Source: Candidatus Saganbacteria bacterium
Lineage (GTDB): Bacteria > Margulisbacteria > WOR-1 > XYC2-FULL-46-14 > WPAF01
Assembly (NCBI GenBank): GCA_009772965.1
Contig: WPAF01000001.1
Span: 1 to 64,000, forward strand
Reading direction: 5' to 3'
DNA: 64,000 nucleotides
Shown: in pieces, positions 1 through 64,000 of the stretch
Layout of the letters: every line of letters starts with the position of its first letter
Numbering within the stretch: the stretch's first letter is position 1
Notes under the pieces: model-generated
Databases searched by the model: none
What the model was told of the DNA's origin: nothing
Seen by the model: the letters and a program-made list of their open reading frames with translations, nothing else
Translations under genes and position numbers: made by a program

Positions 1-63
1 AATGACTATACTGAAAGGATGGTGAAGGCTCAAGATAAGCTCTTTGATGGCATCTTCTCCTAA
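1..63 (+). CDS. Possible C-terminal tail of a plus-strand CDS truncated by the window edge (NDYTERMVKAQDKLFDGIFS*)
   Basis: Frame 1 is open from base 1 to TAA at 61-63; convergent with the first minus-strand gene. Too short to identify. Confidence 0.3.
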   Translation, partial: NDYTERMVKAQDKLFDGIFS

Positions 64-64
64 C

Positions 65-113
65 TAGTTTTCAGGGACATTCTTGTATTGGAAAATACTA
101 CCAGCGAAAACTA
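65..113 (+). terminator. Weak candidate intrinsic terminator between convergent genes
   Basis: 8-bp inverted repeat tagttttc (65-72)/gaaaacta (106-113) enclosing a small hairpin gtatt-ggaa-aatac (85-98), followed by a short T run (115-119). AT-rich and weak. Confidence 0.25.
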
Positions 114-1244
114 CTTTTTCCTGAATAAACGGAAAAGAATTTGGGGTTTTTTAATAACTTCATATATAACATTTCCAATTGTAGAATATGTGCGGGGGTT
201 TGCTGCCAGCGACCAGAAAATCGATGAATGGTTTTCAAAATCACCCACCTTTTCAATTACACTTGTATTATCCTTTACATATTCAAAAACTTTTTTTAAA
301 CCGTCATCGCTCATGTTTTCTAAAATATTCCTGGCTAAAAGGCAAAGTTTTATTTCCTGCCCAAATTCAGTATTCCAATTTTTTTCATATTCCGCAAGTT
401 TCTCTTCTTTTATGCAGTTTGCCAAAATTTCGGCTGATTTCATTCCATAAAAAATCCCGCCGGAAGTTATCGGCTTTATCTGGCAGGCCGCGTCGCCGAC
501 CAATGCCGCATTATCTTTTACCAGCTGGCAGGTGCCGATTGGAATTGGCCCTGCATTTTTCTCAACTATTTCACCGGTAATATTTCTTTCTTTCATGAAT
601 TTTTCAAGCTCGGCCAGAGGTTTGTCGCATATTGTTCCAATCCTGACAATCCCATTAGCTTCAGGAATTAGCCAAGTAAACAGTGAAAATGGTTTTATAT
701 AGCTTACTTCGACCCTGTCCCTGTCTGCCACTTCCCACCTAACCCGATACTGCAATCCTTTATAGAGTTTGATGTTGTGGCTGAAATCCAAAAGCTTTCT
801 AACTTTTGAATTTGGGCCATCCGCGCCAATTAAAATATCGGCATAATAATCGCCGTTAGTAGTTTTTAACCTATAGCCGGGGCCGGACTTTTCAACCGAT
901 AAAAACCTGGTATTAAACTCGATTTTTAGCCCTTTGCTTAATTCTTTATCAAAAGCAGAGCGGTCAATGATATAAGCAACCTGGGGTCTTTTAAGAAGAA
1001 AAGCGCTGCCGTTAAATGAAACTTTTGCCCCGTCAATTGTATTTAATATCGTAGCTTTTGATGGCGCCAATAAAGTGTCTGAAAACACATCTTTACCAAC
1101 TATTCCCGCGCAGGATACCGGCTTCCCAACTTCAGGATGTTCTTCAAGTATTAATGGATCAAATCCGAAGTGCTTTAAAAGCTGTCCTAAATAATTTCCA
1201 ACCGGCCCAGCGCCGACAATAACAATTTTTTGGGATTTTTTCAT
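111..1244 (-). CDS. Geranylgeranyl reductase family FAD-dependent oxidoreductase
   Basis: GxGxxG FAD motif (VIVGAGPVGNYLG), PVSCAGIVGKDVF, LIGADGPNSKVRKLL, FTWLIPEANGIVRIGT, ALVGDAACQIKPITSGGI. ORF track starts at TTG 1247; ATG at 1244 is more likely. Confidence 0.8.
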   Translation of the reverse strand: MKKSQKIVIVGAGPVGNYLGQLLKHFGFDPLILEEHPEVGKPVSCAGIVGKDVFSDTLLAPSKATILNTIDGAKVSFNGSAFLLKRPQVAYIIDRSAFDKELSKGLKIEFNTRFLSVEKSGPGYRLKTTNGDYYADILIGADGPNSKVRKLLDFSHNIKLYKGLQYRVRWEVADRDRVEVSYIKPFSLFTWLIPEANGIVRIGTICDKPLAELEKFMKERNITGEIVEKNAGPIPIGTCQLVKDNAALVGDAACQIKPITSGGIFYGMKSAEILANCIKEEKLAEYEKNWNTEFGQEIKLCLLARNILENMSDDGLKKVFEYVKDNTSVIEKVGDFENHSSIFWSLAANPRTYSTIGNVIYEVIKKPQILFRLFRKK

Positions 1245-1252
1245 CAATTTTA

Positions 1253-1281
1253 ATTATATGCTAATTATAGGGAGGTTTCAA
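1253..1281 (-). promoter_or_regulatory. Sigma70-like promoter TTGAAA-N17-TATAAT
   Basis: Minus strand: TTGAAA at 1281-1276, 17-nt spacer, TATAAT at 1258-1253, followed 8 nt later by ATG (1244). Confidence 0.65.
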
Positions 1282-1296
1282 TCTTTGATGATTATA

Positions 1297-2334
1297 TTAA
1301 ATTTCCGAGTAAACTTTTACTTTTAAAAGGAAAACTGTAAAACCCGAAAATAATACAAAGACTACCGACAAAAGGGCAAAAAATTGCATTATATCTGCTT
1401 TAATCATTGCTAAAGCGATTGAGCCGAGAATGATTTGCATTCCATATAAAGTCAAAACCGTTGCTTTTTGGGAATATCCCATTAAATGAATTCTATGATG
1501 GGAATGGTCTTTCCCCGGCTGGCTGAACTTTACATCATGTAAAAAGCGGTTAATAAAAACAAAATAAGTGTCGAATACAGGTATCCCGAGGATGATAAGC
1601 GGAACGATAAAAGAAATAATTTGCAGGCGCTCAATTCCAAGCGATAAAGCTATGTTCCATAATGTATAAATATTAAGTTTTACGGCAATAACGGCCAAAA
1701 TAAAACCAATAAAAGTTGAGCCCGATTCACCAAGAAAAATTGAAGCGGGGTTAAAATTATATTTTAAAAATCCTAGAAGCGCGCCCATTAATACCAAAGA
1801 AAGAAATATGATATCTAATTGCCCGACATTAAAAGCCAAAATGGCAAAAAATCCAGCAGATAAAAATGCTATTCCGGAAACCAGCCCATCCATCCCATCT
1901 AGCATATTCATGGAATTAGTCATAAAAGTGATGAAACTGGCGGTTAATAGCCAGTTTATCCAATCTATACGAAAGAAAGAAAAATGAATCCCTGCCAGCC
2001 AGATAAAGACAAAAGAAAATAGAAGGTGTGTCCAGATTTTATAGCGGGCGCGAATCTTTATTTTTGAGTCATCAAGCAAACCAAATAAAATAAAGAGTAT
2101 CCCGGCAATAAATATTCCTAGATATTCTTTCGTAAAATTGCCCGAAATTAAAAGTACAAAAAAAACAGATAAACCTATCGCAACCCCACCCATTAACGGA
2201 ATTGGTTCTCTATGGATTTTACGAAATCCAGGCTGATCAATAATGCCAAATTTAAAAGACAGGAATTTGATGATGGGAGTAATAAACAAAGAAATTAAAA
2301 AAGCTAAAAAGGCGCATAAAATACTTCCTAACAT
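1297..2334 (-). CDS. Polyprenyl-phosphate N-acetylhexosamine-1-phosphate transferase (WecA/MraY superfamily)
   Basis: Polytopic; PLMGGVAIG, FGLLDDSKIKIRARYK, NSMNMLDGMDGL, FLGESGSTFIGF, KDHSHHRI motifs. Confidence 0.9.
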   Translation of the reverse strand: MLGSILCAFLAFLISLFITPIIKFLSFKFGIIDQPGFRKIHREPIPLMGGVAIGLSVFFVLLISGNFTKEYLGIFIAGILFILFGLLDDSKIKIRARYKIWTHLLFSFVFIWLAGIHFSFFRIDWINWLLTASFITFMTNSMNMLDGMDGLVSGIAFLSAGFFAILAFNVGQLDIIFLSLVLMGALLGFLKYNFNPASIFLGESGSTFIGFILAVIAVKLNIYTLWNIALSLGIERLQIISFIVPLIILGIPVFDTYFVFINRFLHDVKFSQPGKDHSHHRIHLMGYSQKATVLTLYGMQIILGSIALAMIKADIMQFFALLSVVFVLFSGFTVFLLKVKVYSEI

Positions 2335-3362
2335 ATGGTTCTAACTGCAGAAGATGCGCCTGGGCCAAAGCTAGCCGCTTTTTGGATATTGTCCCAATTT
2401 TGCTTAAACCATTCAATTGCTTTAGGCAGTCCCTGCTCAAAGGTTGTGTTGGGCTTATAGCCGATTAATTTATTAGCCTTTTCTACAGAAGCTAAAATAC
2501 GCGACTTAGTATCCCATTTTCTCTTTGGGGCAAAACTAATGCCGGCATTATTGCCAACCATTTTATTAATCATTTCAGCTAGTTGTTTAATTTGTATTTC
2601 GCGCCCAGATGCCAAATTAAATTCTTCACCAATAGCTTCTTTCATGACTCCACTGCGCATAAGACCATCTACAATATCGCCAACGAAAGTAAAATCCCTT
2701 GTTTCTTCTCCTGTTCCAGTGATCGGCAATGGTTTCCCGCTCATTGCCCAATAAATAAAGTTTGGTATAACATTTCGGTATTGTCCAGGGATCTCGCCAG
2801 GCCCGTAAGAATTAAAAAATCTCGTTTTTACAACAGGGACTTCATATTGGTGCTGAAAGAAATTACAGTAGAGTTCTCCAAGCATCTTGGTTATCTGATA
2901 AGGAGTTGAAAGATGCATTGACATAAAATCCTCTTTTAAGGGCATTGGAGCGTGACTTCCATAGATAGAACATCCGGACGACGCATAAACAAAACGCTTA
3001 ACTTTTGTTAAAGCTGAGTATTCAAGCAGCTTTAGTATTCCCATTCCATTAACCTGAAGATCTCGTTCAGGGTGATCTATAGAATTTTGGTTTGCAAAAA
3101 AAGCCGCCAGATGAAAAACATAATCCGGCTTCTCAAAGAATACCCGTTTCAGTTTGATCTCATCTAGAATATCCCCTTCGGAAACGAGAACATTTGGCAA
3201 AGAAGGGATATTCCATTTCTCCGCGGACGAAAAGTCATCGAGAATAATAATTTTTTCAGCGCCCGCCTCAGACAAAGCCCTGACCAAGTTTGACCCAATG
3301 GCTCCCGCCCCGCCTGTAACGAGTATTTTTTTTCCTTTGTATTCAGATTTATAATCCATCAT
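2328..3362 (-). CDS. NAD-dependent epimerase/dehydratase (extended SDR)
   Basis: VTGGAGAIGSN, YASSGCSIYG, YQITK, TRDFTFVGDIVDGL. Confidence 0.88.
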   Translation of the reverse strand: MMDYKSEYKGKKILVTGGAGAIGSNLVRALSEAGAEKIIILDDFSSAEKWNIPSLPNVLVSEGDILDEIKLKRVFFEKPDYVFHLAAFFANQNSIDHPERDLQVNGMGILKLLEYSALTKVKRFVYASSGCSIYGSHAPMPLKEDFMSMHLSTPYQITKMLGELYCNFFQHQYEVPVVKTRFFNSYGPGEIPGQYRNVIPNFIYWAMSGKPLPITGTGEETRDFTFVGDIVDGLMRSGVMKEAIGEEFNLASGREIQIKQLAEMINKMVGNNAGISFAPKRKWDTKSRILASVEKANKLIGYKPNTTFEQGLPKAIEWFKQNWDNIQKAASFGPGASSAVRTIC

Positions 3363-4585
3363 GCCTTCTCCTTGATGATTCTATTAAATAAGATTTCATA
3401 TTTATCGACGCCGGAATTTCTTGAAAAGTCCCTCACGGCCGCTTTCCTGCCATTTACTCCCATTTGTTCACACAGTGTTTTATTATTATATAGTTTAAGC
3501 ACGGCCTGCGCAAGAGACTCCGAGTCGTCAGGCGGGACAACGATTCCGCAATTGTTGCTATTTATAATTTTTGGAGCATCCCCATTTTCCGGCATGCTGG
3601 CTAAAATTGCTTTTCCAGCGGCCATTATTGAAAGCATTTTCCCCGGGACAACCGGAGTTGCAAGATTTTGTCCAAGCACTACCAGGCAAATGTCTGATGT
3701 GTTCAGAACCTGAGGGTAAATTGATCTTAGTTGTGTTGGAATAAATTGGACATTTTTCAATCCTAATGATTCGCTCATTTTTACAAGCTCGAGCCTTTTT
3801 ACTCCATCTCCAACCAATACAAAGATGATATCCTTTTTATCCTTTAACCTATCAGCGGCTTGAATAACAACTTCAAGCCCTTGTGCAAATCCCATTACCC
3901 CTGCAAAAGAAACAATAAATTTCCCATCCAGCCCGTATTTCCTGCTGAAATCATTAATTTTTGATCCGGGTTGTATTAAACTAGTATCAACCCAGTTATC
4001 GATAACTCTTACTTTCTCTTCATTTGCGCCTATTTTTACCAGATATCCTTTGTTGCCTTCTGAGTGAACAGTCAAAGCGTTGGAATTTCGATAGATAAAA
4101 CTTTCCATCTGACGCGAAATAACAATGAGTAATTTGTTTTTTAATAATCCAAGATCAATTACTGTTTGAGGATAAAGATCTTGAATGTTAACAATTACTG
4201 GACACTTCTTGATTTTACTTAGCCAATATCCTGCAATTCCCAAAGGCAAAGGAGGAGAATAAACTAGAATTAGATCAAACTTTTCTTGAAATAACCCTGC
4301 CCAAAAAAAGATTATAGCAAGTAAGAAATGTTCAAACCCTCGAATAATTGGGATATTTCTTGCCAATGGAAGGATGTTTTTTCTGGTGACTTTTACACCT
4401 GATATTATCTCTTCATTAGGAATATTTTCTAAGTTGATTCCGGAAGCAATGTTGTAACGCGGCATCCTTGTAATAACATTAACGGAATAACCATTTTTAA
4501 CAAGAGATTCAGCCAATTCAAAAAATAAAGTAGAGGCGGACTTGGTTTCGGGAGGGAAGGATTCGGATAAGATTAAAATGCGCAT
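3359..4585 (-). CDS. Glycosyltransferase family 4 (WbuB-like)
   Basis: N-term MRILILSESFPPETKSASTLFFELAESLVKNGYSV; GT-B C-terminal donor-site region VVPGKMLSIMAAGKAILAS. Confidence 0.88.
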   Translation of the reverse strand: MRILILSESFPPETKSASTLFFELAESLVKNGYSVNVITRMPRYNIASGINLENIPNEEIISGVKVTRKNILPLARNIPIIRGFEHFLLAIIFFWAGLFQEKFDLILVYSPPLPLGIAGYWLSKIKKCPVIVNIQDLYPQTVIDLGLLKNKLLIVISRQMESFIYRNSNALTVHSEGNKGYLVKIGANEEKVRVIDNWVDTSLIQPGSKINDFSRKYGLDGKFIVSFAGVMGFAQGLEVVIQAADRLKDKKDIIFVLVGDGVKRLELVKMSESLGLKNVQFIPTQLRSIYPQVLNTSDICLVVLGQNLATPVVPGKMLSIMAAGKAILASMPENGDAPKIINSNNCGIVVPPDDSESLAQAVLKLYNNKTLCEQMGVNGRKAAVRDFSRNSGVDKYEILFNRIIKEKA

Positions 4586-4606
4586 TAATGGTTTATTTGT
4601 TTCAAA

Positions 4607-5887
4607 TTATGTAATTAAAGAATTTTTAACAATTTGAGGATTAGGTAAGGGAACAATAAAATCACCTTTAAACCCCTTTTGTTTAAGCTTAGGCATTAAT
4701 TCGTCAGCTATGTGCCACGAAAACAGTAATGCATAATCAGGCTGATCATTAAAAAGCTTAGACTCTTCCACTACCGGGATTAGCGTGCCAGGCACGTATT
4801 TCCCTATTTTATGAGATCCTTTGACCTCCAGCACATAGTCAACAATCCCTTCATCTATTGCCGTATAATTAATTAAAGTACTTGCCCGAGAAGGCGCGCT
4901 TATGCCATATATTTTCTTTCCCTCTTTTTTTAGGGTATACAACAAGGACATCAATTCCAACTTTGATATAATTACCCTGTCTTTAAATTTCAGCAAATTT
5001 TCTTTGCAAATACTAATTTTTTCTTTTTCCATCAACTTTGCAACACTTTCTTTTACGGGATATTTACCTTTTCTTGAGGCATAAACCCGAATAGAACCAC
5101 CATGCGTGGGTATAGGTTTTGCATGAATAATCTCTAAACCATGCGCCTCTAGCAAGTATTTTAGGCTGGTAAGCGAATAATATCTAAGATGTTCGTGATA
5201 AATAGTGTCATATTGCAGGCTTTCAATCAAAGGCACAAGATAATGTGATTCAGAGATAAATATGCCATCGTCTTTTAACAATAGAAGAATATCTTCGGCA
5301 ATTTCATTTATATTTTCAATATGGGCAAACACATTTGTTGCAGTAATTATTTTCGCCTGTCCATAATCAGGAATGATCTCGTTTACAACTTCCTTATTGA
5401 AATATTTGATGATTGTAGGTATGCCGCGCTCAATCGCTATTTTACCTATTTCCTCTGGTGTCACACCTAAAACCTTGTGCTTGCCTTTAAAATTACTCAG
5501 AAGATTACCATCATTAGAGCCGATATCAACCACAAGATCATCTGCGCCAAATTTAAATAAAGATGTGCATTCACTATATAATTCAGCAAAGTTATCTCTT
5601 AGAATTTTGGTGGTACTGCTTGTATATGGATATTCAGGAGGGAATAGAATTTTCGGGTCAACTATTAACCCAAGCTGAACCAATTGGCATTGTGGACAAT
5701 ATAATAAAAGGGCTGGATAACTGGGCTGCTCTTGAGGAAATGTGCCAAATAATGGCATAGTATTGACGGGGGGCAGATATCCTAAAAATAATACCGGCTC
5801 CAATTTTTTTGACTCGCATATTTGGCATTTCTCAACCACAATACTTGAACTGCTGTCAAAAGCCAATCTAACTTTGTCATTTATCAT
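4607..5887 (-). CDS. Sugar C-methyltransferase (Methyltransf_13 zinc domain + SAM domain + Methyltransf_14-type C-terminus)
   Basis: CQICESKKLEPVLFLGYLPPVN...CPQCQLVQL; VVDIGSNDGNLLSNFK; EHLRYYSLTSLKYLLEAHGLEI; YGISAPSRASTLINY. Confidence 0.85.
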   Translation of the reverse strand: MINDKVRLAFDSSSSIVVEKCQICESKKLEPVLFLGYLPPVNTMPLFGTFPQEQPSYPALLLYCPQCQLVQLGLIVDPKILFPPEYPYTSSTTKILRDNFAELYSECTSLFKFGADDLVVDIGSNDGNLLSNFKGKHKVLGVTPEEIGKIAIERGIPTIIKYFNKEVVNEIIPDYGQAKIITATNVFAHIENINEIAEDILLLLKDDGIFISESHYLVPLIESLQYDTIYHEHLRYYSLTSLKYLLEAHGLEIIHAKPIPTHGGSIRVYASRKGKYPVKESVAKLMEKEKISICKENLLKFKDRVIISKLELMSLLYTLKKEGKKIYGISAPSRASTLINYTAIDEGIVDYVLEVKGSHKIGKYVPGTLIPVVEESKLFNDQPDYALLFSWHIADELMPKLKQKGFKGDFIVPLPNPQIVKNSLIT

Positions 5888-6864
5888 ATATTTTTCCTCC
5901 CAAATAAATTTGAATTTTCATCATACCATTTAACTGTAACAGGCAAACCATCTGAAAACTTATATCCAGGCTGATATCCTAATTTTTTAATCTTAGAAAT
6001 ATCTGGACATCTGCGCAGCGTTCCTCCTTTAGCCAGTTCCCCAGCAACAACTGTTACCCCTCTCCCAAAGTATTTTCCGATTTCAATAGCCACATCTTCG
6101 ATAGTCAATTCTTCCATAGTCCCGATATGATATATGCCAAGGTGTTCTCCTTTATCCATCAATAATATCAACCCATCAATAAAATCCTCAATAAAAACAA
6201 ATGCTCTGGTTTCTTTCCCTGTTCCTTGGATAGGGAATTTTATCTTAGCTTCCGAAGATTCCTGACACAGTTTACGCATGCGAAGAGCAAATTGAGGGAT
6301 AACATGTTCCCACCCCATAGCTGGCCCATAAACATTATGTGGACGAAAGATGATAACCTTTTCAAAATATTTGCGGCCATAATTGATCGCCATAATTTCA
6401 CTAATGATCTTTCCCGCAGCATATGAATAACGTGGATTGAGCGGATCGGGTATAGAAAGAGGAGCATACTCATCAGTTGGTACAACCGGAGGCGTTTGAT
6501 AAACTTCAGAGCTTGATGCTAGAATGAGTTTTTTTACACCTGCTTTTATACAACCATCTATGATATTAACCATGCCTTTAACCCCAATATCCAGCACCAA
6601 ATCTGGTTTAGAGTAGAAAAATTCCGTGCCATTTAAAAATGCCAGATGCCAAACACAATCAATCCCCTTGCAGGCATTTTCCACTGCTTCGCGATCTCTT
6701 ATATCCGCTTGCACTAATTCGATTTCAGTAAAAACATCATGTAAACGCTCTTTTGTGCCTCTTAAGTCATTGTCCAATACTCTTACCTTATGTCCTTCTT
6801 TGACCAGGCGGTGAACCAACGCACCACCAATAAATCCTGTTCCCCCAGTAACAAGGCAGTTCAT
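5884..6864 (-). CDS. NAD-dependent epimerase/dehydratase
   Basis: VTGGTGFIGGALV, LASSSEVYQTP, YSYAAGK, TRAFVFIEDFIDGL. Confidence 0.88.
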   Translation of the reverse strand: MNCLVTGGTGFIGGALVHRLVKEGHKVRVLDNDLRGTKERLHDVFTEIELVQADIRDREAVENACKGIDCVWHLAFLNGTEFFYSKPDLVLDIGVKGMVNIIDGCIKAGVKKLILASSSEVYQTPPVVPTDEYAPLSIPDPLNPRYSYAAGKIISEIMAINYGRKYFEKVIIFRPHNVYGPAMGWEHVIPQFALRMRKLCQESSEAKIKFPIQGTGKETRAFVFIEDFIDGLILLMDKGEHLGIYHIGTMEELTIEDVAIEIGKYFGRGVTVVAGELAKGGTLRRCPDISKIKKLGYQPGYKFSDGLPVTVKWYDENSNLFGRKNI

Positions 6865-7616
6865 ATAGCTCCTTTTTTTAATCTGACTGTTTTTGGAGAT
6901 AGTCTAAGATATGTTGTCGCAAATCCGTATATATACCAGCGTAAGTAATGAAACAACCAATTTACCACATGGAAACGGCTTTGTCCTTTAGTCCGTTCAT
7001 ACCACAAAGCAGGAACTTCAGCTATTTTCCATCCTAAGCGGTGGCATTTTACTAAAAGTTCTATTGAATACGTGAACCCTTGGGTAGACTCTATTAAAAC
7101 AGAATTAATTAATCTTCTGGAAAACAGCCTAAATCCATTACTTGCATCTTTTATTGGGATTAAAGCAAACCGGTTAAGCGTATAAGAGGATGCTCTTACT
7201 AAAATATTTTTTATCCATGGGCAATCCTTCATGCACCCGCCTTTCATAAATCGACTCGCCGCGACAATATCGTTGCCCTGTAAAAATTTTTCATACATCT
7301 TATCAATTATTCCACAATTGTAGGTATCGTCAGCCGGAAACACCAACACTGCCGGCGCATCACTATAATTAAAACCCGTTGTAATAGCGCCATGGACGCC
7401 AGCCCTTTGGTTCTTTACCAGCAATATCTCAAATCCGAGATCTTTAGCGTTTCTAATTACTGGAAGCGTGCTGTCATTTTCATTATCATAGCAAATCAAA
7501 ATGCGAAAGGGTGTTTTTACCGATTGACCCAGCGCCTTAAATACTTGTAGAATGTTATCTTTTTCGTTATATACCGGGATAATGATATCAAGCTTCATTT
7601 TTTTATTCGTTCCCAT
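6861..7616 (-). CDS. Glycosyltransferase family 2 (polyprenyl-phosphate mannose synthase-like)
   Basis: DIIIPVYNEKDNI, VFPADDTYN, SNGFRLFSRRL. Confidence 0.85.
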   Translation of the reverse strand: MGTNKKMKLDIIIPVYNEKDNILQVFKALGQSVKTPFRILICYDNENDSTLPVIRNAKDLGFEILLVKNQRAGVHGAITTGFNYSDAPAVLVFPADDTYNCGIIDKMYEKFLQGNDIVAASRFMKGGCMKDCPWIKNILVRASSYTLNRFALIPIKDASNGFRLFSRRLINSVLIESTQGFTYSIELLVKCHRLGWKIAEVPALWYERTKGQSRFHVVNWLFHYLRWYIYGFATTYLRLSPKTVRLKKGAI

Positions 7617-8353
7617 TTATTTGAATTGAGCGATGCGTCGGTTGCCATTTTAAAATCAACATTTTTCTTAATATCAATTAATTTGCATGGTTTAATTTGC
7701 GGCTTATATTTTTTATATCTCTTATAATCAGAAGTTCGCTTGCTCCCAATATTTATAACCCCTACATATTTTTCCTTTAGCATTATTGCTATTGCCTTAA
7801 CCAAATAATCAATTGGCACTTTGGAAGAATAAGAATCTATTGCTGAATTATCAAACATTATATGTGAAGGATCAAAAAAACTAGTTCTTATAATACAGTA
7901 GTTTGACAAAAGATTTACAGCACATTCTCCTCCAAGCTTTGTCCAGCCATATTTATTATAGGGTATTGTTTCATCGTTTTCCGAGTAATTACCCCTTATG
8001 CCAGGATAAACGCCATCAGTTGAAATATAAATAAATCTAATTTTATTATTTTTGTGAATTTCTCTTTTTAATATTTCCGCCACCAAATAAGCCGTGCCGA
8101 TGGAGTTTACATGCAATGCCTTTGCGGGATCTTTTTCGCATTCTGACATTCTTGCGAGTGCGGCACAATGGATTATCGCGTCAATAGTATTTTCATTGAG
8201 ATACTTCTCAATTCTCTTTGGCTTTGTTATATCCAAAGTAGCGCTTGAGGGGGATAAAATTGACGAGAAATAACCGGAAGCAATTATTGCTTTGCCGAGC
8301 TTCCCGGATCCGCCGGTTAATAAGATATTATTCAATTTTTTATTATACCCCAA
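7595..8353 (-). CDS. RmlD-like NDP-sugar 4-keto reductase (SDR)
   Basis: LLTGGSGKLGKAII, YISTDGVYPGIRGNYSENDETIPYNKYGWTKLGGE. Confidence 0.78.
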   Translation of the reverse strand: MGYNKKLNNILLTGGSGKLGKAIIASGYFSSILSPSSATLDITKPKRIEKYLNENTIDAIIHCAALARMSECEKDPAKALHVNSIGTAYLVAEILKREIHKNNKIRFIYISTDGVYPGIRGNYSENDETIPYNKYGWTKLGGECAVNLLSNYCIIRTSFFDPSHIMFDNSAIDSYSSKVPIDYLVKAIAIMLKEKYVGVINIGSKRTSDYKRYKKYKPQIKPCKLIDIKKNVDFKMATDASLNSNKWERIKK

Positions 8354-9510
8354 AGATCTACAACTTCTTTTTCTGCAGGAATGGCAAGCCCGCGATATTG
8401 AGAATGCGGCACGCCGACGATTATCACATCGCTTAACTTAATTAATTCTTCTTTTGATATAAATGTAGCGTTTTTTGCATATTCATCAGAATAATATACA
8501 TTAGTTCCATAAAACCGCAGGATTTTACCGAGTTTAAAAGAAAGAGAATCTCTGATATCATCTATGTCAGCTTTAAATGCCATGCCTAATATCCCGATAT
8601 TTATTTTGCTAAAATCATATCTCCTTCTTAAATCTTCAACTATAAAGCCCGGCAAGCCTTCATTAATCATCATTGCGGCGTGCCCTAACTGGAAATTGTT
8701 ATCATGAAATGCCGCTAACTGCATCGTGTCCTTCAAAAGGCAAGGCCCTGCGGCAAAACCGGCTGAAGGTAAAGTAGCTGTCCTGCCGTATCCTTCCATC
8801 ATGGCATTCCGCACCTTGTCATAATTTACACCGTATTTATGCGCGATCATATAAAATTGATTAGTAGCTGCAAATTGGATATATCTCCAAGCATTTGAAA
8901 AAAGTTTAACCAATTCTGCTTCTTCTATGGAAGTTTTAATAATTTTTGGGGAAATATTAGAAAACAATTCCACCGCCTTTTCCAAAGCTTTTTCTGTCAT
9001 ACCGGCGATAATTTGCGGCAATTCCCTCAGTTCTTTTATTGCATAACCTTGCACAATCCTCTCGGGGCAATAAGCTATATGCCAACCTTCGCCTTCCCCC
9101 AGTATTCTTATCATTTGCTGGCAGGTATGGGGATAAACCGTGCTGCGTATTATGATTATTTGGTCCTTGTTTAAATATTTTTTTAGCTGCGAGAATAAAT
9201 TTAGAAAATCACGTGTCTTGGGATTAAGATATTCATCCACCGGAGTACCTATGGCGATAACAACATATCTGGCTTCGGAGACGGAATTAATATCCGATGA
9301 AACTACCAGCTTTTTATTCTTCAATACTTTTTCTAGAATAGGCTCGGATTCATACTCTATAAATGGCATTGTACCTTTTCCTATGATCTCCATTCGTTCT
9401 TTACTATTATCATACAGACAAACGTTCATCCCTTTATCAGCAAATGATAATCCTAATGGTAATCCCACATGGCCTCCCCCACCAACGATGCAAATATCAT
9501 ATTTGCTCAT
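8332..9510 (-). CDS. UDP-glucose/GDP-mannose dehydrogenase family (WecC-like nucleotide-sugar dehydrogenase)
   Basis: IVGGGGHVGLPLGLSFAD; YCPERIVQGYA; catalytic Cys region FAAGPCLLKDTMQL; GMAFKADIDDIRDSLSF. Confidence 0.9.
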   Translation of the reverse strand: MSKYDICIVGGGGHVGLPLGLSFADKGMNVCLYDNSKERMEIIGKGTMPFIEYESEPILEKVLKNKKLVVSSDINSVSEARYVVIAIGTPVDEYLNPKTRDFLNLFSQLKKYLNKDQIIIIRSTVYPHTCQQMIRILGEGEGWHIAYCPERIVQGYAIKELRELPQIIAGMTEKALEKAVELFSNISPKIIKTSIEEAELVKLFSNAWRYIQFAATNQFYMIAHKYGVNYDKVRNAMMEGYGRTATLPSAGFAAGPCLLKDTMQLAAFHDNNFQLGHAAMMINEGLPGFIVEDLRRRYDFSKINIGILGMAFKADIDDIRDSLSFKLGKILRFYGTNVYYSDEYAKNATFISKEELIKLSDVIIVGVPHSQYRGLAIPAEKEVVDLWGIIKN

Positions 9511-11672
9511 ACCACGAACAGCTCCTTTACCGCTATCGATTGCGCCTTTTGTATTGATTCCATTACAGCAAAAGTTGCCATTGTTGTGTAAAGATATTCT
9601 GAAAAATCAACAGGCATTGGCGCACCATTTTTTATGGTGTTAAAAAACAAACTAAACTCATTTTGATATCCCCTATCTATATTAAACCTTCTTATTTTTT
9701 CTCTTTTACCATCCTTAATAAATAGCATTTCAGTAAAATTATCAATTATATAACCTTGGTTATTGCCAAAAACCTCTATTCTTTCCCTTGGAATGCCTTT
9801 ATGCCCGATCGAAGTATATAGAATATTCGCCACAGAGCCATTTTTCATCTTCATTGTCACAATAATATTATCTCCATTTGTAATTTGGCCGTCTTTTGAA
9901 GAGATCACTTCCGCATAAACCCGTGATGGGACCGAAGATGTAGCATATTGTATCGAATCAATAAAATGGCACATTTCCCCAATAACCCTTCCTCCCCCTT
10001 CTTTGTTTAATACCCAATGTGATTTTGGGACAAAACCGGCATTTATTCTGCAATTAATTGTCAAAGCCCCAACATCCCCCATAAGTTGCTTTGCCTTAAC
10101 TGCAAAAGGAGAGAATCTTCTATTAAATCCTACCATTAGCCTCTTTCCACTTTTTCTATATGCAACAGTAATCTCTCGAACTTCTTCTTCAGAAACCGCG
10201 AGAGGTTTTTCTGCAAAAACGTCTTTGCCTGCCTCAAGCGCTTCAATTATCATTTTTGCATGAAGATCATGGCGAGTTGCAATTATTACCGTATTTATAT
10301 CAGGGTCTTTCAGTATCTCTTTGTAATCAGTCGTGCAATATTCAAAACCGAATTGTTTTGCAACATTGCTTCCAGAAATGCCGGTCGCAGTTGCGACGCC
10401 CTTCAATTTTACACCTGGAATCTTTTTGATACATGGTAATATCGTAACATTTGAAAATAAGCCCGCCCCAATCATCCCGACAACCGGTTGTTTCTTTTCA
10501 TATTTTTGTTTTGGATTTATAACTACTTTACTTTCGTAACTCCTTTTGTTTTCATCATATTCAAGTAAAACGCCTAAATAATAAGGATGTTCTTTTTTGA
10601 GTAAAAGATCATAAGCTTTTAATGCATCATCGATTTTAAACCTATGTGTTATGATCTTTGACATATTGATTTGTCTTTTAGCAACCAGATTCAAATATTC
10701 CTCCATGTTTCCTGCTTGAGTCCATCTCACAAGCGATTTCGGATAGTGATTCCCCTTTATTTCCCAATCAAGGTCAAATTTACCTGGCCCTGTAGCACGG
10801 GAAACAATTAGTGAAAGCTCTTTATCAAAGAAAACATTGCGTGGGACATCAAGCTTTACCCACCCGCAAGCAACTATTGTCCCCCTTTCTCTTGTTATTT
10901 CTGCGGATAACTCCATAGGATCATTGCTAGTAGTAGAAGCCATTATTATGACTGCATCAAAACCAATACCATTTGTTAATAATTTAGATTTGGTTATCAT
11001 TTCATTGCGATTTGCCGTCGCATCATCGGCGCCTAACTCTTTTGCAAGTTCAACTTTGCGCAAATCAAGATCATAACCCACTACCTCGCATCCCCATGCT
11101 TTTAATGCCTGAACAACTATTTGACCTATAAGGCCAAGTCCGATAACGCCCACTTTTGACCCAAAAGTTAAGTTTCCGCATCTTATTGCATGGATTCCAA
11201 TAGCTGCAATATATGCAAAAGCGGCATCTTCATAAGAAATACTTTCTGGAATTTTGACGCAATCATTTTTTGGGATCCATGTGACTTCAGAATGTGTGGC
11301 AAAGAGATCACTTCCACAGGCAACCCTATCTCCGACCTTAAATTCATCAACGTCGTCTCCAACTGCAACTACTTCACCGGAAGAGCTGTAGCCAAGCGGC
11401 TGAAGGGTTTCCATTCTTCCTTTCACAGCTTGCCATGCTTCCATTATTCCTTCAGTTTTTATTTTGTCTATTAATCTTTTTATAAGATCAGGCCTTGATC
11501 TGGCTTTTTCAAAAAGGTTTTGTTGTGCAAGATTGACCATTAATTTTTCGGTTCCTACGCTGACCGCGGAATTTATGGTTTTAACAAGCACGCCACCTGA
11601 CTTAACTTGGGGAGCAGGGACATCTACCAATGCAAGTTCTCCTGTTTTATAATTTTGTATGAGTTGTTTCAT
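9507..11672 (-). CDS. Bi-domain oxidoreductase: N-terminal MDR (alcohol dehydrogenase-like) + C-terminal Gfo/Idh/MocA
   Basis: VGTEKLMVNLAQQNLFEKARSRPDL...GYSSSGEVVAVG; VGVIGLGLIGQ; then VGMIGAGLFSN...FAEKPLAVSEEEV...GFNRRFSPF. Confidence 0.88.
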   Translation of the reverse strand: MKQLIQNYKTGELALVDVPAPQVKSGGVLVKTINSAVSVGTEKLMVNLAQQNLFEKARSRPDLIKRLIDKIKTEGIMEAWQAVKGRMETLQPLGYSSSGEVVAVGDDVDEFKVGDRVACGSDLFATHSEVTWIPKNDCVKIPESISYEDAAFAYIAAIGIHAIRCGNLTFGSKVGVIGLGLIGQIVVQALKAWGCEVVGYDLDLRKVELAKELGADDATANRNEMITKSKLLTNGIGFDAVIIMASTTSNDPMELSAEITRERGTIVACGWVKLDVPRNVFFDKELSLIVSRATGPGKFDLDWEIKGNHYPKSLVRWTQAGNMEEYLNLVAKRQINMSKIITHRFKIDDALKAYDLLLKKEHPYYLGVLLEYDENKRSYESKVVINPKQKYEKKQPVVGMIGAGLFSNVTILPCIKKIPGVKLKGVATATGISGSNVAKQFGFEYCTTDYKEILKDPDINTVIIATRHDLHAKMIIEALEAGKDVFAEKPLAVSEEEVREITVAYRKSGKRLMVGFNRRFSPFAVKAKQLMGDVGALTINCRINAGFVPKSHWVLNKEGGGRVIGEMCHFIDSIQYATSSVPSRVYAEVISSKDGQITNGDNIIVTMKMKNGSVANILYTSIGHKGIPRERIEVFGNNQGYIIDNFTEMLFIKDGKREKIRRFNIDRGYQNEFSLFFNTIKNGAPMPVDFSEYLYTTMATFAVMESIQKAQSIAVKELFVV

Positions 11673-11686
11673 TACAAAAATCCTTT

Positions 11687-12667
11687 CTAATCACTTATCG
11701 GCTTCTTCCTAAAAGTGTACATTATTTTATGCAACAAATCTGCGGCAAAAGATTCATAAAAGAAATGATTTATCCAAGGGTGAATCCATGCGGAAAGCGC
11801 CAAATAATTCCACACATCTCTTTTTAAATAAAATTTATCTGACTTAAACGTTTCGTAACTTTGATTGATATTGATCTTCTCTATTTTCGGGATTAATCCT
11901 TTTTTATATGCTTTTTTATAATGTTTTATTTTTTTTAAATCCATCCCCATCATCTTGCTTACAATTAAATCTGCGGCTTCGAAACTATTTGAAACCAATA
12001 AGAAGCCCCAATCAAATACATCCCCAACCATTGGGCCGCTTCGGGTTAAGCCATAAGTTCCATCAATAATGGTAAATTTGCTTTTTGGAATCTGATTAAT
12101 TGCAAAAATGGCCTCATTAAATACTGGATGATAACGTAGGCGCATAGTATTTGGCACGCAGCCCCATTGGTTTTTGTAAGAAAGGCTAATTCCAGTCATT
12201 GCATGTACTTTTGGAACCGGAAGTGTTATAAAATGATCGCAGTCTTCAAGCAGCGCAGGATATTCAACTTTAAAATCTTTAAAATATTTGTGGATTGTAA
12301 GATAACGCCAAGAACTTTTGTCCTGGGAAAAATTAACAACTTTGATCCCGTATTTTTTCTCAAGATCGTACAAACCATAATCATGGTATGCATCTTTGAC
12401 TTCATAAGAATTATAACCGCCGTCAGATTCGCCGACAATTATTTTTGCGCCAAAGTCTTTTAATAATTTAATTGTAGCTTCCAGCACTTGTGGAGTTGTT
12501 GTGACTCCGGGTTTGAATTTGGGGTAAGTAAGGTTGGGTTTGAGAAGGGTAAGGTCTCCGGCTTTGATCTGTTTGTCCGCCCCTATAAATTCAAAAGCTT
12601 TGCTTATTAATTCAGGGGGATCAATGATTTTATCTATGTAAACTTTAGGCGTATTATTTTTTTCCAT
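11687..12667 (-). CDS. DUF362 domain-containing protein
   Basis: LLKPNLTYPKFKPGVTTTPQVLEATIKLLKDFG, DHFITLPVPKVHAMTGISLSYKNQWGCVP, VSNSFEAADLIVSKMMGMD. Confidence 0.8.
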   Translation of the reverse strand: MEKNNTPKVYIDKIIDPPELISKAFEFIGADKQIKAGDLTLLKPNLTYPKFKPGVTTTPQVLEATIKLLKDFGAKIIVGESDGGYNSYEVKDAYHDYGLYDLEKKYGIKVVNFSQDKSSWRYLTIHKYFKDFKVEYPALLEDCDHFITLPVPKVHAMTGISLSYKNQWGCVPNTMRLRYHPVFNEAIFAINQIPKSKFTIIDGTYGLTRSGPMVGDVFDWGFLLVSNSFEAADLIVSKMMGMDLKKIKHYKKAYKKGLIPKIEKININQSYETFKSDKFYLKRDVWNYLALSAWIHPWINHFFYESFAADLLHKIMYTFRKKPISD

Positions 12668-13506
12668 AATTTTTGTCTCATAACAGGAAGATTAAATAAT
12701 TTCATTTGCAAACCGCTTATAAAATTTAAACACTTCACCCAAATTCCCGCAGAAACGCCATAGCGTTGATGGACTCTGCGAATTTCCTCTCTAACGTTTG
12801 TTTCTTCTTCTAATGCGCTTATAGATTGATCATGAATCCGGAAAGCGGCAAGACTTTTATTGATTTTTTCTATTCGAAAATATTTTCCGACTCTCACAAA
12901 AAAGTCATAATCACCGAGATGTCTAAGGGATGCGTCAAAATACCCTATTTTTTCATGAACTTTTCTTCTCCAAAAACTTGTTGGTTGTGGGATAAAGCTC
13001 CGGTCATGAAAAACAAACCGTTTCCAATTAAAAGAAGGGCATTGATAAGTGTACAAATATTCCCCTTTTGAATTAATATAGTCGCAATTTCCATAAACAA
13101 GCGCGGTTTCCGGATGTTCCTTTAAATAATTAACTACTGTTTCAACAGTTTGTTGATGATAAAGATCATCAGAATTAAGATATGCTAAAATATCACCTTT
13201 AGCAAGCATTAATCCCTTGTTGATGCCATCGTACATGCCTTTATCTTTTCCACTTATCCAATAATCAATACGCTTTTCATGGTTCCTAATAATTTCTATG
13301 CTTTTATCTTTAGAGTCCCCATCAATAATAATGTACTCAATATTTTGATATGACTGATTTATTATATTTTTTATAGTTTGCTCTAAATACTTTTCACCGT
13401 TAAAAACAGTTGTTACAATGCTGACTAATGGTTTTTCTGTATGATTTTCTTTATAATAGCCTTGTGTTCTTAATCCACCCTCGTATTTTCCCCCCGGGTT
13501 ATCCAC
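12634..13506 (-). CDS. Glycosyltransferase family 2
   Basis: PLVSIVTTVFNGEKYLEQTI, IDGDSKD, YLNSDDLYH. ORF track ATG at 13575 would overlap the upstream gene by 77 nt; a GTG at 13506 leaves an 8-nt overlap. Confidence 0.83.
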   Translation of the reverse strand: MDNPGGKYEGGLRTQGYYKENHTEKPLVSIVTTVFNGEKYLEQTIKNIINQSYQNIEYIIIDGDSKDKSIEIIRNHEKRIDYWISGKDKGMYDGINKGLMLAKGDILAYLNSDDLYHQQTVETVVNYLKEHPETALVYGNCDYINSKGEYLYTYQCPSFNWKRFVFHDRSFIPQPTSFWRRKVHEKIGYFDASLRHLGDYDFFVRVGKYFRIEKINKSLAAFRIHDQSISALEEETNVREEIRRVHQRYGVSAGIWVKCLNFISGLQMKLFNLPVMRQKLWKKIIRLKFT

Positions 13507-14479
13507 CTTGAATCTTCCCGTTTTTAGCAAGTTGGGTATATATCCATCGGTAAGTTTTTTCCAAACCCTCTTCAAGAGATATTTGCGGCTCCCAATTTAA
13601 TATTTTGGACAATCTCGTGTTATCACTATTCCTGCCTCTAACACCTTGTGGTTTTGATAAATCATATTGTTTTTTAATCTTCTTGCCTGCAATTTTGGCA
13701 ACTATGTCAACAAGCTGATTTATCGAGATTAATCTATCTTGCCCCAGATTAAGCGGCTGATGATATTCTGATTGCATTAACCTATAAATTCCTTCCACGC
13801 AATCATCTATAAAACAATATGAGCGGGTTTGATTGCCGTCGCCCCATACTTCGATTTCATCTTCTTTTTTTGCCAATGCGATTTTTCGGCAGATTGCAGC
13901 TGGGGATTTCTCACGCCCGCCATCATAAGTTCCTAATGGCCCGAAAATATTGTGAAATCGTACTGCGTATGTTTTCAAACCATAATCCTCAAAATAGTGC
14001 CGGCAAGCCCTTTCTGTATATAGCTTTTCCCAACCATAACCGTCTTCAGCATCAGCTGGATATGCGTCTTCCTCTTTTAAGGGAATTACATCAGAGGATT
14101 TTTGCTTGTACATCGGATATATACATGCTGAGGAAGTATAAAAGTACTTTTCAATGTTATTTTGCCGGGCAGCCTCTAACATGTGCATATTTATCAGAAT
14201 ATTGTCATGGACTATTTCGGCTTTGTGCGTCTCAATAAAACCTATCCCGCCCATATTAGCCGCCAAATTGTATATCTGATCGACGTCACGCACGGCAAGT
14301 AAACAGTTTTCCCATCGTCTTAAATCTAATAATTCAAACTCATCTGCAGCTGTGGGTTCATATTCTGGATGCTTAATATCCACTCCTTTTACCCAAAAAT
14401 CTTCATTTTTTAGATAATTAGTTAAATGATGTCCAATAAAACCGCCTGCGCCTGTAACCAACACTCTCTTTTTACTCAT
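13499..14479 (-). CDS. GDP-mannose 3,5-epimerase-like SDR
   Basis: NMGGIGFIETHKAEIVHDN, SSACIYPMYKQ, EKLYTE, FHNIFGPLGTYDGGREKSPAAICRK, WGDGNQTRSYCFIDDCVEGI, GVRGRNSDNTRL: block-by-block resemblance to plant GME. ATG at 14479 gives an ATGA overlap with the upstream gene. Confidence 0.85.
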   Translation of the reverse strand: MSKKRVLVTGAGGFIGHHLTNYLKNEDFWVKGVDIKHPEYEPTAADEFELLDLRRWENCLLAVRDVDQIYNLAANMGGIGFIETHKAEIVHDNILINMHMLEAARQNNIEKYFYTSSACIYPMYKQKSSDVIPLKEEDAYPADAEDGYGWEKLYTERACRHYFEDYGLKTYAVRFHNIFGPLGTYDGGREKSPAAICRKIALAKKEDEIEVWGDGNQTRSYCFIDDCVEGIYRLMQSEYHQPLNLGQDRLISINQLVDIVAKIAGKKIKKQYDLSKPQGVRGRNSDNTRLSKILNWEPQISLEEGLEKTYRWIYTQLAKNGKIQGG

Positions 14480-16179
14480 AAAGTTGCCGACTCCTTTGAC
14501 AATACAAAATTTCCCATAACTAAATAATCTAAACCGCAATCATAAAAACAACGAATTGCCTGTCGGGGATGATTGACGATTGGTTCCCCCATAACATTAA
14601 ATGAGGAATTAAGCAGAACATACTCGCCGGTTAATTTTCCAAATTCATTGATTAAATTCCAATATTTTTCGTTGTCTTCTTTTTTAATGGTTTGAGGGCG
14701 AAGGGTAGCATCAGCATGAACCACGGCGGGGATTTTATTTCTTTTCCCTTCCTTGCATGTAAAAGAAGTAATCATAAAATTTTCATCTCTGGCTTTTTCC
14801 ATATAATCATTTTTTTTCTCCCACAATAAGGAAGGACAAAAGGGCCGAAAAGCTTCACGGAATTTAACCCGAGCGTTAATAATATCTTTATTCTCGGCTT
14901 TATTCGCGCTCATAAGGATTGAACGATTCCCCAATGCCCGAGGACCGCTTTCCATGCGCCCCTGGAACCAGGCAACAATTTTATTTTCTGCAAGCAGTTT
15001 GGCGGCAAATGCGGGAATGTTTTCAATAAAACGATAAGAAAGGGAACGAAGTTTAAGGATAGCTTCGATTTCTTTGGCAGAATACTCAGGACCCAAAAAA
15101 AGGTTGCTTAAAGACCGGATAGGAGCCGTGGGATTCATGTCGTAATAAACTTGAAGAGCCGCTCCTACTGCCAGCCCGGAATCTCCCGCATTAGGGAAAA
15201 TATGCTGTTTACTTACTTTGCCGGATTCCCAGATGCGCTGATTTAACTTTACATTAAGAAAAATTCCTCCGGAACAACTCAAATTTCTGGTATTCTCTTT
15301 TTCTAGCCAGGGATAGATAATTTCTGCAGTTTGCTCTTCCAAAACCCGTTGTGCCTCAGCGGCAATATGCTCTCTTCCATGTTTATTTATTAATTCCCGA
15401 ATGTCATATGCCTCGTCATAGTGATACTGAAAGGCGCCATTTTCATTCCAAAAGTAAGGTTGGCCAAAATCATGTGGCTCCACAATATCTCCGCCGTTGA
15501 ACTTGGGATAATACTTGTCTAATACTCCCTTTACTTTATTATAATCGCCATAAGGCGCAAGCCCCATGGTTTTCCCTTCCCCGTCGCCATGCCACCAGCC
15601 CAATGCTTCAGTTACATTGCTGTAAAACCCACCCAAAGATGCTGACACATTCATTTTTTTTAAGGGTATAATTTTACCTTCTTCAGCTCGCCATACACAA
15701 GTGGAATAACCATCCCCCACTCCATCCATTGTCACAACTAATTGTTTTTCTCTTGTCCCGCTCGTATAATAAGCTGAAGCGGCATGCGCCAAATGATGTT
15801 CAACATGCACAATACGCATTGATTTGCTAACGGGAAAGCTCCTCATGTAAATTGGCGGAACCGCTAAAGAAATTCTCCTTATACGGCTTAATAATTCAGC
15901 TAGCCGCCTTTGCTTGCTTTTTGCTTCTTGTTGTTGGACGGTTAAATCAAAAAGGAAATTTAAATCTTCCACACTCCCTGATGTGGGCACAGCAACAAAA
16001 TCTATATCAGTCATAGACAATCCCTGAGATTCGAGGCAATAAGCGATAGAATGGATGGGCAATCCAGCATAGTGTTTTGTTCTAGTAAACCTTTCTTCCG
16101 CGACATCCGCTACAATTTCACCGTCTATAACCAGAGCCGCACTGCTGTCGTGGCCTATATGTACTCCTAAAATTTTCAC
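14476..16179 (-). CDS. Carbamoyltransferase (NodU/TobZ family)
   Basis: GVHIGHDSSAALVIDGEIVADVAEERFTR, HHLAHAASAYYTSG, GDGEGKTMGLAPYG, QGRMESGPRALGNRSIL; GTG start with AGGAGGG upstream. Confidence 0.92.
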   Translation of the reverse strand: MKILGVHIGHDSSAALVIDGEIVADVAEERFTRTKHYAGLPIHSIAYCLESQGLSMTDIDFVAVPTSGSVEDLNFLFDLTVQQQEAKSKQRRLAELLSRIRRISLAVPPIYMRSFPVSKSMRIVHVEHHLAHAASAYYTSGTREKQLVVTMDGVGDGYSTCVWRAEEGKIIPLKKMNVSASLGGFYSNVTEALGWWHGDGEGKTMGLAPYGDYNKVKGVLDKYYPKFNGGDIVEPHDFGQPYFWNENGAFQYHYDEAYDIRELINKHGREHIAAEAQRVLEEQTAEIIYPWLEKENTRNLSCSGGIFLNVKLNQRIWESGKVSKQHIFPNAGDSGLAVGAALQVYYDMNPTAPIRSLSNLFLGPEYSAKEIEAILKLRSLSYRFIENIPAFAAKLLAENKIVAWFQGRMESGPRALGNRSILMSANKAENKDIINARVKFREAFRPFCPSLLWEKKNDYMEKARDENFMITSFTCKEGKRNKIPAVVHADATLRPQTIKKEDNEKYWNLINEFGKLTGEYVLLNSSFNVMGEPIVNHPRQAIRCFYDCGLDYLVMGNFVLSKESATL

Positions 16180-16216
16180 TTTTCCCTCCTACGCTACCGC
16201 ATGATATTTTTATATT

Positions 16217-16225
16217 ATTGTACCA
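16217..16225 (-). promoter_or_regulatory. Candidate extended -10 (TGGTACAAT) in the largest intergenic gap
   Basis: Minus-strand TGGTACAAT about 40 nt upstream of the carbamoyltransferase GTG; no convincing -35. Confidence 0.35.
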
Positions 16226-16260
16226 TATTTTATCTATTTCATCATTTACCCATTGCCTTT

Positions 16261-17376
16261 TTATAATTCAGCAAAACAAGCTAGTAATGATTTTGCGGCT
16301 TTATTCCAACTGAATTGAGGAGCTCTTTTAAGCCCGGCACAAGACAAAGAAGAACTTAATTTATTATCTACTAATAAAATTTCAATTTTAGCCGCAAGAT
16401 CCTTGGGTGAATTTGTTTTAAAAAACAGTCCTGCATTTCCCGCCACTTCCGAAAGGCATGTTGAATCAGAAGCAATAATTGGCAGTCCTGCAGACATCGC
16501 CTCAACAACAGGCAAAGAAAAGCTTTCAACCAGGGAGGGCATAACAAATAGTTCCGATTTTTCATAGTATCTTTTAATTTTGAATTCATCAGCCGTCATG
16601 TCAAACACTATTTTATCGTTTATTGACAAAATGCCGCATGTCTTCTTAAGTCTAATAAATTCTTCCTGGCTTTCTTTTCCCACTACTTTTCCAGCAATTA
16701 TAATTTGATATTCATTTTTTATAAGATCAGGGAGAAGAGCGAACGCTCTAATTAAAACATCAAAATTTTTATGAGGGTAAATGTTTGATACCGAAAGTAT
16801 CAATTTTTCTTTTTTTTGATTTTCAAAAATGAAACTTGAAGCGCCAAGATAAATCCGCCTGCACTTAGATGGAGTTGTCCCTGCCGCCAAAAGCAGTTCA
16901 AGCGAATTTTCGGTAGAAGCAATTACTCTATCAGCTATTTTTACAGATAGCTTTGAAACCCAGAACATCAGCCAACTAGATACAATTGAGCTTCTTATCC
17001 CTTTATTCATAAAGGGAATAATGTTTTGCACCCAAACCACTTTTTTAGCTGGCGCAAAAAAGGAAACAATATTGGCGGGACAAAACAACACATCAATTTT
17101 ATGTGACAAAACAAAAAACGGCAGGTAAATTTGTTCATAAATAGCACGTAAAAATGAGTTCGAAAAGTCAAGTTTTAAAAAATTAAAGTTTGAAGGAAAT
17201 AGCTCGTTTTCAAACATATTATTGTATAGCTCTTTTGAAATAAAAATATAAAATATATTATCTTTGCCGATTTTTGCAAGTTCCGGCAAAAGTCCCTTTA
17301 AATATGTGCGCCCTCCGCCAGTCTTCGCGGATAGCGCATTAATCGCAATTATTTTTTGACGGCCTTTATTTTCCAT
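16261..17376 (-). CDS. Glycosyltransferase family 4
   Basis: INALSAKTGGGRTYLKGLLPEL; LSVSNIYPHKNFDVLIRAF; MPSLVESFSLPVVEAMSAGLPIIAS. Confidence 0.9.
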   Translation of the reverse strand: MENKGRQKIIAINALSAKTGGGRTYLKGLLPELAKIGKDNIFYIFISKELYNNMFENELFPSNFNFLKLDFSNSFLRAIYEQIYLPFFVLSHKIDVLFCPANIVSFFAPAKKVVWVQNIIPFMNKGIRSSIVSSWLMFWVSKLSVKIADRVIASTENSLELLLAAGTTPSKCRRIYLGASSFIFENQKKEKLILSVSNIYPHKNFDVLIRAFALLPDLIKNEYQIIIAGKVVGKESQEEFIRLKKTCGILSINDKIVFDMTADEFKIKRYYEKSELFVMPSLVESFSLPVVEAMSAGLPIIASDSTCLSEVAGNAGLFFKTNSPKDLAAKIEILLVDNKLSSSLSCAGLKRAPQFSWNKAAKSLLACFAEL

Positions 17377-19285
17377 ATATTATGATAGGGCAGTCGGAAA
17401 CAATGCTTTTTCCTACAATTTCCTTAAATCTATATCTACTTCTATATTTTTTATCAAACAAAGGATTCTCTCCGAACAGAATAACCGCGGAAGGCTCAAA
17501 ATCCATCTTTATTGACTTAGATATGTTATCAACTTCCAAATGTTCCAATCTAAACCTGATACCGCTATCTTTTAATAATGCCCAAAGGGGATATTCACAA
17601 TTAATGCCTATTACCCCAACGTTCACATATTTCCGTTTTTTTATTATCTCTACAATATTTTTATAACTTCTATATTCCTCCTCGCGTCCTCCAGCATCAA
17701 AATAAAAAGATTGCCTTGGAGTATTTAAAATGGAATTTTTTGATCTATGGGCAAATGGTGGAGGGATAATTGGGCGAATAGTGTTCATGAATAGCGGGGG
17801 CAAGGCACAAACAATCGATAAAATGACCACAAATAGTAGCAATATTTTTGAGAATATTCTATTTGCAATAATTGCGATAAATGGAGAAAGCATGACATAG
17901 AAGGACAAAGAAAAACGATTAAAACCCATCTGAAAAGCTAATAATATGAATATAACCATAAACCCAGCAACTAATGAAATAATATATAAAACTAGTTTTT
18001 TGTCTTTGTTTCTTCCAAATATCAGGAAAACAATGATGCAGATAAAAGCCAACAATAAATGTATTGGGTTGCCGATTACATCTTCATGAGGAGAATATAA
18101 AATTTTATAGTTATCATATGAAGTTCGGCTATCATTAATTTCAACTCCTATAATGTTATTAAAAGACCGAACAGAATCATATAGCATCTTATTTATTTGA
18201 GGGGCTGGGGAAGCAAATTGAAGAGAAGAATATTTAATCATATTAGAAATAATGTTCTTTGGCGCGAATATAGCGTTTGCCGTACCTCTGTCTGGCTCAA
18301 TAATCTTATTAAAAAGATTTATATTCCTTAAATAAAATCCTGTATTTATCAAAAAAGCAATTAAAATAAATAATAATAATGGCTTCCAAAAGCGCCATCT
18401 CATTTTGCCGATAACAAGAACAATCAGCCACACAATAAAAGGGATAGACATAAACATTGCTGTTGGTTTAGTAAGTATTGTCATGCCGAAAGCCATTGAT
18501 GCGCCTATAATATTCAAAATGTGATTTTCTGACAAGTGCTTTAAGACAAAATAAACAAAACAAAACAACCAAAAAGTTGCTACATAATCATTTTGAGTGC
18601 TTGTTGATTGCATGATACCCATTGGAATTGTGCTGCAGATAAAGGCTGACAATATTTGCTCTTTTTTGTTCCCGCCAAAAATTTTCGTTATATAGGTTGC
18701 CAATAAAACACAGCCAAACATACTCATCCATTGGATCAAGTTAGCAAAACGATCACTCGAAGATAAGACCTGGAAGTTTAATATTATATATTCAGCTCCA
18801 GGAGTATATGATAACTGCCTTAGGATATGTGTTGGATAATAATCCAAGCTTTTGTTTTGCATCCAATGCTCGACTCGTGCCATATGGTAGGTCATTGAAT
18901 CATAATTGTTTGGTGGGGCAATAAATGCAACTGCAAAAGTGACAACAAACACAATTAGTATAAGAAACAATAATGTTTTGCTTGACAGATCCAATGATAC
19001 CTTTGGAGGATAATAATTAATGTCTGGCTTGTGGTACTTAATTAATAACAATCCCACTATTAGAGCTGCTAGACCCCAAAACATACTCATGGGGATGGGA
19101 CTTATTGCTTTAAAAATACTCAATATTTCTGTTATAGAAACAAGTACAACTCCAAAAATAATTGATGCCCAAATAAACGATTCCCGAAGGAGGGAATAAT
19201 ACCCATCCATTTTTTTTACTGTCAGCAGATTAAAAAATAAAACACCAGATAATATAAAAAATATTAAAGGTAATAAGATTAGCAT
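17366..19285 (-). CDS. Polytopic GT-C/family 39-like glycosyltransferase
   Basis: Many TM segments; PPNNYDSMTYHMARVEHWMQNKSLDYYPTHILRQ luminal loop typical of GT39/ArnT-like proteins. Confidence 0.7.
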   Translation of the reverse strand: MLILLPLIFFILSGVLFFNLLTVKKMDGYYSLLRESFIWASIIFGVVLVSITEILSIFKAISPIPMSMFWGLAALIVGLLLIKYHKPDINYYPPKVSLDLSSKTLLFLILIVFVVTFAVAFIAPPNNYDSMTYHMARVEHWMQNKSLDYYPTHILRQLSYTPGAEYIILNFQVLSSSDRFANLIQWMSMFGCVLLATYITKIFGGNKKEQILSAFICSTIPMGIMQSTSTQNDYVATFWLFCFVYFVLKHLSENHILNIIGASMAFGMTILTKPTAMFMSIPFIVWLIVLVIGKMRWRFWKPLLLFILIAFLINTGFYLRNINLFNKIIEPDRGTANAIFAPKNIISNMIKYSSLQFASPAPQINKMLYDSVRSFNNIIGVEINDSRTSYDNYKILYSPHEDVIGNPIHLLLAFICIIVFLIFGRNKDKKLVLYIISLVAGFMVIFILLAFQMGFNRFSLSFYVMLSPFIAIIANRIFSKILLLFVVILSIVCALPPLFMNTIRPIIPPPFAHRSKNSILNTPRQSFYFDAGGREEEYRSYKNIVEIIKKRKYVNVGVIGINCEYPLWALLKDSGIRFRLEHLEVDNISKSIKMDFEPSAVILFGENPLFDKKYRSRYRFKEIVGKSIVSDCPIIIYGK

Positions 19286-19286
19286 T

Positions 19287-20369
19287 TTAATAGTTTAGGA
19301 ATAATTTTCCCCAATTTGTTTTTAGCATCTCATTAACTCTTTTTTTCCCGATAAAGGGATACCAATAATAATCATGATATAGGATCGAAGCGATATATGA
19401 CCAAGGGGCAAGAACGGTGCGTAAAAGAAAATTTTCCAATGGCTTTAAAGGTCCCCAATAGATCATTTCCTGTCCCCTACTGGCAAAGGTAGTGCGTTCC
19501 ATATGAAAACGAAAATTAACATTTGAAATATCTTCCCCTATTATTTCAATCTCTTTTGGATCCCCTGTGCCAAGCCCAGCTTCGTGAGCCAAACGAATAA
19601 ATTTCAATGACATTGGATTAAACCCCATCATTTTAGCAGAGATTGCATCGATTGCAACTTGGTCAGCCGAAGCTAGAATATGATTTTTTACATGAGGAAC
19701 CATGCATCGCGGCCCTGGACCATCTCCCGCAAAAGTTCCGTCCATGACTGCGAAAACACCAGAATGAATTTCCTTTTGGATAGTTAATAAATCAACTAAT
19801 GTTTCATGAATTACAGAATGAGTCCAGTGCCTTTTTTCATGCAACAATCCACCAAACGCATTCTTCATTGCCCCAGTCATTGTAGTAAAAACATGTGTCT
19901 TCATTGTCGGCAAATGTATGATGTTTTCGCCAATCATCCGTTTTGGGATCATTATTCCATCTGGGAAAATATCATTGAGGACAAGCATTTTGCCTTTGGG
20001 CTCATATTTAATCCATTCTTCTCCTTTATACAGATGTATATTGCGAAGGCCATATTTATCAATAACTGGTTTATGTTTGTTTTCTTTTTCCCCTTGCTTG
20101 GCCGAAACTACTACAGTTCGGTTATGGCAGCCATGAATAAGCTCTTTTTTATAGCCGTCTGAAAGCAATGTTTTTATAACTCCTTCGAGTTGCCATGGAG
20201 TTGTTGAGCAAGCCGGATAAAACTTATGCCAAGATATATTAATTTTTAAGGCGGTATCTTTATTTTTTGGCAAATATTTTTCATATTCAGCAAGATGCAT
20301 CAGTTTTTGGTAATCATCCAATATTGCTTCCGGAGAAGTTTTTAATACAGCTACTTTAGTTTTTGCCAC
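19287..20369 (-). CDS. DUF362 domain-containing protein (second copy)
   Basis: ALKINISWHKFYPACSTTPWQLEGVIKTLL, IHLPTMKTHVFTTMTGAMKNAFGGLL, ILASADQVAIDAISAKMMGFNPMSLKFI. Confidence 0.82.
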   Translation of the reverse strand: MAKTKVAVLKTSPEAILDDYQKLMHLAEYEKYLPKNKDTALKINISWHKFYPACSTTPWQLEGVIKTLLSDGYKKELIHGCHNRTVVVSAKQGEKENKHKPVIDKYGLRNIHLYKGEEWIKYEPKGKMLVLNDIFPDGIMIPKRMIGENIIHLPTMKTHVFTTMTGAMKNAFGGLLHEKRHWTHSVIHETLVDLLTIQKEIHSGVFAVMDGTFAGDGPGPRCMVPHVKNHILASADQVAIDAISAKMMGFNPMSLKFIRLAHEAGLGTGDPKEIEIIGEDISNVNFRFHMERTTFASRGQEMIYWGPLKPLENFLLRTVLAPWSYIASILYHDYYWYPFIGKKRVNEMLKTNWGKLFLNY

Positions 20370-20372
20370 AAA

Positions 20373-21266
20373 TTATATTATCCCCTTTCCATAAATAATC
20401 AAAATAATTGTTGCTATCCAGCCTATTGCTACTAACACTAAAAAAGGATCGATTAGTAATAATTTCTCCGCGTTTCCTCCTTTATCCTTTCTATAAACCA
20501 AATACAAATATCTAAATAAACCAAAAAGAACAAAAGGCACGGAATAAACTAATTTTCTTGTTTGGAATTTTGCGATTGTTTCCGGAGAAAGAGTATACAA
20601 GGAATAAGTTAAAACGACCGAGCTAGACGTTATGGATATTAATTGATCAAGAAGGGAATTATTATATTCCAAAAGAATATTGCGATGCGAAACGGCATTT
20701 TTACCTAATACCAATAATTCGTTTTTTCTTTTACAGAAAACTACGAAAAGAGCTATAAGGGAAGCGCAAATAAGGAACCATGGAGACATTTCAACCCCTA
20801 TTACTTCCATGCCGGCAATCCCGCGCAAAACATATCCCGCGGCAATAATAAATGCGTCAAGTATAACGACCTCTTTCAAGCCAAAAGTGTATCCGAGCAT
20901 CATTATTAAATAAATTAAAACTATCAATACAAACGTATAATTTAATATGAATGACAAAAATAATGCGGCAATTAAACCTATAATTATAAAAACCAAAGCG
21001 AACAAATTTGACAGCGTCCCTTGCGCCAGAGGCCTAAACTTTTTCTTGGGATGAAGCTTATCTTTTTCGAAATCCTTCAAGTCATTTATCAAATAAGTAC
21101 AACCAGTAAGCAGGCAAAAAAGCAAAAAGGCATAAGAAACAATTAAAAAATCTGAAAAAACAAAAAGACGTTTTGCAAAGATTAAACCCGCATATATTAT
21201 TAAATTTTTAATCCATTGTTTTGGCCGCAATGACTTGAATAATAACCAAATTTGATTATTTGCCAT
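20373..21266 (-). CDS. UbiA-family decaprenyl-phosphate phosphoribosyltransferase-like protein
   Basis: KSLRPKQWIKNLIIYAGLIF; YLINDLKDFEKDKLHPKKKFRPLAQG (NDxxDxExDxxHPxKxxRPxAxG as in DPPR synthases). Confidence 0.85.
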   Translation of the reverse strand: MANNQIWLLFKSLRPKQWIKNLIIYAGLIFAKRLFVFSDFLIVSYAFLLFCLLTGCTYLINDLKDFEKDKLHPKKKFRPLAQGTLSNLFALVFIIIGLIAALFLSFILNYTFVLIVLIYLIMMLGYTFGLKEVVILDAFIIAAGYVLRGIAGMEVIGVEMSPWFLICASLIALFVVFCKRKNELLVLGKNAVSHRNILLEYNNSLLDQLISITSSSVVLTYSLYTLSPETIAKFQTRKLVYSVPFVLFGLFRYLYLVYRKDKGGNAEKLLLIDPFLVLVAIGWIATIILIIYGKGII

Positions 21267-22544
21267 TTAAGTAATAGCTCCTTTGTTTCGCCAGTTATTT
21301 AACATCCTATAAGTATAATAATGGAGCAGCGCCGCAAAAACAATCACAAATAATTGCCCAAATAAAGGATTAACAAAAATCCAATTTCCAAGAAATGGGA
21401 GCCAGCTAGTTAAAAAACTTAAAGAAAATAATCCGATCAATAAATATTTATCTTGGCAATATTTAGCAAGTAGAATTGGCGTCGCTATTAGAAATGCTGG
21501 CCAACCAAAGCCGACCAACCTCTCAACAGAGGAGCCCAGCGACGGCCCTAAACAAAATGTCAGCAATCCATAAACTACAGCAACAGGAAGCCAGATATCA
21601 TTGTTCAAATATTTCCTGCGAAACTTTACAATTGATAATAATATGATAGGCAAAGTCCCAAAATAAGTGAGCAGTGTTATTAATGTCCTTAATGGCCTAT
21701 CAAAATTAAGACAGCCAAAAACAATTGTTTTAATTGCTCCCAGATGAATGTATTTTGGCATTTTGAGTATAACAATTGGATGATGATAATCATTAACATT
21801 AAACCAAGTATAAACCCCTAAAACATTTCTTAGAAAGTTGAAAGGAATTTTGCCAAATAAATATAGCAAGTCATTAACCCTATGCAAATTTGGCATGCTG
21901 GGGGCAACTGACGAGATATAAATGCTGATCGCGATTGCAATAAAAGTTGTAATCAACGCAGCCATTGCTAATTTGTTCTCGCGGTTATAGAAAGTAATCA
22001 AGATGATGGTCAAGCTCAAAAGGATAGTTGATTCTCTCGTCAGAAAAAGTGGCAGAAGCCACAAAATGCCATACCAACGATTAAAAATAATTGTAGTTAA
22101 AAAAAAGCAACTTATTATTGCCGCATGACATAAATCAGGCAAATAATATTCTTTTAATAAACTCATTATATATGGGGTAAAAAATAAAGAAATGATTAAT
22201 ATTTTGGGCAATGTTGTTTTTGACATTAATAATAGAATAACGGCAAATAATAAGAGAAAGATGCTTACCAGAGCTAAAACAATAAAAGAACTGCGGACAT
22301 CATGAGTCAAGAGTGTCAATTTTTGAGCTAAAAATGGATATAAAACCCTATAAGAAAATGGTTTGGCTGTTTCTTGGTAATTCCCTTCTGCCATATTAAT
22401 GTACCAATGGCTGTCGGGATTAGAAGGAGCCGAAACTGATAAAGCCATTGGTATAAGTATAATAGTAATTACAAAGGCAATAACAAAACTTGTAATATAG
22501 CAATTAAGTCTTAACATTTCATGAGACTTTCTCGGAATGCTCAT
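21267..22544 (-). CDS. Polytopic membrane protein, possible GT-C glycosyltransferase
   Basis: Multiple TM segments; DSHWYINMAEGNY...FSYRVLYPFLA, no specific signature. Confidence 0.5.
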   Translation of the reverse strand: MSIPRKSHEMLRLNCYITSFVIAFVITIILIPMALSVSAPSNPDSHWYINMAEGNYQETAKPFSYRVLYPFLAQKLTLLTHDVRSSFIVLALVSIFLLLFAVILLLMSKTTLPKILIISLFFTPYIMSLLKEYYLPDLCHAAIISCFFLTTIIFNRWYGILWLLPLFLTRESTILLSLTIILITFYNRENKLAMAALITTFIAIAISIYISSVAPSMPNLHRVNDLLYLFGKIPFNFLRNVLGVYTWFNVNDYHHPIVILKMPKYIHLGAIKTIVFGCLNFDRPLRTLITLLTYFGTLPIILLSIVKFRRKYLNNDIWLPVAVVYGLLTFCLGPSLGSSVERLVGFGWPAFLIATPILLAKYCQDKYLLIGLFSLSFLTSWLPFLGNWIFVNPLFGQLFVIVFAALLHYYTYRMLNNWRNKGAIT

Positions 22545-22552
22545 ATTTCACT

Positions 22553-24082
22553 TTATTTATTTTTGATAATAGCATAAGATTTTATCTTAACACCCAACAA
22601 TTTAACATCTTTCTTATATAAAATGTTTTTATCAGATGAACCAGTAATAGTATCAAGACTATATTTATATGCTCCAGCCTTTTTCCTTAGCAAATCACCT
22701 CTTATTAAATACCAATTATGGCATAATACAGAACCGCTATCTTTGCCGGGATTGTAATAAATGGGAATATTATTTTTATTAATATAATCAGCAATTTTGC
22801 TTGCCGCCATACCCTCATTAATAAAAATAATGTTATAAGATATACTTATCAACGCATACCCCAACAAAAAGATGGAAGCTATTATCTTGGATCCTTTGAT
22901 TTTACAATATTTTATAAATACTGAGGATGAAAGAACAATAAATGGAAATAAAATATACAACATATATCTATCGGCAATTCTTGTTATCGCGCCAACAAAA
23001 ATACCAGATAGTAACCATATATATAAAGGCATATTTACTTCGTTATCTTTAATGATCTTTTTAAATAAAAACAATGAGACCAGCCCCAAAAAAATAAATA
23101 TTAATAGAATATAAAATAAATAAGGATGGGAATCGAATAATTCTAACCGCATTTCCCCGAAAATACTTGAATAATTATGCCAATAATAATTCAATATTAA
23201 AAACAGGATCAATGCAAATGCGCTTCCGGCAGCAATAACTTTCTTATTAATATTTCGTAATTTACATAAAAATGCCATTAATAAAAAAGGCGTGGAAAAC
23301 GCGCTAAGTAGGTATAATTCTGAAATTACCCTTGGGATAAAAAGCAAAATATTATCAACACTATTGAAACGATAATTCCGGGTGAGATGGGGCGGGATTA
23401 CATAACCTTGTTTGATATAGGGCAAAGCATAAAATATTATTAAGGGTAATAATGATAATGCCATATATTTCAGGATTATATTTAACCTATCTTTATCTCT
23501 GATAATAATGAACAATATAAGTATTGCTGAAAACGCATAAATAAAAGAATTAATCTTAAATAATCCAGACGCCGCGATAAGAAGTGCAGACGTATAAATA
23601 TATTTTCTCTCATTATCCTTCAATCCAATTATCAGGAAAATAAGCCCGGAGGTTGTTAAAAATGCAAAAGGAATATCAGAGGATGCAACTGTTGAATAAT
23701 AGAAAAATAAGGGATTAAAAATAAGGAGCAAAACAGTTATAATGCTTTCATTTAATTTATAGTATTTTAATAGAAACCAAGCTGAAATTATTATCAACAT
23801 ACACGCGCATATAAGCGAAAATATCCGGGAAGTTAACACAGAAAAGCCAAATATTTTTGTAATAAGAGCGATACCTAATACTGAAGAGACAGGATTTGCA
23901 ATGGAACTTTCCAGGATTTCTCTGGCAGGATCAATTTGTCCATTACTTAAGGATTTACCCGCAAAAGCATAATAGGATTCAAGGTTTACAAACGGCGCTG
24001 ACATTAATTGCAGTTTTATAATTATAAATGCTAAAAGCAAGATAAAACAAAATATTTGGAATATAAGAACTTTATTTTTCGT
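22553..24082 (-). CDS. Family 39 / PMT-like GT-C glycosyltransferase
   Basis: LESYYAFAGKSLSNGQIDPAREIL, many TM segments. ORF track starts at TTG 24040; in-frame extension to ACG (24080-24082) restores an SD and a full first TM. Confidence 0.65.
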   Translation of the reverse strand, partial: TKNKVLIFQIFCFILLLAFIIIKLQLMSAPFVNLESYYAFAGKSLSNGQIDPAREILESSIANPVSSVLGIALITKIFGFSVLTSRIFSLICACMLIIISAWFLLKYYKLNESIITVLLLIFNPLFFYYSTVASSDIPFAFLTTSGLIFLIIGLKDNERKYIYTSALLIAASGLFKINSFIYAFSAILILFIIIRDKDRLNIILKYMALSLLPLIIFYALPYIKQGYVIPPHLTRNYRFNSVDNILLFIPRVISELYLLSAFSTPFLLMAFLCKLRNINKKVIAAGSAFALILFLILNYYWHNYSSIFGEMRLELFDSHPYLFYILLIFIFLGLVSLFLFKKIIKDNEVNMPLYIWLLSGIFVGAITRIADRYMLYILFPFIVLSSSVFIKYCKIKGSKIIASIFLLGYALISISYNIIFINEGMAASKIADYINKNNIPIYYNPGKDSGSVLCHNWYLIRGDLLRKKAGAYKYSLDTITGSSDKNILYKKDVKLLGVKIKSYAIIKNK

Positions 24083-25418
24083 AAAACACCTTTCTTGTAG
24101 GGTTTTTAGAATTCAATTTGGAAAAATAATACAGCCAGAAAAATAGGAAAAAGCCTTCGTTGAAATAGTGCCCCCCTCGCCCCAATCTAAGAAAAAAATA
24201 ACAAAGAATTCCATTATTAATTATCCATAAATATTTTGAATGGTCATTATCCTTAAACAGATAAAATCGTTTTATAAAAATAAAATATGCCAATACGCCC
24301 AATAAGCCAGTTTCTGATAAAAGCCTAAAAAACAAAGAGGAAGCATCATTATAGTTTAGCCGCATTTCAATAGTTCCTGTGTTTACTTTTTGGATATCTA
24401 CGCCGATGGCATTTTTCATATAGCGAGGATAAGTATTTTCAAAAGATCCCAAACCAAAGCCAAAAATTGGGCTATCACGAAAACTCATCAAAGAAATAGC
24501 AGCATTAGATAAAGAAGCAAAAGCAGTTCCTTTCAATGAGGTTATTTGAACTTGACCCGTAAAATATTTAATTGCGACATCGACACGCCCCTTAACTTCC
24601 GCCACTCCATTATAAGCAGAATAAACAAAAAGTGTCATTATTATGAATGTTATAAATAAATATTTAATATTATGGTAGCTAATTAGTACTAAAATTAAGG
24701 AAAATAAAATTCCAATATAGCCGGTTGTTGAAAAAGTTAAGATAAAAACCATTATTATAATCAAAGCCTTCCAACTTTTAATAAACTTAAAACCACCCTT
24801 AAAAAAACTCATTAAGGAAGCAAAAAATGCCGGCATCAGTATAAAAACAAGGCCGGTCGGCTCATGCAAAATAGAAGAAACTCTAAGTAATCCCATCCTT
24901 GCTGCATGAAAAGTAAAGCCAGGGTGAAGATAACGATAATTATACCCTGGCTGGAAATGCAGCAGATAACTAATATCTTGAAAAACCCCAATTAAAGCAA
25001 TTAAAAAAGCTATCCGCATATAAATCTTAAATATTTTTAATGCATCATTATTGTTTATTTTTATTAGATAATAAAATCCAAACGCCGAAAATAAAATCCC
25101 AACAAATTGCAAAAGAAATCTCGACAAAGAAGCATATCCCAGCTTGATACTTATTAAAGTGATAATGCTCGCTAAACAAAATAGAAAAAGAAATGTCTTA
25201 TTAAAATATAATTTGTTTGTTTTTAATATTAATAGAGACAATACAATTGCCATGATAATCAATGGGGCTCGAAGATATTCATAATATGTAAATACATCTG
25301 TAAAAACTGAAAAAACCGCCAAATAGTTAAGAAAAGTTAAACTAATGGGGATTCGTAAATTATTTAACCCTTTGAAATTAAAAAAAGAATGGGCGTGAAA
25401 TTTAAATGGTATATTCAT
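24072..25418 (-). CDS. O-antigen ligase/polymerase-like (Wzy_C) membrane protein
   Basis: About 10 TMs; SSILHEPTGLVFILMPAF and FGFGLGSFENTYPRYM...TGLLGVLAYFIF typical of O-antigen ligase family. Confidence 0.75.
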   Translation of the reverse strand: MNIPFKFHAHSFFNFKGLNNLRIPISLTFLNYLAVFSVFTDVFTYYEYLRAPLIIMAIVLSLLILKTNKLYFNKTFLFLFCLASIITLISIKLGYASLSRFLLQFVGILFSAFGFYYLIKINNNDALKIFKIYMRIAFLIALIGVFQDISYLLHFQPGYNYRYLHPGFTFHAARMGLLRVSSILHEPTGLVFILMPAFFASLMSFFKGGFKFIKSWKALIIIMVFILTFSTTGYIGILFSLILVLISYHNIKYLFITFIIMTLFVYSAYNGVAEVKGRVDVAIKYFTGQVQITSLKGTAFASLSNAAISLMSFRDSPIFGFGLGSFENTYPRYMKNAIGVDIQKVNTGTIEMRLNYNDASSLFFRLLSETGLLGVLAYFIFIKRFYLFKDNDHSKYLWIINNGILCYFFLRLGRGGHYFNEGFFLFFWLYYFSKLNSKNPTRKVFYEK

Positions 25419-26394
25419 CAGGTTTATAAATATTCAGATTCCCCTTAATATAATTGATGGTTTCTTTCAAACCATTCTCAAGCGAATATTTGGGCTCATA
25501 ACCAATTAGCTTTTTAGCTTTTGAAAAATTACAAATCAATTGTTTGACTTCACTCTTTTCAGGCCTAATTCTGACTTCATCGCTAATGATTTTAGCCTTG
25601 CTCCCCGTAAGTTCTAATATTTTATTGGCCAGAACGCCTATTGTAATACCCTTTCCTGACCCAATATTAATAACTTCTCCAACAGTATTATCTGCTTCAG
25701 CAATCTGTATATAGCCCGCAACCGAATCCTTGACATAATTCATGTCTCGTACTGGAGATAATGCCCCCAATTTAATCTCTTTTTTACCAGATAACGCTTG
25801 ACAAATTACTGTCGGAATAACCGCCCTTGCTGATTGCCTAGTGCCGTACGTGTTAAATGGTCTGATTGTAGCCACTGGAAGATTAAATGAACAATAAAAA
25901 CTTTCGGCAATTTTATCGGCTCCAATTTTAGTGGCAGAATACGGGGATTGGGCTTGAAGCGGATGCTTTTCATCAATTGGCGTGTAAATAGCTGATCCAT
26001 ATGTTTCGCTTGTAGATGTGTGAACAATCTTTTGTATCCCCATCTCTCTGCAAGCCTGTAAAACATGCAAAGTACCCATTACATTTGTCATTACGTAAGC
26101 TTCTGGCGCTAAATATGAATAAGGAATGGCTATTAAAGCGGCTAAATGAAACACAATATCCTGTTTTTTTGCCGCATCTTTGACAGCTCCGAAATCAACA
26201 ATATCGCCAAAAATGATCTTAACTTGAGAAAGAATTTCTTTTGGCACAAAATCCAAATTCCCTATCTTATTTTGTGAATTATAAAAAACAAAAGCTGTAA
26301 CATCTGCTCCTATTTTTACCAATTCCTCAACTAAGTGGCTGCCAACAAACCCATCTCCCCCTGTTACTAAGACTTTTTTCCCTGCCAATTTCAT
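25402..26394 (-). CDS. NAD-dependent 4,6-dehydratase, LegB-like
   Basis: VTGGDGFVGSHLVEELVKIGADVTAFVFYNSQNKIGNLD; VHTSTSETYGSA...YSATKIGADKIAESFY; RPFNTYGTRQSARAVIPT. Confidence 0.82.
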   Translation of the reverse strand: MKLAGKKVLVTGGDGFVGSHLVEELVKIGADVTAFVFYNSQNKIGNLDFVPKEILSQVKIIFGDIVDFGAVKDAAKKQDIVFHLAALIAIPYSYLAPEAYVMTNVMGTLHVLQACREMGIQKIVHTSTSETYGSAIYTPIDEKHPLQAQSPYSATKIGADKIAESFYCSFNLPVATIRPFNTYGTRQSARAVIPTVICQALSGKKEIKLGALSPVRDMNYVKDSVAGYIQIAEADNTVGEVINIGSGKGITIGVLANKILELTGSKAKIISDEVRIRPEKSEVKQLICNFSKAKKLIGYEPKYSLENGLKETINYIKGNLNIYKPDEYTI

Positions 26395-26409
26395 TGTTTA
26401 TGACCCCTT

Positions 26410-27126
26410 TTAGATTTTTTCAATCCATTTTGCATTGCTTACTTCCTCCAAGTTTTTAATTTGTTCGATCGCCAGCCAATTTTCCTTAATAGCATAACCT
26501 TTGACCGCAAAACCTTTGCTTATCAAAGCCATAATAAGTTCCGGCATCGTGTAACATTTATCAGGAATGAGGTTAAGGCAGATATTCTTTATTAAATAAA
26601 TCCCCGCGCTCGCCTTATAATTAAAAGTCGGTTTTTCTCTAACCGCCATGATGTTTTGAGCGGTATCTGTATCCAGTATTCCGTAACTCAATGAATGGGA
26701 AAAATTGATCATTGCAACTGTCAAATCGGCATTTGTGCTTTCATGCTGAGCCTGCAGCTTACCAAAATCCAGATCGGTTAAAATGTCGCCATTAATTACT
26801 AAAATTGATTCGTCTTTTCTTAATTTGATTTTATTTTTCTTTAAAAGAGAAAGTGGCCCAGCGGTTCCCAATTGAACGTTTTCTTCCAAAAAACTTATTT
26901 TTATTCCGTGATATCTTTTTTCCGCAAGATAAAGCTTAATAATATCTGCCCGATAATTCAACGAAACATAAATATCATCGTACCCGTATTTTGATAAAAC
27001 GGAGATAATATAATCAAGTATCGGGCGCCCGCAAACCGGAATTAAAGGCTTAGGAATGGCAAAAGTAAGAGGCCTGAGTCTTGTTCCCAGTCCTCCCGCT
27101 AAGATCAATGTTTTTTTATGTTTCAA
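26410..27126 (-). CDS. Sugar-1-phosphate nucleotidyltransferase
   Basis: LILAGGLGTRLRPLTFAIPKPLIPVCGRPILDYII; VINGDILTDLDF; AGIYLIK. C-terminal metal-site motif is atypical (WLAIEQ). Confidence 0.85.
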   Translation of the reverse strand: MKHKKTLILAGGLGTRLRPLTFAIPKPLIPVCGRPILDYIISVLSKYGYDDIYVSLNYRADIIKLYLAEKRYHGIKISFLEENVQLGTAGPLSLLKKNKIKLRKDESILVINGDILTDLDFGKLQAQHESTNADLTVAMINFSHSLSYGILDTDTAQNIMAVREKPTFNYKASAGIYLIKNICLNLIPDKCYTMPELIMALISKGFAVKGYAIKENWLAIEQIKNLEEVSNAKWIEKI

Positions 27127-28313
27127 TTTTTAATACCCACCAATTCATATGATTTATCTTCAAGCGCCTTAAATGATTTTTCCTGATCAGCTTGAGTTCG
27201 TATGATTTCAATATTTTTTAGCCCGAAAGTCTTTTTTTTCTCATCACTTTCAATAATCTTTATGATCGAATTAGCTGCAGTATACACATCATTCGAATCT
27301 CCAATAAAACCGTTTTCCCCATCTTTGATCCATTCCCTCATGTTTTTTAGATTAGAAACAACGGGGACGCAACCGCAAGCCATTGCCTCAAGCATTGAAA
27401 CTGCTCCAGAATCAGTATAAGAAAGAGAAACATAAACATCGGCTGCTCGGTAGAATTTTGCCATATCTTGATAATCCACTTTTTCAACCCATACAATTTT
27501 ATCATAGATCCCGAGATCTTGAGCCAATTTAACGAATTTATTCTTTTCAAGCGCGGAATGATATTTCATTACCAAACGAGCTTCCGGTATTTTTTTGACT
27601 ACCACAGAGAAAGCTTTTATAAGGGTAGTTATATTATAGTGCGCATCATATAACCCTCGAGTGCTCAATACCATAGGATGACCATCAATACCTAGCCGTT
27701 TTTTTAGGTTGCCGGGATCAATATGCGGATTAAAAGTTTTTAGATCAATGCCAATGTGCATGAATTTTGATTTTTCTGGAGACATGCCTAATTCGATGGC
27801 TGCTTTATTCGCTTCCTCCGATGTATGAGTCAGGAAATCAATCCTTTTCATAGCAAATTTGACCCAGATGCGGTGAAATAACGATTTTTTCGGATAGAAT
27901 AACAATTCCGGGCCGCCGGTAAAAACCATAAATGGATGAAAACCAGTAAATATTCCGATATATCCGGCAAAACCTATATAAAAACCCTGTAAAATATCCG
28001 GTTTAATTTGCTTAAGTAATTGCTTGGTTTTCCTGATATATGAAGGATATTTTAAGTAACTTAAATAGTTAAACTTTGCCCATTTAACCCAATCTGTAAG
28101 TAAATTATTCTGCCTGCATGACCTCGAAGCTGTATCTGATAAAGATACAACTTTGTTTTGCAAAGAATGCACTGTCACACCTTCAATTTCCTCATAAACA
28201 TTTGACAATAGGTGAACTTCGTGCCCTTGAGCTGCAAACCATTTAACCCATCTTTTTACATGTTCGCTATTAGCCCAGCCGAGGAAACAGATTTTTAATT
28301 TATTTTTTTGCAT
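27123..28313 (-). CDS. Glycosyltransferase family 4
   Basis: KICFLGWANSEHVKRWVKWFAAQGHEVHLLS; YTDSGAVSMLEAMACGCVPVVSN. Confidence 0.88.
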   Translation of the reverse strand: MQKNKLKICFLGWANSEHVKRWVKWFAAQGHEVHLLSNVYEEIEGVTVHSLQNKVVSLSDTASRSCRQNNLLTDWVKWAKFNYLSYLKYPSYIRKTKQLLKQIKPDILQGFYIGFAGYIGIFTGFHPFMVFTGGPELLFYPKKSLFHRIWVKFAMKRIDFLTHTSEEANKAAIELGMSPEKSKFMHIGIDLKTFNPHIDPGNLKKRLGIDGHPMVLSTRGLYDAHYNITTLIKAFSVVVKKIPEARLVMKYHSALEKNKFVKLAQDLGIYDKIVWVEKVDYQDMAKFYRAADVYVSLSYTDSGAVSMLEAMACGCVPVVSNLKNMREWIKDGENGFIGDSNDVYTAANSIIKIIESDEKKKTFGLKNIEIIRTQADQEKSFKALEDKSYELVGIKN

Positions 28314-29232
28314 TAAAACCCGCTTTTTTACTAAGAAAAATTCGTAATCGAAAGAAAAGATAAAAAGGGTCGCTCATAAACATCTTGAATAAATACTTTA
28401 AAGTTACAAATAAATGTTTTGATTGAAAGAATATTCTTTGAGCGGTCACAAAAAACAGCTCAGCCCTCCTTCTTCTTATTAAATATGAGTCAATCAACTG
28501 TTTATTTGCCAATTTAGAATAATGCAAATTAATCACATAAATCTGGCTATTGCACATAAGCTCGTGGCTCTTATAACTTGCCGAAGAGTAGTTAAAATCG
28601 TGCTTAATATATTCTCCCATGATATCGGGTAAAAATACAAATTTAAAACCCTGCCGTGCCATTCGTAGCCATAATTCGTAATCTTCGACAAAATGCAGAT
28701 GCTTGATATCTTCTGAAAAGTACCCAACTTTTTCAATTACGGATTTTTTAAAGGTTGTAGCAGAGGTAGAAAGCGGGTTTCCGCTAAAAAGCAATTTTCT
28801 GTGCATATCTTTTTCGTATGACCCATCAGCGCAAATTCCTATGATCTTGCCATTCTGCCTTATATACTGCCGGTGGCACACAATCGAAGCATCCGGATCA
28901 TCTGCATATGTTCCGGCAACTTTTTCCAGTTTCTCTGGATACCAGATATCATCCTGATCAAGTATAGCTATTATATCTCCAGACGAATATCTTATTGCCG
29001 TATTCCTGGCGCCGCCTAAACCTTTATTTTTTTGTTCCACATAAACAAAGTTTATTTCAGGGTGTGTAGCTATATAATCTTTAACTATGCTGCCTACATC
29101 ATCGGGTGATTCATCATTTACCAGAACAATTTCAAAATTTCTATAAGTTTGTGCCAACGCGGAATCAAGGGTCTTTCTTATAAATCTCGCTCCGTTATAT
29201 AAAGGCGTGATGACCGAGAATTTCAAAAACAC
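28300..29232 (-). CDS. Glycosyltransferase family 2
   Basis: FSVITPLYNGARFIRKTLDSALAQT, VNDESPDDVGS, LDQDDIWYPEKL. GTG start at 29232 (just after the upstream stop) is more plausible than the 46-nt-overlapping ATG at 29283. Confidence 0.87.
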   Translation of the reverse strand: MFLKFSVITPLYNGARFIRKTLDSALAQTYRNFEIVLVNDESPDDVGSIVKDYIATHPEINFVYVEQKNKGLGGARNTAIRYSSGDIIAILDQDDIWYPEKLEKVAGTYADDPDASIVCHRQYIRQNGKIIGICADGSYEKDMHRKLLFSGNPLSTSATTFKKSVIEKVGYFSEDIKHLHFVEDYELWLRMARQGFKFVFLPDIMGEYIKHDFNYSSASYKSHELMCNSQIYVINLHYSKLANKQLIDSYLIRRRRAELFFVTAQRIFFQSKHLFVTLKYLFKMFMSDPFYLFFRLRIFLSKKAGFNAKK

Positions 29233-29237
29233 TCTTC

Positions 29238-30083
29238 TTAAGTCCCCCACTCTTTGATGTATTCTTCTAATGCCTGTTTCCATGATGGCATAGGGTTTAT
29301 TCCTAATAAGTCGAGCTTGTAATTTTTTATCGCTTCAGAAGCCGCCCTTTGCGCTGGAAGCGGGAAGCGATCAGATGAAACCGGTATAATCATTACTTCT
29401 CGTCCTAGTAACTTTACAATCTCCAATGCTATCTCATAACGACTGCAAACACCGGTATTTGCCAGATGGTACAAACCGAAATTACCGGTCTTGATAATTT
29501 TATTAATACCGCGAAGAAAATCACGGGCGAAAGTTGGGCTTCCAAACTTGTCATTCACCACTTCAATTTCATCGCGCGTTTTGCATAATTCGATGATCTT
29601 CCCGACGAACTTCTTGTCCTTAGCAGAGCCGCCGCCAATCATCCAACCAGCGCGAAAAATATAATATTTATGAAGAAGATCTCGAACAATTAGTTCCCCC
29701 TCATATTTTGCTTTGCTGTAAATGTTAAGTGGAGCGGGAGAATCAAATTCGGTGTGAATCTGCCCTGCATGGCCGTTAAATACGCCTCCCGTGCTAATAT
29801 ATATCATTACCGCATTGAATTTCTGACAAGCCAAAGCAACATTATAAGTTCCCATAGCATTTGTCCTGAAAGCATGATCTATTTCGCTTTCGCATTTATC
29901 AACATTTGTTTCCGCTGCCAAGTGTAGAACCGTAGTGGGCTTATATTTAGCAACCAAACTAAAAACCAAATCTTTGTTGGTCACATCCATCTCAGGGATA
30001 TCCGTTAAGGCCAGTTCTACGTCATGGAATATTTCTTTGACATAAGAACCGACCATCCCGTTCGCACCAGTCACTAAAATCAT
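29238..30083 (-). CDS. RmlD-like sugar-nucleotide reductase (SDR)
   Basis: LVTGANGMVGSYV; HLAAETNVDKCE; YISTGGVFNGHAGQIHTEFDSPAPLNIYSKAKYEGE. Confidence 0.83.
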   Translation of the reverse strand: MILVTGANGMVGSYVKEIFHDVELALTDIPEMDVTNKDLVFSLVAKYKPTTVLHLAAETNVDKCESEIDHAFRTNAMGTYNVALACQKFNAVMIYISTGGVFNGHAGQIHTEFDSPAPLNIYSKAKYEGELIVRDLLHKYYIFRAGWMIGGGSAKDKKFVGKIIELCKTRDEIEVVNDKFGSPTFARDFLRGINKIIKTGNFGLYHLANTGVCSRYEIALEIVKLLGREVMIIPVSSDRFPLPAQRAASEAIKNYKLDLLGINPMPSWKQALEEYIKEWGT

Positions 30084-30847
30084 TGATTTTTCTCCTTCCT
30101 CATAATTTTCTCAACTTTTTTTAGGTCCTCGATATTGTCAACACTGTAGGTTTCATGATCCGACATAACCATTTTAATTTTATAGCCATGCTCAAGCACC
30201 CTTAGCATGTCAACCGATTCGGCGATCTCGAGCGGCGTCGGCTCCAGCCGGTTAAACTTGATCAGGAAATCCCGGCGGAACGGAATGACACAAACCTGTT
30301 TTAGCATCAGGAGAGACTTGGCTCCCTTTTTCCACGAAGGAATTGGTTCACGGGAAAAATAGAGGGCAAAATTATGTTGGTCAACAACAACTTTGACTTC
30401 GTTAGGGTCATCTTGTTCGATCCGGTTTTTCAAGGTGGACATCAAATTGACCACTTGAATCAAATTATCCTCAAGTAGCGGAGCGACGGCGGAATCAATC
30501 ATCTCCGGCCGTATCATTGGCTCATCCCCCTGGATCATTACTACAATATCAACTTTTTTGCCGGTTTCTGCTTCAACTTTCACAAGACATTCTGCCGTAC
30601 GGTCGGATGCACGCACATGCTTATCTGAGGTCATAACCGCCTTCCCGCCAATCGATTGAATATAATTAGCGATTTCCTGGTCGCAGGTCGCAACGTAAAC
30701 CTCATTCAATATCCGGCTTAATTTACTCCGTTTAAAAACATGTCCCAACATCGGGACACCAAGTATCGATGCCAGCGGTTTACCTGGAAAACGAGATGAA
30801 GCCATCCGGGCAGGAATAATACCGATAATATTCTGATTGCTTTTCAT
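30080..30847 (-). CDS. KdsB-like CMP-transferase (divergent; substrate may not be Kdo)
   Basis: IGIIPARMASSRFPGKPLASILGVPMLGHVFKRS; VMTSDKHVRASDRTAE; VVMIQGDEPMI. HLGIYGY-type block replaced by QVCVIPFRRDFL. Confidence 0.82.
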   Translation of the reverse strand: MKSNQNIIGIIPARMASSRFPGKPLASILGVPMLGHVFKRSKLSRILNEVYVATCDQEIANYIQSIGGKAVMTSDKHVRASDRTAECLVKVEAETGKKVDIVVMIQGDEPMIRPEMIDSAVAPLLEDNLIQVVNLMSTLKNRIEQDDPNEVKVVVDQHNFALYFSREPIPSWKKGAKSLLMLKQVCVIPFRRDFLIKFNRLEPTPLEIAESVDMLRVLEHGYKIKMVMSDHETYSVDNIEDLKKVEKIMRKEKNQ

Positions 30848-30855
30848 GAATCCTC

Positions 30856-32757
30856 CTAACTAACCTTAATGATTGCTTTAATAACTTCACCTTTCAGGTG
30901 TTTTTTCCAAGCGAGCTCATAATCATCAAAACTGAAAATACATTGTGTCAATGCGCTCAAGTCGATCCGCTCATAAACCCTGATTGCTTCAATAAAATCT
31001 TCTCTCGTGCTGCCAACGGATCCAACCAGTGTCTTGTCAAAACAAACAAGTGATTCAAAATTATATTCCATTTTCGCGTAAGGAAGGCCGAGTAGTAATA
31101 TTTTTACCCCGGCTTTGCTTTCTGCCAGAACTTTTTTCAATGCTTCGGTTTTGCCGGTTGCTTCAATGATATAATCGTATTGCCCTAGACCGTTAAGCTC
31201 ACTAAAAGCTTTTATTTTTGGATTCTTGATGCCAGCGGTTTTTATATTATTTTTATCAAAAACATCAACTTCATAACCGGAGAGAACCATCAGCTGGGCA
31301 CAAAGGTTGCCAATTGTCCCAAAACCGATGATGGCAACTTTCCGGTGGCTCCCGTGGTCGCCGGAGGTCAATTTCCTTACGCCGCGCAGGGAGACCGCCA
31401 GCGGTTCTATCAGGCACGCTTTTTCCAACAAAGCATCGGGCATCAGCTTGTGGACAAAACGGCTGTCCATCTTCAGGTACTGCGAGTAAGCACCATTAAA
31501 ATTGAGGACACCAACTTCCTTTCTTTCCGAACAGCCAAGCGGGTTGTTGTTTTGGCAGGCCGGACACGTTCCACAGCCGAGAATACATTCACCAACGATC
31601 TTATCGCCGACTTCGAGACCATTTACTTTTTTCCCTTTGGCAGCAACCAGACCAGAAAACTCATGTCCCGGGACGATCGGATATTTTGCCCAGCCCGAAG
31701 TATAATAAGCCAGTTTCCCCTTAAGAATATCAAGATCGGTCGAACAAACTGCAACATATTTAACGTTAACCAGCACTTCTTTGTCTCCGATTGCCGGCCT
31801 TTCCTTTATTTGGATCGAATGCTGATCCGGACCTGTGATCAAAACGCTCTTGTTAGCTTCGGGAAAATACAATTCGGTTTTTAATTCCATTGTCAGTCTG
31901 CCGACATTCCTCTGGCCGTCATAAAGTCCTTTAATTTGGAAAAATCGGTAAAGGGGCGACTGTGCAATTTTTCTTAGCAAGCGGCCATGGGTCAAGCCGT
32001 AGAAAAAATCTCGGACTATCAACAAAGCGAACAGCATCACCGCCCATCTAAAACTATGATAATAATTAGGGAAGATTGCTTGATAAGCAATTGCTTCCCG
32101 TTTGAACCGATTATAAATGTGCCGGTAATTCTCTTCGTGAATATGAATAACCTCTGCGTCAGCCTTGTAATAAATATAATGTCCCTTCTTTTGAACCTTG
32201 TGTGCCCAATCAATATCTTCAAGGCCGGGCAAACTTTCATCAAAGGGGATCCTTTCCCAAAGTGATTTTCTGATCGCCGCATTGGCATTGTTGCCAAACG
32301 ATTCTTCAACCAGTATCTTAGATTTATCTCCAAAATTGCTGCACAGATCTCTATCTTCTGACAGTTTTGTCAGATGGTTGCCTTCCTGCCTTCCATAAAC
32401 CATAGCAATCTTTTCGTCTTCAAACGGCTGGAGCATATTAGTTAGCCACATTTTGTCCTTTGGATAAGCATGTCCGCTAATAAAGATCAGGTAATCACCG
32501 GTGGCGTTACGGCAGCCAAGATTAAGCGAGCGACCGAAAGAAAAATCTTCTGGGGGAATGGTAATAATCCTGGTCTGGAAACGACGGGCAATCTCAAGTG
32601 TGTCATCGGCCGATCCCGAATCGACTATGATTGCTTCCCAGTTCTTATAATTTTGATCCTGTAACATTTTAAGCAGTTTTGCCAGATGGCGGCCTTCATT
32701 GAATGTCCGAATAATAATAGAAGCTTTGACTTTACTCACTTTATTTTCCTTAACCAA
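30856..32757 (-). CDS. Fusion: N-terminal GT2 + C-terminal zinc-dependent MDR dehydrogenase
   Basis: aa 10-250 GT2 (ASIIIRTFNEGRHLAKLL, FGRSLNLGCRNATGDYL); aa about 290-633 MDR (CSTDLDILKGK, GHEFSGLVAAKG, CILGCGTCPACQNNNPLGC, VAIIGFGTIGNL). No internal stop. Confidence 0.87.
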   Translation of the reverse strand: MVKENKVSKVKASIIIRTFNEGRHLAKLLKMLQDQNYKNWEAIIVDSGSADDTLEIARRFQTRIITIPPEDFSFGRSLNLGCRNATGDYLIFISGHAYPKDKMWLTNMLQPFEDEKIAMVYGRQEGNHLTKLSEDRDLCSNFGDKSKILVEESFGNNANAAIRKSLWERIPFDESLPGLEDIDWAHKVQKKGHYIYYKADAEVIHIHEENYRHIYNRFKREAIAYQAIFPNYYHSFRWAVMLFALLIVRDFFYGLTHGRLLRKIAQSPLYRFFQIKGLYDGQRNVGRLTMELKTELYFPEANKSVLITGPDQHSIQIKERPAIGDKEVLVNVKYVAVCSTDLDILKGKLAYYTSGWAKYPIVPGHEFSGLVAAKGKKVNGLEVGDKIVGECILGCGTCPACQNNNPLGCSERKEVGVLNFNGAYSQYLKMDSRFVHKLMPDALLEKACLIEPLAVSLRGVRKLTSGDHGSHRKVAIIGFGTIGNLCAQLMVLSGYEVDVFDKNNIKTAGIKNPKIKAFSELNGLGQYDYIIEATGKTEALKKVLAESKAGVKILLLGLPYAKMEYNFESLVCFDKTLVGSVGSTREDFIEAIRVYERIDLSALTQCIFSFDDYELAWKKHLKGEVIKAIIKVS

Positions 32758-33665
32758 ACACTTCCTGGAAAAGTTGATTTTTCATATGAATTAAATGCTT
32801 TCTTTAGTTCATCGGGATGCTTTAACCTCATATAACTACCGGACCAAAGAATTTCAAAGCTATCATTAAATGTCAAAAAAGCCTGAAGCAGATATTGTTC
32901 ATTATAAAACATGAGTTCTTCCAATACCCATTTTTTTGGATATTCAGCTGGCAGAAATATATCGTGTATGTGTACAACAACCCCCTTATTCAACCTTGGT
33001 AAAATTTCTAAATATTCATATTGAACATCGCTACCGATCTTCAATACATGGCTTGAATCAATAAAAAGGATATCATTTTCCTGCAATTCAAGAAACTTTG
33101 CCAATGGAACATTCTGAACCTCAGTTTGTAAGAGTTTTAATAACCCGGGGAAGCCTGTTTTTAGGGTTTCATTCGGATAAGGTTCAATCGCAATTAGCTC
33201 ACAATCATCACTGTTTTCCTTGTTTTTAAGTGTTGCCCGAGCAGATAAATATGTAGAATACCCCGACCCGATTTCTATTATTTTTCTGGGTTTTAAATCG
33301 CGAATCATGCAATATAATATTTCTCCATCAATTTCTTCGAAACATCTATTTTTAATATAAAAATCATAAGGATTTGTGTTTGAACCTTTTAATAACTGAA
33401 ACTGATCATATTCGATTTTGTATTTTTCGGCAAAGTCGGATAGTAAAATTACTTGCTCCTTTTCGTTCATTTTTATTCCTATCAGTTCTGATGGATACTC
33501 CCAAATTTTATCTTTAAGAGTTCTAATTTCAGGAATGGGCGAATAAAATCGATTTCTAACCAAACTAAAACCAAATAGCTGAGAAAACCAAAATATATTT
33601 CTGTATAACATCATTCCATACTTTAATCTAAATTTATCCTTCAATCTTATTATCGAGCGATACAT
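32736..33665 (-). CDS. Class I SAM-dependent methyltransferase
   Basis: PRKIIEIGSGYSTYLSARA; LFIDSSHVLKIGSDVQYEYLEILPRLNKGVVVHIHDI. ATG at 33665 fits the preceding stop better than 33764. Confidence 0.75.
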   Translation of the reverse strand: MYRSIIRLKDKFRLKYGMMLYRNIFWFSQLFGFSLVRNRFYSPIPEIRTLKDKIWEYPSELIGIKMNEKEQVILLSDFAEKYKIEYDQFQLLKGSNTNPYDFYIKNRCFEEIDGEILYCMIRDLKPRKIIEIGSGYSTYLSARATLKNKENSDDCELIAIEPYPNETLKTGFPGLLKLLQTEVQNVPLAKFLELQENDILFIDSSHVLKIGSDVQYEYLEILPRLNKGVVVHIHDIFLPAEYPKKWVLEELMFYNEQYLLQAFLTFNDSFEILWSGSYMRLKHPDELKKAFNSYEKSTFPGSVWLRKIK

Positions 33666-33666
33666 A

Positions 33667-34317
33667 TTACTCTTCAACCTCCGCAAAAGCAGTGCACGGC
33701 ATACTATCAACATCTTTAACAAACAAAGGAATAACAAATATCCTTTTAATTCTTTCGGGAACAATTTCCAGATTCAAATCTTCAATTATCATAACCTTTT
33801 TAAGCAAAATCCGATGAGCTGCTTCCCCTTTCTTGAGATGCTGGGGAGATGCTATAGAAATAGTGTCTATCCCAATTGCTTTTAACTTCGGATAATTTTT
33901 AAGAATAACATCTGTGGCTTCAGGATGCAGCCAAGGGCCATTATGTATATATGCGGATTCCTTTCTTTTTCTACCAAATCCCGTTCGGATTAAAAGCAAA
34001 TCACATTTCTTGTCTTCCCCCCCGCATAGATCATTTGCATTGATAGATTCGCCTACTTTTTTCACTATATCCAACACGCTACATCTATTAAAGATAAACT
34101 CTTTGATTTGATAATCCCCTATCTTTTTACCCCGTGGATAGAAATGATAGGGTGCATCAATATGCGTGCCATTGTGAGTAAAGATCGTAACGGAAGCCGA
34201 ACTCCAGTTATCACCTTTTTTAAAAGAATTTACCTCTTTATACTTATTACTCGGGTTATTTTCAAAAATTGGCATGTCCGGCGTTAAATCATAAGATATT
34301 TTTAAATATTTATTCAT
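33667..34317 (-). CDS. Cyclase/kynurenine-formamidase family metal-dependent hydrolase
   Basis: THNGTHIDAPYHF signature (HxGTHxDxPxH). Confidence 0.85.
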   Translation of the reverse strand: MNKYLKISYDLTPDMPIFENNPSNKYKEVNSFKKGDNWSSASVTIFTHNGTHIDAPYHFYPRGKKIGDYQIKEFIFNRCSVLDIVKKVGESINANDLCGGEDKKCDLLLIRTGFGRKRKESAYIHNGPWLHPEATDVILKNYPKLKAIGIDTISIASPQHLKKGEAAHRILLKKVMIIEDLNLEIVPERIKRIFVIPLFVKDVDSMPCTAFAEVEE

Positions 34318-35246
34318 GCTTTTCTTCCGCTTTTCAATCCTTTTAAAAGATTATTCAAAGTATTCTGATGAACATATGCCCAAGCCGCGGGACTACTATT
34401 GGCATTATGCGGCGCCAGAAGGCAATTATCCATTTTCCTTAAGGGGCTATTTTTAGAAAGGGGTTCATCCTCAAAAACATCTAATCCAGCTCCGGCAATC
34501 TTTTTTTGCCGTAATGCACTGATCAGGGATTTCTCTTCAATGATAGGCCCGCGAGCGGTATTAATGATGCAGGCAGTTGGTTTCATCAACGCGAATTCTT
34601 TTTCACCTATTAAATGAAAACTGGTAGGATTTAAGTCGCAATTAATACTTATATAATCTGATTTTTTCAGCAGATTTAATTTTGAAACCATTTCAACTCC
34701 AAATGGTCTAATCTTTTTGACATCATTACCAAGAATTTTCATTCCAAAAGATAACGCGCGCTTAATAACTGCCGTGCCAATATTGCCAACTCCAATTACA
34801 CCAAGGACACATTCTTTAAGGGAAATGCACGGTTTTTTTCTCCATTCACCTTGGCGCATTGCCACTGTGCTCCATGGAACCTTCCTGGAAAAACTCAAGA
34901 TATATGCTAAAACCGAGTCTGCAACTGGATCAGTAAACGCATTAGGAGTATTGAAAACACTGATGCCGAGTTTTTGCGCTTCAACTTTATCGATTGAATC
35001 AACACCTGTCCCCCATTTGGCTAAAACTTTAAGTTTTTTAGCTTTATGGAAAACTTTCGCAGTAAAGCGATCATCTCCACAGATAACTCCATCAATGTCT
35101 TCAATCAAATTGAGCAAATCTGCTTCCTCTAATCTTTCTTTGACAGCAGGAATAATAATCTCAATGTTATTCTCCTTAAAGAACGGACGGAACTCGTCAA
35201 TCACCGATTGCATATAAGGTGCGGAAACTAAAACTTTCCAATACAT
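34314..35246 (-). CDS. D-isomer-specific 2-hydroxyacid dehydrogenase (PGDH-like)
   Basis: KWGTGVDSIDK, LGVIGVGNIGTAVIKRA, IINTARGPIIEE, AGLDVFEDEPL, LAPHNANSS. ATG at 35246 preferred over 35300. Confidence 0.9.
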   Translation of the reverse strand: MYWKVLVSAPYMQSVIDEFRPFFKENNIEIIIPAVKERLEEADLLNLIEDIDGVICGDDRFTAKVFHKAKKLKVLAKWGTGVDSIDKVEAQKLGISVFNTPNAFTDPVADSVLAYILSFSRKVPWSTVAMRQGEWRKKPCISLKECVLGVIGVGNIGTAVIKRALSFGMKILGNDVKKIRPFGVEMVSKLNLLKKSDYISINCDLNPTSFHLIGEKEFALMKPTACIINTARGPIIEEKSLISALRQKKIAGAGLDVFEDEPLSKNSPLRKMDNCLLAPHNANSSPAAWAYVHQNTLNNLLKGLKSGRKA

Positions 35247-35250
35247 ATTA

Positions 35251-36681
35251 TCATTCACTTTGGGCAAACCGTGACTTAAGCCTATGAACGAATATTCCAA
35301 GCAAAGGCCGTGTCTCTATTAAATACTTTAGAAAATATAAACCTACAAGCCAGAACCATTTTATCCCATGGGGTAAGTATGAAACTAGCGTCCAATATCT
35401 TCGTTTGATGAAATAATGCGTCATTCGCCGTTGCATTGAGATACACTCTCTAGCCTGTTTTTGCGTCATTTTAATTGTTGGCCGAGTGTTGTAATTAGTC
35501 GTAGCCACTATTTCCTCTTCTTCCAAAAGTCCCTCTTGTTTACAGATATTATATAATTTAGTTTTCGGAAAAGGATAGAAAAATGTGCAAAGGCCGTAAT
35601 TTGGCGCAAGTATTTTATTTAATTTAAATGTCTCTTCCATTTCTTGTTTTGTTTCAAAAGGAAATCCGACAATATTAAAGGTAAATAGTTCGATCCCGGC
35701 ATCTTTTATCATTTTCGATTTCTCGATATACATTGAATTAGAATGTTTTCTATTTAAGAGCTCATTTCTTAATCTTTCATTACCACTTTCCAACCCTGAT
35801 GAGGCAACACGGCATCCACTTTTTTTCATGGCTTCAACTATCTCTGGATCTATGCACTCTATTCGCACGCATATCCTATACGGTTTTTTTATTCTTTTTT
35901 GATATTCCTCTGCAAATTTTATAAACCATGCTTTGTTAGCAATCAAAAGGTCGTCTTCAAATCCGATGAATTCAGTTTCCGGGTATTGCTCGTTCATAAA
36001 TTCAAGAAATCTAATGCTGTATTCAACAGAAGGTATCCTAAAATATCCGAGGCGAGAAGGGTAAACATTGCTCAGGATACCATTGCAGCAATAATTGCAA
36101 TTAAAAGGACAACCGCGGCTCATCATAAGGTTTAAATGCCTATTTCTTACTACAAGATTTCTATCAAAAATCGAGTAATCAGGGAAATCTAATGAAGAAA
36201 GATCATTAATAAACTGTGCAATTCGATTTTTGATTATCTGACCATTCTGTTTCCAAAAGAATCCTTCTGTGGAATAAATATCCTGATTATTATTAATATT
36301 ACTTAATAATTGTTTAATCGGCATTTCTCCCTCGCCAATACAGACACCATTTAAATCGCTGCAATTTAAAAAAACTTCTGGATCCAAAGTCGAACCAACG
36401 CCTCCTGCTATTTGCAATATCTCCGGATAAATTCCCAGTGCTTTAGAATATATTGCTAAATATTTCAATTGTGGTGATGTGCAAGAAAAAGCAACGATTG
36501 AGGGACAAAGCTTCTCTATTCTATTCCTGAAATCATTGCAACTTATTTTAGATACTATATTGAGGCAGAAAACATTAAAGCCGGCCTTTTTGATTATTGG
36601 GACAAGATAAGCAATCCCATGATTTACTCCAGTAAAACCAGATTCTATTGAAAGATTAACAAAAACGAACCTCTTGTTCAT
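35251..36681 (-). CDS. B12-binding-domain-like radical SAM protein
   Basis: MSRGCPFNCNYCCNG (CxxxCxxC) with N-terminal Rossmann-like domain. Confidence 0.88.
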   Translation of the reverse strand: MNKRFVFVNLSIESGFTGVNHGIAYLVPIIKKAGFNVFCLNIVSKISCNDFRNRIEKLCPSIVAFSCTSPQLKYLAIYSKALGIYPEILQIAGGVGSTLDPEVFLNCSDLNGVCIGEGEMPIKQLLSNINNNQDIYSTEGFFWKQNGQIIKNRIAQFINDLSSLDFPDYSIFDRNLVVRNRHLNLMMSRGCPFNCNYCCNGILSNVYPSRLGYFRIPSVEYSIRFLEFMNEQYPETEFIGFEDDLLIANKAWFIKFAEEYQKRIKKPYRICVRIECIDPEIVEAMKKSGCRVASSGLESGNERLRNELLNRKHSNSMYIEKSKMIKDAGIELFTFNIVGFPFETKQEMEETFKLNKILAPNYGLCTFFYPFPKTKLYNICKQEGLLEEEEIVATTNYNTRPTIKMTQKQARECISMQRRMTHYFIKRRYWTLVSYLPHGIKWFWLVGLYFLKYLIETRPLLGIFVHRLKSRFAQSE

Positions 36682-38587
36682 TTAATATCTCCTTTTTCTC
36701 AATTGTTTTTATTTGTGTAATAGTTTTTTTTATGGTGTCTTCAATTATATCATGGAAAAAAAGCTTGATAACGTCTGGCCAACTATTCATTATTTGATTT
36801 ATCGATTGCTTATCATTAATTGCGCTAAGTGCAAGCAATAACTCTTGTTTATTTTTAACCAAAAAAACTGCTTCAGGAAATTTAGCCATAGGATTATGGC
36901 TAAACTGTGCATGGCATATATAAATAATAGGAACAACGCCTAAAACCATCGCTTCCAGAGCTACGCTTCCACCCGTTAGTAATATCGTATCTGAAGCAGA
37001 AATATAATCATAAATTGACACTGATGGAGGTAAAATCGCAAACGAATTCTTTTCGATATTTTCTCTTAACAGCTTCTTAACCGCAGGGACAAACCCTTGA
37101 AATTCTTTGGCGTTGGGATGAAGTTTGACAAAAATGTGGATTGCGGTGCCAACTTGTGTTGCCGCCGCTAAAAGATCGCCCAACATACAGAGTGTTTCCG
37201 GTAATAATGGGGAAGTAGCAACAAAAACGATCTTTTTATTCAATGGTATAGATAATTTACGACGCAAGTCTATGCTGCTAGGCCTGTTTTTTGCATATTC
37301 AAAAAGTGGAATATAACGGATCGGACCGAAGGCAACGAGCCGCTCGGCAGGGAAACCAGCCTCAGTCATGAATTTTTGGCCTATTTCACCGTTCGTCAGT
37401 ATCTGATCCGGCAACGGAATTGTACTGGTATTAAATTCATTAGGCTGAAAAACATAATTCAGAAAATTTTTACCAAGCGCAGAATGCTGGAAGCCGAAAG
37501 TCGTCGTCTGTCGCCGTGTATTATATAGCAGTGCCCGCTCCAACGGCTGAAATTCCAGGCGGAAGAGAACGGCTTTTAGATTCCGCAGCTGATAGCGGCG
37601 CAGTGCCTTGTCAAGCAGCAGCCACTCAAATAGAACTGGATTCGTTAGCGACTTAAAGTACTCCTCCCAAAAAAATGCCGAAAGATCTTTCCCTTTAAGC
37701 TTAAAACTCAATCCAGCAAATTGCTTTAATGAATTATAGAACTTTAAGAAAAGACCGGGTGCGACAGGCGCCAAAAAGTCAGCCGGTTTAAGGAACTGTT
37801 CTAGAATTATCATTGGCCGGCTCTTAAAGAAATCCCTGCCTTTGCGAAGTTGCCGCCAATCAGCCATCAACCAGATTAGATAAGTAACCTCAGTTTGCTT
37901 CGCCAGCTCATCCGGCACTGCTTGGAGGAAAATGTCAACTGCTTTGGCTGAATACGGATTTTGCCACCATGCCGGATAGATACTGAAAATGCCGATCGCA
38001 TCAGTTTTGGGGATGCTTTTTGTTCCCGGGCTAATGGTTTTTAGCACACTTTTCCTTATGATAACTTTAATTATCTCTCTCAAAGCATAATAATAGTAAA
38101 GCAGTACAAAACGAAAACTGGCGGTTAAATTACCCCCATAGCGGGGCGGTTGCCGCTTTTTCAGAACATTTTCCATGACTTTATCGTCAAGGTAAAATAA
38201 TATCTGATCATATTGATCCCTTTCCACCACATAATGAAAACGTAAAAAGGCATAAAGGCGGTGTATTATCTTATCTGTCCAGATATTTTTCTCGCTTATA
38301 TTCAGGAACCACCAAAGATCCCGCCCTTCATGAAGAATTTCCAATCGCGGCATTTTTAGGTAAAAATTGCGCGCCTCTTTTTCTGCCCGTTTTGAAATCT
38401 CGCTGGTTTCAACTATCTGTACCCCTTCAGGTAGATACAATTGCTCAGGCGAAAGACCAAACGTCAATAGGTGATACTTTTCTCTCCCAGCAGCGTTTTT
38501 TATCTCTTTTTGCCAGTTATTTTTCAGGTTGTCAACAACAATAAATATCTTTTTATTATTTGTATCCATGCTTAAACCATTGATCAT
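36656..38587 (-). CDS. Putative GT-B glycosyltransferase / surface carbohydrate biosynthesis protein
   Basis: C-terminal ASDTILLTGGSVALEAMVLGVVPIIYI and LPETLCMLGDLLAAATQVGTAIHIFVKLHP. Confidence 0.55.
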   Translation of the reverse strand: MINGLSMDTNNKKIFIVVDNLKNNWQKEIKNAAGREKYHLLTFGLSPEQLYLPEGVQIVETSEISKRAEKEARNFYLKMPRLEILHEGRDLWWFLNISEKNIWTDKIIHRLYAFLRFHYVVERDQYDQILFYLDDKVMENVLKKRQPPRYGGNLTASFRFVLLYYYYALREIIKVIIRKSVLKTISPGTKSIPKTDAIGIFSIYPAWWQNPYSAKAVDIFLQAVPDELAKQTEVTYLIWLMADWRQLRKGRDFFKSRPMIILEQFLKPADFLAPVAPGLFLKFYNSLKQFAGLSFKLKGKDLSAFFWEEYFKSLTNPVLFEWLLLDKALRRYQLRNLKAVLFRLEFQPLERALLYNTRRQTTTFGFQHSALGKNFLNYVFQPNEFNTSTIPLPDQILTNGEIGQKFMTEAGFPAERLVAFGPIRYIPLFEYAKNRPSSIDLRRKLSIPLNKKIVFVATSPLLPETLCMLGDLLAAATQVGTAIHIFVKLHPNAKEFQGFVPAVKKLLRENIEKNSFAILPPSVSIYDYISASDTILLTGGSVALEAMVLGVVPIIYICHAQFSHNPMAKFPEAVFLVKNKQELLLALSAINDKQSINQIMNSWPDVIKLFFHDIIEDTIKKTITQIKTIEKKEILNEQEVRFC

Positions 38588-39323
38588 TTTTTAATATTTC
38601 AATCACTTTCGGAATATCTTCAGGGGTATCTACCGGCTGAGTACTAAAAGCAATAACACCTGAAGCGATTGGAATATCATTTTCGATTAGCCGCAACATG
38701 TCTATTCCCTCGATAAGTTCGAGTTTTGACTGCGGTATATCCGAAACTTTCTGCAGAAAATCTCCTCGAAAAGCCATGACACAGGTTTGACGATAAAATA
38801 TCGCCCTTTTCTTTATATCAAAAGCTGATGAGGGGATTTCTTGTCTGGTCAGATAAATTAATCGTTTATTGTTAGAGATAATCGCTTTTATGCGGTGATG
38901 ATTTGTGAGATCAGCAGGATCTTTTATTTCTTCAATAAGGTTGGAACATTCGCATATTTTATCATCTAATAATGTTTCTATAGTCATTTCAATTGCTGGT
39001 GGAGGAATAACCGGCTCATCACCCTGAACATTTATCAAAATATCTTCATGGCTGACATATCCTAGTCTTGCGGCAGCATCAGCCACTCTGTCTATTGCCG
39101 AGTGGCATTCGGCAGATGTCATAACCACTTCCGCGCCAAAAGCTTCTGCCGCCTTCAAAACTTTTTCTTCACACACAGCTAAAACCACCCTATTAATTCC
39201 TTTAGCCAAAAGAGATCTTCTATAGACATGCTCTATCATCGAAAGCCCTTCGATCATCGTTAAAGGCTTATCCGGGAATCTCCAGGAGCCCAATCTAGCC
39301 GGTATTACTATTAGTGTTCGCAT
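38556..39323 (-). CDS. KdsB-like CMP-transferase (second, divergent)
   Basis: LIVIPARLGSWRFPDKPLTMIEGLSMIEHVYRRS; VMTSAECHSAIDRVA; LINVQGDEPVI; QTCVMAFRGDFL; EGIDMLRLIE. Confidence 0.8.
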   Translation of the reverse strand: MRTLIVIPARLGSWRFPDKPLTMIEGLSMIEHVYRRSLLAKGINRVVLAVCEEKVLKAAEAFGAEVVMTSAECHSAIDRVADAAARLGYVSHEDILINVQGDEPVIPPPAIEMTIETLLDDKICECSNLIEEIKDPADLTNHHRIKAIISNNKRLIYLTRQEIPSSAFDIKKRAIFYRQTCVMAFRGDFLQKVSDIPQSKLELIEGIDMLRLIENDIPIASGVIAFSTQPVDTPEDIPKVIEILKNDQWFKHGYK

Positions 39324-39328
39324 ATTAA

Positions 39329-40369
39329 TTAAAGCTCACAATTATTCCCCACATCATTTTTATCAACCATTGCCCAGCCATGATAATTATCCTCAAATAA
39401 TTTATTAATTTTTCTCGCCAGTGTTTTTAGCCTGCCCACGCCCCAAAGTTTTGGCAATACAAAAACACTTTTTTCCCTAAATAGATTATCAATTGTTTCG
39501 GCCTCCTTGTCAGAAAAAATTTTAGCAGCCTTAGCTTTTTGACAAAATAAAAGAACATAATCAGAATACCCAAACAATTGACATATTGATATCGCTTTTA
39601 AAACAAGCGCCTTCTTTTGCACCACATCCTTTATATTCGATTGCAGCAGATCAAGGTAGCTATCCACATCCCGCAAATAAAGGGCGTCGGCATGAATTAG
39701 CTGTCCTCTTTTAGACCCATCAAACCCTAAACCGGCCTTTCTTCTCCAAAAATACTTTTTAAGATCAAACAAATGAAACCCTTTGTCTCGCAGAAATTTA
39801 TCTACATCGCCAAATAACGGCTGATCTTTATACATTCGTAAAAACTCAACTTCTATCTCCAGACCAAAAACAGAACCATTTAAAGTTTCTTCTGCCCCTT
39901 GAAGAACATACAATGCGACCCCTTGAACATCAATTTTTATGAAATCAATCGATTTGATGCCTTTTGAAAAAAATACATTATCCAATTTATCCGCTTTTAT
40001 CGAACCTTTTTTCAATACATCGAACCTATCTGTTTCCGGAAATTCATCCAAAACGGCGCGATTTGGCTCAAGAATGGAGCACAAATTCCCATTTTTTGTA
40101 ATATATAGATCTAAATTATCTATAGGCTCTTTATAAAGAGCGACATCATAAATATTATAAGTGGGAGCTCCCTTTTTTGATGAAATGACCCGAAGCTTCT
40201 CGATCAATCTTTTATATTCCACTTTATCCGGCTCAAATCCTATTACTGATAAATACTTGCCGAATATTTCCCATTTTTTTTGAACCCCATCCCTAAACCC
40301 GATATCAACTAGATTAAGCGGATGTTCATTGAAATACTGTTTAAAAGAATCTTCCTTGCATAAAATCAT
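39329..40369 (-). CDS. FkbM-family methyltransferase-like protein
   Basis: LVDIGFRDGVQKKW...VIGFEPDK; IDFIKIDVQGVALYVLQGAEETL. ATG at 40369 gives an ATGA-type overlap. Confidence 0.72.
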   Translation of the reverse strand: MILCKEDSFKQYFNEHPLNLVDIGFRDGVQKKWEIFGKYLSVIGFEPDKVEYKRLIEKLRVISSKKGAPTYNIYDVALYKEPIDNLDLYITKNGNLCSILEPNRAVLDEFPETDRFDVLKKGSIKADKLDNVFFSKGIKSIDFIKIDVQGVALYVLQGAEETLNGSVFGLEIEVEFLRMYKDQPLFGDVDKFLRDKGFHLFDLKKYFWRRKAGLGFDGSKRGQLIHADALYLRDVDSYLDLLQSNIKDVVQKKALVLKAISICQLFGYSDYVLLFCQKAKAAKIFSDKEAETIDNLFREKSVFVLPKLWGVGRLKTLARKINKLFEDNYHGWAMVDKNDVGNNCEL

Positions 40370-42213
40370 CTCAATGCTCCTTGTATCTTTCCGTCTCCCC
40401 ACACCAATGAATATTTTGCATTTGCTTCCAATAATGCTTTTTCACGGTCAAATCCAGCATCAAACCCTTCCAAAATCCATCGAAGATAAACGCCCATGCG
40501 TTCACCAGCACGCCCATCCATAAAAGGATCCAATCTGTCTGAAAACGGCGACCAATCGCCCAAGTTAGGGATGCTCTCTTTGTCTTTTACATATTTTTTA
40601 AGCGCAACCAACATTCGATCTAGATCATCAAATATTATTTGCTCAAACCCCCACCGATAAAAATCATGCGAGCGCAAACAAGTCATATCACAAATAACAC
40701 CTCGGCACCCGGCAATTGCTGATTCAACCATTGCCGAATAACCTATACTTACAACCATATCGCTTACTGCAGCAGCATCTAATGGCATCCGGCCATATTC
40801 ATTCTCAAGATAAATGCATCTTCCTGTAGCTTTGGCTTTATTAAGAATTGGTAAAATTTGCGGCAAGCCATCCAAGATGAACGGCTTTTTTGATTTGATG
40901 ACTAAACCAATTTCCTTTTCCCTGATCAACCAATTTAAAAATGCAAGATAAAACCCATTCATCATTTCTGTTGAAATTGAATAATCGGGAGCATGAGATT
41001 CATCAAACAAAGCAAAAATAAATTTTACCCCTTTTGATTTCAGTTCGGTTCTTAGCTTTGCCGCCTCTTTAAATTTTCCCTTAAAAATATAATCATTGGG
41101 ATAACCGACAACTATTTTCACTTGAGGATTATAATCATCCTCTAAATATCTACTAGATAGTGCGTTCCATGTAAAATAGACATCGTTTGGATACTGTCCC
41201 TTAAAAAAAGATGCATTGTATAATTCTGAACGCTGTTTTCCTATTAAAAGCCCGCCTTGAAAAGGCGAGACATCAAAAGCTATGCTCTGAGCAAAATACT
41301 TAGGAGTCGCCTCTAACCCCACAAAATGAACTCTAATATTAAATTCTTTATAAAAGAGATGCCAATACCCCACTTCTCTTAAGAGCTGTTTACCAGTTTG
41401 ATAGAGCCATCTTTCGATTTCATTGCGGGGCTTAAACTTTAGTTTTTTAACAAATTTATCAAGCTCCTTTGAAGAAGGGCTCCAGAAAGGCGAATTCTTC
41501 CGATTCAAGGTATCTTGTTTTAAATATATCCATTTTATGCCTAAATTATCAAGAATATCCAAGCTTTCTTTAGCTAGCGACTCAGAATGCTCAAAATAAA
41601 CCAATATGCGTTTGGGGGCAATTCCGCTTTTTGAAAGCCAGACAATATCAGAATAACGATTAAGATCAAAGCCATCAAAATATTGAAGCGCAATCATTGC
41701 TTCCCCGATTCTATATTTCAAAAAATCTTTTTTCAAAATAATCCCATATAATTTACCTAAACAATGCTTTGCCAATGCCTTTGCCAATTCAATCATCCTG
41801 GATTTGAGCTCTATTTTAGGAAAATCTTTACAAAATACTAATTTTATATTATCGCCCGGCCATACCCTGACCAACAGATGGCTAAGTCCTGATTCTTTAA
41901 TTTTAACAACTTTTTGCTCGGGCGTTAAAGTTTGACCGTTTCGTAGGTTCCATCTAATTACACACAGATCACGCAATGCATAGTAAACATCACCCTGAAA
42001 ACTTTGAATTGTTTTCTGAAAATATGGTAATGTTTTCCTGCTATTTAATATTTTCTCCAATTGAATGTAACTTTGCTCATTTTTTATCATCTGTGATATT
42101 TTTAGGGAGATATCTACTAGAAGTTTTTCGATTTCATATCTCAGCGCTTCTCCGTTTTCACTTTTCATTTCCCCAAGATTATAATATAAAGCCATTCTCT
42201 TACTCCTTTTCAT
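40366..42213 (-). CDS. Large uncharacterised carbohydrate-locus protein; possible GT-B fold C-terminus
   Basis: DAAAVSDMVVSIGYSAMVESAIAGCRGVICDMT resembles the capsule/CDP-glycerol transferase-type donor site; N-terminus not recognised. Confidence 0.4.
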   Translation of the reverse strand: MKRSKRMALYYNLGEMKSENGEALRYEIEKLLVDISLKISQMIKNEQSYIQLEKILNSRKTLPYFQKTIQSFQGDVYYALRDLCVIRWNLRNGQTLTPEQKVVKIKESGLSHLLVRVWPGDNIKLVFCKDFPKIELKSRMIELAKALAKHCLGKLYGIILKKDFLKYRIGEAMIALQYFDGFDLNRYSDIVWLSKSGIAPKRILVYFEHSESLAKESLDILDNLGIKWIYLKQDTLNRKNSPFWSPSSKELDKFVKKLKFKPRNEIERWLYQTGKQLLREVGYWHLFYKEFNIRVHFVGLEATPKYFAQSIAFDVSPFQGGLLIGKQRSELYNASFFKGQYPNDVYFTWNALSSRYLEDDYNPQVKIVVGYPNDYIFKGKFKEAAKLRTELKSKGVKFIFALFDESHAPDYSISTEMMNGFYLAFLNWLIREKEIGLVIKSKKPFILDGLPQILPILNKAKATGRCIYLENEYGRMPLDAAAVSDMVVSIGYSAMVESAIAGCRGVICDMTCLRSHDFYRWGFEQIIFDDLDRMLVALKKYVKDKESIPNLGDWSPFSDRLDPFMDGRAGERMGVYLRWILEGFDAGFDREKALLEANAKYSLVWGDGKIQGALR

Positions 42214-42216
42214 TGT

Positions 42217-43368
42217 TCATGTTCTATGCAAACACATTTTCCCAATTACCCCACAAATACGTCCAATAATATTTTCTTCCATATGGGAATAGAGCGGCAA
42301 ACTGATCACACGATCGGTTATTTTTACAGTATTTGCCAATGATCTTCCATCGGTTTGAAGATGTTTAAAAGCTTTTTGGCCGTGCACAGGCGGATAAAAA
42401 TATTTTTTTACTGTTATATTTTCCGCAAGCAACGCGTCATGAAGTTTGTCCCTGCTCATCCCGAATTTATTTTCATCGATGTATATGGAGAAATCCTTGA
42501 ACGTGCTTCGATCGGCGGGAGCAACGCATTGAAACTCTATTCCTGGAATATTTGAAAGCGATTTCTTGTAAGATTTTACAAGATTATTCCTTCTTTGTAC
42601 GTTTTTTTCAAGCATTTTAAGTGTTTCAACACCCATCAAAGCGTTAAATTCACTCATTCTTGCATTAAATCCGGAAAACTCACAATCATAATCCCCTGAA
42701 TCGCCATAATTCCTTGCTATTTTCAATTTATCAGCCAACTCTTTGTTATTTGTCGCAACAATGCCGCCTTCTCCAGAAGTTAATAGCTTTGTAGGGCTTA
42801 AGCTAAAAGATTCCGCATCACCAAAACCACCGATATTCTTTTTCTTGCGTTTTGAGCCAAAAGCATGAGCTGCATCAAATATCAATCTCAAATTGTACTT
42901 CTTTGCGATTTTTTCAAGTTCTTCAACATTTGCGGGATTACCAAAAAGATGAACCCCAAGAATTGCTGAAGTATTAGGGGTTATCGCTTTTTCTACTTGA
43001 ATGGGATCAATGTTATAGGTTTTTGGATCACAATCGACAAAAACCGGCTTAAGCCCGTTCCAGACAACTGCATGAGCGGTGGCGTGAAAAGTGAAGCTTG
43101 GGAGAATCACCTCTCCATTCAGGTTTAATATTTTCATAATGAGCATTAAGCCGCTCGTACAACTGTTCAAAGCTACCGCATGCTTCACTTTGAGATATGA
43201 CGCTGCTTTTTCCTCGAATTCCTTTACCGTCGAAGCATTTGTTATCATCCGGCTGTCTACGATCTTCTTATATTTTTTAAACATAAGCCGCGGATCTGGA
43301 AGAGTGGGCAATGTGATCGGTACTGGCTTTTTGAACACTGTTTTTTTTCTTTCTTCACCTGCCATCAA
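42217..43368 (-). CDS. DegT/DnrJ/EryC1/StrS aminotransferase
   Basis: AVALNSCTSGLMLIMKI; EVILPSFTFHATAHAVVWNG; FDAAHAFGSKRK; FSLSPTKLLTSGEGGIVAT. Confidence 0.9.
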   Translation of the reverse strand: MMAGEERKKTVFKKPVPITLPTLPDPRLMFKKYKKIVDSRMITNASTVKEFEEKAASYLKVKHAVALNSCTSGLMLIMKILNLNGEVILPSFTFHATAHAVVWNGLKPVFVDCDPKTYNIDPIQVEKAITPNTSAILGVHLFGNPANVEELEKIAKKYNLRLIFDAAHAFGSKRKKKNIGGFGDAESFSLSPTKLLTSGEGGIVATNNKELADKLKIARNYGDSGDYDCEFSGFNARMSEFNALMGVETLKMLEKNVQRRNNLVKSYKKSLSNIPGIEFQCVAPADRSTFKDFSIYIDENKFGMSRDKLHDALLAENITVKKYFYPPVHGQKAFKHLQTDGRSLANTVKITDRVISLPLYSHMEENIIGRICGVIGKMCLHRT

Positions 43369-44744
43369 TTGACCTCCACATTATAATATTTAGGGTCGTT
43401 AATATTCGGAAATTCCTTGTCTTCTATCGCCTTCATTATCCTGATTATTGAATTCCTCAATTGCTTCACAGCTTTAAAGTTTAAAATCCTTTCGATCTTA
43501 TTGAAAGAAACAAAATAATTCCGCGAATCGTTCGCTTCGCCATTCATAACAAGTTCTGCATCCGGAACACAGTCCTTCACTGTTTGAGCAATCTCGACGA
43601 TCCGGCAATTTTGCTCCTCCGATCCGACATTGTAAGTTTGCCCTTTAATCTTTTTAAAAGGCGCCTGTAAAACTTTTACGTACGATTCCGCAGCGTCATC
43701 CACATTTAAAAGAGGCCTCCATTGTTTGCCGCCGCCATGAACAAATATCTTCTTATCGATCATGGCCGTCTTCGTCATCGTGTTCACCACAAGATCGAAC
43801 CTCATCCTGTGAGAATATCCGTATAAGGTGCTCATGCGCAGGATTGTCGGAGCAAAGTTTTCATCTTCTAGAGACAATATCCCTTCCTCCGCTTGGATTT
43901 TTGACCTAGCGTAAAGTGAGACTGGATTTAACGGGGATTTTTCCGTTAGTTTCTCGTCGCTCTCCATTGTCCCATAAACGCTGCAAGTAGAAGCATAAAC
44001 AAAACGGTTTATTTGATTGTACTTGCAAGCTTCCGCTAGTGCCCTATTCGCCAGAAAATTAGTTTCGATCGCATCTTCCGGCTTCAGTGTGCAGGCGGGA
44101 TCTCCCACTATCGCCGCCAAATTAACAACATGGTCAACCCCGTCGATCGCTTTAACCAGCGTGGAAATATTCCTCATGTCTCCTTCTATCAGCTCAAAAC
44201 CGTCTTGTTTGAGTATTTCTTCAATCGGATCTTTGCCGTACATTAAAATATCAAGGACTCTTACTTTAAATCCTTTCAAAAGGAGTTTTCTAGATAATAT
44301 CGATCCTAAATAGCCTGCTCCGCCAACTACAAGCACGCATTTCCCATTATTTTCCATTGGCTTAATAGACTTTGATTTATGCCCTATTGTTGTTGGAACC
44401 ATCTTTAACGGCCGATTTTTATTATCAAGAAGAAGAATGTAACGGCTATCGGGCATTTTCCTAAGCAGTTGTTTTATCTTTCTTTTGGTTATCGCATCAT
44501 TAAGTAAGTCTTTCTCTTCTAATACGATCGGATTTGTATTCAATATATCTTTTACGCTCTGTTTAATGTCTTTACCTTTAAGAATAGCTCTTCTAATATC
44601 ACTGTCGCTTACTGCGCCAGCAAGCTCCTCTTGTCCATTGATAACGTAAACGACCCTTGTGCCGGCATAGTCTATCATGCGCATTGCTTCTTTTATTGAT
44701 GCGTTCTCTGGCACTAAGTAATTTGAAAGCGACTTTGCTCCCAT
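43365..44744 (-). CDS. Fusion: N-terminal CBS-domain pair + C-terminal NAD-dependent epimerase
   Basis: aa 1-120 CBS-like (ASIKEAMRMIDYAGTRVVYVINGQEELAGAVSDSDIRRAILKG); from about aa 131 CVLVVGGAGYLGSILSRKLL, YASTCSVYG, YARSK. Confidence 0.85.
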   Translation of the reverse strand: MGAKSLSNYLVPENASIKEAMRMIDYAGTRVVYVINGQEELAGAVSDSDIRRAILKGKDIKQSVKDILNTNPIVLEEKDLLNDAITKRKIKQLLRKMPDSRYILLLDNKNRPLKMVPTTIGHKSKSIKPMENNGKCVLVVGGAGYLGSILSRKLLLKGFKVRVLDILMYGKDPIEEILKQDGFELIEGDMRNISTLVKAIDGVDHVVNLAAIVGDPACTLKPEDAIETNFLANRALAEACKYNQINRFVYASTCSVYGTMESDEKLTEKSPLNPVSLYARSKIQAEEGILSLEDENFAPTILRMSTLYGYSHRMRFDLVVNTMTKTAMIDKKIFVHGGGKQWRPLLNVDDAAESYVKVLQAPFKKIKGQTYNVGSEEQNCRIVEIAQTVKDCVPDAELVMNGEANDSRNYFVSFNKIERILNFKAVKQLRNSIIRIMKAIEDKEFPNINDPKYYNVEVN

Positions 44745-45367
44745 TATTTCCTCTCCTTAATGACTTTTGCCGGGACTCCTACAGCCGTAACATTGTCGGG
44801 AATATTCGAAATAACCGTAGCTCCAGCCCCGATCATGGCATTTTTGCCGATATTGACATTCTGGATTACCGACGCTCCGGTACCAATATAAGAATACTTT
44901 CCGACCGTGACCGTTCCGGCTAGGTGCGCACCCGGCCAGATCTGACAAAATTCTTTAAGCTGGCAGTCATGATCAACCGAAGCGCCGGTATTCACAACCA
45001 CTCCATTCTCCAGCCGGCTGCCGGAATTAATAACTGCCCCAGGCATTACCACAACCCCTTCACCGAGTGATGCAAAGCGCGACACGGTTGCCCGAGGATG
45101 GACGGCGGTGATGATTTTAACCCTCTGCTCTTTGGCCTGGCGAAAGACCCGTTCCCTAACAACATTATTGCCGATACCAAGTGCGATGGCTGGATCAGTT
45201 ATTTTTTTTAGTTGTTCCCACCCGCCGAGGACTTTATAACCAAGGACTATTTGCCCGATCTTCTTTTCATCTTCATCGAGGAAGCCGTTAACCAAAATAC
45301 CAGATTCCAATAGTATATCTAGCACGACTTTCCCGTGCCCGCCTGAGCCAAAAATCATGACGCTCAT
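44744..45367 (-). CDS. neuD: NeuD/PglD-family acyltransferase (left-handed beta-helix)
   Basis: MIFGSGGHGKVVLDILLESG; hexapeptide repeats GEGVVVMPGAVINSGSRLENGVVVNTGASVDHDCQL. Confidence 0.88.
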   Translation of the reverse strand: MSVMIFGSGGHGKVVLDILLESGILVNGFLDEDEKKIGQIVLGYKVLGGWEQLKKITDPAIALGIGNNVVRERVFRQAKEQRVKIITAVHPRATVSRFASLGEGVVVMPGAVINSGSRLENGVVVNTGASVDHDCQLKEFCQIWPGAHLAGTVTVGKYSYIGTGASVIQNVNIGKNAMIGAGATVISNIPDNVTAVGVPAKVIKERK

Positions 45368-47418
45368 TAATAGGTTATCCTTTTTCGCATCAATTTATTA
45401 TCTAGCTCAACCTTATAAAAAAACTGCTTTATATCCATCCACTCGCTCATTTTTCTTAAAGTGACATTTTTATTTTTATGATCATATTGCATTAATATTT
45501 TCTTCAAAGATCGTTCTTGTTCTTTTGGCAGAAAAAATCGGAACTTAAACCCTTCGGGACTATACAAATCTTCCAATCTTTTGTTGTATTTAGATTCTCT
45601 CCATTCAATAATATTATATTTGCATATCAAATACTTCTCTTTATTGATTTTATCCCAAGTCCCATTAAAATCAATTATGGAAGCGCTAAGAAAGTTTATA
45701 ATTTCTCGACAAGTTTCTCCCTTTAAATGAAACGGTGAGGAATAACTTAAGAATGTATTAAAGAGGTGCTCTTCAAATTCCCTTTTACATTCTATGAGTA
45801 TCTTAAAAATATATTTTCCATTCATTTTTCCACATAATAGCCCTTCTTTCAATAATTTAAAGTTTTCAGATTGGCTATAATGGTTTTGAAGGTTTTCTAT
45901 TGAATCAAACCACTCGCCTTTGGCTTCTTTAATAAATTCACGAAAGACAATGTTTGCTTTTTGCGGTATATTGTTGTTTTTGTCATCCGTCAATTTCAAG
46001 ATATAATTCAACGGATTGACCCCTAAACTCTTTACATATTTTAATAAATCATAATAGAATCTGTAGTTCCATAAAAATTGAATTAACCAATGTACAGGCC
46101 TAAAAGACAGTAGTTCATCTTGGGTCATGGTATCAGTTGAAAGAATCCCTTCTTCAGCTTCAAATGATAATATATCATTGTACTTCCCGAAAGAACTATC
46201 AATCAGTCTAAATTTAGTCTTGCACTTAAATTTACCATTTTCCTTAAAGGATGAGAGTTCCGTCCCATCTAGCACCAAGCCGTTATAACAAACAATATAA
46301 GATACATCCCAATCAAACAATTTTTTCAATGTTTCAATATGGCTGTTTCTTGTCTCCCCCGGCATCCCTAAGATAATTTCTGTCCCGGAAATAGCGCCCA
46401 AATCATTTACTTTTTTGACAATATCTTTAAAAATGGAAATGCTAATATTTTTTCTTTTAACATTTTGCAAAACAATATCATCTAAGGACTGCAATGAAAC
46501 TGCCAAATTTATATTTTTTAATATCTTTGCTATTTCAAATATTTTGGGCTGATTTTTTGCTAAATTAGAACTGCACTTTTGTGGATATCCCGTTTTCTCT
46601 GACAAATTCGTAATATATTTTGCAATTTCTAAATCTCTTTCAGCAATGCCAAAATTACTATCTGCTAAATTTAACAAATTTGTATGCTTTACATGTTCTG
46701 CAATATATTTCAATTCGGCCTTAACTCTTTCCAAACTAAAATAATGCATCTGACGATAAGAAGAAAGCCCCTGCGCACAAAATGTGCATTGATAAGGACA
46801 ACCCCGATTTGTCTCAACAAGAGGTATCAACTTGGTATCAAAGAACTCATCTAAAATGCCGGTCAAGTAGGGCGAAGGAATGTCGTCTAATTTACTAATT
46901 CTCTCTAATCGCTTTCCGATAGCAACTATATTTTGCGCTTCATCATAAAAAAACATGCCATCGATCGGGCCGTTTTTTAGCTCTTTTATATCCCTCCCCG
47001 CGTTAATGTATAATCCCAACAAATCAATAAAGGGTTTTTCGCCCTGGAAGGGCAAATAAAAATCAACTGTTTTATGGGTAATAAAAAACCTCTCCACTCC
47101 TTTTGTTGTATAATTAATATTTGGGCCCCCAAATATTACCAATGTCCTCTTATAAATAGCTTTGATAAAATCTGCCAACTTACCATTCAAATCTGCATTC
47201 CATGTGTAATTACTAAACCCAACTATATCAGGAACAACTTTTTTAAATTGATCAATAAAATCTTGTGGATATTTAAATAACTTAATCTCTGTTTCATTAG
47301 GAAAATATTTTTTTGCATAGGCAGCTAAATAAGCAATATTCAGTGGGAACATATAAGATCCTGCCCCCAAATAATTATGCACCATATCACATAAATATAT
47401 TTTCATTTTCTTTCCCAT
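45367..47418 (-). CDS. B12-binding-domain-like radical SAM protein (second)
   Basis: ETNRGCPYQCTFCAQG (CxxxCxxC); N-terminal FPLNIAYLAAYAKKYFP...IVGFSNYTWN; long uncharacterised C-terminus. Confidence 0.85.
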   Translation of the reverse strand: MGKKMKIYLCDMVHNYLGAGSYMFPLNIAYLAAYAKKYFPNETEIKLFKYPQDFIDQFKKVVPDIVGFSNYTWNADLNGKLADFIKAIYKRTLVIFGGPNINYTTKGVERFFITHKTVDFYLPFQGEKPFIDLLGLYINAGRDIKELKNGPIDGMFFYDEAQNIVAIGKRLERISKLDDIPSPYLTGILDEFFDTKLIPLVETNRGCPYQCTFCAQGLSSYRQMHYFSLERVKAELKYIAEHVKHTNLLNLADSNFGIAERDLEIAKYITNLSEKTGYPQKCSSNLAKNQPKIFEIAKILKNINLAVSLQSLDDIVLQNVKRKNISISIFKDIVKKVNDLGAISGTEIILGMPGETRNSHIETLKKLFDWDVSYIVCYNGLVLDGTELSSFKENGKFKCKTKFRLIDSSFGKYNDILSFEAEEGILSTDTMTQDELLSFRPVHWLIQFLWNYRFYYDLLKYVKSLGVNPLNYILKLTDDKNNNIPQKANIVFREFIKEAKGEWFDSIENLQNHYSQSENFKLLKEGLLCGKMNGKYIFKILIECKREFEEHLFNTFLSYSSPFHLKGETCREIINFLSASIIDFNGTWDKINKEKYLICKYNIIEWRESKYNKRLEDLYSPEGFKFRFFLPKEQERSLKKILMQYDHKNKNVTLRKMSEWMDIKQFFYKVELDNKLMRKRITY

Positions 47419-47425
47419 ATTACGG

Positions 47426-48064
47426 CTATTCCCTTTCTTTAATTCGTTTTAACAACACTTGTTCTGCCAGCCAAAAATCGAATGGATCATCAATTTCCAC
47501 ATTTTGTTCTCGTGAAATAACCATCCTTTCGGCTTTTTCGCCAATAAGTTTTCCTTGTCTGACAAGCTTTGCTGTCAATATAAGCACATTCCCATCATCA
47601 TAAAAAAAACCTTTTCTCTTCTGTCTGTTCTCGAAATACGTGCCATATTCTTCATACATGCAAATAAATCCAGTTGCTAAACTTTCTGCTCCCTTTTCCT
47701 CAAAACGCTTAATACACTCATCGATTAATCCTTCGTCTTTAATTGGGGCATTTGGTTGCAAAATAACTACTACTTTGGCATTAATTACAGCCAAAGCATG
47801 CTGAATGACGGAAATGCCACTAGCAGTATCGGTCGCCAGTTCGGGCGGACGGTCAATAACTTCTGCATCGCAGGATCTTGCAAACTCTGCAATTTCTTTG
47901 TCTTCGGTTGAGACAACAAAACGATCCAGCAACTTTGACTTCTTTGCCGCTTCAATTGTCCAGGCGATCAGCGGTTTACCCGCAATCATTCTAATATTTT
48001 TCCGCGGCACACCTTTGCTTCCTCCACGCGCCGGGATGATCCCAAGATACTTTGTTTTTTTCAT
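47426..48064 (-). CDS. neuA: Acylneuraminate cytidylyltransferase family (CMP-nonulosonate synthetase)
   Basis: LGIIPARGGSKGVPRKNIRMIAGKPLIAWTIEAA; FVVSTEDKEIAEFA; RPPELATDTASGISVIQHAL; VVILQPNAPIK. Confidence 0.87.
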   Translation of the reverse strand: MKKTKYLGIIPARGGSKGVPRKNIRMIAGKPLIAWTIEAAKKSKLLDRFVVSTEDKEIAEFARSCDAEVIDRPPELATDTASGISVIQHALAVINAKVVVILQPNAPIKDEGLIDECIKRFEEKGAESLATGFICMYEEYGTYFENRQKRKGFFYDDGNVLILTAKLVRQGKLIGEKAERMVISREQNVEIDDPFDFWLAEQVLLKRIKERE

Positions 48065-48074
48065 ACAGTTCCTC

Positions 48075-48821
48075 TTAATAGATCGTCCAACCGCCATCAA
48101 TTAAGATATTTTGGCCGGTAATATAATTTGATTTGTCGCTTATCAGAAACCTAACAAGCTCCGCTACTTCGCTCGAAGAAACCATCCGGCCTAAGGGGGT
48201 TCGACTGCTGTAAACTTCTGCAAACTTTGATCCACCTTTTTGTGAATCACACAATCCCCCCGGCGAAACAGCATTACATCTGATATTGTACTGTCCATAG
48301 CGTGCCGCGATCCATTTGCAAAAGTGAATTATACCAGCCTTGGCTACCGCGTAAACTAAGGGTGAGGTGATTTTTGTTCCTTCGTAAATAGCAAAAGTCG
48401 GAGCCACCACTCCTTGAATAGAACCAATATTAATGATACTGCCACGTTTTCTCTTTTTCATGAGTGGAATAACCGCTTTGGTCAATAGAAAGCTACCAAG
48501 CAAATTAACTTCCAGCACTCTTTTGAATGTTTCTGATGAGTAGTTTTCAAGCTCTTCGGCAAAACCCGGAGGTTGACAAGAAGCGTTATTAATCAAACCG
48601 TAAACCGTCATTCCACGATTTTTAAATAATTTCCCCAATTCTGCCACTTGTTTTTCATCGGTAATATCGCATTGGAAAAATTGGCCGTGGCAATCTTTGC
48701 CGGCGGGCTCCTGCTTATCAATCACCACTATCTCGTACCCATCTTCTTCCAGAATCTTAGCGTAACTTTGACCCAACACTCCTACCCCCCCTGAAATCAA
48801 CACTGTTTCCTTTATGGTCAT
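48075..48821 (-). CDS. Short-chain dehydrogenase/reductase
   Basis: LISGGVGVLGQSYA; LINNASCQPPG; YAVAKAGIIHFCKWIAARYG; NYITGQNILIDGGWTIY. Confidence 0.87.
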   Translation of the reverse strand: MTIKETVLISGGVGVLGQSYAKILEEDGYEIVVIDKQEPAGKDCHGQFFQCDITDEKQVAELGKLFKNRGMTVYGLINNASCQPPGFAEELENYSSETFKRVLEVNLLGSFLLTKAVIPLMKKRKRGSIINIGSIQGVVAPTFAIYEGTKITSPLVYAVAKAGIIHFCKWIAARYGQYNIRCNAVSPGGLCDSQKGGSKFAEVYSSRTPLGRMVSSSEVAELVRFLISDKSNYITGQNILIDGGWTIY

Positions 48822-48830
48822 AAAAGCCTC

Positions 48831-49478
48831 CTATGATTTTGTCGCATATATAATGAAAAAGGTTCGTATTACACCGTCTAGAAACTGGGGCATGCTGTCA
48901 GTAAATTCATCACGACAAACCCGCACCTTGAAACCTCTTTGATTTAAATAACTTAGAACATTTTTAAAAGAATATTGATTGTAATATTTCTTATGTGTCT
49001 TTTCATATTGCGATATCGGCGAAGAAATACTATAAATCTCTTCTCTTTCTCCTAGAAATGTCCGCAATAAAATATGGTGTCTAGCGGCATCGGTCAAATG
49101 TTTTAATGTGGGCATTAAGCCGGAACAGTGTTCAAGTGTCGCACTACATATCACTATGTCAGCTATCTTCGGAGAAGCTGACATGGCGGTATCATGTTGA
49201 ATAAAATTTACTTGTGGATTATCTCGAAAATATTCTGAAGCAATTCTAATATATTCTTCTTCTATGTCCAAACCGGTATACGTTATACCGGAATTTTTAA
49301 AGCTATTATATGCATATCCTGTTGCACAACCAATATCCAACATACTGCTTCCAGGTTTTAAACGCTCCTGTAAAATTTCCCGGAATTGTTTTAAAAATGC
49401 GCGCTCTGGATATTCCCCTTTTAAACGCTTAATCAAATCTTCAGTATAATCTTGCCCGGTTATCTCTTTGAAACCCAT
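48831..49478 (-). CDS. Class I SAM-dependent methyltransferase
   Basis: SMLDIGCATGYAYNSFKNSGITYTGLDIEEEYI; IVICSATLEHCSGL. Confidence 0.8.
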   Translation of the reverse strand: MGFKEITGQDYTEDLIKRLKGEYPERAFLKQFREILQERLKPGSSMLDIGCATGYAYNSFKNSGITYTGLDIEEEYIRIASEYFRDNPQVNFIQHDTAMSASPKIADIVICSATLEHCSGLMPTLKHLTDAARHHILLRTFLGEREEIYSISSPISQYEKTHKKYYNQYSFKNVLSYLNQRGFKVRVCRDEFTDSMPQFLDGVIRTFFIIYATKS

Positions 49479-49494
49479 AATTACACCTCCCTCT

Positions 49495-49524
49495 TGAAAT
49501 CAATACCGTTTCCTTCGTAGTCAT
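49495..49524 (-). pseudogene. Relic of an SDR gene start (MTTKETVLIS...), homologous to the start of the SDR at 48075-48821
   Basis: ATGACTACGAAGGAAACGGTATTGATTTCA vs ATGACCATAAAGGAAACAGTGTTGATTTCA (48821-48792): 25/30 identical by hand alignment; RBS-like AGGGGG/AGGAGG also shared. Confidence 0.6.
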
Positions 49525-49534
49525 AAAAAACCCC

Positions 49535-50527
49535 CTAAATTGCATCCAGCTTAATCAATCGTCCGGTCCGTGAAGATTGCTTTATAGCTTCAACTACTCT
49601 CATACTGTTAAGCGCTGTTTTGATATCTACCCGGGAGTTGCTTTTCCCTTCAATTATTTCCATAAAGTTCTTCAATTCCAATTGGTAAGTGTTATTAAAG
49701 TCATAATTCACAGGCAAAGAAAAAACTATCTTCGTGAGACCATCGGTCTTTCCAAAGAGATTAACTTGATTGTCCTCTATTGACCATTCCAGCGTCCCAT
49801 TTTCAGCAATTATCTGACAACCTCTTAACCTTTTCTGTGAAAGATAATCCAAGTGCAATTCCACCACTGCACCTGACTCGTATTCCAGAATAGCGGAGCA
49901 GATGTCGTTAGTAGAAATTTCTAAATCGCTGATTCTGTTGACATAGCCAAAAACCTTAATTGGTAGACCAAAAAACCAAATCAGATAATCAATTTCGTGG
50001 ATCATTTCAAGGTGCACCCCCCCACCCAATTCCTTATTTGCGCTGGAGGATTGGCGATAATCAACATTTTTCCTCCAGTACGGTAAGTAATGCGCCGCCC
50101 ATATCTTCGCCGAATACATTTTGCCAAGTTGCGGCAGAAAATCTTTAATAAAACGCAAAACAGGGAAATAACGCATGTTAAAAGCAATGTCATACTTTGT
50201 AAACTGATTTTTGTCGAGCAGACACATTAATTGTTGCGTCGCTGGCAAATCTTGCGTTGGCGGTTTTTCCAGCAAGAAAGGAATACTCCTTTCAATCAGC
50301 TCGGCCACATCATGCTGATGAAATGCGGTAGGCGAGCAGATGATCGCTCCATCAATTGTTTTTTCATTGGTAAACAGCTCATCAAATGAATAGTACTCAG
50401 GAAGCCCCATTTCGTTTTTTTCCGGAGAAGCCCCGTGCCGCAACAACACCACTTGGGAACCTACCGCCAACAAGTTATTGGTATGCCTCTTGCCTATAGA
50501 TCCAAAGCCGATAACTACAAAACGCAT
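49535..50527 (-). CDS. Gfo/Idh/MocA family oxidoreductase
   Basis: FVVIGFGSIGKRHTNNL; FLLEKPPTQDLPATQ; FNMRYFPVLRFI; GGGVHLEMIHEIDYL. Confidence 0.88.
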   Translation of the reverse strand: MRFVVIGFGSIGKRHTNNLLAVGSQVVLLRHGASPEKNEMGLPEYYSFDELFTNEKTIDGAIICSPTAFHQHDVAELIERSIPFLLEKPPTQDLPATQQLMCLLDKNQFTKYDIAFNMRYFPVLRFIKDFLPQLGKMYSAKIWAAHYLPYWRKNVDYRQSSSANKELGGGVHLEMIHEIDYLIWFFGLPIKVFGYVNRISDLEISTNDICSAILEYESGAVVELHLDYLSQKRLRGCQIIAENGTLEWSIEDNQVNLFGKTDGLTKIVFSLPVNYDFNNTYQLELKNFMEIIEGKSNSRVDIKTALNSMRVVEAIKQSSRTGRLIKLDAI

Positions 50528-51823
50528 TTATCTTCTCACCCCAAAGGCGCTGATTGGCCGACCTTTTAACTTTTCCTTAAGGTCACCCTTTTCTAAAGAC
50601 TGCCTCAATAATTTCATGACTTCATCATAGATTGCCAGCGTTTGATCGATCTCTTTTTCTTGGTGGGCAAAACTAGGATGATGATAACCGATAAATAAAA
50701 GGCCGCGTTCAGCACACTCCTGCTGCATATAACTCTTGATCTCATTAACAGTCTGGCCGTTTGATTCGGTGATAATAAAATGGGACATAGGCGGGTAGCC
50801 AACAATCTTAAGAACGCTGGAAACTCCGTGCTTATTGATCAGGGCAGCTATTCCTTGTTTTAATCTTTCTCCTATCCGCCAGATATGAGCCAGTACTTGA
50901 TCTCGCTGAATAATTTCCAAAGTCGTTAGCGCTGCTTTTATTGATGCTTTCTCGGTAGCATAAGAGGCGGACAAAAAACAATTCTCATCCTCTAATTGCT
51001 GCATTAACTTTTTTGAACCCGCCAACATGCTGAGAGGATAGCCATTGGCAAGAGCTTTGGCATAAACAGCTAGATCGGGAATCACGTTGAAATATTTCTG
51101 AGCGCCCCCCACATCAAGACGGAATCCCGTTTTCATTTCATCAAAGATCAATATAATATTATTTTGTTCGGTTAATTCTCTTATTTTTTTTAAGAAGTTT
51201 GGCTTGGGCTCATAATTAATCACCGGCTCCATGATCAGCACGGCAATTTCGTCCGCCGATTTTTTGATCGTTGCTTCAATTGAATCAATGTCATTGAATG
51301 GATGATTGATTATCCATTCGGCCATGACGCTGGGCACACCTTTGTTTCGAGGTGTTGAAGCAATAAACCAATCGTGAAATCCATGATAACCGTTGACGGT
51401 CATCACTTTCAACTTTCCGGTATAATTTCTGGCCAATCTTATTGCCCCTTCGCAAACATCCGAGCCATTTTTTGCAAAGCGAACCATTTCAGCACAAGGA
51501 ACTAGTTCGATTACTTTACTAGCCAGTTCTGCCTCTTCGGGACAGGCAAGAGTAAAGATTAATCCTTCATCTATTCCCGCCTTAGCCGCACTATCAACTT
51601 CAGAATGAGCATATCCTAAGATCACAGGCGCCAGCGCCATACCATAATCAATATATTCGTTCCCGTCCAGATCGGTTAAACGACAGCCCTTTGCCGACTT
51701 AATAAATAATGGGCAAGCGCCGATTGTGAATAAATTTGGATTCTTACTAAAGGTCGATGTTCCCATTGGAATAACCTTTAATGCTTCCTCGTAATGTTGT
51801 AATGATCTCTTATAATCACGCAT
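50528..51823 (-). CDS. Class III aminotransferase / glutamate-1-semialdehyde aminomutase-like
   Basis: YIDYGMALAPVILGYAH; RFAKNGSDVCEGAIRLAR; IFDEMKTGFRLDVGGAQKYF; DLAVYAKALANGYPLS. ATG at 51823 likely. Confidence 0.88.
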   Translation of the reverse strand: MRDYKRSLQHYEEALKVIPMGTSTFSKNPNLFTIGACPLFIKSAKGCRLTDLDGNEYIDYGMALAPVILGYAHSEVDSAAKAGIDEGLIFTLACPEEAELASKVIELVPCAEMVRFAKNGSDVCEGAIRLARNYTGKLKVMTVNGYHGFHDWFIASTPRNKGVPSVMAEWIINHPFNDIDSIEATIKKSADEIAVLIMEPVINYEPKPNFLKKIRELTEQNNIILIFDEMKTGFRLDVGGAQKYFNVIPDLAVYAKALANGYPLSMLAGSKKLMQQLEDENCFLSASYATEKASIKAALTTLEIIQRDQVLAHIWRIGERLKQGIAALINKHGVSSVLKIVGYPPMSHFIITESNGQTVNEIKSYMQQECAERGLLFIGYHHPSFAHQEKEIDQTLAIYDEVMKLLRQSLEKGDLKEKLKGRPISAFGVRR

Positions 51824-51827
51824 TGTT

Positions 51828-53009
51828 TTACTCTCCCCCGTGCAAAGACCGCACTGTATTTTCAATTTCCTTTAAACCAAAAGGTATCGGGTTCTGTTCA
51901 AATGCTGCTTTAAGTTGCATCGAATTATCAATAATTAACCGTAAGTCAGCTTCTGATTGCACTCCAAATCCTTTAAGATTGGTTGGTATCCCTAGCTCGC
52001 GGCTTAATGTTTCAATTGCTTCTGCAAATTTAATGGACTTCTCCTGTATTGATAATCCACTATCAGGAAAAGCTAAATCGTAAAGCTGTTCATATTCATT
52101 ATATCCATTTTGCACATTGAACCTGATAACTTCCGGCAAAAAGACCGATCCCGCCAAGCCATGCGGCACATTAAAATAGACACCTAAAGGATAACTTAGT
52201 GCCCCAGCTGGACCAGCTCCGGAATTCATAAGAGCAATTCCGGCAAGGCCGCTCCCAATCAATAAATTAAGCTTCGTTTCTTTTGAACGATCCCCTTCCG
52301 AAACTTTTTTTAAATTCAAGAATAATAACTTAAAGGCCTCTCTAGAAAATATTCGGGAGATGTGGGTTGCATTTCTTGCCACAAAGCTTTCGAGGGTATG
52401 CGTCATGGCATCCATGCCTGCAGAGGAAAATATTTTCAATGGGCAGCTATCAAGCAATCTCTGGTCATATAATCCCAACCGAGGATAATTATATTCAGTG
52501 TTAATGCCGAATTTCCACTTTTCGACTTCATCAATAAAAACTGCAAATGGGGTAACTTCGCTTCCTGTCCCAGCTGTCGATGGAATAGCAACGACTGGCA
52601 AAGGTATATTTTTGACCTTATTAAATCCCCTATATTCTAATCCTTTCCCCTTATTTGTCTTTAATACAGCCAATCCTTTACTTAGATCCATGGTGCTGCC
52701 GCCGCCTATCGCGACAAAACAATCCAGATCGGCATCTCTAAAAGTTTTTGCAGCTGTATCCAAATATTCATAGGTGGGTTCGGGCATATCATTTAAAAAC
52801 AATACTACTTCTGCCAAGTTTGATTTTAAATCTTCTAAAATTTTTACAACATATTGATTCTTCTCGAAAAGGCCTTTATCTATGACCAAACCGACCTTAC
52901 CCCAGGAATTCGCTTTAAGATGTTTCGACAAATCTTTTGTTATCCCGTCGCCAACTAACATTTCCGTCTTCATGACAAACCTGATATTTTCATTACTGAA
53001 ATCCTTCAT
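51828..53009 (-). CDS. Iron-containing alcohol dehydrogenase
   Basis: FVAIGGGSTMDLSKGLAV; AIPSTAGTGSEVTPFAVF; GMDAMTHTLESFVA; NVPHGLAGSVFLPEV. Confidence 0.9.
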   Translation of the reverse strand: MKDFSNENIRFVMKTEMLVGDGITKDLSKHLKANSWGKVGLVIDKGLFEKNQYVVKILEDLKSNLAEVVLFLNDMPEPTYEYLDTAAKTFRDADLDCFVAIGGGSTMDLSKGLAVLKTNKGKGLEYRGFNKVKNIPLPVVAIPSTAGTGSEVTPFAVFIDEVEKWKFGINTEYNYPRLGLYDQRLLDSCPLKIFSSAGMDAMTHTLESFVARNATHISRIFSREAFKLLFLNLKKVSEGDRSKETKLNLLIGSGLAGIALMNSGAGPAGALSYPLGVYFNVPHGLAGSVFLPEVIRFNVQNGYNEYEQLYDLAFPDSGLSIQEKSIKFAEAIETLSRELGIPTNLKGFGVQSEADLRLIIDNSMQLKAAFEQNPIPFGLKEIENTVRSLHGGE

Positions 53010-53063
53010 ATTGTTCTACCTCTCTTTTAAATTATATTCAGGCCGGTTGCTGGAACTCTGTAA

Positions 53064-53720
53064 TTATTGCCATACCCCCCGGATCAAGTGGAATGCCTCT
53101 GCCATTGTTACTCCACATGCCCCCGCCCTTACTTTGGCTAACGCCTTGATATTATGCAATGAACGCGGGTGAGGGAAAACCCGCAATTCACTCTTATAGG
53201 CTTTCATTGCGTCTGTTTTTTTATCGAATGTCTCGGAAATATCCACAAAATAATTGGGGGAAAAGGTTCCCAGCGGTTCCCCCCATTCCGTTTCGGAAAC
53301 TGTTTCATAAGTAAGTATCTTTTTAACGGCATGTTCCAGCGGCCTGAGCGCAACTAGAGAAGACTCAAAAACCAGGCGATGGTCACGATTAAGATCTCCG
53401 GAATGAGGAATAAAAGCAATATCCGGATGCACCTGCTCGATCACATTCGAGATTGCCCTGTTGAGTTCTTTTTGCGAGATTGTATCAAGTTTGACTGTTG
53501 GGAAATCAAGAAAAAAGGTCTTTTTGACACCGAGAATTTTATTGGCTTTCGTGATCTCGTGTGTTCGGCCCTCAATAAACTTTTTTGACCACTCCGGCGT
53601 ATATGCCTTGGTAACGATACAAAGGTAAACCTGATCCCCCTTTTGAGCATATTTGGCTATTGTTCCGCCGCAGCCTAAAACTTCATCATCTGGATGAGGA
53701 GCGACCACCAGTATTTTCAT
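53064..53720 (-). CDS. PIG-L family deacetylase
   Basis: ILVVAPHPDDEVLGCGGTIAKYA; FIPHSGDLNRDHRLV. Confidence 0.9.
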   Translation of the reverse strand: MKILVVAPHPDDEVLGCGGTIAKYAQKGDQVYLCIVTKAYTPEWSKKFIEGRTHEITKANKILGVKKTFFLDFPTVKLDTISQKELNRAISNVIEQVHPDIAFIPHSGDLNRDHRLVFESSLVALRPLEHAVKKILTYETVSETEWGEPLGTFSPNYFVDISETFDKKTDAMKAYKSELRVFPHPRSLHNIKALAKVRAGACGVTMAEAFHLIRGVWQ

Positions 53721-54418
53721 GCGCTTACCCTCCCTGAATTCAATATAATTTCCCGGCTCTTTTCACTGCCCAAATTAAATAACAGATCGATCACCGACAT
53801 GTTTGGCATAAACGGCTCATGCAGCTGCTTATAGCTCGGGTGTTTAAAATCGGCATAACGGCTCGCAATGCCCTGTGCCTGCATTTTTGCATCATCCACA
53901 TATATATGCCCGCCGTTGCCCGAAAGATAAGCATCCGCATTCATTTTTTTACACAAATCGATCAAAAGATCGGTCTTTTGCCCGGTAATCCCCAACTCTG
54001 AACTTTTTAATACCTTTTTCTCGATTTTTAACTGACCGGCAATATATCTTATTATCGCCTCATTAAGCTCGGCCAGCATTTCCCAGTTTTTTGAATAAAG
54101 GTCTTCAAAAAATCCTTTATAAATATCAAAAAAAGGCGCTTTTTTATAATTCAACATGATCGACTGCCAATTTTTTCTCTGCCAGTTTTCATTATTATTG
54201 ATCCTCACTTCATTGATTGCCTGATGAAAATGTTCCTTGCTGAGCACGGGGACAGTCAATAAAAGCTCGCCCTGCGCCGTCTGGATACGGTTCCTGTTCT
54301 GCCAGGTCTTTTTATTGAACTGGACATGATCGACGATCACGAATTCATCGCAGAGCATCATCTTAATAAAAAAACCGATATATGGAAGATATTCAGGTTG
54401 ATGCCCGGCGATAAGCAA
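53717..54418 (-). CDS. WbqC family protein
   Basis: HQPEYLPYIGFFIKMMLCDEFVIVDHVQFNKKTWQNRNRI; YLSGNGGHIYV. Confidence 0.88.
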   Translation of the reverse strand: MLIAGHQPEYLPYIGFFIKMMLCDEFVIVDHVQFNKKTWQNRNRIQTAQGELLLTVPVLSKEHFHQAINEVRINNNENWQRKNWQSIMLNYKKAPFFDIYKGFFEDLYSKNWEMLAELNEAIIRYIAGQLKIEKKVLKSSELGITGQKTDLLIDLCKKMNADAYLSGNGGHIYVDDAKMQAQGIASRYADFKHPSYKQLHEPFMPNMSVIDLLFNLGSEKSREIILNSGRVSA

Positions 54419-54420
54419 TT

Positions 54421-55533
54421 TTATTGGTACTCCTTTTCCAAAGCTTCAAGCACATAATCAACCTGTTCATCCGTCAAGCCGACAAACATTGGCAGGCACA
54501 ATTCATGTTTGCTTAAAACTTCTTCGGCGATCGGCAAATCTCCTTCTTTGTACTCGAATATATCACGATAAATCGGCTGAAGATGGATCGGCGTCTGATA
54601 AAGGGTTGCGGTCGAGATATCATATTTTTCTTGAAGGATATTCTCCAGTGTTCTGGCATTCATTTTGCCTTCGAGCAGTACTGGATATTTATAATAACAA
54701 TGGCGGATATTCGAAGGCACTGAGATTGGGCGGATCCCCTTGATGCGCTTTAATCCCTCGCTGTAACGTTGAGCAAGCCGATTCCTTTCTTTTACGAACT
54801 CTTCCAGGCGTTTAAGCTGATAAATGCCGATAACAGCGTTAATGTCACTCATCCGCCAGTTATATCCCAATCGGCTGTGCAAAGCGCCGACCCTGCCGTG
54901 ATGGCGCATACTTCTGGCAAATTCATCCAGTTTATCGTTGTTGGTGGTGACCATTCCGCCTTCGCCAGTGGTCATGACTTTGGTCGGAAAAAACGAAAAA
55001 GAACCGGCGTCCCCAAGGCTTCCAGCCTTGTGACTATTAAAGGTCGCGCCCTGAGCCTGGGCCGCATCTTCTATCAAGAACAGATCTTTTTCTTTGCAGA
55101 TCTTTTTGATCTCGTCCATTTCAGGGGGGATAAGCCCGGCCAGATGTACAACCATTATTCCCTTTGTTTTGGGAGTGATCTTTTTTAAAGCATCCTGCGG
55201 ATCAATATCCAGTGTTTCGCGCTTGATATCGGCTATCACCGGTCTTCCGCCGGCAAATATGACCGTATTGGCAGAAGCCACAAAACTGTTGGTAGGGACT
55301 ATGACCTCTTTATCCTTGACATCAAAAAATTTCAGCGGAATCTCCAAAGAGCATGTACCTGAATTTACTGCAATGGCATGCTTTACTCCGATGTATTTGG
55401 CGAACGACTCTTCGAATTCCCGGACCTTGGGACCAAAGGTTAATGTTCCGTCTTTAAGGCATTTTTTGATGTCTCTAGCGATATTTTCCATATCTTCTTC
55501 AGTAAAGAACGGTTTGGCTGCTACTACTTTCAC
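54421..55533 (-). CDS. DegT/DnrJ/EryC1/StrS aminotransferase
   Basis: AIAVNSGTCSLEIPLKF; EVIVPTNSFVASANTVIFAGG; IEDAAQAQGATF; FSFFPTKVMTTGEGGMVTT. Confidence 0.92.
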   Translation of the reverse strand: MKVVAAKPFFTEEDMENIARDIKKCLKDGTLTFGPKVREFEESFAKYIGVKHAIAVNSGTCSLEIPLKFFDVKDKEVIVPTNSFVASANTVIFAGGRPVIADIKRETLDIDPQDALKKITPKTKGIMVVHLAGLIPPEMDEIKKICKEKDLFLIEDAAQAQGATFNSHKAGSLGDAGSFSFFPTKVMTTGEGGMVTTNNDKLDEFARSMRHHGRVGALHSRLGYNWRMSDINAVIGIYQLKRLEEFVKERNRLAQRYSEGLKRIKGIRPISVPSNIRHCYYKYPVLLEGKMNARTLENILQEKYDISTATLYQTPIHLQPIYRDIFEYKEGDLPIAEEVLSKHELCLPMFVGLTDEQVDYVLEALEKEYQ

Positions 55534-55568
55534 TTCAACAACTCCTTATTTTTATATCTCAAAACAAT

Positions 55569-56339
55569 TTATACCTTTTCCGCCGCTACATACCAGCGCG
55601 AGTCTTTGAGATCCAGACTATTTTCTTTTGATAAATCAATGTATTTTTTGTTTAAACTCGAGGTTTGCAAAAATGCTTTATCCACACCAAAAGAACCTGG
55701 GAATCTGCACTCGGATAACTCTACATCAAAAATTTTAAACCCATCAAATAAGTCAACCAGCTCTTCTAGATCAAAATAGTGTTGTATTATTCCTTTTTCG
55801 TACCCTTCCTGCAGAATAAAAGAATTTTTATCAACCTTTTCTCCCCGGCCACACTCCGAGTCATCGGTTGAGCGAAGAGATATAAAAACACAACCCTTTG
55901 GGGCAAGAACTCTTGATATCTCTTTTATAGCTTTTTTTGCGTCAGAAAACCTAATATGGTCAAGCACCCCGGTGGAAACGACTAAATCAAAGAAACCATT
56001 ATCAAAATTCAGCTTTTCTGCAACATCAACTTTTAAGTTGACCTTAAAAGAATGTTTTGCTGCCCAAGCTTTGCCGATTTCTATAGCCTCCTCCGAGATG
56101 TCTGTTCCATACACATCAAACCCTTGCTCGGCAAAAAACATAACATGCCTGCCAATACCGCAACCAGCATCCAGTATCCTATTTGTTTTCCGCTTTGGCT
56201 CATACAATTCTATGCCGACCCTTCTATTTATATGTCTCGCGGCAAATCTTACAATCTCTTCATCAGGATACCACATTCCGTTAAAATGTTTTGAGTAGAC
56301 ATTGTTCCATTTATGAGACGTTTCTTTTTCGGTTTCCAT
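55569..56339 (-). CDS. Class I SAM-dependent methyltransferase
   Basis: RILDAGCGIGRHVMFFAEQGFDVYGTDISEEAI; VVSTGVLDHIRFSDAKKAIKEISRVLAPKG. Confidence 0.87.
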   Translation of the reverse strand: METEKETSHKWNNVYSKHFNGMWYPDEEIVRFAARHINRRVGIELYEPKRKTNRILDAGCGIGRHVMFFAEQGFDVYGTDISEEAIEIGKAWAAKHSFKVNLKVDVAEKLNFDNGFFDLVVSTGVLDHIRFSDAKKAIKEISRVLAPKGCVFISLRSTDDSECGRGEKVDKNSFILQEGYEKGIIQHYFDLEELVDLFDGFKIFDVELSECRFPGSFGVDKAFLQTSSLNKKYIDLSKENSLDLKDSRWYVAAEKV

Positions 56340-56351
56340 ATTCCCCCCTTA

Positions 56352-57509
56352 TTAAATAGTTATTTTTTTCTGAGACAAATATTTATTGATTTTTATATTG
56401 CTCAACACCCTTACAATTTGCTCGCTTGCCTCACCCTTTCCGTAAGGATTTTGACAATTTTGGACCTCCCTTCTAAAAACATTATCAAACAGCGCTTTTT
56501 TAGTGGCGTAAATGATTAATTGTTTTCTTGCGGCCACAAATATGACATTTTTACCATGTTCTCTGCCCATATTACGCGAACCGATATTGATAACCGGTAA
56601 TTTAAGCGTCGGAGCTTCTAATATCCCGCTGCTTGAGTTGCCGATCAACACGTCGGCATATCTTAACAAACTAATATATTCCGGGTGACACAGGCTAGGG
56701 AAAACCTTAACAAAAGGCAGCTTCTTGTTTTTTTCTATTTCAGCAATAATATCTTTGCTTCCGGGATCATTATTGGGATAAATAATAACCGTCTGCATTT
56801 TCAATTCCTTAATGGCGCCCATGATCTCACGCATCTGCCTGCCGGCGTTGTTTTTCTCTAAATGAACCGAATGGAAAAGACACACAATGATCTTTTCTTT
56901 CAGGTTTATTCCCAGTTTACGCAATGAATCTTTGCTGGTTTCTGTTTCAATTATGGAATCCAGCCCCAGGGAACCCACCCTGAATATTCTCCATGATTCC
57001 TCGCCCATTGCAAGCAATCGAGCGGCATGCCCCTTTGTCGCTGGTATATGGATATTGGCAAATCTAGTAATGGCATGCCTAATGCTTTCATCAATATGAC
57101 CGCTATCCGTTTTGTCGCCGCCATGAATATGGACAATTGGTATTTGCAAAAGAGCGGCAGCAAGTGTTGCCGCCAATGGCTCCAACCTATCGCCAAAAAC
57201 AACTAGAAGATGTGGTTTGAGCATGGAAAGCTTATTGGCGAATCCCTTGATCCCCCGCCCTAAAGCGTACCCATAATAACTCATATTATTTTTTGGAGCA
57301 TTGTCGTACATGTTAATAATTGCATCAATTTTAAAACCATCACGTTTTATTTCATTTATTGTCACCCCATATTTTTTTAACAAATGCAAACCTGTAACCA
57401 TTAAGCTCAATTCTAGCTTATTGGAATTAATGATTTTTTCCAATAATGGCTTTAATATCCCATATTCAGCTCTTGTCCCCGTTACCACACAAACTTTACG
57501 GCGCTTCAT
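56352..57509 (-). CDS. neuC: Hydrolysing UDP-N-acetylglucosamine 2-epimerase (NeuC/LegG-like)
   Basis: VCVVTGTRAEYGILKPLLEKI; VFGDRLEPLAATLAAALLQIPIVHIHGGDKTDSGHIDESIRHAITRFANIHIPAT; IGNSSSGILEAPTLKLPVINIGSR. Confidence 0.92.
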   Translation of the reverse strand: MKRRKVCVVTGTRAEYGILKPLLEKIINSNKLELSLMVTGLHLLKKYGVTINEIKRDGFKIDAIINMYDNAPKNNMSYYGYALGRGIKGFANKLSMLKPHLLVVFGDRLEPLAATLAAALLQIPIVHIHGGDKTDSGHIDESIRHAITRFANIHIPATKGHAARLLAMGEESWRIFRVGSLGLDSIIETETSKDSLRKLGINLKEKIIVCLFHSVHLEKNNAGRQMREIMGAIKELKMQTVIIYPNNDPGSKDIIAEIEKNKKLPFVKVFPSLCHPEYISLLRYADVLIGNSSSGILEAPTLKLPVINIGSRNMGREHGKNVIFVAARKQLIIYATKKALFDNVFRREVQNCQNPYGKGEASEQIVRVLSNIKINKYLSQKKITI

Positions 57510-58456
57510 TTTTCGGGTGCCTCCGCATTTGTCATTATTTGCTTAATACCGTCTGATAGCGAAACAAGCGGCTTCCATTTCAATAAACGATTAGCTTTAT
57601 CAATAGAGATCAACCTGTCTGGCCAAATCTTTCCCTCTGGAGCAGGAACCGTTTTTATATTTATTTGATGTCCGAATACTTCCCTGCCTATTTCTGCGGC
57701 AGTTTTTGCTATATCCATTATAGAAACCAGTTTACCGCTCCCGATATTAAAAATGTCACTGCCGGCTGACAAATCATTAAGTATTATTTCTATACAATGA
57801 AGCACATCGTTAACATTCACATAATCTATTTTTTGCTCACCTTTACCAAAGATCGTGATGTCAGATCCATCATAAGCAGCCTTGATAAAATTTTCAATTG
57901 CCCCTCCTTTGCGAATCTCATTAAATCCTTGAACATAACCATACACGTTCGCAAAGCGAAGTGTTGTAAATTTAAGTTGACTGTCGCGAATCTCATGCTC
58001 TGCTACCGCCTTTAAAGCACCGTATAAATCGTCCGGCATTAATTCCATATCTTCAGTTAACGGCATTTCCCTGGCCTTAAAAGTTGAGTATGCCGCCTGG
58101 CTGGAAGAAAAAATGAAACGCTTGATATTGTATTTCAAGGATTTTTTTAACAATAAATGAGTGCCATGGACATATGATGTAACAGCTAATGCCGGATCTT
58201 TCATGCAGGCATTATTACCCCCGCCGCCGGCAAAATGTATTACCACATCTATACCTTTTTGCATAAGATTATCAAGAAGAACCTCGTCCCTAATATCTCC
58301 ATTTACAAACGTTATCTTGTCTTTTGTTAATGCTTGCAGCTTTGTCTGTCTTGGACCTTGATCCCTATCCAGACTTATAATTTCATACTTATCGTGAAGG
58401 CCAATTAAAAGAACGCTACCGATGAACCCCCCACCACCAGTAATTAGAATCTTCAT
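57506..58456 (-). CDS. NAD-dependent epimerase/dehydratase
   Basis: ILITGGGGFIGSVLL; FSSSQAAYSTF; YGALKAVAEHE. ATG at 58456 preferred over 58495. Confidence 0.87.
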   Translation of the reverse strand: MKILITGGGGFIGSVLLIGLHDKYEIISLDRDQGPRQTKLQALTKDKITFVNGDIRDEVLLDNLMQKGIDVVIHFAGGGGNNACMKDPALAVTSYVHGTHLLLKKSLKYNIKRFIFSSSQAAYSTFKAREMPLTEDMELMPDDLYGALKAVAEHEIRDSQLKFTTLRFANVYGYVQGFNEIRKGGAIENFIKAAYDGSDITIFGKGEQKIDYVNVNDVLHCIEIILNDLSAGSDIFNIGSGKLVSIMDIAKTAAEIGREVFGHQINIKTVPAPEGKIWPDRLISIDKANRLLKWKPLVSLSDGIKQIMTNAEAPEK

Positions 58457-58476
58457 TTTCTTCTCCTTTCCTTCCA

Positions 58477-59532
58477 TTAACCCACCATCTCCCATGTTAA
58501 AATCTGATCTTTTTTAATGTTTCTTCTAACGCATTTCCCAAGCAATTGTTTTAAATACCTCGGAGCAATACCTGTCCCAGGTCTTTTTACTGTCAACATT
58601 CCCTTCCTCATTCTTTCTCCTTTTTGGATATCAAAGTCTGCCACAACACTCTTTCTGGCGACATTTCTCACCCTGATCTCTGATGCTCTGGGTTTTTTGA
58701 CCCCATCCCCAAGGGCAGTTTCGATCTCCCTGATGTGTTTGACCATATCCCCAAATTCCTCAATCGAGAGCGATATGTGGTGATCCGGTCCTGGAAGATT
58801 ATTGTCCAAAGTTAAATGCTTTTCTATTACACAAGCACCCCGCGCTACTGCTGCGATAGCAACTTCTATCCCTTCCGTATGGTCTGAATATCCCACTAGT
58901 ACGTTAAACTCTCTTGCTATCGTGTCCATAGCCCTTAAATTCACATCTTTAATTTTAGCCGGATAATTAGAAGTACAATGGAGTAAGATTAACTTCTTAT
59001 TGCCGGTTGAATAAATTACATTAATTGCATCTTTCACCTCTATCAAGGTTGACATACCCGTGGATAAAATCATAGGCTTGCCATATTTAGCGATCCGCAG
59101 CAAAAGTGGAATATCGGTTAAATCGCCAGAGCTGACCTTAAAAGCAGGAACGCCAAGTTTACATAGGAACTCAGCGCTTTGCAAATCAAAAGGTGTCGAC
59201 AAAAACATTATCTTCTTTTTTTTGCAATATTTAAATAGCTCTTTGAAATCGCATTCTGCGAGCTCGAGGTTTTTCAGCATTTCCAGCTGGGATGTGTTGG
59301 AGTTGAATCTTTTCTGATAATCAGCTTTGGGCGCGCTGCCTGTTACCATGGCATCGGCTTTGAAAGTTTGGAATTTTACAGCATCTGCACCAGAGGCACT
59401 AGCGGCATCAACCATTTTTTTTGCCAAATTTAATTGACCATTATGATTGACCCCGACTTCTGCAATTATAAAAACCGGATTATTTGAGCCAATTACTTTT
59501 TTACTAATTCTTATTTTGAAATATTTCTTCAT
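58477..59532 (-). CDS. neuB: N-acetylneuraminate synthase family (NeuB/LegI-like, with SAF domain)
   Basis: FIIAEVGVNHNGQLNLAKKMVDAA; VKFQTFKADAMV; LLHCTSNYPAKI; GYSDHTEGIEVAIAAVARGACVIEKHLTLDNNLPGPDHHIS; C-terminal SAF domain GERMRKGMLTVKRPGTGIAPRYL. Confidence 0.93.
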   Translation of the reverse strand: MKKYFKIRISKKVIGSNNPVFIIAEVGVNHNGQLNLAKKMVDAASASGADAVKFQTFKADAMVTGSAPKADYQKRFNSNTSQLEMLKNLELAECDFKELFKYCKKKKIMFLSTPFDLQSAEFLCKLGVPAFKVSSGDLTDIPLLLRIAKYGKPMILSTGMSTLIEVKDAINVIYSTGNKKLILLHCTSNYPAKIKDVNLRAMDTIAREFNVLVGYSDHTEGIEVAIAAVARGACVIEKHLTLDNNLPGPDHHISLSIEEFGDMVKHIREIETALGDGVKKPRASEIRVRNVARKSVVADFDIQKGERMRKGMLTVKRPGTGIAPRYLKQLLGKCVRRNIKKDQILTWEMVG

Positions 59533-60476
59533 GTTATATTTGTCTTTTCTTTTCTGTTTAGAGCCATATAATCAAACAATATCTTATGGGCAAGATAAGA
59601 TTGAAATACATCGGGAAGCTTGTTGGTCTTCCTCTTCTCAAGAATATCAGAAACAATCTTGTCTGTCATTTGACTTACATAAAGTATTTCAACTTCATGA
59701 ATATTAACATTATTTAAAATGTCTGATATAATCATTTTTTGAGATGCTTCGTATATTTTATACTCTTTCCTGCCTGATGATATTTCAATTGAGAAAACCT
59801 TTTCTTTGTTTGAGGTAGTAAATGAACACAAATGCGTATCATCCAGCAAAATAACCAAACTGCCGTAAATATCAGAATATCCTTTTCTTTTGGTTTTGAA
59901 GACTCCTTCCACGCTTGAATGAATAATCTTGTAGGTTTTTGGGCTCAACAACCAAGTCATGAGTTCAAACATATGAATACCAATACACCCCATCCCGTCG
60001 GGGAATACTGCGTTTAGGGATTTATGCTGGGCGTCTTTCATTGTCGTGTGAATATCGCGGTAAAAAGAAAACATATGCCGAGCAAAATTAATATAAACCG
60101 GAACATTCCAAGTTTTTGATAGTTTCATTATTGCTTCGTATTCTTCCAGTGTTTGGCAGAGCGGTTTTTCAGCTATTATTGCTAAGGGGGCTTTCCTTAT
60201 AACATCCTCAAGCAGTTTTCCTCTCCCTTTTGCTGTCGTGGCAATAATAACAACTGTGTTATCTGAAATGCTTTGCAGAAGCACTCCATAATCAGAAGAA
60301 AATACAAGGTTGTTTATATTTAGATTATTACTCTTGCAAAATTCAGGTACAGAAGCTAAGGCGTCTTCAGCTGTGTCATAGCACGTGATCCTATCGACAG
60401 AACTCAAATTGCTAATTGCCTGCAAATGCCTTTTGCCAATGTTTCCCGTGCCGATTAATATTATATTAGTCTTCAT
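59529..60476 (-). CDS. Gfo/Idh/MocA family oxidoreductase
   Basis: IILIGTGNIGKRHLQAISNL; AIIAEKPLCQTLEEYEAI; INFARHMFSFYRDI. Confidence 0.85.
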   Translation of the reverse strand: MKTNIILIGTGNIGKRHLQAISNLSSVDRITCYDTAEDALASVPEFCKSNNLNINNLVFSSDYGVLLQSISDNTVVIIATTAKGRGKLLEDVIRKAPLAIIAEKPLCQTLEEYEAIMKLSKTWNVPVYINFARHMFSFYRDIHTTMKDAQHKSLNAVFPDGMGCIGIHMFELMTWLLSPKTYKIIHSSVEGVFKTKRKGYSDIYGSLVILLDDTHLCSFTTSNKEKVFSIEISSGRKEYKIYEASQKMIISDILNNVNIHEVEILYVSQMTDKIVSDILEKRKTNKLPDVFQSYLAHKILFDYMALNRKEKTNIT

Positions 60477-61419
60477 AATTGAATATCCTATTTACTGATT
60501 TTGCCAGGTCGATTTGTTGATCGATATCAGGCAAATTGCTGTAATCCTTGTCGATTAAAATACTTTTGACCATTTTATAAAGACCTGGTTTGTGTCTTTG
60601 GTCATCATTATCCGGCATGTCGATGTTCACCCATGAAAACTGATCCTTTTTGCAAAATTGCAATTCCTCCAGAGGAGACAACTTATAGCGCCCCGTTTTG
60701 GTTGAAATTTCTATGTTCCATCTTCCGCCGCCAGCCCAGGTAGAAAAATAACTAAATAGACATTCTGATGTTTTTCCACATCCAACAAAGACATTCCCGC
60801 TTGGATGGCGTTCCCACGTGCCATCTCTCATTACGGTTAACTCCACAGGCAGCCCAACAAGGTAAAAAGCCGTATCTATAACATGCGTCGAATTAGCAAG
60901 TCCCCATCGTTTAAGAACCTGGGGCGATTTTGGCGAACTAAAAATGTCTTTCTCGCGGTCAGTAAAATCAAAAAACGCAGCTACTGGCCCGCCATCAGCA
61001 GAAATCTTTTCCTTTAGGATCAACACAGAATTATAAAACCTGCGATTATAAGCTATCCGAAAAATCACATCCGCGTTAATTTTCTTTTTTATTTCCTGAA
61101 ACTCAAAAAGATTAAGGGCGCCCGGCTTTTCCACTAAAATATTTTTGTACCCTTTTTCCAAACACGCACAACTAACCTCTTTAAGCGACTCAACGGCTGA
61201 AGCAATAATGACCAGGTCAGCCGCTTTTGGACTAAAGTTCTTCAAAGCCTCGACTCCACCCCCAAAACCGGTCGCGCCATATTTTTCAGCAAGTTTGACT
61301 GCTTTCTCCTGGTTGCGTCCGATAACCGAAACCTGGCACCCGAAGGCCCGCAGCACTTTGAGATATTCTTCGGCCATATAGTCAGAGCCGAACAATATGA
61401 CGTTTTGCTTAGACATCAA
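60466..61419 (-). CDS. Gfo/Idh/MocA family oxidoreductase (divergent dinucleotide motif)
   Basis: ILVEKPGALNLFEFQEI; RIAYNRRFYNSV; N-terminal VILFGSDYMAEEYLKVL in place of GxGxxG. Confidence 0.75.
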   Translation of the reverse strand: MMSKQNVILFGSDYMAEEYLKVLRAFGCQVSVIGRNQEKAVKLAEKYGATGFGGGVEALKNFSPKAADLVIIASAVESLKEVSCACLEKGYKNILVEKPGALNLFEFQEIKKKINADVIFRIAYNRRFYNSVLILKEKISADGGPVAAFFDFTDREKDIFSSPKSPQVLKRWGLANSTHVIDTAFYLVGLPVELTVMRDGTWERHPSGNVFVGCGKTSECLFSYFSTWAGGGRWNIEISTKTGRYKLSPLEELQFCKKDQFSWVNIDMPDNDDQRHKPGLYKMVKSILIDKDYSNLPDIDQQIDLAKSVNRIFNYED

Positions 61420-62269
61420 TAAACCCTCTCAATTTCTCACGAGCTTTCTTTTCGCTTTCAAATATCCGTTTCTGCCCATCTCCAATAATTTGAGACACAA
61501 CTTTAATTGTCTTGGATAATTTATCCATACCTTGGACTTCAACACTGCTGGCCTGATCCGTTCCCCACATACTATGATCCAGTGTTATATGCCTTTCTAC
61601 CACCACCACACCCAAGGAAGCCGCCACTGCTGTGGACTCTAAGCCATATTCATGTCCACTGTATCCAACAAGACAATTATATCTTTCCTTAAACTTTGGT
61701 ATCATCCGAAGATTTAACTCATCATACCTTGCTGGATAAGAAGAATTGCAGTGCAAAAGCACATATTGAGAAGCAAATTCATCTAATATTTCAACTGCCT
61801 TGTCAATTTCTTCGATATCACTCATGCCCGTTGAAAGAATAATCGGCAATTTTGAATTACAAGCTTCCTTCAGAAGCTCATGATGTGTCAAATGGGCGGA
61901 AGGGATTTTAATAAAAGGCAAATTATAATTCACAGCAAAGCGCAAGCTATCAACATCCCATACCGAAAGTGACCAATCAAGTGGTTTTTCCCTACAGTAT
62001 TGATCAATATAATCATACTCCTTCTTGCCAAACTCCAATTTGTGTTTATATTCCAAATAAGTCATTTCCCCCCAGGGTGTTTTTCGTATTACACTTTTTT
62101 GCTTTTCAGGAACACATATATCTGGATTTCTTTTTTGAAATTTAACGCAATCCCAGGAACAGGCAAAAGTTGCATCTATCAATTGCTTGGCGATCTGCAG
62201 ATCGCCATTATGATTAATGCCAACTTCAGCTATCAAATAAGGCCTTATTAACTCATTAAAATTTCTCAT
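61409..62269 (-). CDS. NeuB-family synthase lacking the SAF domain
   Basis: LIAEVGINHNGDLQIAKQLIDATFACSWDCVKFQKRNPD; VLLHCNSSYPARYDELNLRMI; GYSGHEYGLESTAVAASLGVVVVERHITLDHSMWGTDQASSVE; ends at about 286 aa. Confidence 0.88.
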   Translation of the reverse strand: MRNFNELIRPYLIAEVGINHNGDLQIAKQLIDATFACSWDCVKFQKRNPDICVPEKQKSVIRKTPWGEMTYLEYKHKLEFGKKEYDYIDQYCREKPLDWSLSVWDVDSLRFAVNYNLPFIKIPSAHLTHHELLKEACNSKLPIILSTGMSDIEEIDKAVEILDEFASQYVLLHCNSSYPARYDELNLRMIPKFKERYNCLVGYSGHEYGLESTAVAASLGVVVVERHITLDHSMWGTDQASSVEVQGMDKLSKTIKVVSQIIGDGQKRIFESEKKAREKLRGFIDV

Positions 62270-62291
62270 TTTTTCTACCGCCTTCTTATAT

Positions 62292-63350
62292 TTATTTCAC
62301 CAAATTTCCGACTAATTTCATATCACACTCATTAGTGCATTTTATATCTGGAGAAAGATCAAAATGGTCATTTCTCAATTTGCGATACTTTTCACCATTC
62401 CAGATATTAAAAAGCGATTCCTCCTTAGCGTCACCCAAAATGATTTCGTTATTGAAATCCTCCATGCACATCGCTGCTTCACCATTGGATTTTATAGTCA
62501 TCGACATCCAGGGATGTTGGCAGTATTCGGACCAGTGCACCGATTTGGTGCCATGATAATCTTCCCTGTACCACTGCTGGTCTTCGCTTTTTAAATAAAT
62601 ATAAACATCCAGACCCTTAAAGGCTTCTTTCAACCTTTCATATTCCACTTTTTGTGTTTCAAGATTAAGATCCAGCATGGTAATAATGACGGTGACCCTA
62701 TATTTTCTTTCCTTTTTTAGCTCCAGCAATCTCAATATTTTTTTGTAACTATCCGTAAAATTAGAGGCCTGACCCCTTATCTGCTTATGTAGCATGTCAT
62801 CCACCGTCTCGATCGAATACTTTATATAATCCAAACCGTTTTCGAACATTTGGACGGTCTTATCAATGCTGATGTTGGCCGGATTGCAGCTAAAATATGA
62901 AAAGAAACCTTTATTTGAAAGTATCTTTACATATTCCGCCATGTTCTTGTCGAGAAGAGGATCGCCGTAGCCATGCAGTTGTATCACCTTTGGAATAATG
63001 TAAAGGAAAAAGTGATTTTCGCTCATGCTATTTTTGAGAATCCCATATTGCTGACCCACAAACGCTTCCCACTTTTGCCACCTTTCCGCAGGGAACGGTT
63101 TCAGCTGGTCAACTATGTTTATGAATGTTTCTTTGTCGATAGTTTCGACAGAGCGTGTCATCATCGTGGTGCGGGGACACATCTTACAGCGCATGTTACA
63201 TGCATTGGTTGTTTCGATATTATAAATGATCGGATCCTGACTGCGTTTTTCCTCTAATTCATTAAAAATGTCTTTTTTATCGAACTTCTCTCCTTTTAAT
63301 AGCCGTTTTTTCAATTCATGAACCCTCATAAAAAATTCAATATCAAACAT
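62292..63350 (-). CDS. Radical SAM protein with SPASM-like C-terminus
   Basis: NIETTNACNMRCKMCPRTTMMTR (CxxxCxxC); CQHPWMSMTIKSNGEAAMCMED...CTNECD. Confidence 0.87.
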   Translation of the reverse strand: MFDIEFFMRVHELKKRLLKGEKFDKKDIFNELEEKRSQDPIIYNIETTNACNMRCKMCPRTTMMTRSVETIDKETFINIVDQLKPFPAERWQKWEAFVGQQYGILKNSMSENHFFLYIIPKVIQLHGYGDPLLDKNMAEYVKILSNKGFFSYFSCNPANISIDKTVQMFENGLDYIKYSIETVDDMLHKQIRGQASNFTDSYKKILRLLELKKERKYRVTVIITMLDLNLETQKVEYERLKEAFKGLDVYIYLKSEDQQWYREDYHGTKSVHWSEYCQHPWMSMTIKSNGEAAMCMEDFNNEIILGDAKEESLFNIWNGEKYRKLRNDHFDLSPDIKCTNECDMKLVGNLVK

Positions 63351-63374
63351 CTCTATCCTCCCATAGCAACGTAT

Positions 63375-64000
63375 TTATACAATTGTTATCCCACCATCAA
63401 CAACTAAAACAGAACCCGTCATATACGATGATTTGTCAGAGCATAAAAGCTCGACTAATCCATTAAGCTCATTTTTTTGCATCATTCTTTTCATGGGGGT
63501 AAACTTGCTATATTCTTCAATAAATTCAGCATCTTGCTGATGCTCAATCCCTCCAGGTGCGATACAATTCACCCTCACGCGCGGGCCAAGATGAGCTGCC
63601 AAATGCCTGGTAAGTTGTATGACTGCTCCTTTCGAAATTGAATAACCAATGTGTTTTTCTCTGCCTTTATACAAACCTGGCCTAGGTGATACAAGCCCAT
63701 ACATAGAAGATAAGTTGGTTATAGCTTTTGCCGATTTATTCTTGGCGAACTCTCTGCAAACCGAAAACAGAGAAACAACATTTACTAGAAGAAACTTCTC
63801 GATGCTGGCAAGACTAACTTCAAATAATGAGTTTTCATGAGTATTACTGCCCTTAACATGATCATTCATGCCAAAACAATTAACTAAATATTCTGCTTGA
63901 TTATTGGCAAACCATTCCTTCACAAAACTTTCTTGGCTAAAATCGTGGCCAAAACGAAGGGACAACTTAACCACCTCATATGATTTACTTAAAGATGGAA
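63375..64000 (-). CDS. Short-chain dehydrogenase/reductase, 5' truncated by the window edge
   Basis: YLVNCFGMND; TNLSSMYGLVSPRPG; YSISKGAVIQLTRHLAAHLGPRVRVNCIAPGG; SYMTGSVLVVDGG. Reading frame stays open from the GTG at 63974 to 64000 and the N-terminal TGxxxGIG is missing. Confidence 0.85.
   Translation of the reverse strand, partial: PSLSKSYEVVKLSLRFGHDFSQESFVKEWFANNQAEYLVNCFGMNDHVKGSNTHENSLFEVSLASIEKFLLVNVVSLFSVCREFAKNKSAKAITNLSSMYGLVSPRPGLYKGREKHIGYSISKGAVIQLTRHLAAHLGPRVRVNCIAPGGIEHQQDAEFIEEYSKFTPMKRMMQKNELNGLVELLCSDKSSYMTGSVLVVDGGITIV

Follow-up and report, generated by a model that had tools for sequence, protein, structure and literature searches.

KdsB-like cytidylyltransferases with a rebuilt substrate pocket probably activate a sugar acid other than Kdo

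CMP-Kdo is an activated sugar of Gram-negative outer membranes, and its synthetase, KdsB/KpsU (EC 2.7.7.38), is represented by several solved structures (PDB 1h6j, 1gqc, 3k8d, 3duv and 2y6p). To our knowledge, the known substrates of KdsB-type enzymes are Kdo and 8-amino-Kdo only. The NeuA, PseF and CMP-Kdn synthetases (PDB 1eyr, 9ftb and 9t4z) share the superfamily fold and likewise transfer CMP to an ulosonic acid. In Bacillus coahuilensis, the surface-glycan island GIm2d carries a KdsB-family gene in a host not expected to make Kdo; it also holds kdsA, kdsC and kdsD and was read as true Kdo synthesis (PMC4744853). The window studied here, a 64,000-nucleotide stretch of a Candidatus Saganbacteria contig (WPAF01000001.1), resembles GIm2d in this setting, but kdsA, kdsC and kdsD are not seen in its module. 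Two genes, P0001 and P0002, carry database labels as CMP-Kdo makers and lie among the following features:

28300–29283, minus strand: GT2 glycosyltransferase, next after the RmlD-like gene (from the neighbourhood comparison)
29238–30083, minus strand: RmlD-like SDR, 281 aa (TIGR01214, 240 bits), with a 4-bp overlap with P0001
30080–30847, minus strand: P0001, KdsB-like cytidylyltransferase 1, 255 aa (PF02348, 161 bits; PRK13368, 308 bits)
30856–32757, minus strand: GT2 glycosyltransferase fused to a zinc-type medium-chain dehydrogenase, 633 aa (PF00535 and PF08240)
33667–34317, minus strand: PF04199 "cyclase", 216 aa, a metal hydrolase of the kynurenine-formamidase type with motif HNGTHIDAPYHF (neighbourhood clusters 6 and 27)
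34314–35300, minus strand: D-2-hydroxyacid dehydrogenase, 328 aa (PF02826/PF00389)
35251–36681, minus strand: B12-binding radical SAM protein, 476 aa
36656–38587, minus strand: GT-B-fold glycosyltransferase, TIGR04326-like, 643 aa, adjoining P0002
38556–39323, minus strand: P0002, KdsB-like cytidylyltransferase 2, 255 aa (PF02348, 127 bits)
40366–42213, minus strand: uncharacterised protein, 615 aa, 45–47% conserved in the G004 and G063 loci

Both proteins have the KdsB fold and a CTP_transf_3 domain (PF02348). The model of P0001 (pLDDT 94) has KpsU 1h6j as its top PDB match (E = 1.9e-28), and the common fold aligns to KpsU with TM 0.89–0.95. Identity over the structural matches is 36–37% for KpsU, against 15–19% for the NeuA/PseF group, and the PseF model reaches 43.8 bits in P0001 and 24.6 bits in P0002, over the N-terminal half only, against a cut-off of 205.7. 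Length and nucleotide-site motif (IPARMASSRFPGKPL in P0001 and IPARLGSWRFPDKPL in P0002, with QGDEP in both) are also those of KdsB, and the two proteins share only about 33% identity. On the NCBIfam kdsB model TIGR00466 (cut-off 155.2 bits), P0001 scores 161.4 and P0002 135.1, with five canonical rows at 217–245. P0001 also exceeds the PRK13368 cut-off, and P0002 that of PRK05450.1-5, with 235 bits.

The alignment shows that R10, R15, K19, R78, Q98, D100, R157, R213 and D235 (E. coli numbering) are kept. Those that form the CTP and two-Mg site (R10, R15, K19, Q98, D100 and D235) are fully or almost fully conserved in the canonical and the family sequences alike, also in P0001 and P0002, and D100 and D235 are the alignment counterparts of D95 and D219, the Mg-A ligands of Aquifex KdsB (PMC3149649). 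The pocket is changed. The "RHIGVYAYR" substrate motif of KdsB (PMC7717453) is altered in both proteins, with the canonical HLGIYGYRAGF block replaced by QVCVIPFRRDFL in P0001 and QTCVMAFRGDFL in P0002, and EMLEQLR by ESVDMLR and EGIDMLR, respectively. Five residues of a 3DUV-templated active-site list (table in PMC12058783) map cleanly here; three of them (His185, Glu214 and Gln215) become Gln, Asp and Met in both proteins, and the remaining two, Gln98 and Arg157, are retained. Further differences from KdsB/KpsU are G183C, Y185I/M and D50C. An earlier note on this DNA had reported two 255-residue reading frames with these motifs and substitutions; they are exactly as it described, and both lie on the minus strand.

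Across 76 relatives, compared with 26 canonical KdsBs, the pocket changes are near-invariant in the former and almost missing from the latter. The position of E. coli H181 is Q in 74 of 76 family members and H in all canonical proteins, that of E210 is D in 76/76 and E in 26/26, and that of Q211 is M in 76/76 and Q in 23/26. Being near-fixed across the family, the shared substitutions are not drift. This speaks against the possibility that P0001 and P0002 activate Kdo in the ordinary way and merely have pockets that drifted, in cells that make Kdo without KdsA, for example by an HpaI-type aldolase acting on pyruvate and D-arabinose. The KdsB fold and the scores of P0001 above the TIGR00466 and PRK13368 cut-offs agree with such a reading, canonical KdsBs are covered by the same NCBIfam models, and with Arg157 and Gln98 retained, Kdo may still bind. 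Gene content also argues the other way, and we consider this reading unlikely. Among 40 genomes with a P0001-type gene, all 24 that carry KdsA also keep a second, canonical KdsB, and the 14 in which the P0001-type gene is the sole KdsB include none with KdsA (Fisher p = 5e-9). The window's own genome (94% complete) contains neither KdsA nor HpaI (PF03328); its single PF00793 gene is a DAHP synthase, so that the absence of KdsA claimed in the earlier note holds genome-wide, and WaaA was likewise not found there.

That note had also set the two proteins apart from canonical KdsB, and a maximum-likelihood tree agrees: both lie outside the canonical group, on the non-canonical side of a branch with 98/92 support, and the branch that parts them from the KdsBs of KdsA-bearing genomes recurs in 98% of 200 bootstrap trees. 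Hosts of the P0001-type family include archaea, Bacillota, Actinomycetota and Patescibacteria; close relatives occur in Syntrophomonas wolfei and Methanoregula, and the culturable S. wolfei subsp. methylbutyratica (L032) has the P0001-type gene as its sole KdsB. Within the class, its distribution is patchy (8 of 31 genomes). Plasmid and phage collections yielded canonical or distant KdsBs only (at most 41% identity). LpxC is present in the window's genome and in all relatives, so an argument from a complete lack of LPS was dropped, and the family may be connected with a lipid A that lacks Kdo, although the family gene is patchy. Because the pocket is rebuilt, the partner genes are different, and the family occurs in archaea and in bacteria incapable of making Kdo, its members probably activate a sugar acid other than Kdo. 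We read P0001 and P0002, with reasonable confidence, as paralogous CTP-dependent cytidylyltransferases of this non-Kdo branch. With CTP as the source of CMP and the same two-metal mechanism as KdsB, each would attach CMP to the anomeric hydroxyl of a non-Kdo 2-keto sugar acid, and the product would be the donor from which the genes around them build a surface polysaccharide.

The module around both genes comprises P0002, the GT-B protein, the 2-hydroxyacid dehydrogenase, the PF04199 hydrolase, the GT2–dehydrogenase fusion and P0001, and its order is conserved in two related genera (G004 and G063). G004 also has a radical SAM-cluster protein at the position of the window's 35251–36681 gene, and the RmlD-like SDR has a counterpart at the matching position in G004 and G003. 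The D-2-hydroxyacid dehydrogenase is the commonest partner and the one common to all module versions (56 of 80 loci); it is 46–70% identical among loci with the GT2–dehydrogenase fusion, and 68% identical to that of L028. The fusion itself lies near a KdsB-like gene at 11 loci. Homologues of the GT-B protein stand immediately after the KdsB-like gene in G004, G063, G071, G005, G006 and G007, which makes it a candidate user of the CMP-sugar acid. It is also the transferase most likely to act on at least one of the two putative CMP-acids. Its fold search returned generic GT-B/epimerase matches only (E = 5e-10, TM 0.37 over the query); the sugar donor is therefore not readable from the fold, and an assignment as a Kdo-transferase fold was dropped.

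In most other lineages, the KdsB-like gene is preceded by an HpaI-type pyruvate aldolase. The aldolase occurs in 52 of 80 loci; in 37 of 72 its gene is the immediate upstream neighbour and has the same orientation, often with a 4-bp overlap; we found no report of such an HpaI–KdsB cluster in the open literature. Its catalytic residues are those of the class II pyruvate aldolases HpaI, GarL and YfaU (D40, H43, R68, E146 and D172, invariant in 47–49 of 49), and its best solved relatives (4b5s, 2v5j, 2vws and 1dxe) are HpaI, YfaU and GarL, all of them enzymes that act on 2-keto-3-deoxy acids. Unlike these enzymes, it sits with a CMP-transferase, and against the NCBIfam equivalog models it attains no more than about half of any cut-off. 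In all module versions, the substrate might thus be an aldolase or synthase product, a true 2-keto-3-deoxy acid that is not Kdo but, for instance, KDG or a heptulosaric acid; the earlier note, too, had supposed a 2-keto-3-deoxy acid different from Kdo. We regard this as a reasonable possibility, if a somewhat doubtful one. In the window's genome, the GT2–dehydrogenase fusion stands in the place of HpaI; fusion and HpaI occur together in none of nine cases (p = 3e-5), and full-length HpaI was not found in any tested genome with the fusion-bearing version. Five small genomes of this type also lack KdsA and DapA-type (DHDPS-family) aldolases, and these absences weaken the 2-keto-3-deoxy part of the earlier proposal, while the changed pocket, the kept catalytic residues and the occurrence of the family where Kdo is not made strengthen its non-Kdo part. 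The SAF-less NeuB, whose product the earlier note had listed for assay, was rejected as supplier of the acid: NeuB is missing from three of the five small genomes, and the window's own NeuB genes lie 20–30 kb away.

On our preferred reading, of a non-Kdo sugar acid, most relatives would probably obtain the acid from the HpaI-type aldolase. The place of this aldolase would be taken in the window's version by the zinc-dehydrogenase fused to GT2, acting with the PF04199 hydrolase and the D-2-hydroxyacid dehydrogenase, conceivably along an aldolase-free route in the order aldose, lactone, aldonate, 2-ketoaldonate. The prevalence of the dehydrogenase over all versions also fits a substrate that is not a keto acid, with some other hydroxylated acid or polyol formed by this enzyme being cytidylylated. 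Enzymes of the KdsB/NeuA type use the anomeric hydroxyl, however, and the CMP ester of a plain alcohol is not a glycosyl donor, whereas these genes are surrounded by glycosyltransferases and retain Arg157 of the FSR substrate motif; we consider such a substrate quite unlikely. Klebsiella K38, considered as a structural lead for a 3-deoxy-pentulosonic acid, was dropped, its odd sugar being given as 4-deoxy-hex-4-enuronic acid (PMC6856556).

If the acid used by this branch is indeed a different one, many "CMP-Kdo synthetase" labels are mistaken, among them those of archaea, Bacillota and Patescibacteria, and there is a new surface sugar to discover. More broadly, and tentatively, a new CMP-sugar acid, neither Kdo nor nonulosonic, could have its own modules in which aldolase- and dehydrogenase-based routes converge, spread horizontally through the surface-glycan clusters of some 20 bacterial and at least two archaeal phyla, all annotated as Kdo synthesis. 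The branch is easily recognised by its KQVC..PFR and DML motifs, and together with its partner genes it forms compact modules suited to reconstitution in vitro.

The earlier note had taken the shared substitutions to indicate one common substrate. The substitutions are real, but in the tree P0002 stands on a deep branch of its own (100/100), and some changes of the P0001 branch (S74R, N96M) are missing from it, so that a pair of related substrates is just as plausible. Its conserved differences from P0001, among them S75, N98, A147 and L158, may on sequence grounds reflect a different substrate. P0002 has diverged further than P0001 (GKPL to DKPL, stem branch 1.73) and is accompanied by a P0001-type gene in all three related genomes, which would agree with a loss of activity or with a role as regulator or partner of P0001 in a complex. 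Either is very unlikely, as the tested catalytic residues are kept in P0002 and in its orthologues in G004 and G063, which occupy the same module position at 56–65% identity. KdsB-like paralogue pairs, which speak for a partner role, also occur in loci L065 and L068.

Both open reading frames are real, and each encodes a protein of 255 aa:

30080–30847, minus strand: P0001, KdsB-like cytidylyltransferase 1
38556–39323, minus strand: P0002, KdsB-like cytidylyltransferase 2

The two proteins match the CTP_transf_3 and KdsB subfamily models, contain all the motifs quoted in the earlier note, and have KpsU as their closest solved relative. KpsU is also the first structural match of the P0001 AlphaFold2 model (pLDDT 94, pTM 0.91), followed by other CMP-Kdo synthetases. 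NCBIfam models do not separate P0001-type proteins from canonical KdsB. In a maximum-likelihood tree of 62 rows, P0001, P0002 and all of their relatives split from 24 canonical sequences on a branch with 98 bootstrap and 92 SH-aLRT support, values that are rough because the bootstrap had not fully settled. The family tree places both proteins outside the canonical side, in line with the earlier note. P0002 and its orthologues in G004 and G063, genomes with the same module, form a deep sub-branch, whose sister group comprises second copies in a Saprospiraceae (L065) and a Chlorobiota (L068) operon. At these two loci the second paralogue lies near an HpaI operon.

A search of a bacterial and archaeal genome collection with P0001 retained 80 loci (55–75% identity), and 76 family rows were aligned with 26 canonical rows, the latter being PDB KdsBs and, where a genome with a P0001-type gene has a second KdsB, that second copy. 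At least ten columns differ consistently between the two sets (E. coli numbering): D50C, S74R, G75A, N96M, T125N, H181Q, G183C, Y185I, E210D and Q211M, while R10, R15, K19, R78, Q98, D100, R157, R213 and D235 are unchanged in the family. D50C, G75A, T125N, G183C and E210D extend to P0002 and its two orthologues, and H181Q and Q211M to two of these three. S74R and N96M are absent from the P0002 group, so two related substrates are as likely as the one shared substrate of the earlier claim. A KdsB modelled on 3DUV gives the residue list Lys74, Gln98, Arg157, His185, Glu214 and Gln215 (PMC12058783), which is supporting rather than primary evidence because it comes from a homology-modelling paper. 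Mapped onto P0001 and P0002, Gln98 and Arg157 are kept in both, and His185, Glu214 and Gln215 are altered in both. Because Arg157, Gln98 and the metal site are retained, we predict that both enzymes transfer CMP to a keto sugar with a carboxyl group, and the altered His, Glu and Gln argue against this sugar being Kdo.

Forty genomes with a P0001-type gene were searched with E. coli KdsB as query and for KdsA with TIGR01362. KdsA scored above cut-off in 24, all of which carry a second KdsB-family gene; the second KdsB is missing from 14, none of which has KdsA, and two have the second gene without KdsA (Fisher p=5e-9 for the association). In the window's genome, which is 94% complete, DAHP synthase is the only PF00793 protein, and the Kdo transferase WaaA was found neither there nor in 19 relatives of its class. 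All 20 genomes do carry LpxC, so the argument is for "no Kdo" rather than "no LPS". Across the class the lipid A pathway thus lacks a recognisable Kdo transferase (LpxC 20/20, WaaA 0/20), and these bacteria may, like cyanobacteria, make a Kdo-free lipid A. Another member of the class, G019, provides an internal control: its KdsA adjoins a KdsB in which His, Gly, Tyr, Glu and Gln are all canonical (L164, G019:C14:66500-69500). WaaA is absent from this relative, and the Kdo may there enter another glycan. Independent evidence supports well the earlier note's core idea of a non-Kdo branch, of which we found no published description in the open-licence literature searched.

Neighbour-gene clustering over the 80 loci revealed an HpcH/HpaI aldolase with intact catalytic residues in 52, immediately upstream on the same strand in 37 of 72 and often with a 4-bp overlap. 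Other partners are a D-2-hydroxyacid dehydrogenase (56/80), SDR proteins (37), HAD phosphatases (31) and PF04199 hydrolases (24). In one module variant the partners are Gfo/Idh and a GmhA-like SIS protein, together with an inositol-monophosphatase in some cases and a DHQ-synthase-like protein in others. One such 3-dehydroquinate-synthase-like protein (L100:13223-14308), which clusters with SIS and Gfo/Idh genes, may hint at an unusual precursor. On Streptomyces plasmids NZ_CP108746.1 and NZ_CP107922.1, KdsB-like genes (34% identity to P0001) overlap or adjoin a SIS-domain gene. In the relatives G005, G006 and G007, HpaI is followed by the KdsB-like gene and a GT-B protein homologous to that of the window.

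At nine loci a GT2::Zn-dehydrogenase fusion stands in place of HpaI, which none of them has (p=3e-5), and the window module is of this type. Genome-wide searches found no full-length HpaI in any tested genome with the fusion; G004 has one partial match of ~110 residues. The fusion (window 30856–32757) occurs at 11 loci, including several Patescibacteria, never alongside an HpaI aldolase. Aldol addition would be the simplest source of the acid at HpaI loci. HpaI, KdsA and a DHDPS-type enzyme are all absent from five small genomes with the fusion (those of L034, L044, L061, L093 and L102; 0.5–1.0 Mb), and NeuB from three of the five, which weakens the earlier proposal of a 2-keto-3-deoxy acid, with the caveat that MAGs may be incomplete. 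Here the acid would come from another aldolase, from precursor uptake, or as a 2-ketoaldonate via the dehydrogenases and hydrolase. The genes of the window module are transcribed in this order:

P0002
GT-B protein
radical SAM protein
2-hydroxyacid dehydrogenase
PF04199 hydrolase
methyltransferase
GT2::dehydrogenase
P0001
RmlD-like SDR
GT2

G004 has the same order minus the methyltransferase; G063 also keeps the order but lacks this gene and the radical SAM protein, and its module is split over two contigs, both of which break off within the fusion gene. The contig of the window holds a polysaccharide island of >100 kb, probably with several CMP-acids. The window's contig also carries three NeuB genes and three more CTP_transf_3 (NeuA/PseF-like) genes:

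window 47426–48100
contig C31 64328–64816
contig C31 108584–109108

A NeuB-family protein of 286 aa (window 61409–62269) lacks the C-terminal SAF part and scores 229 bits to NeuB_NnaB, under its cut-off.
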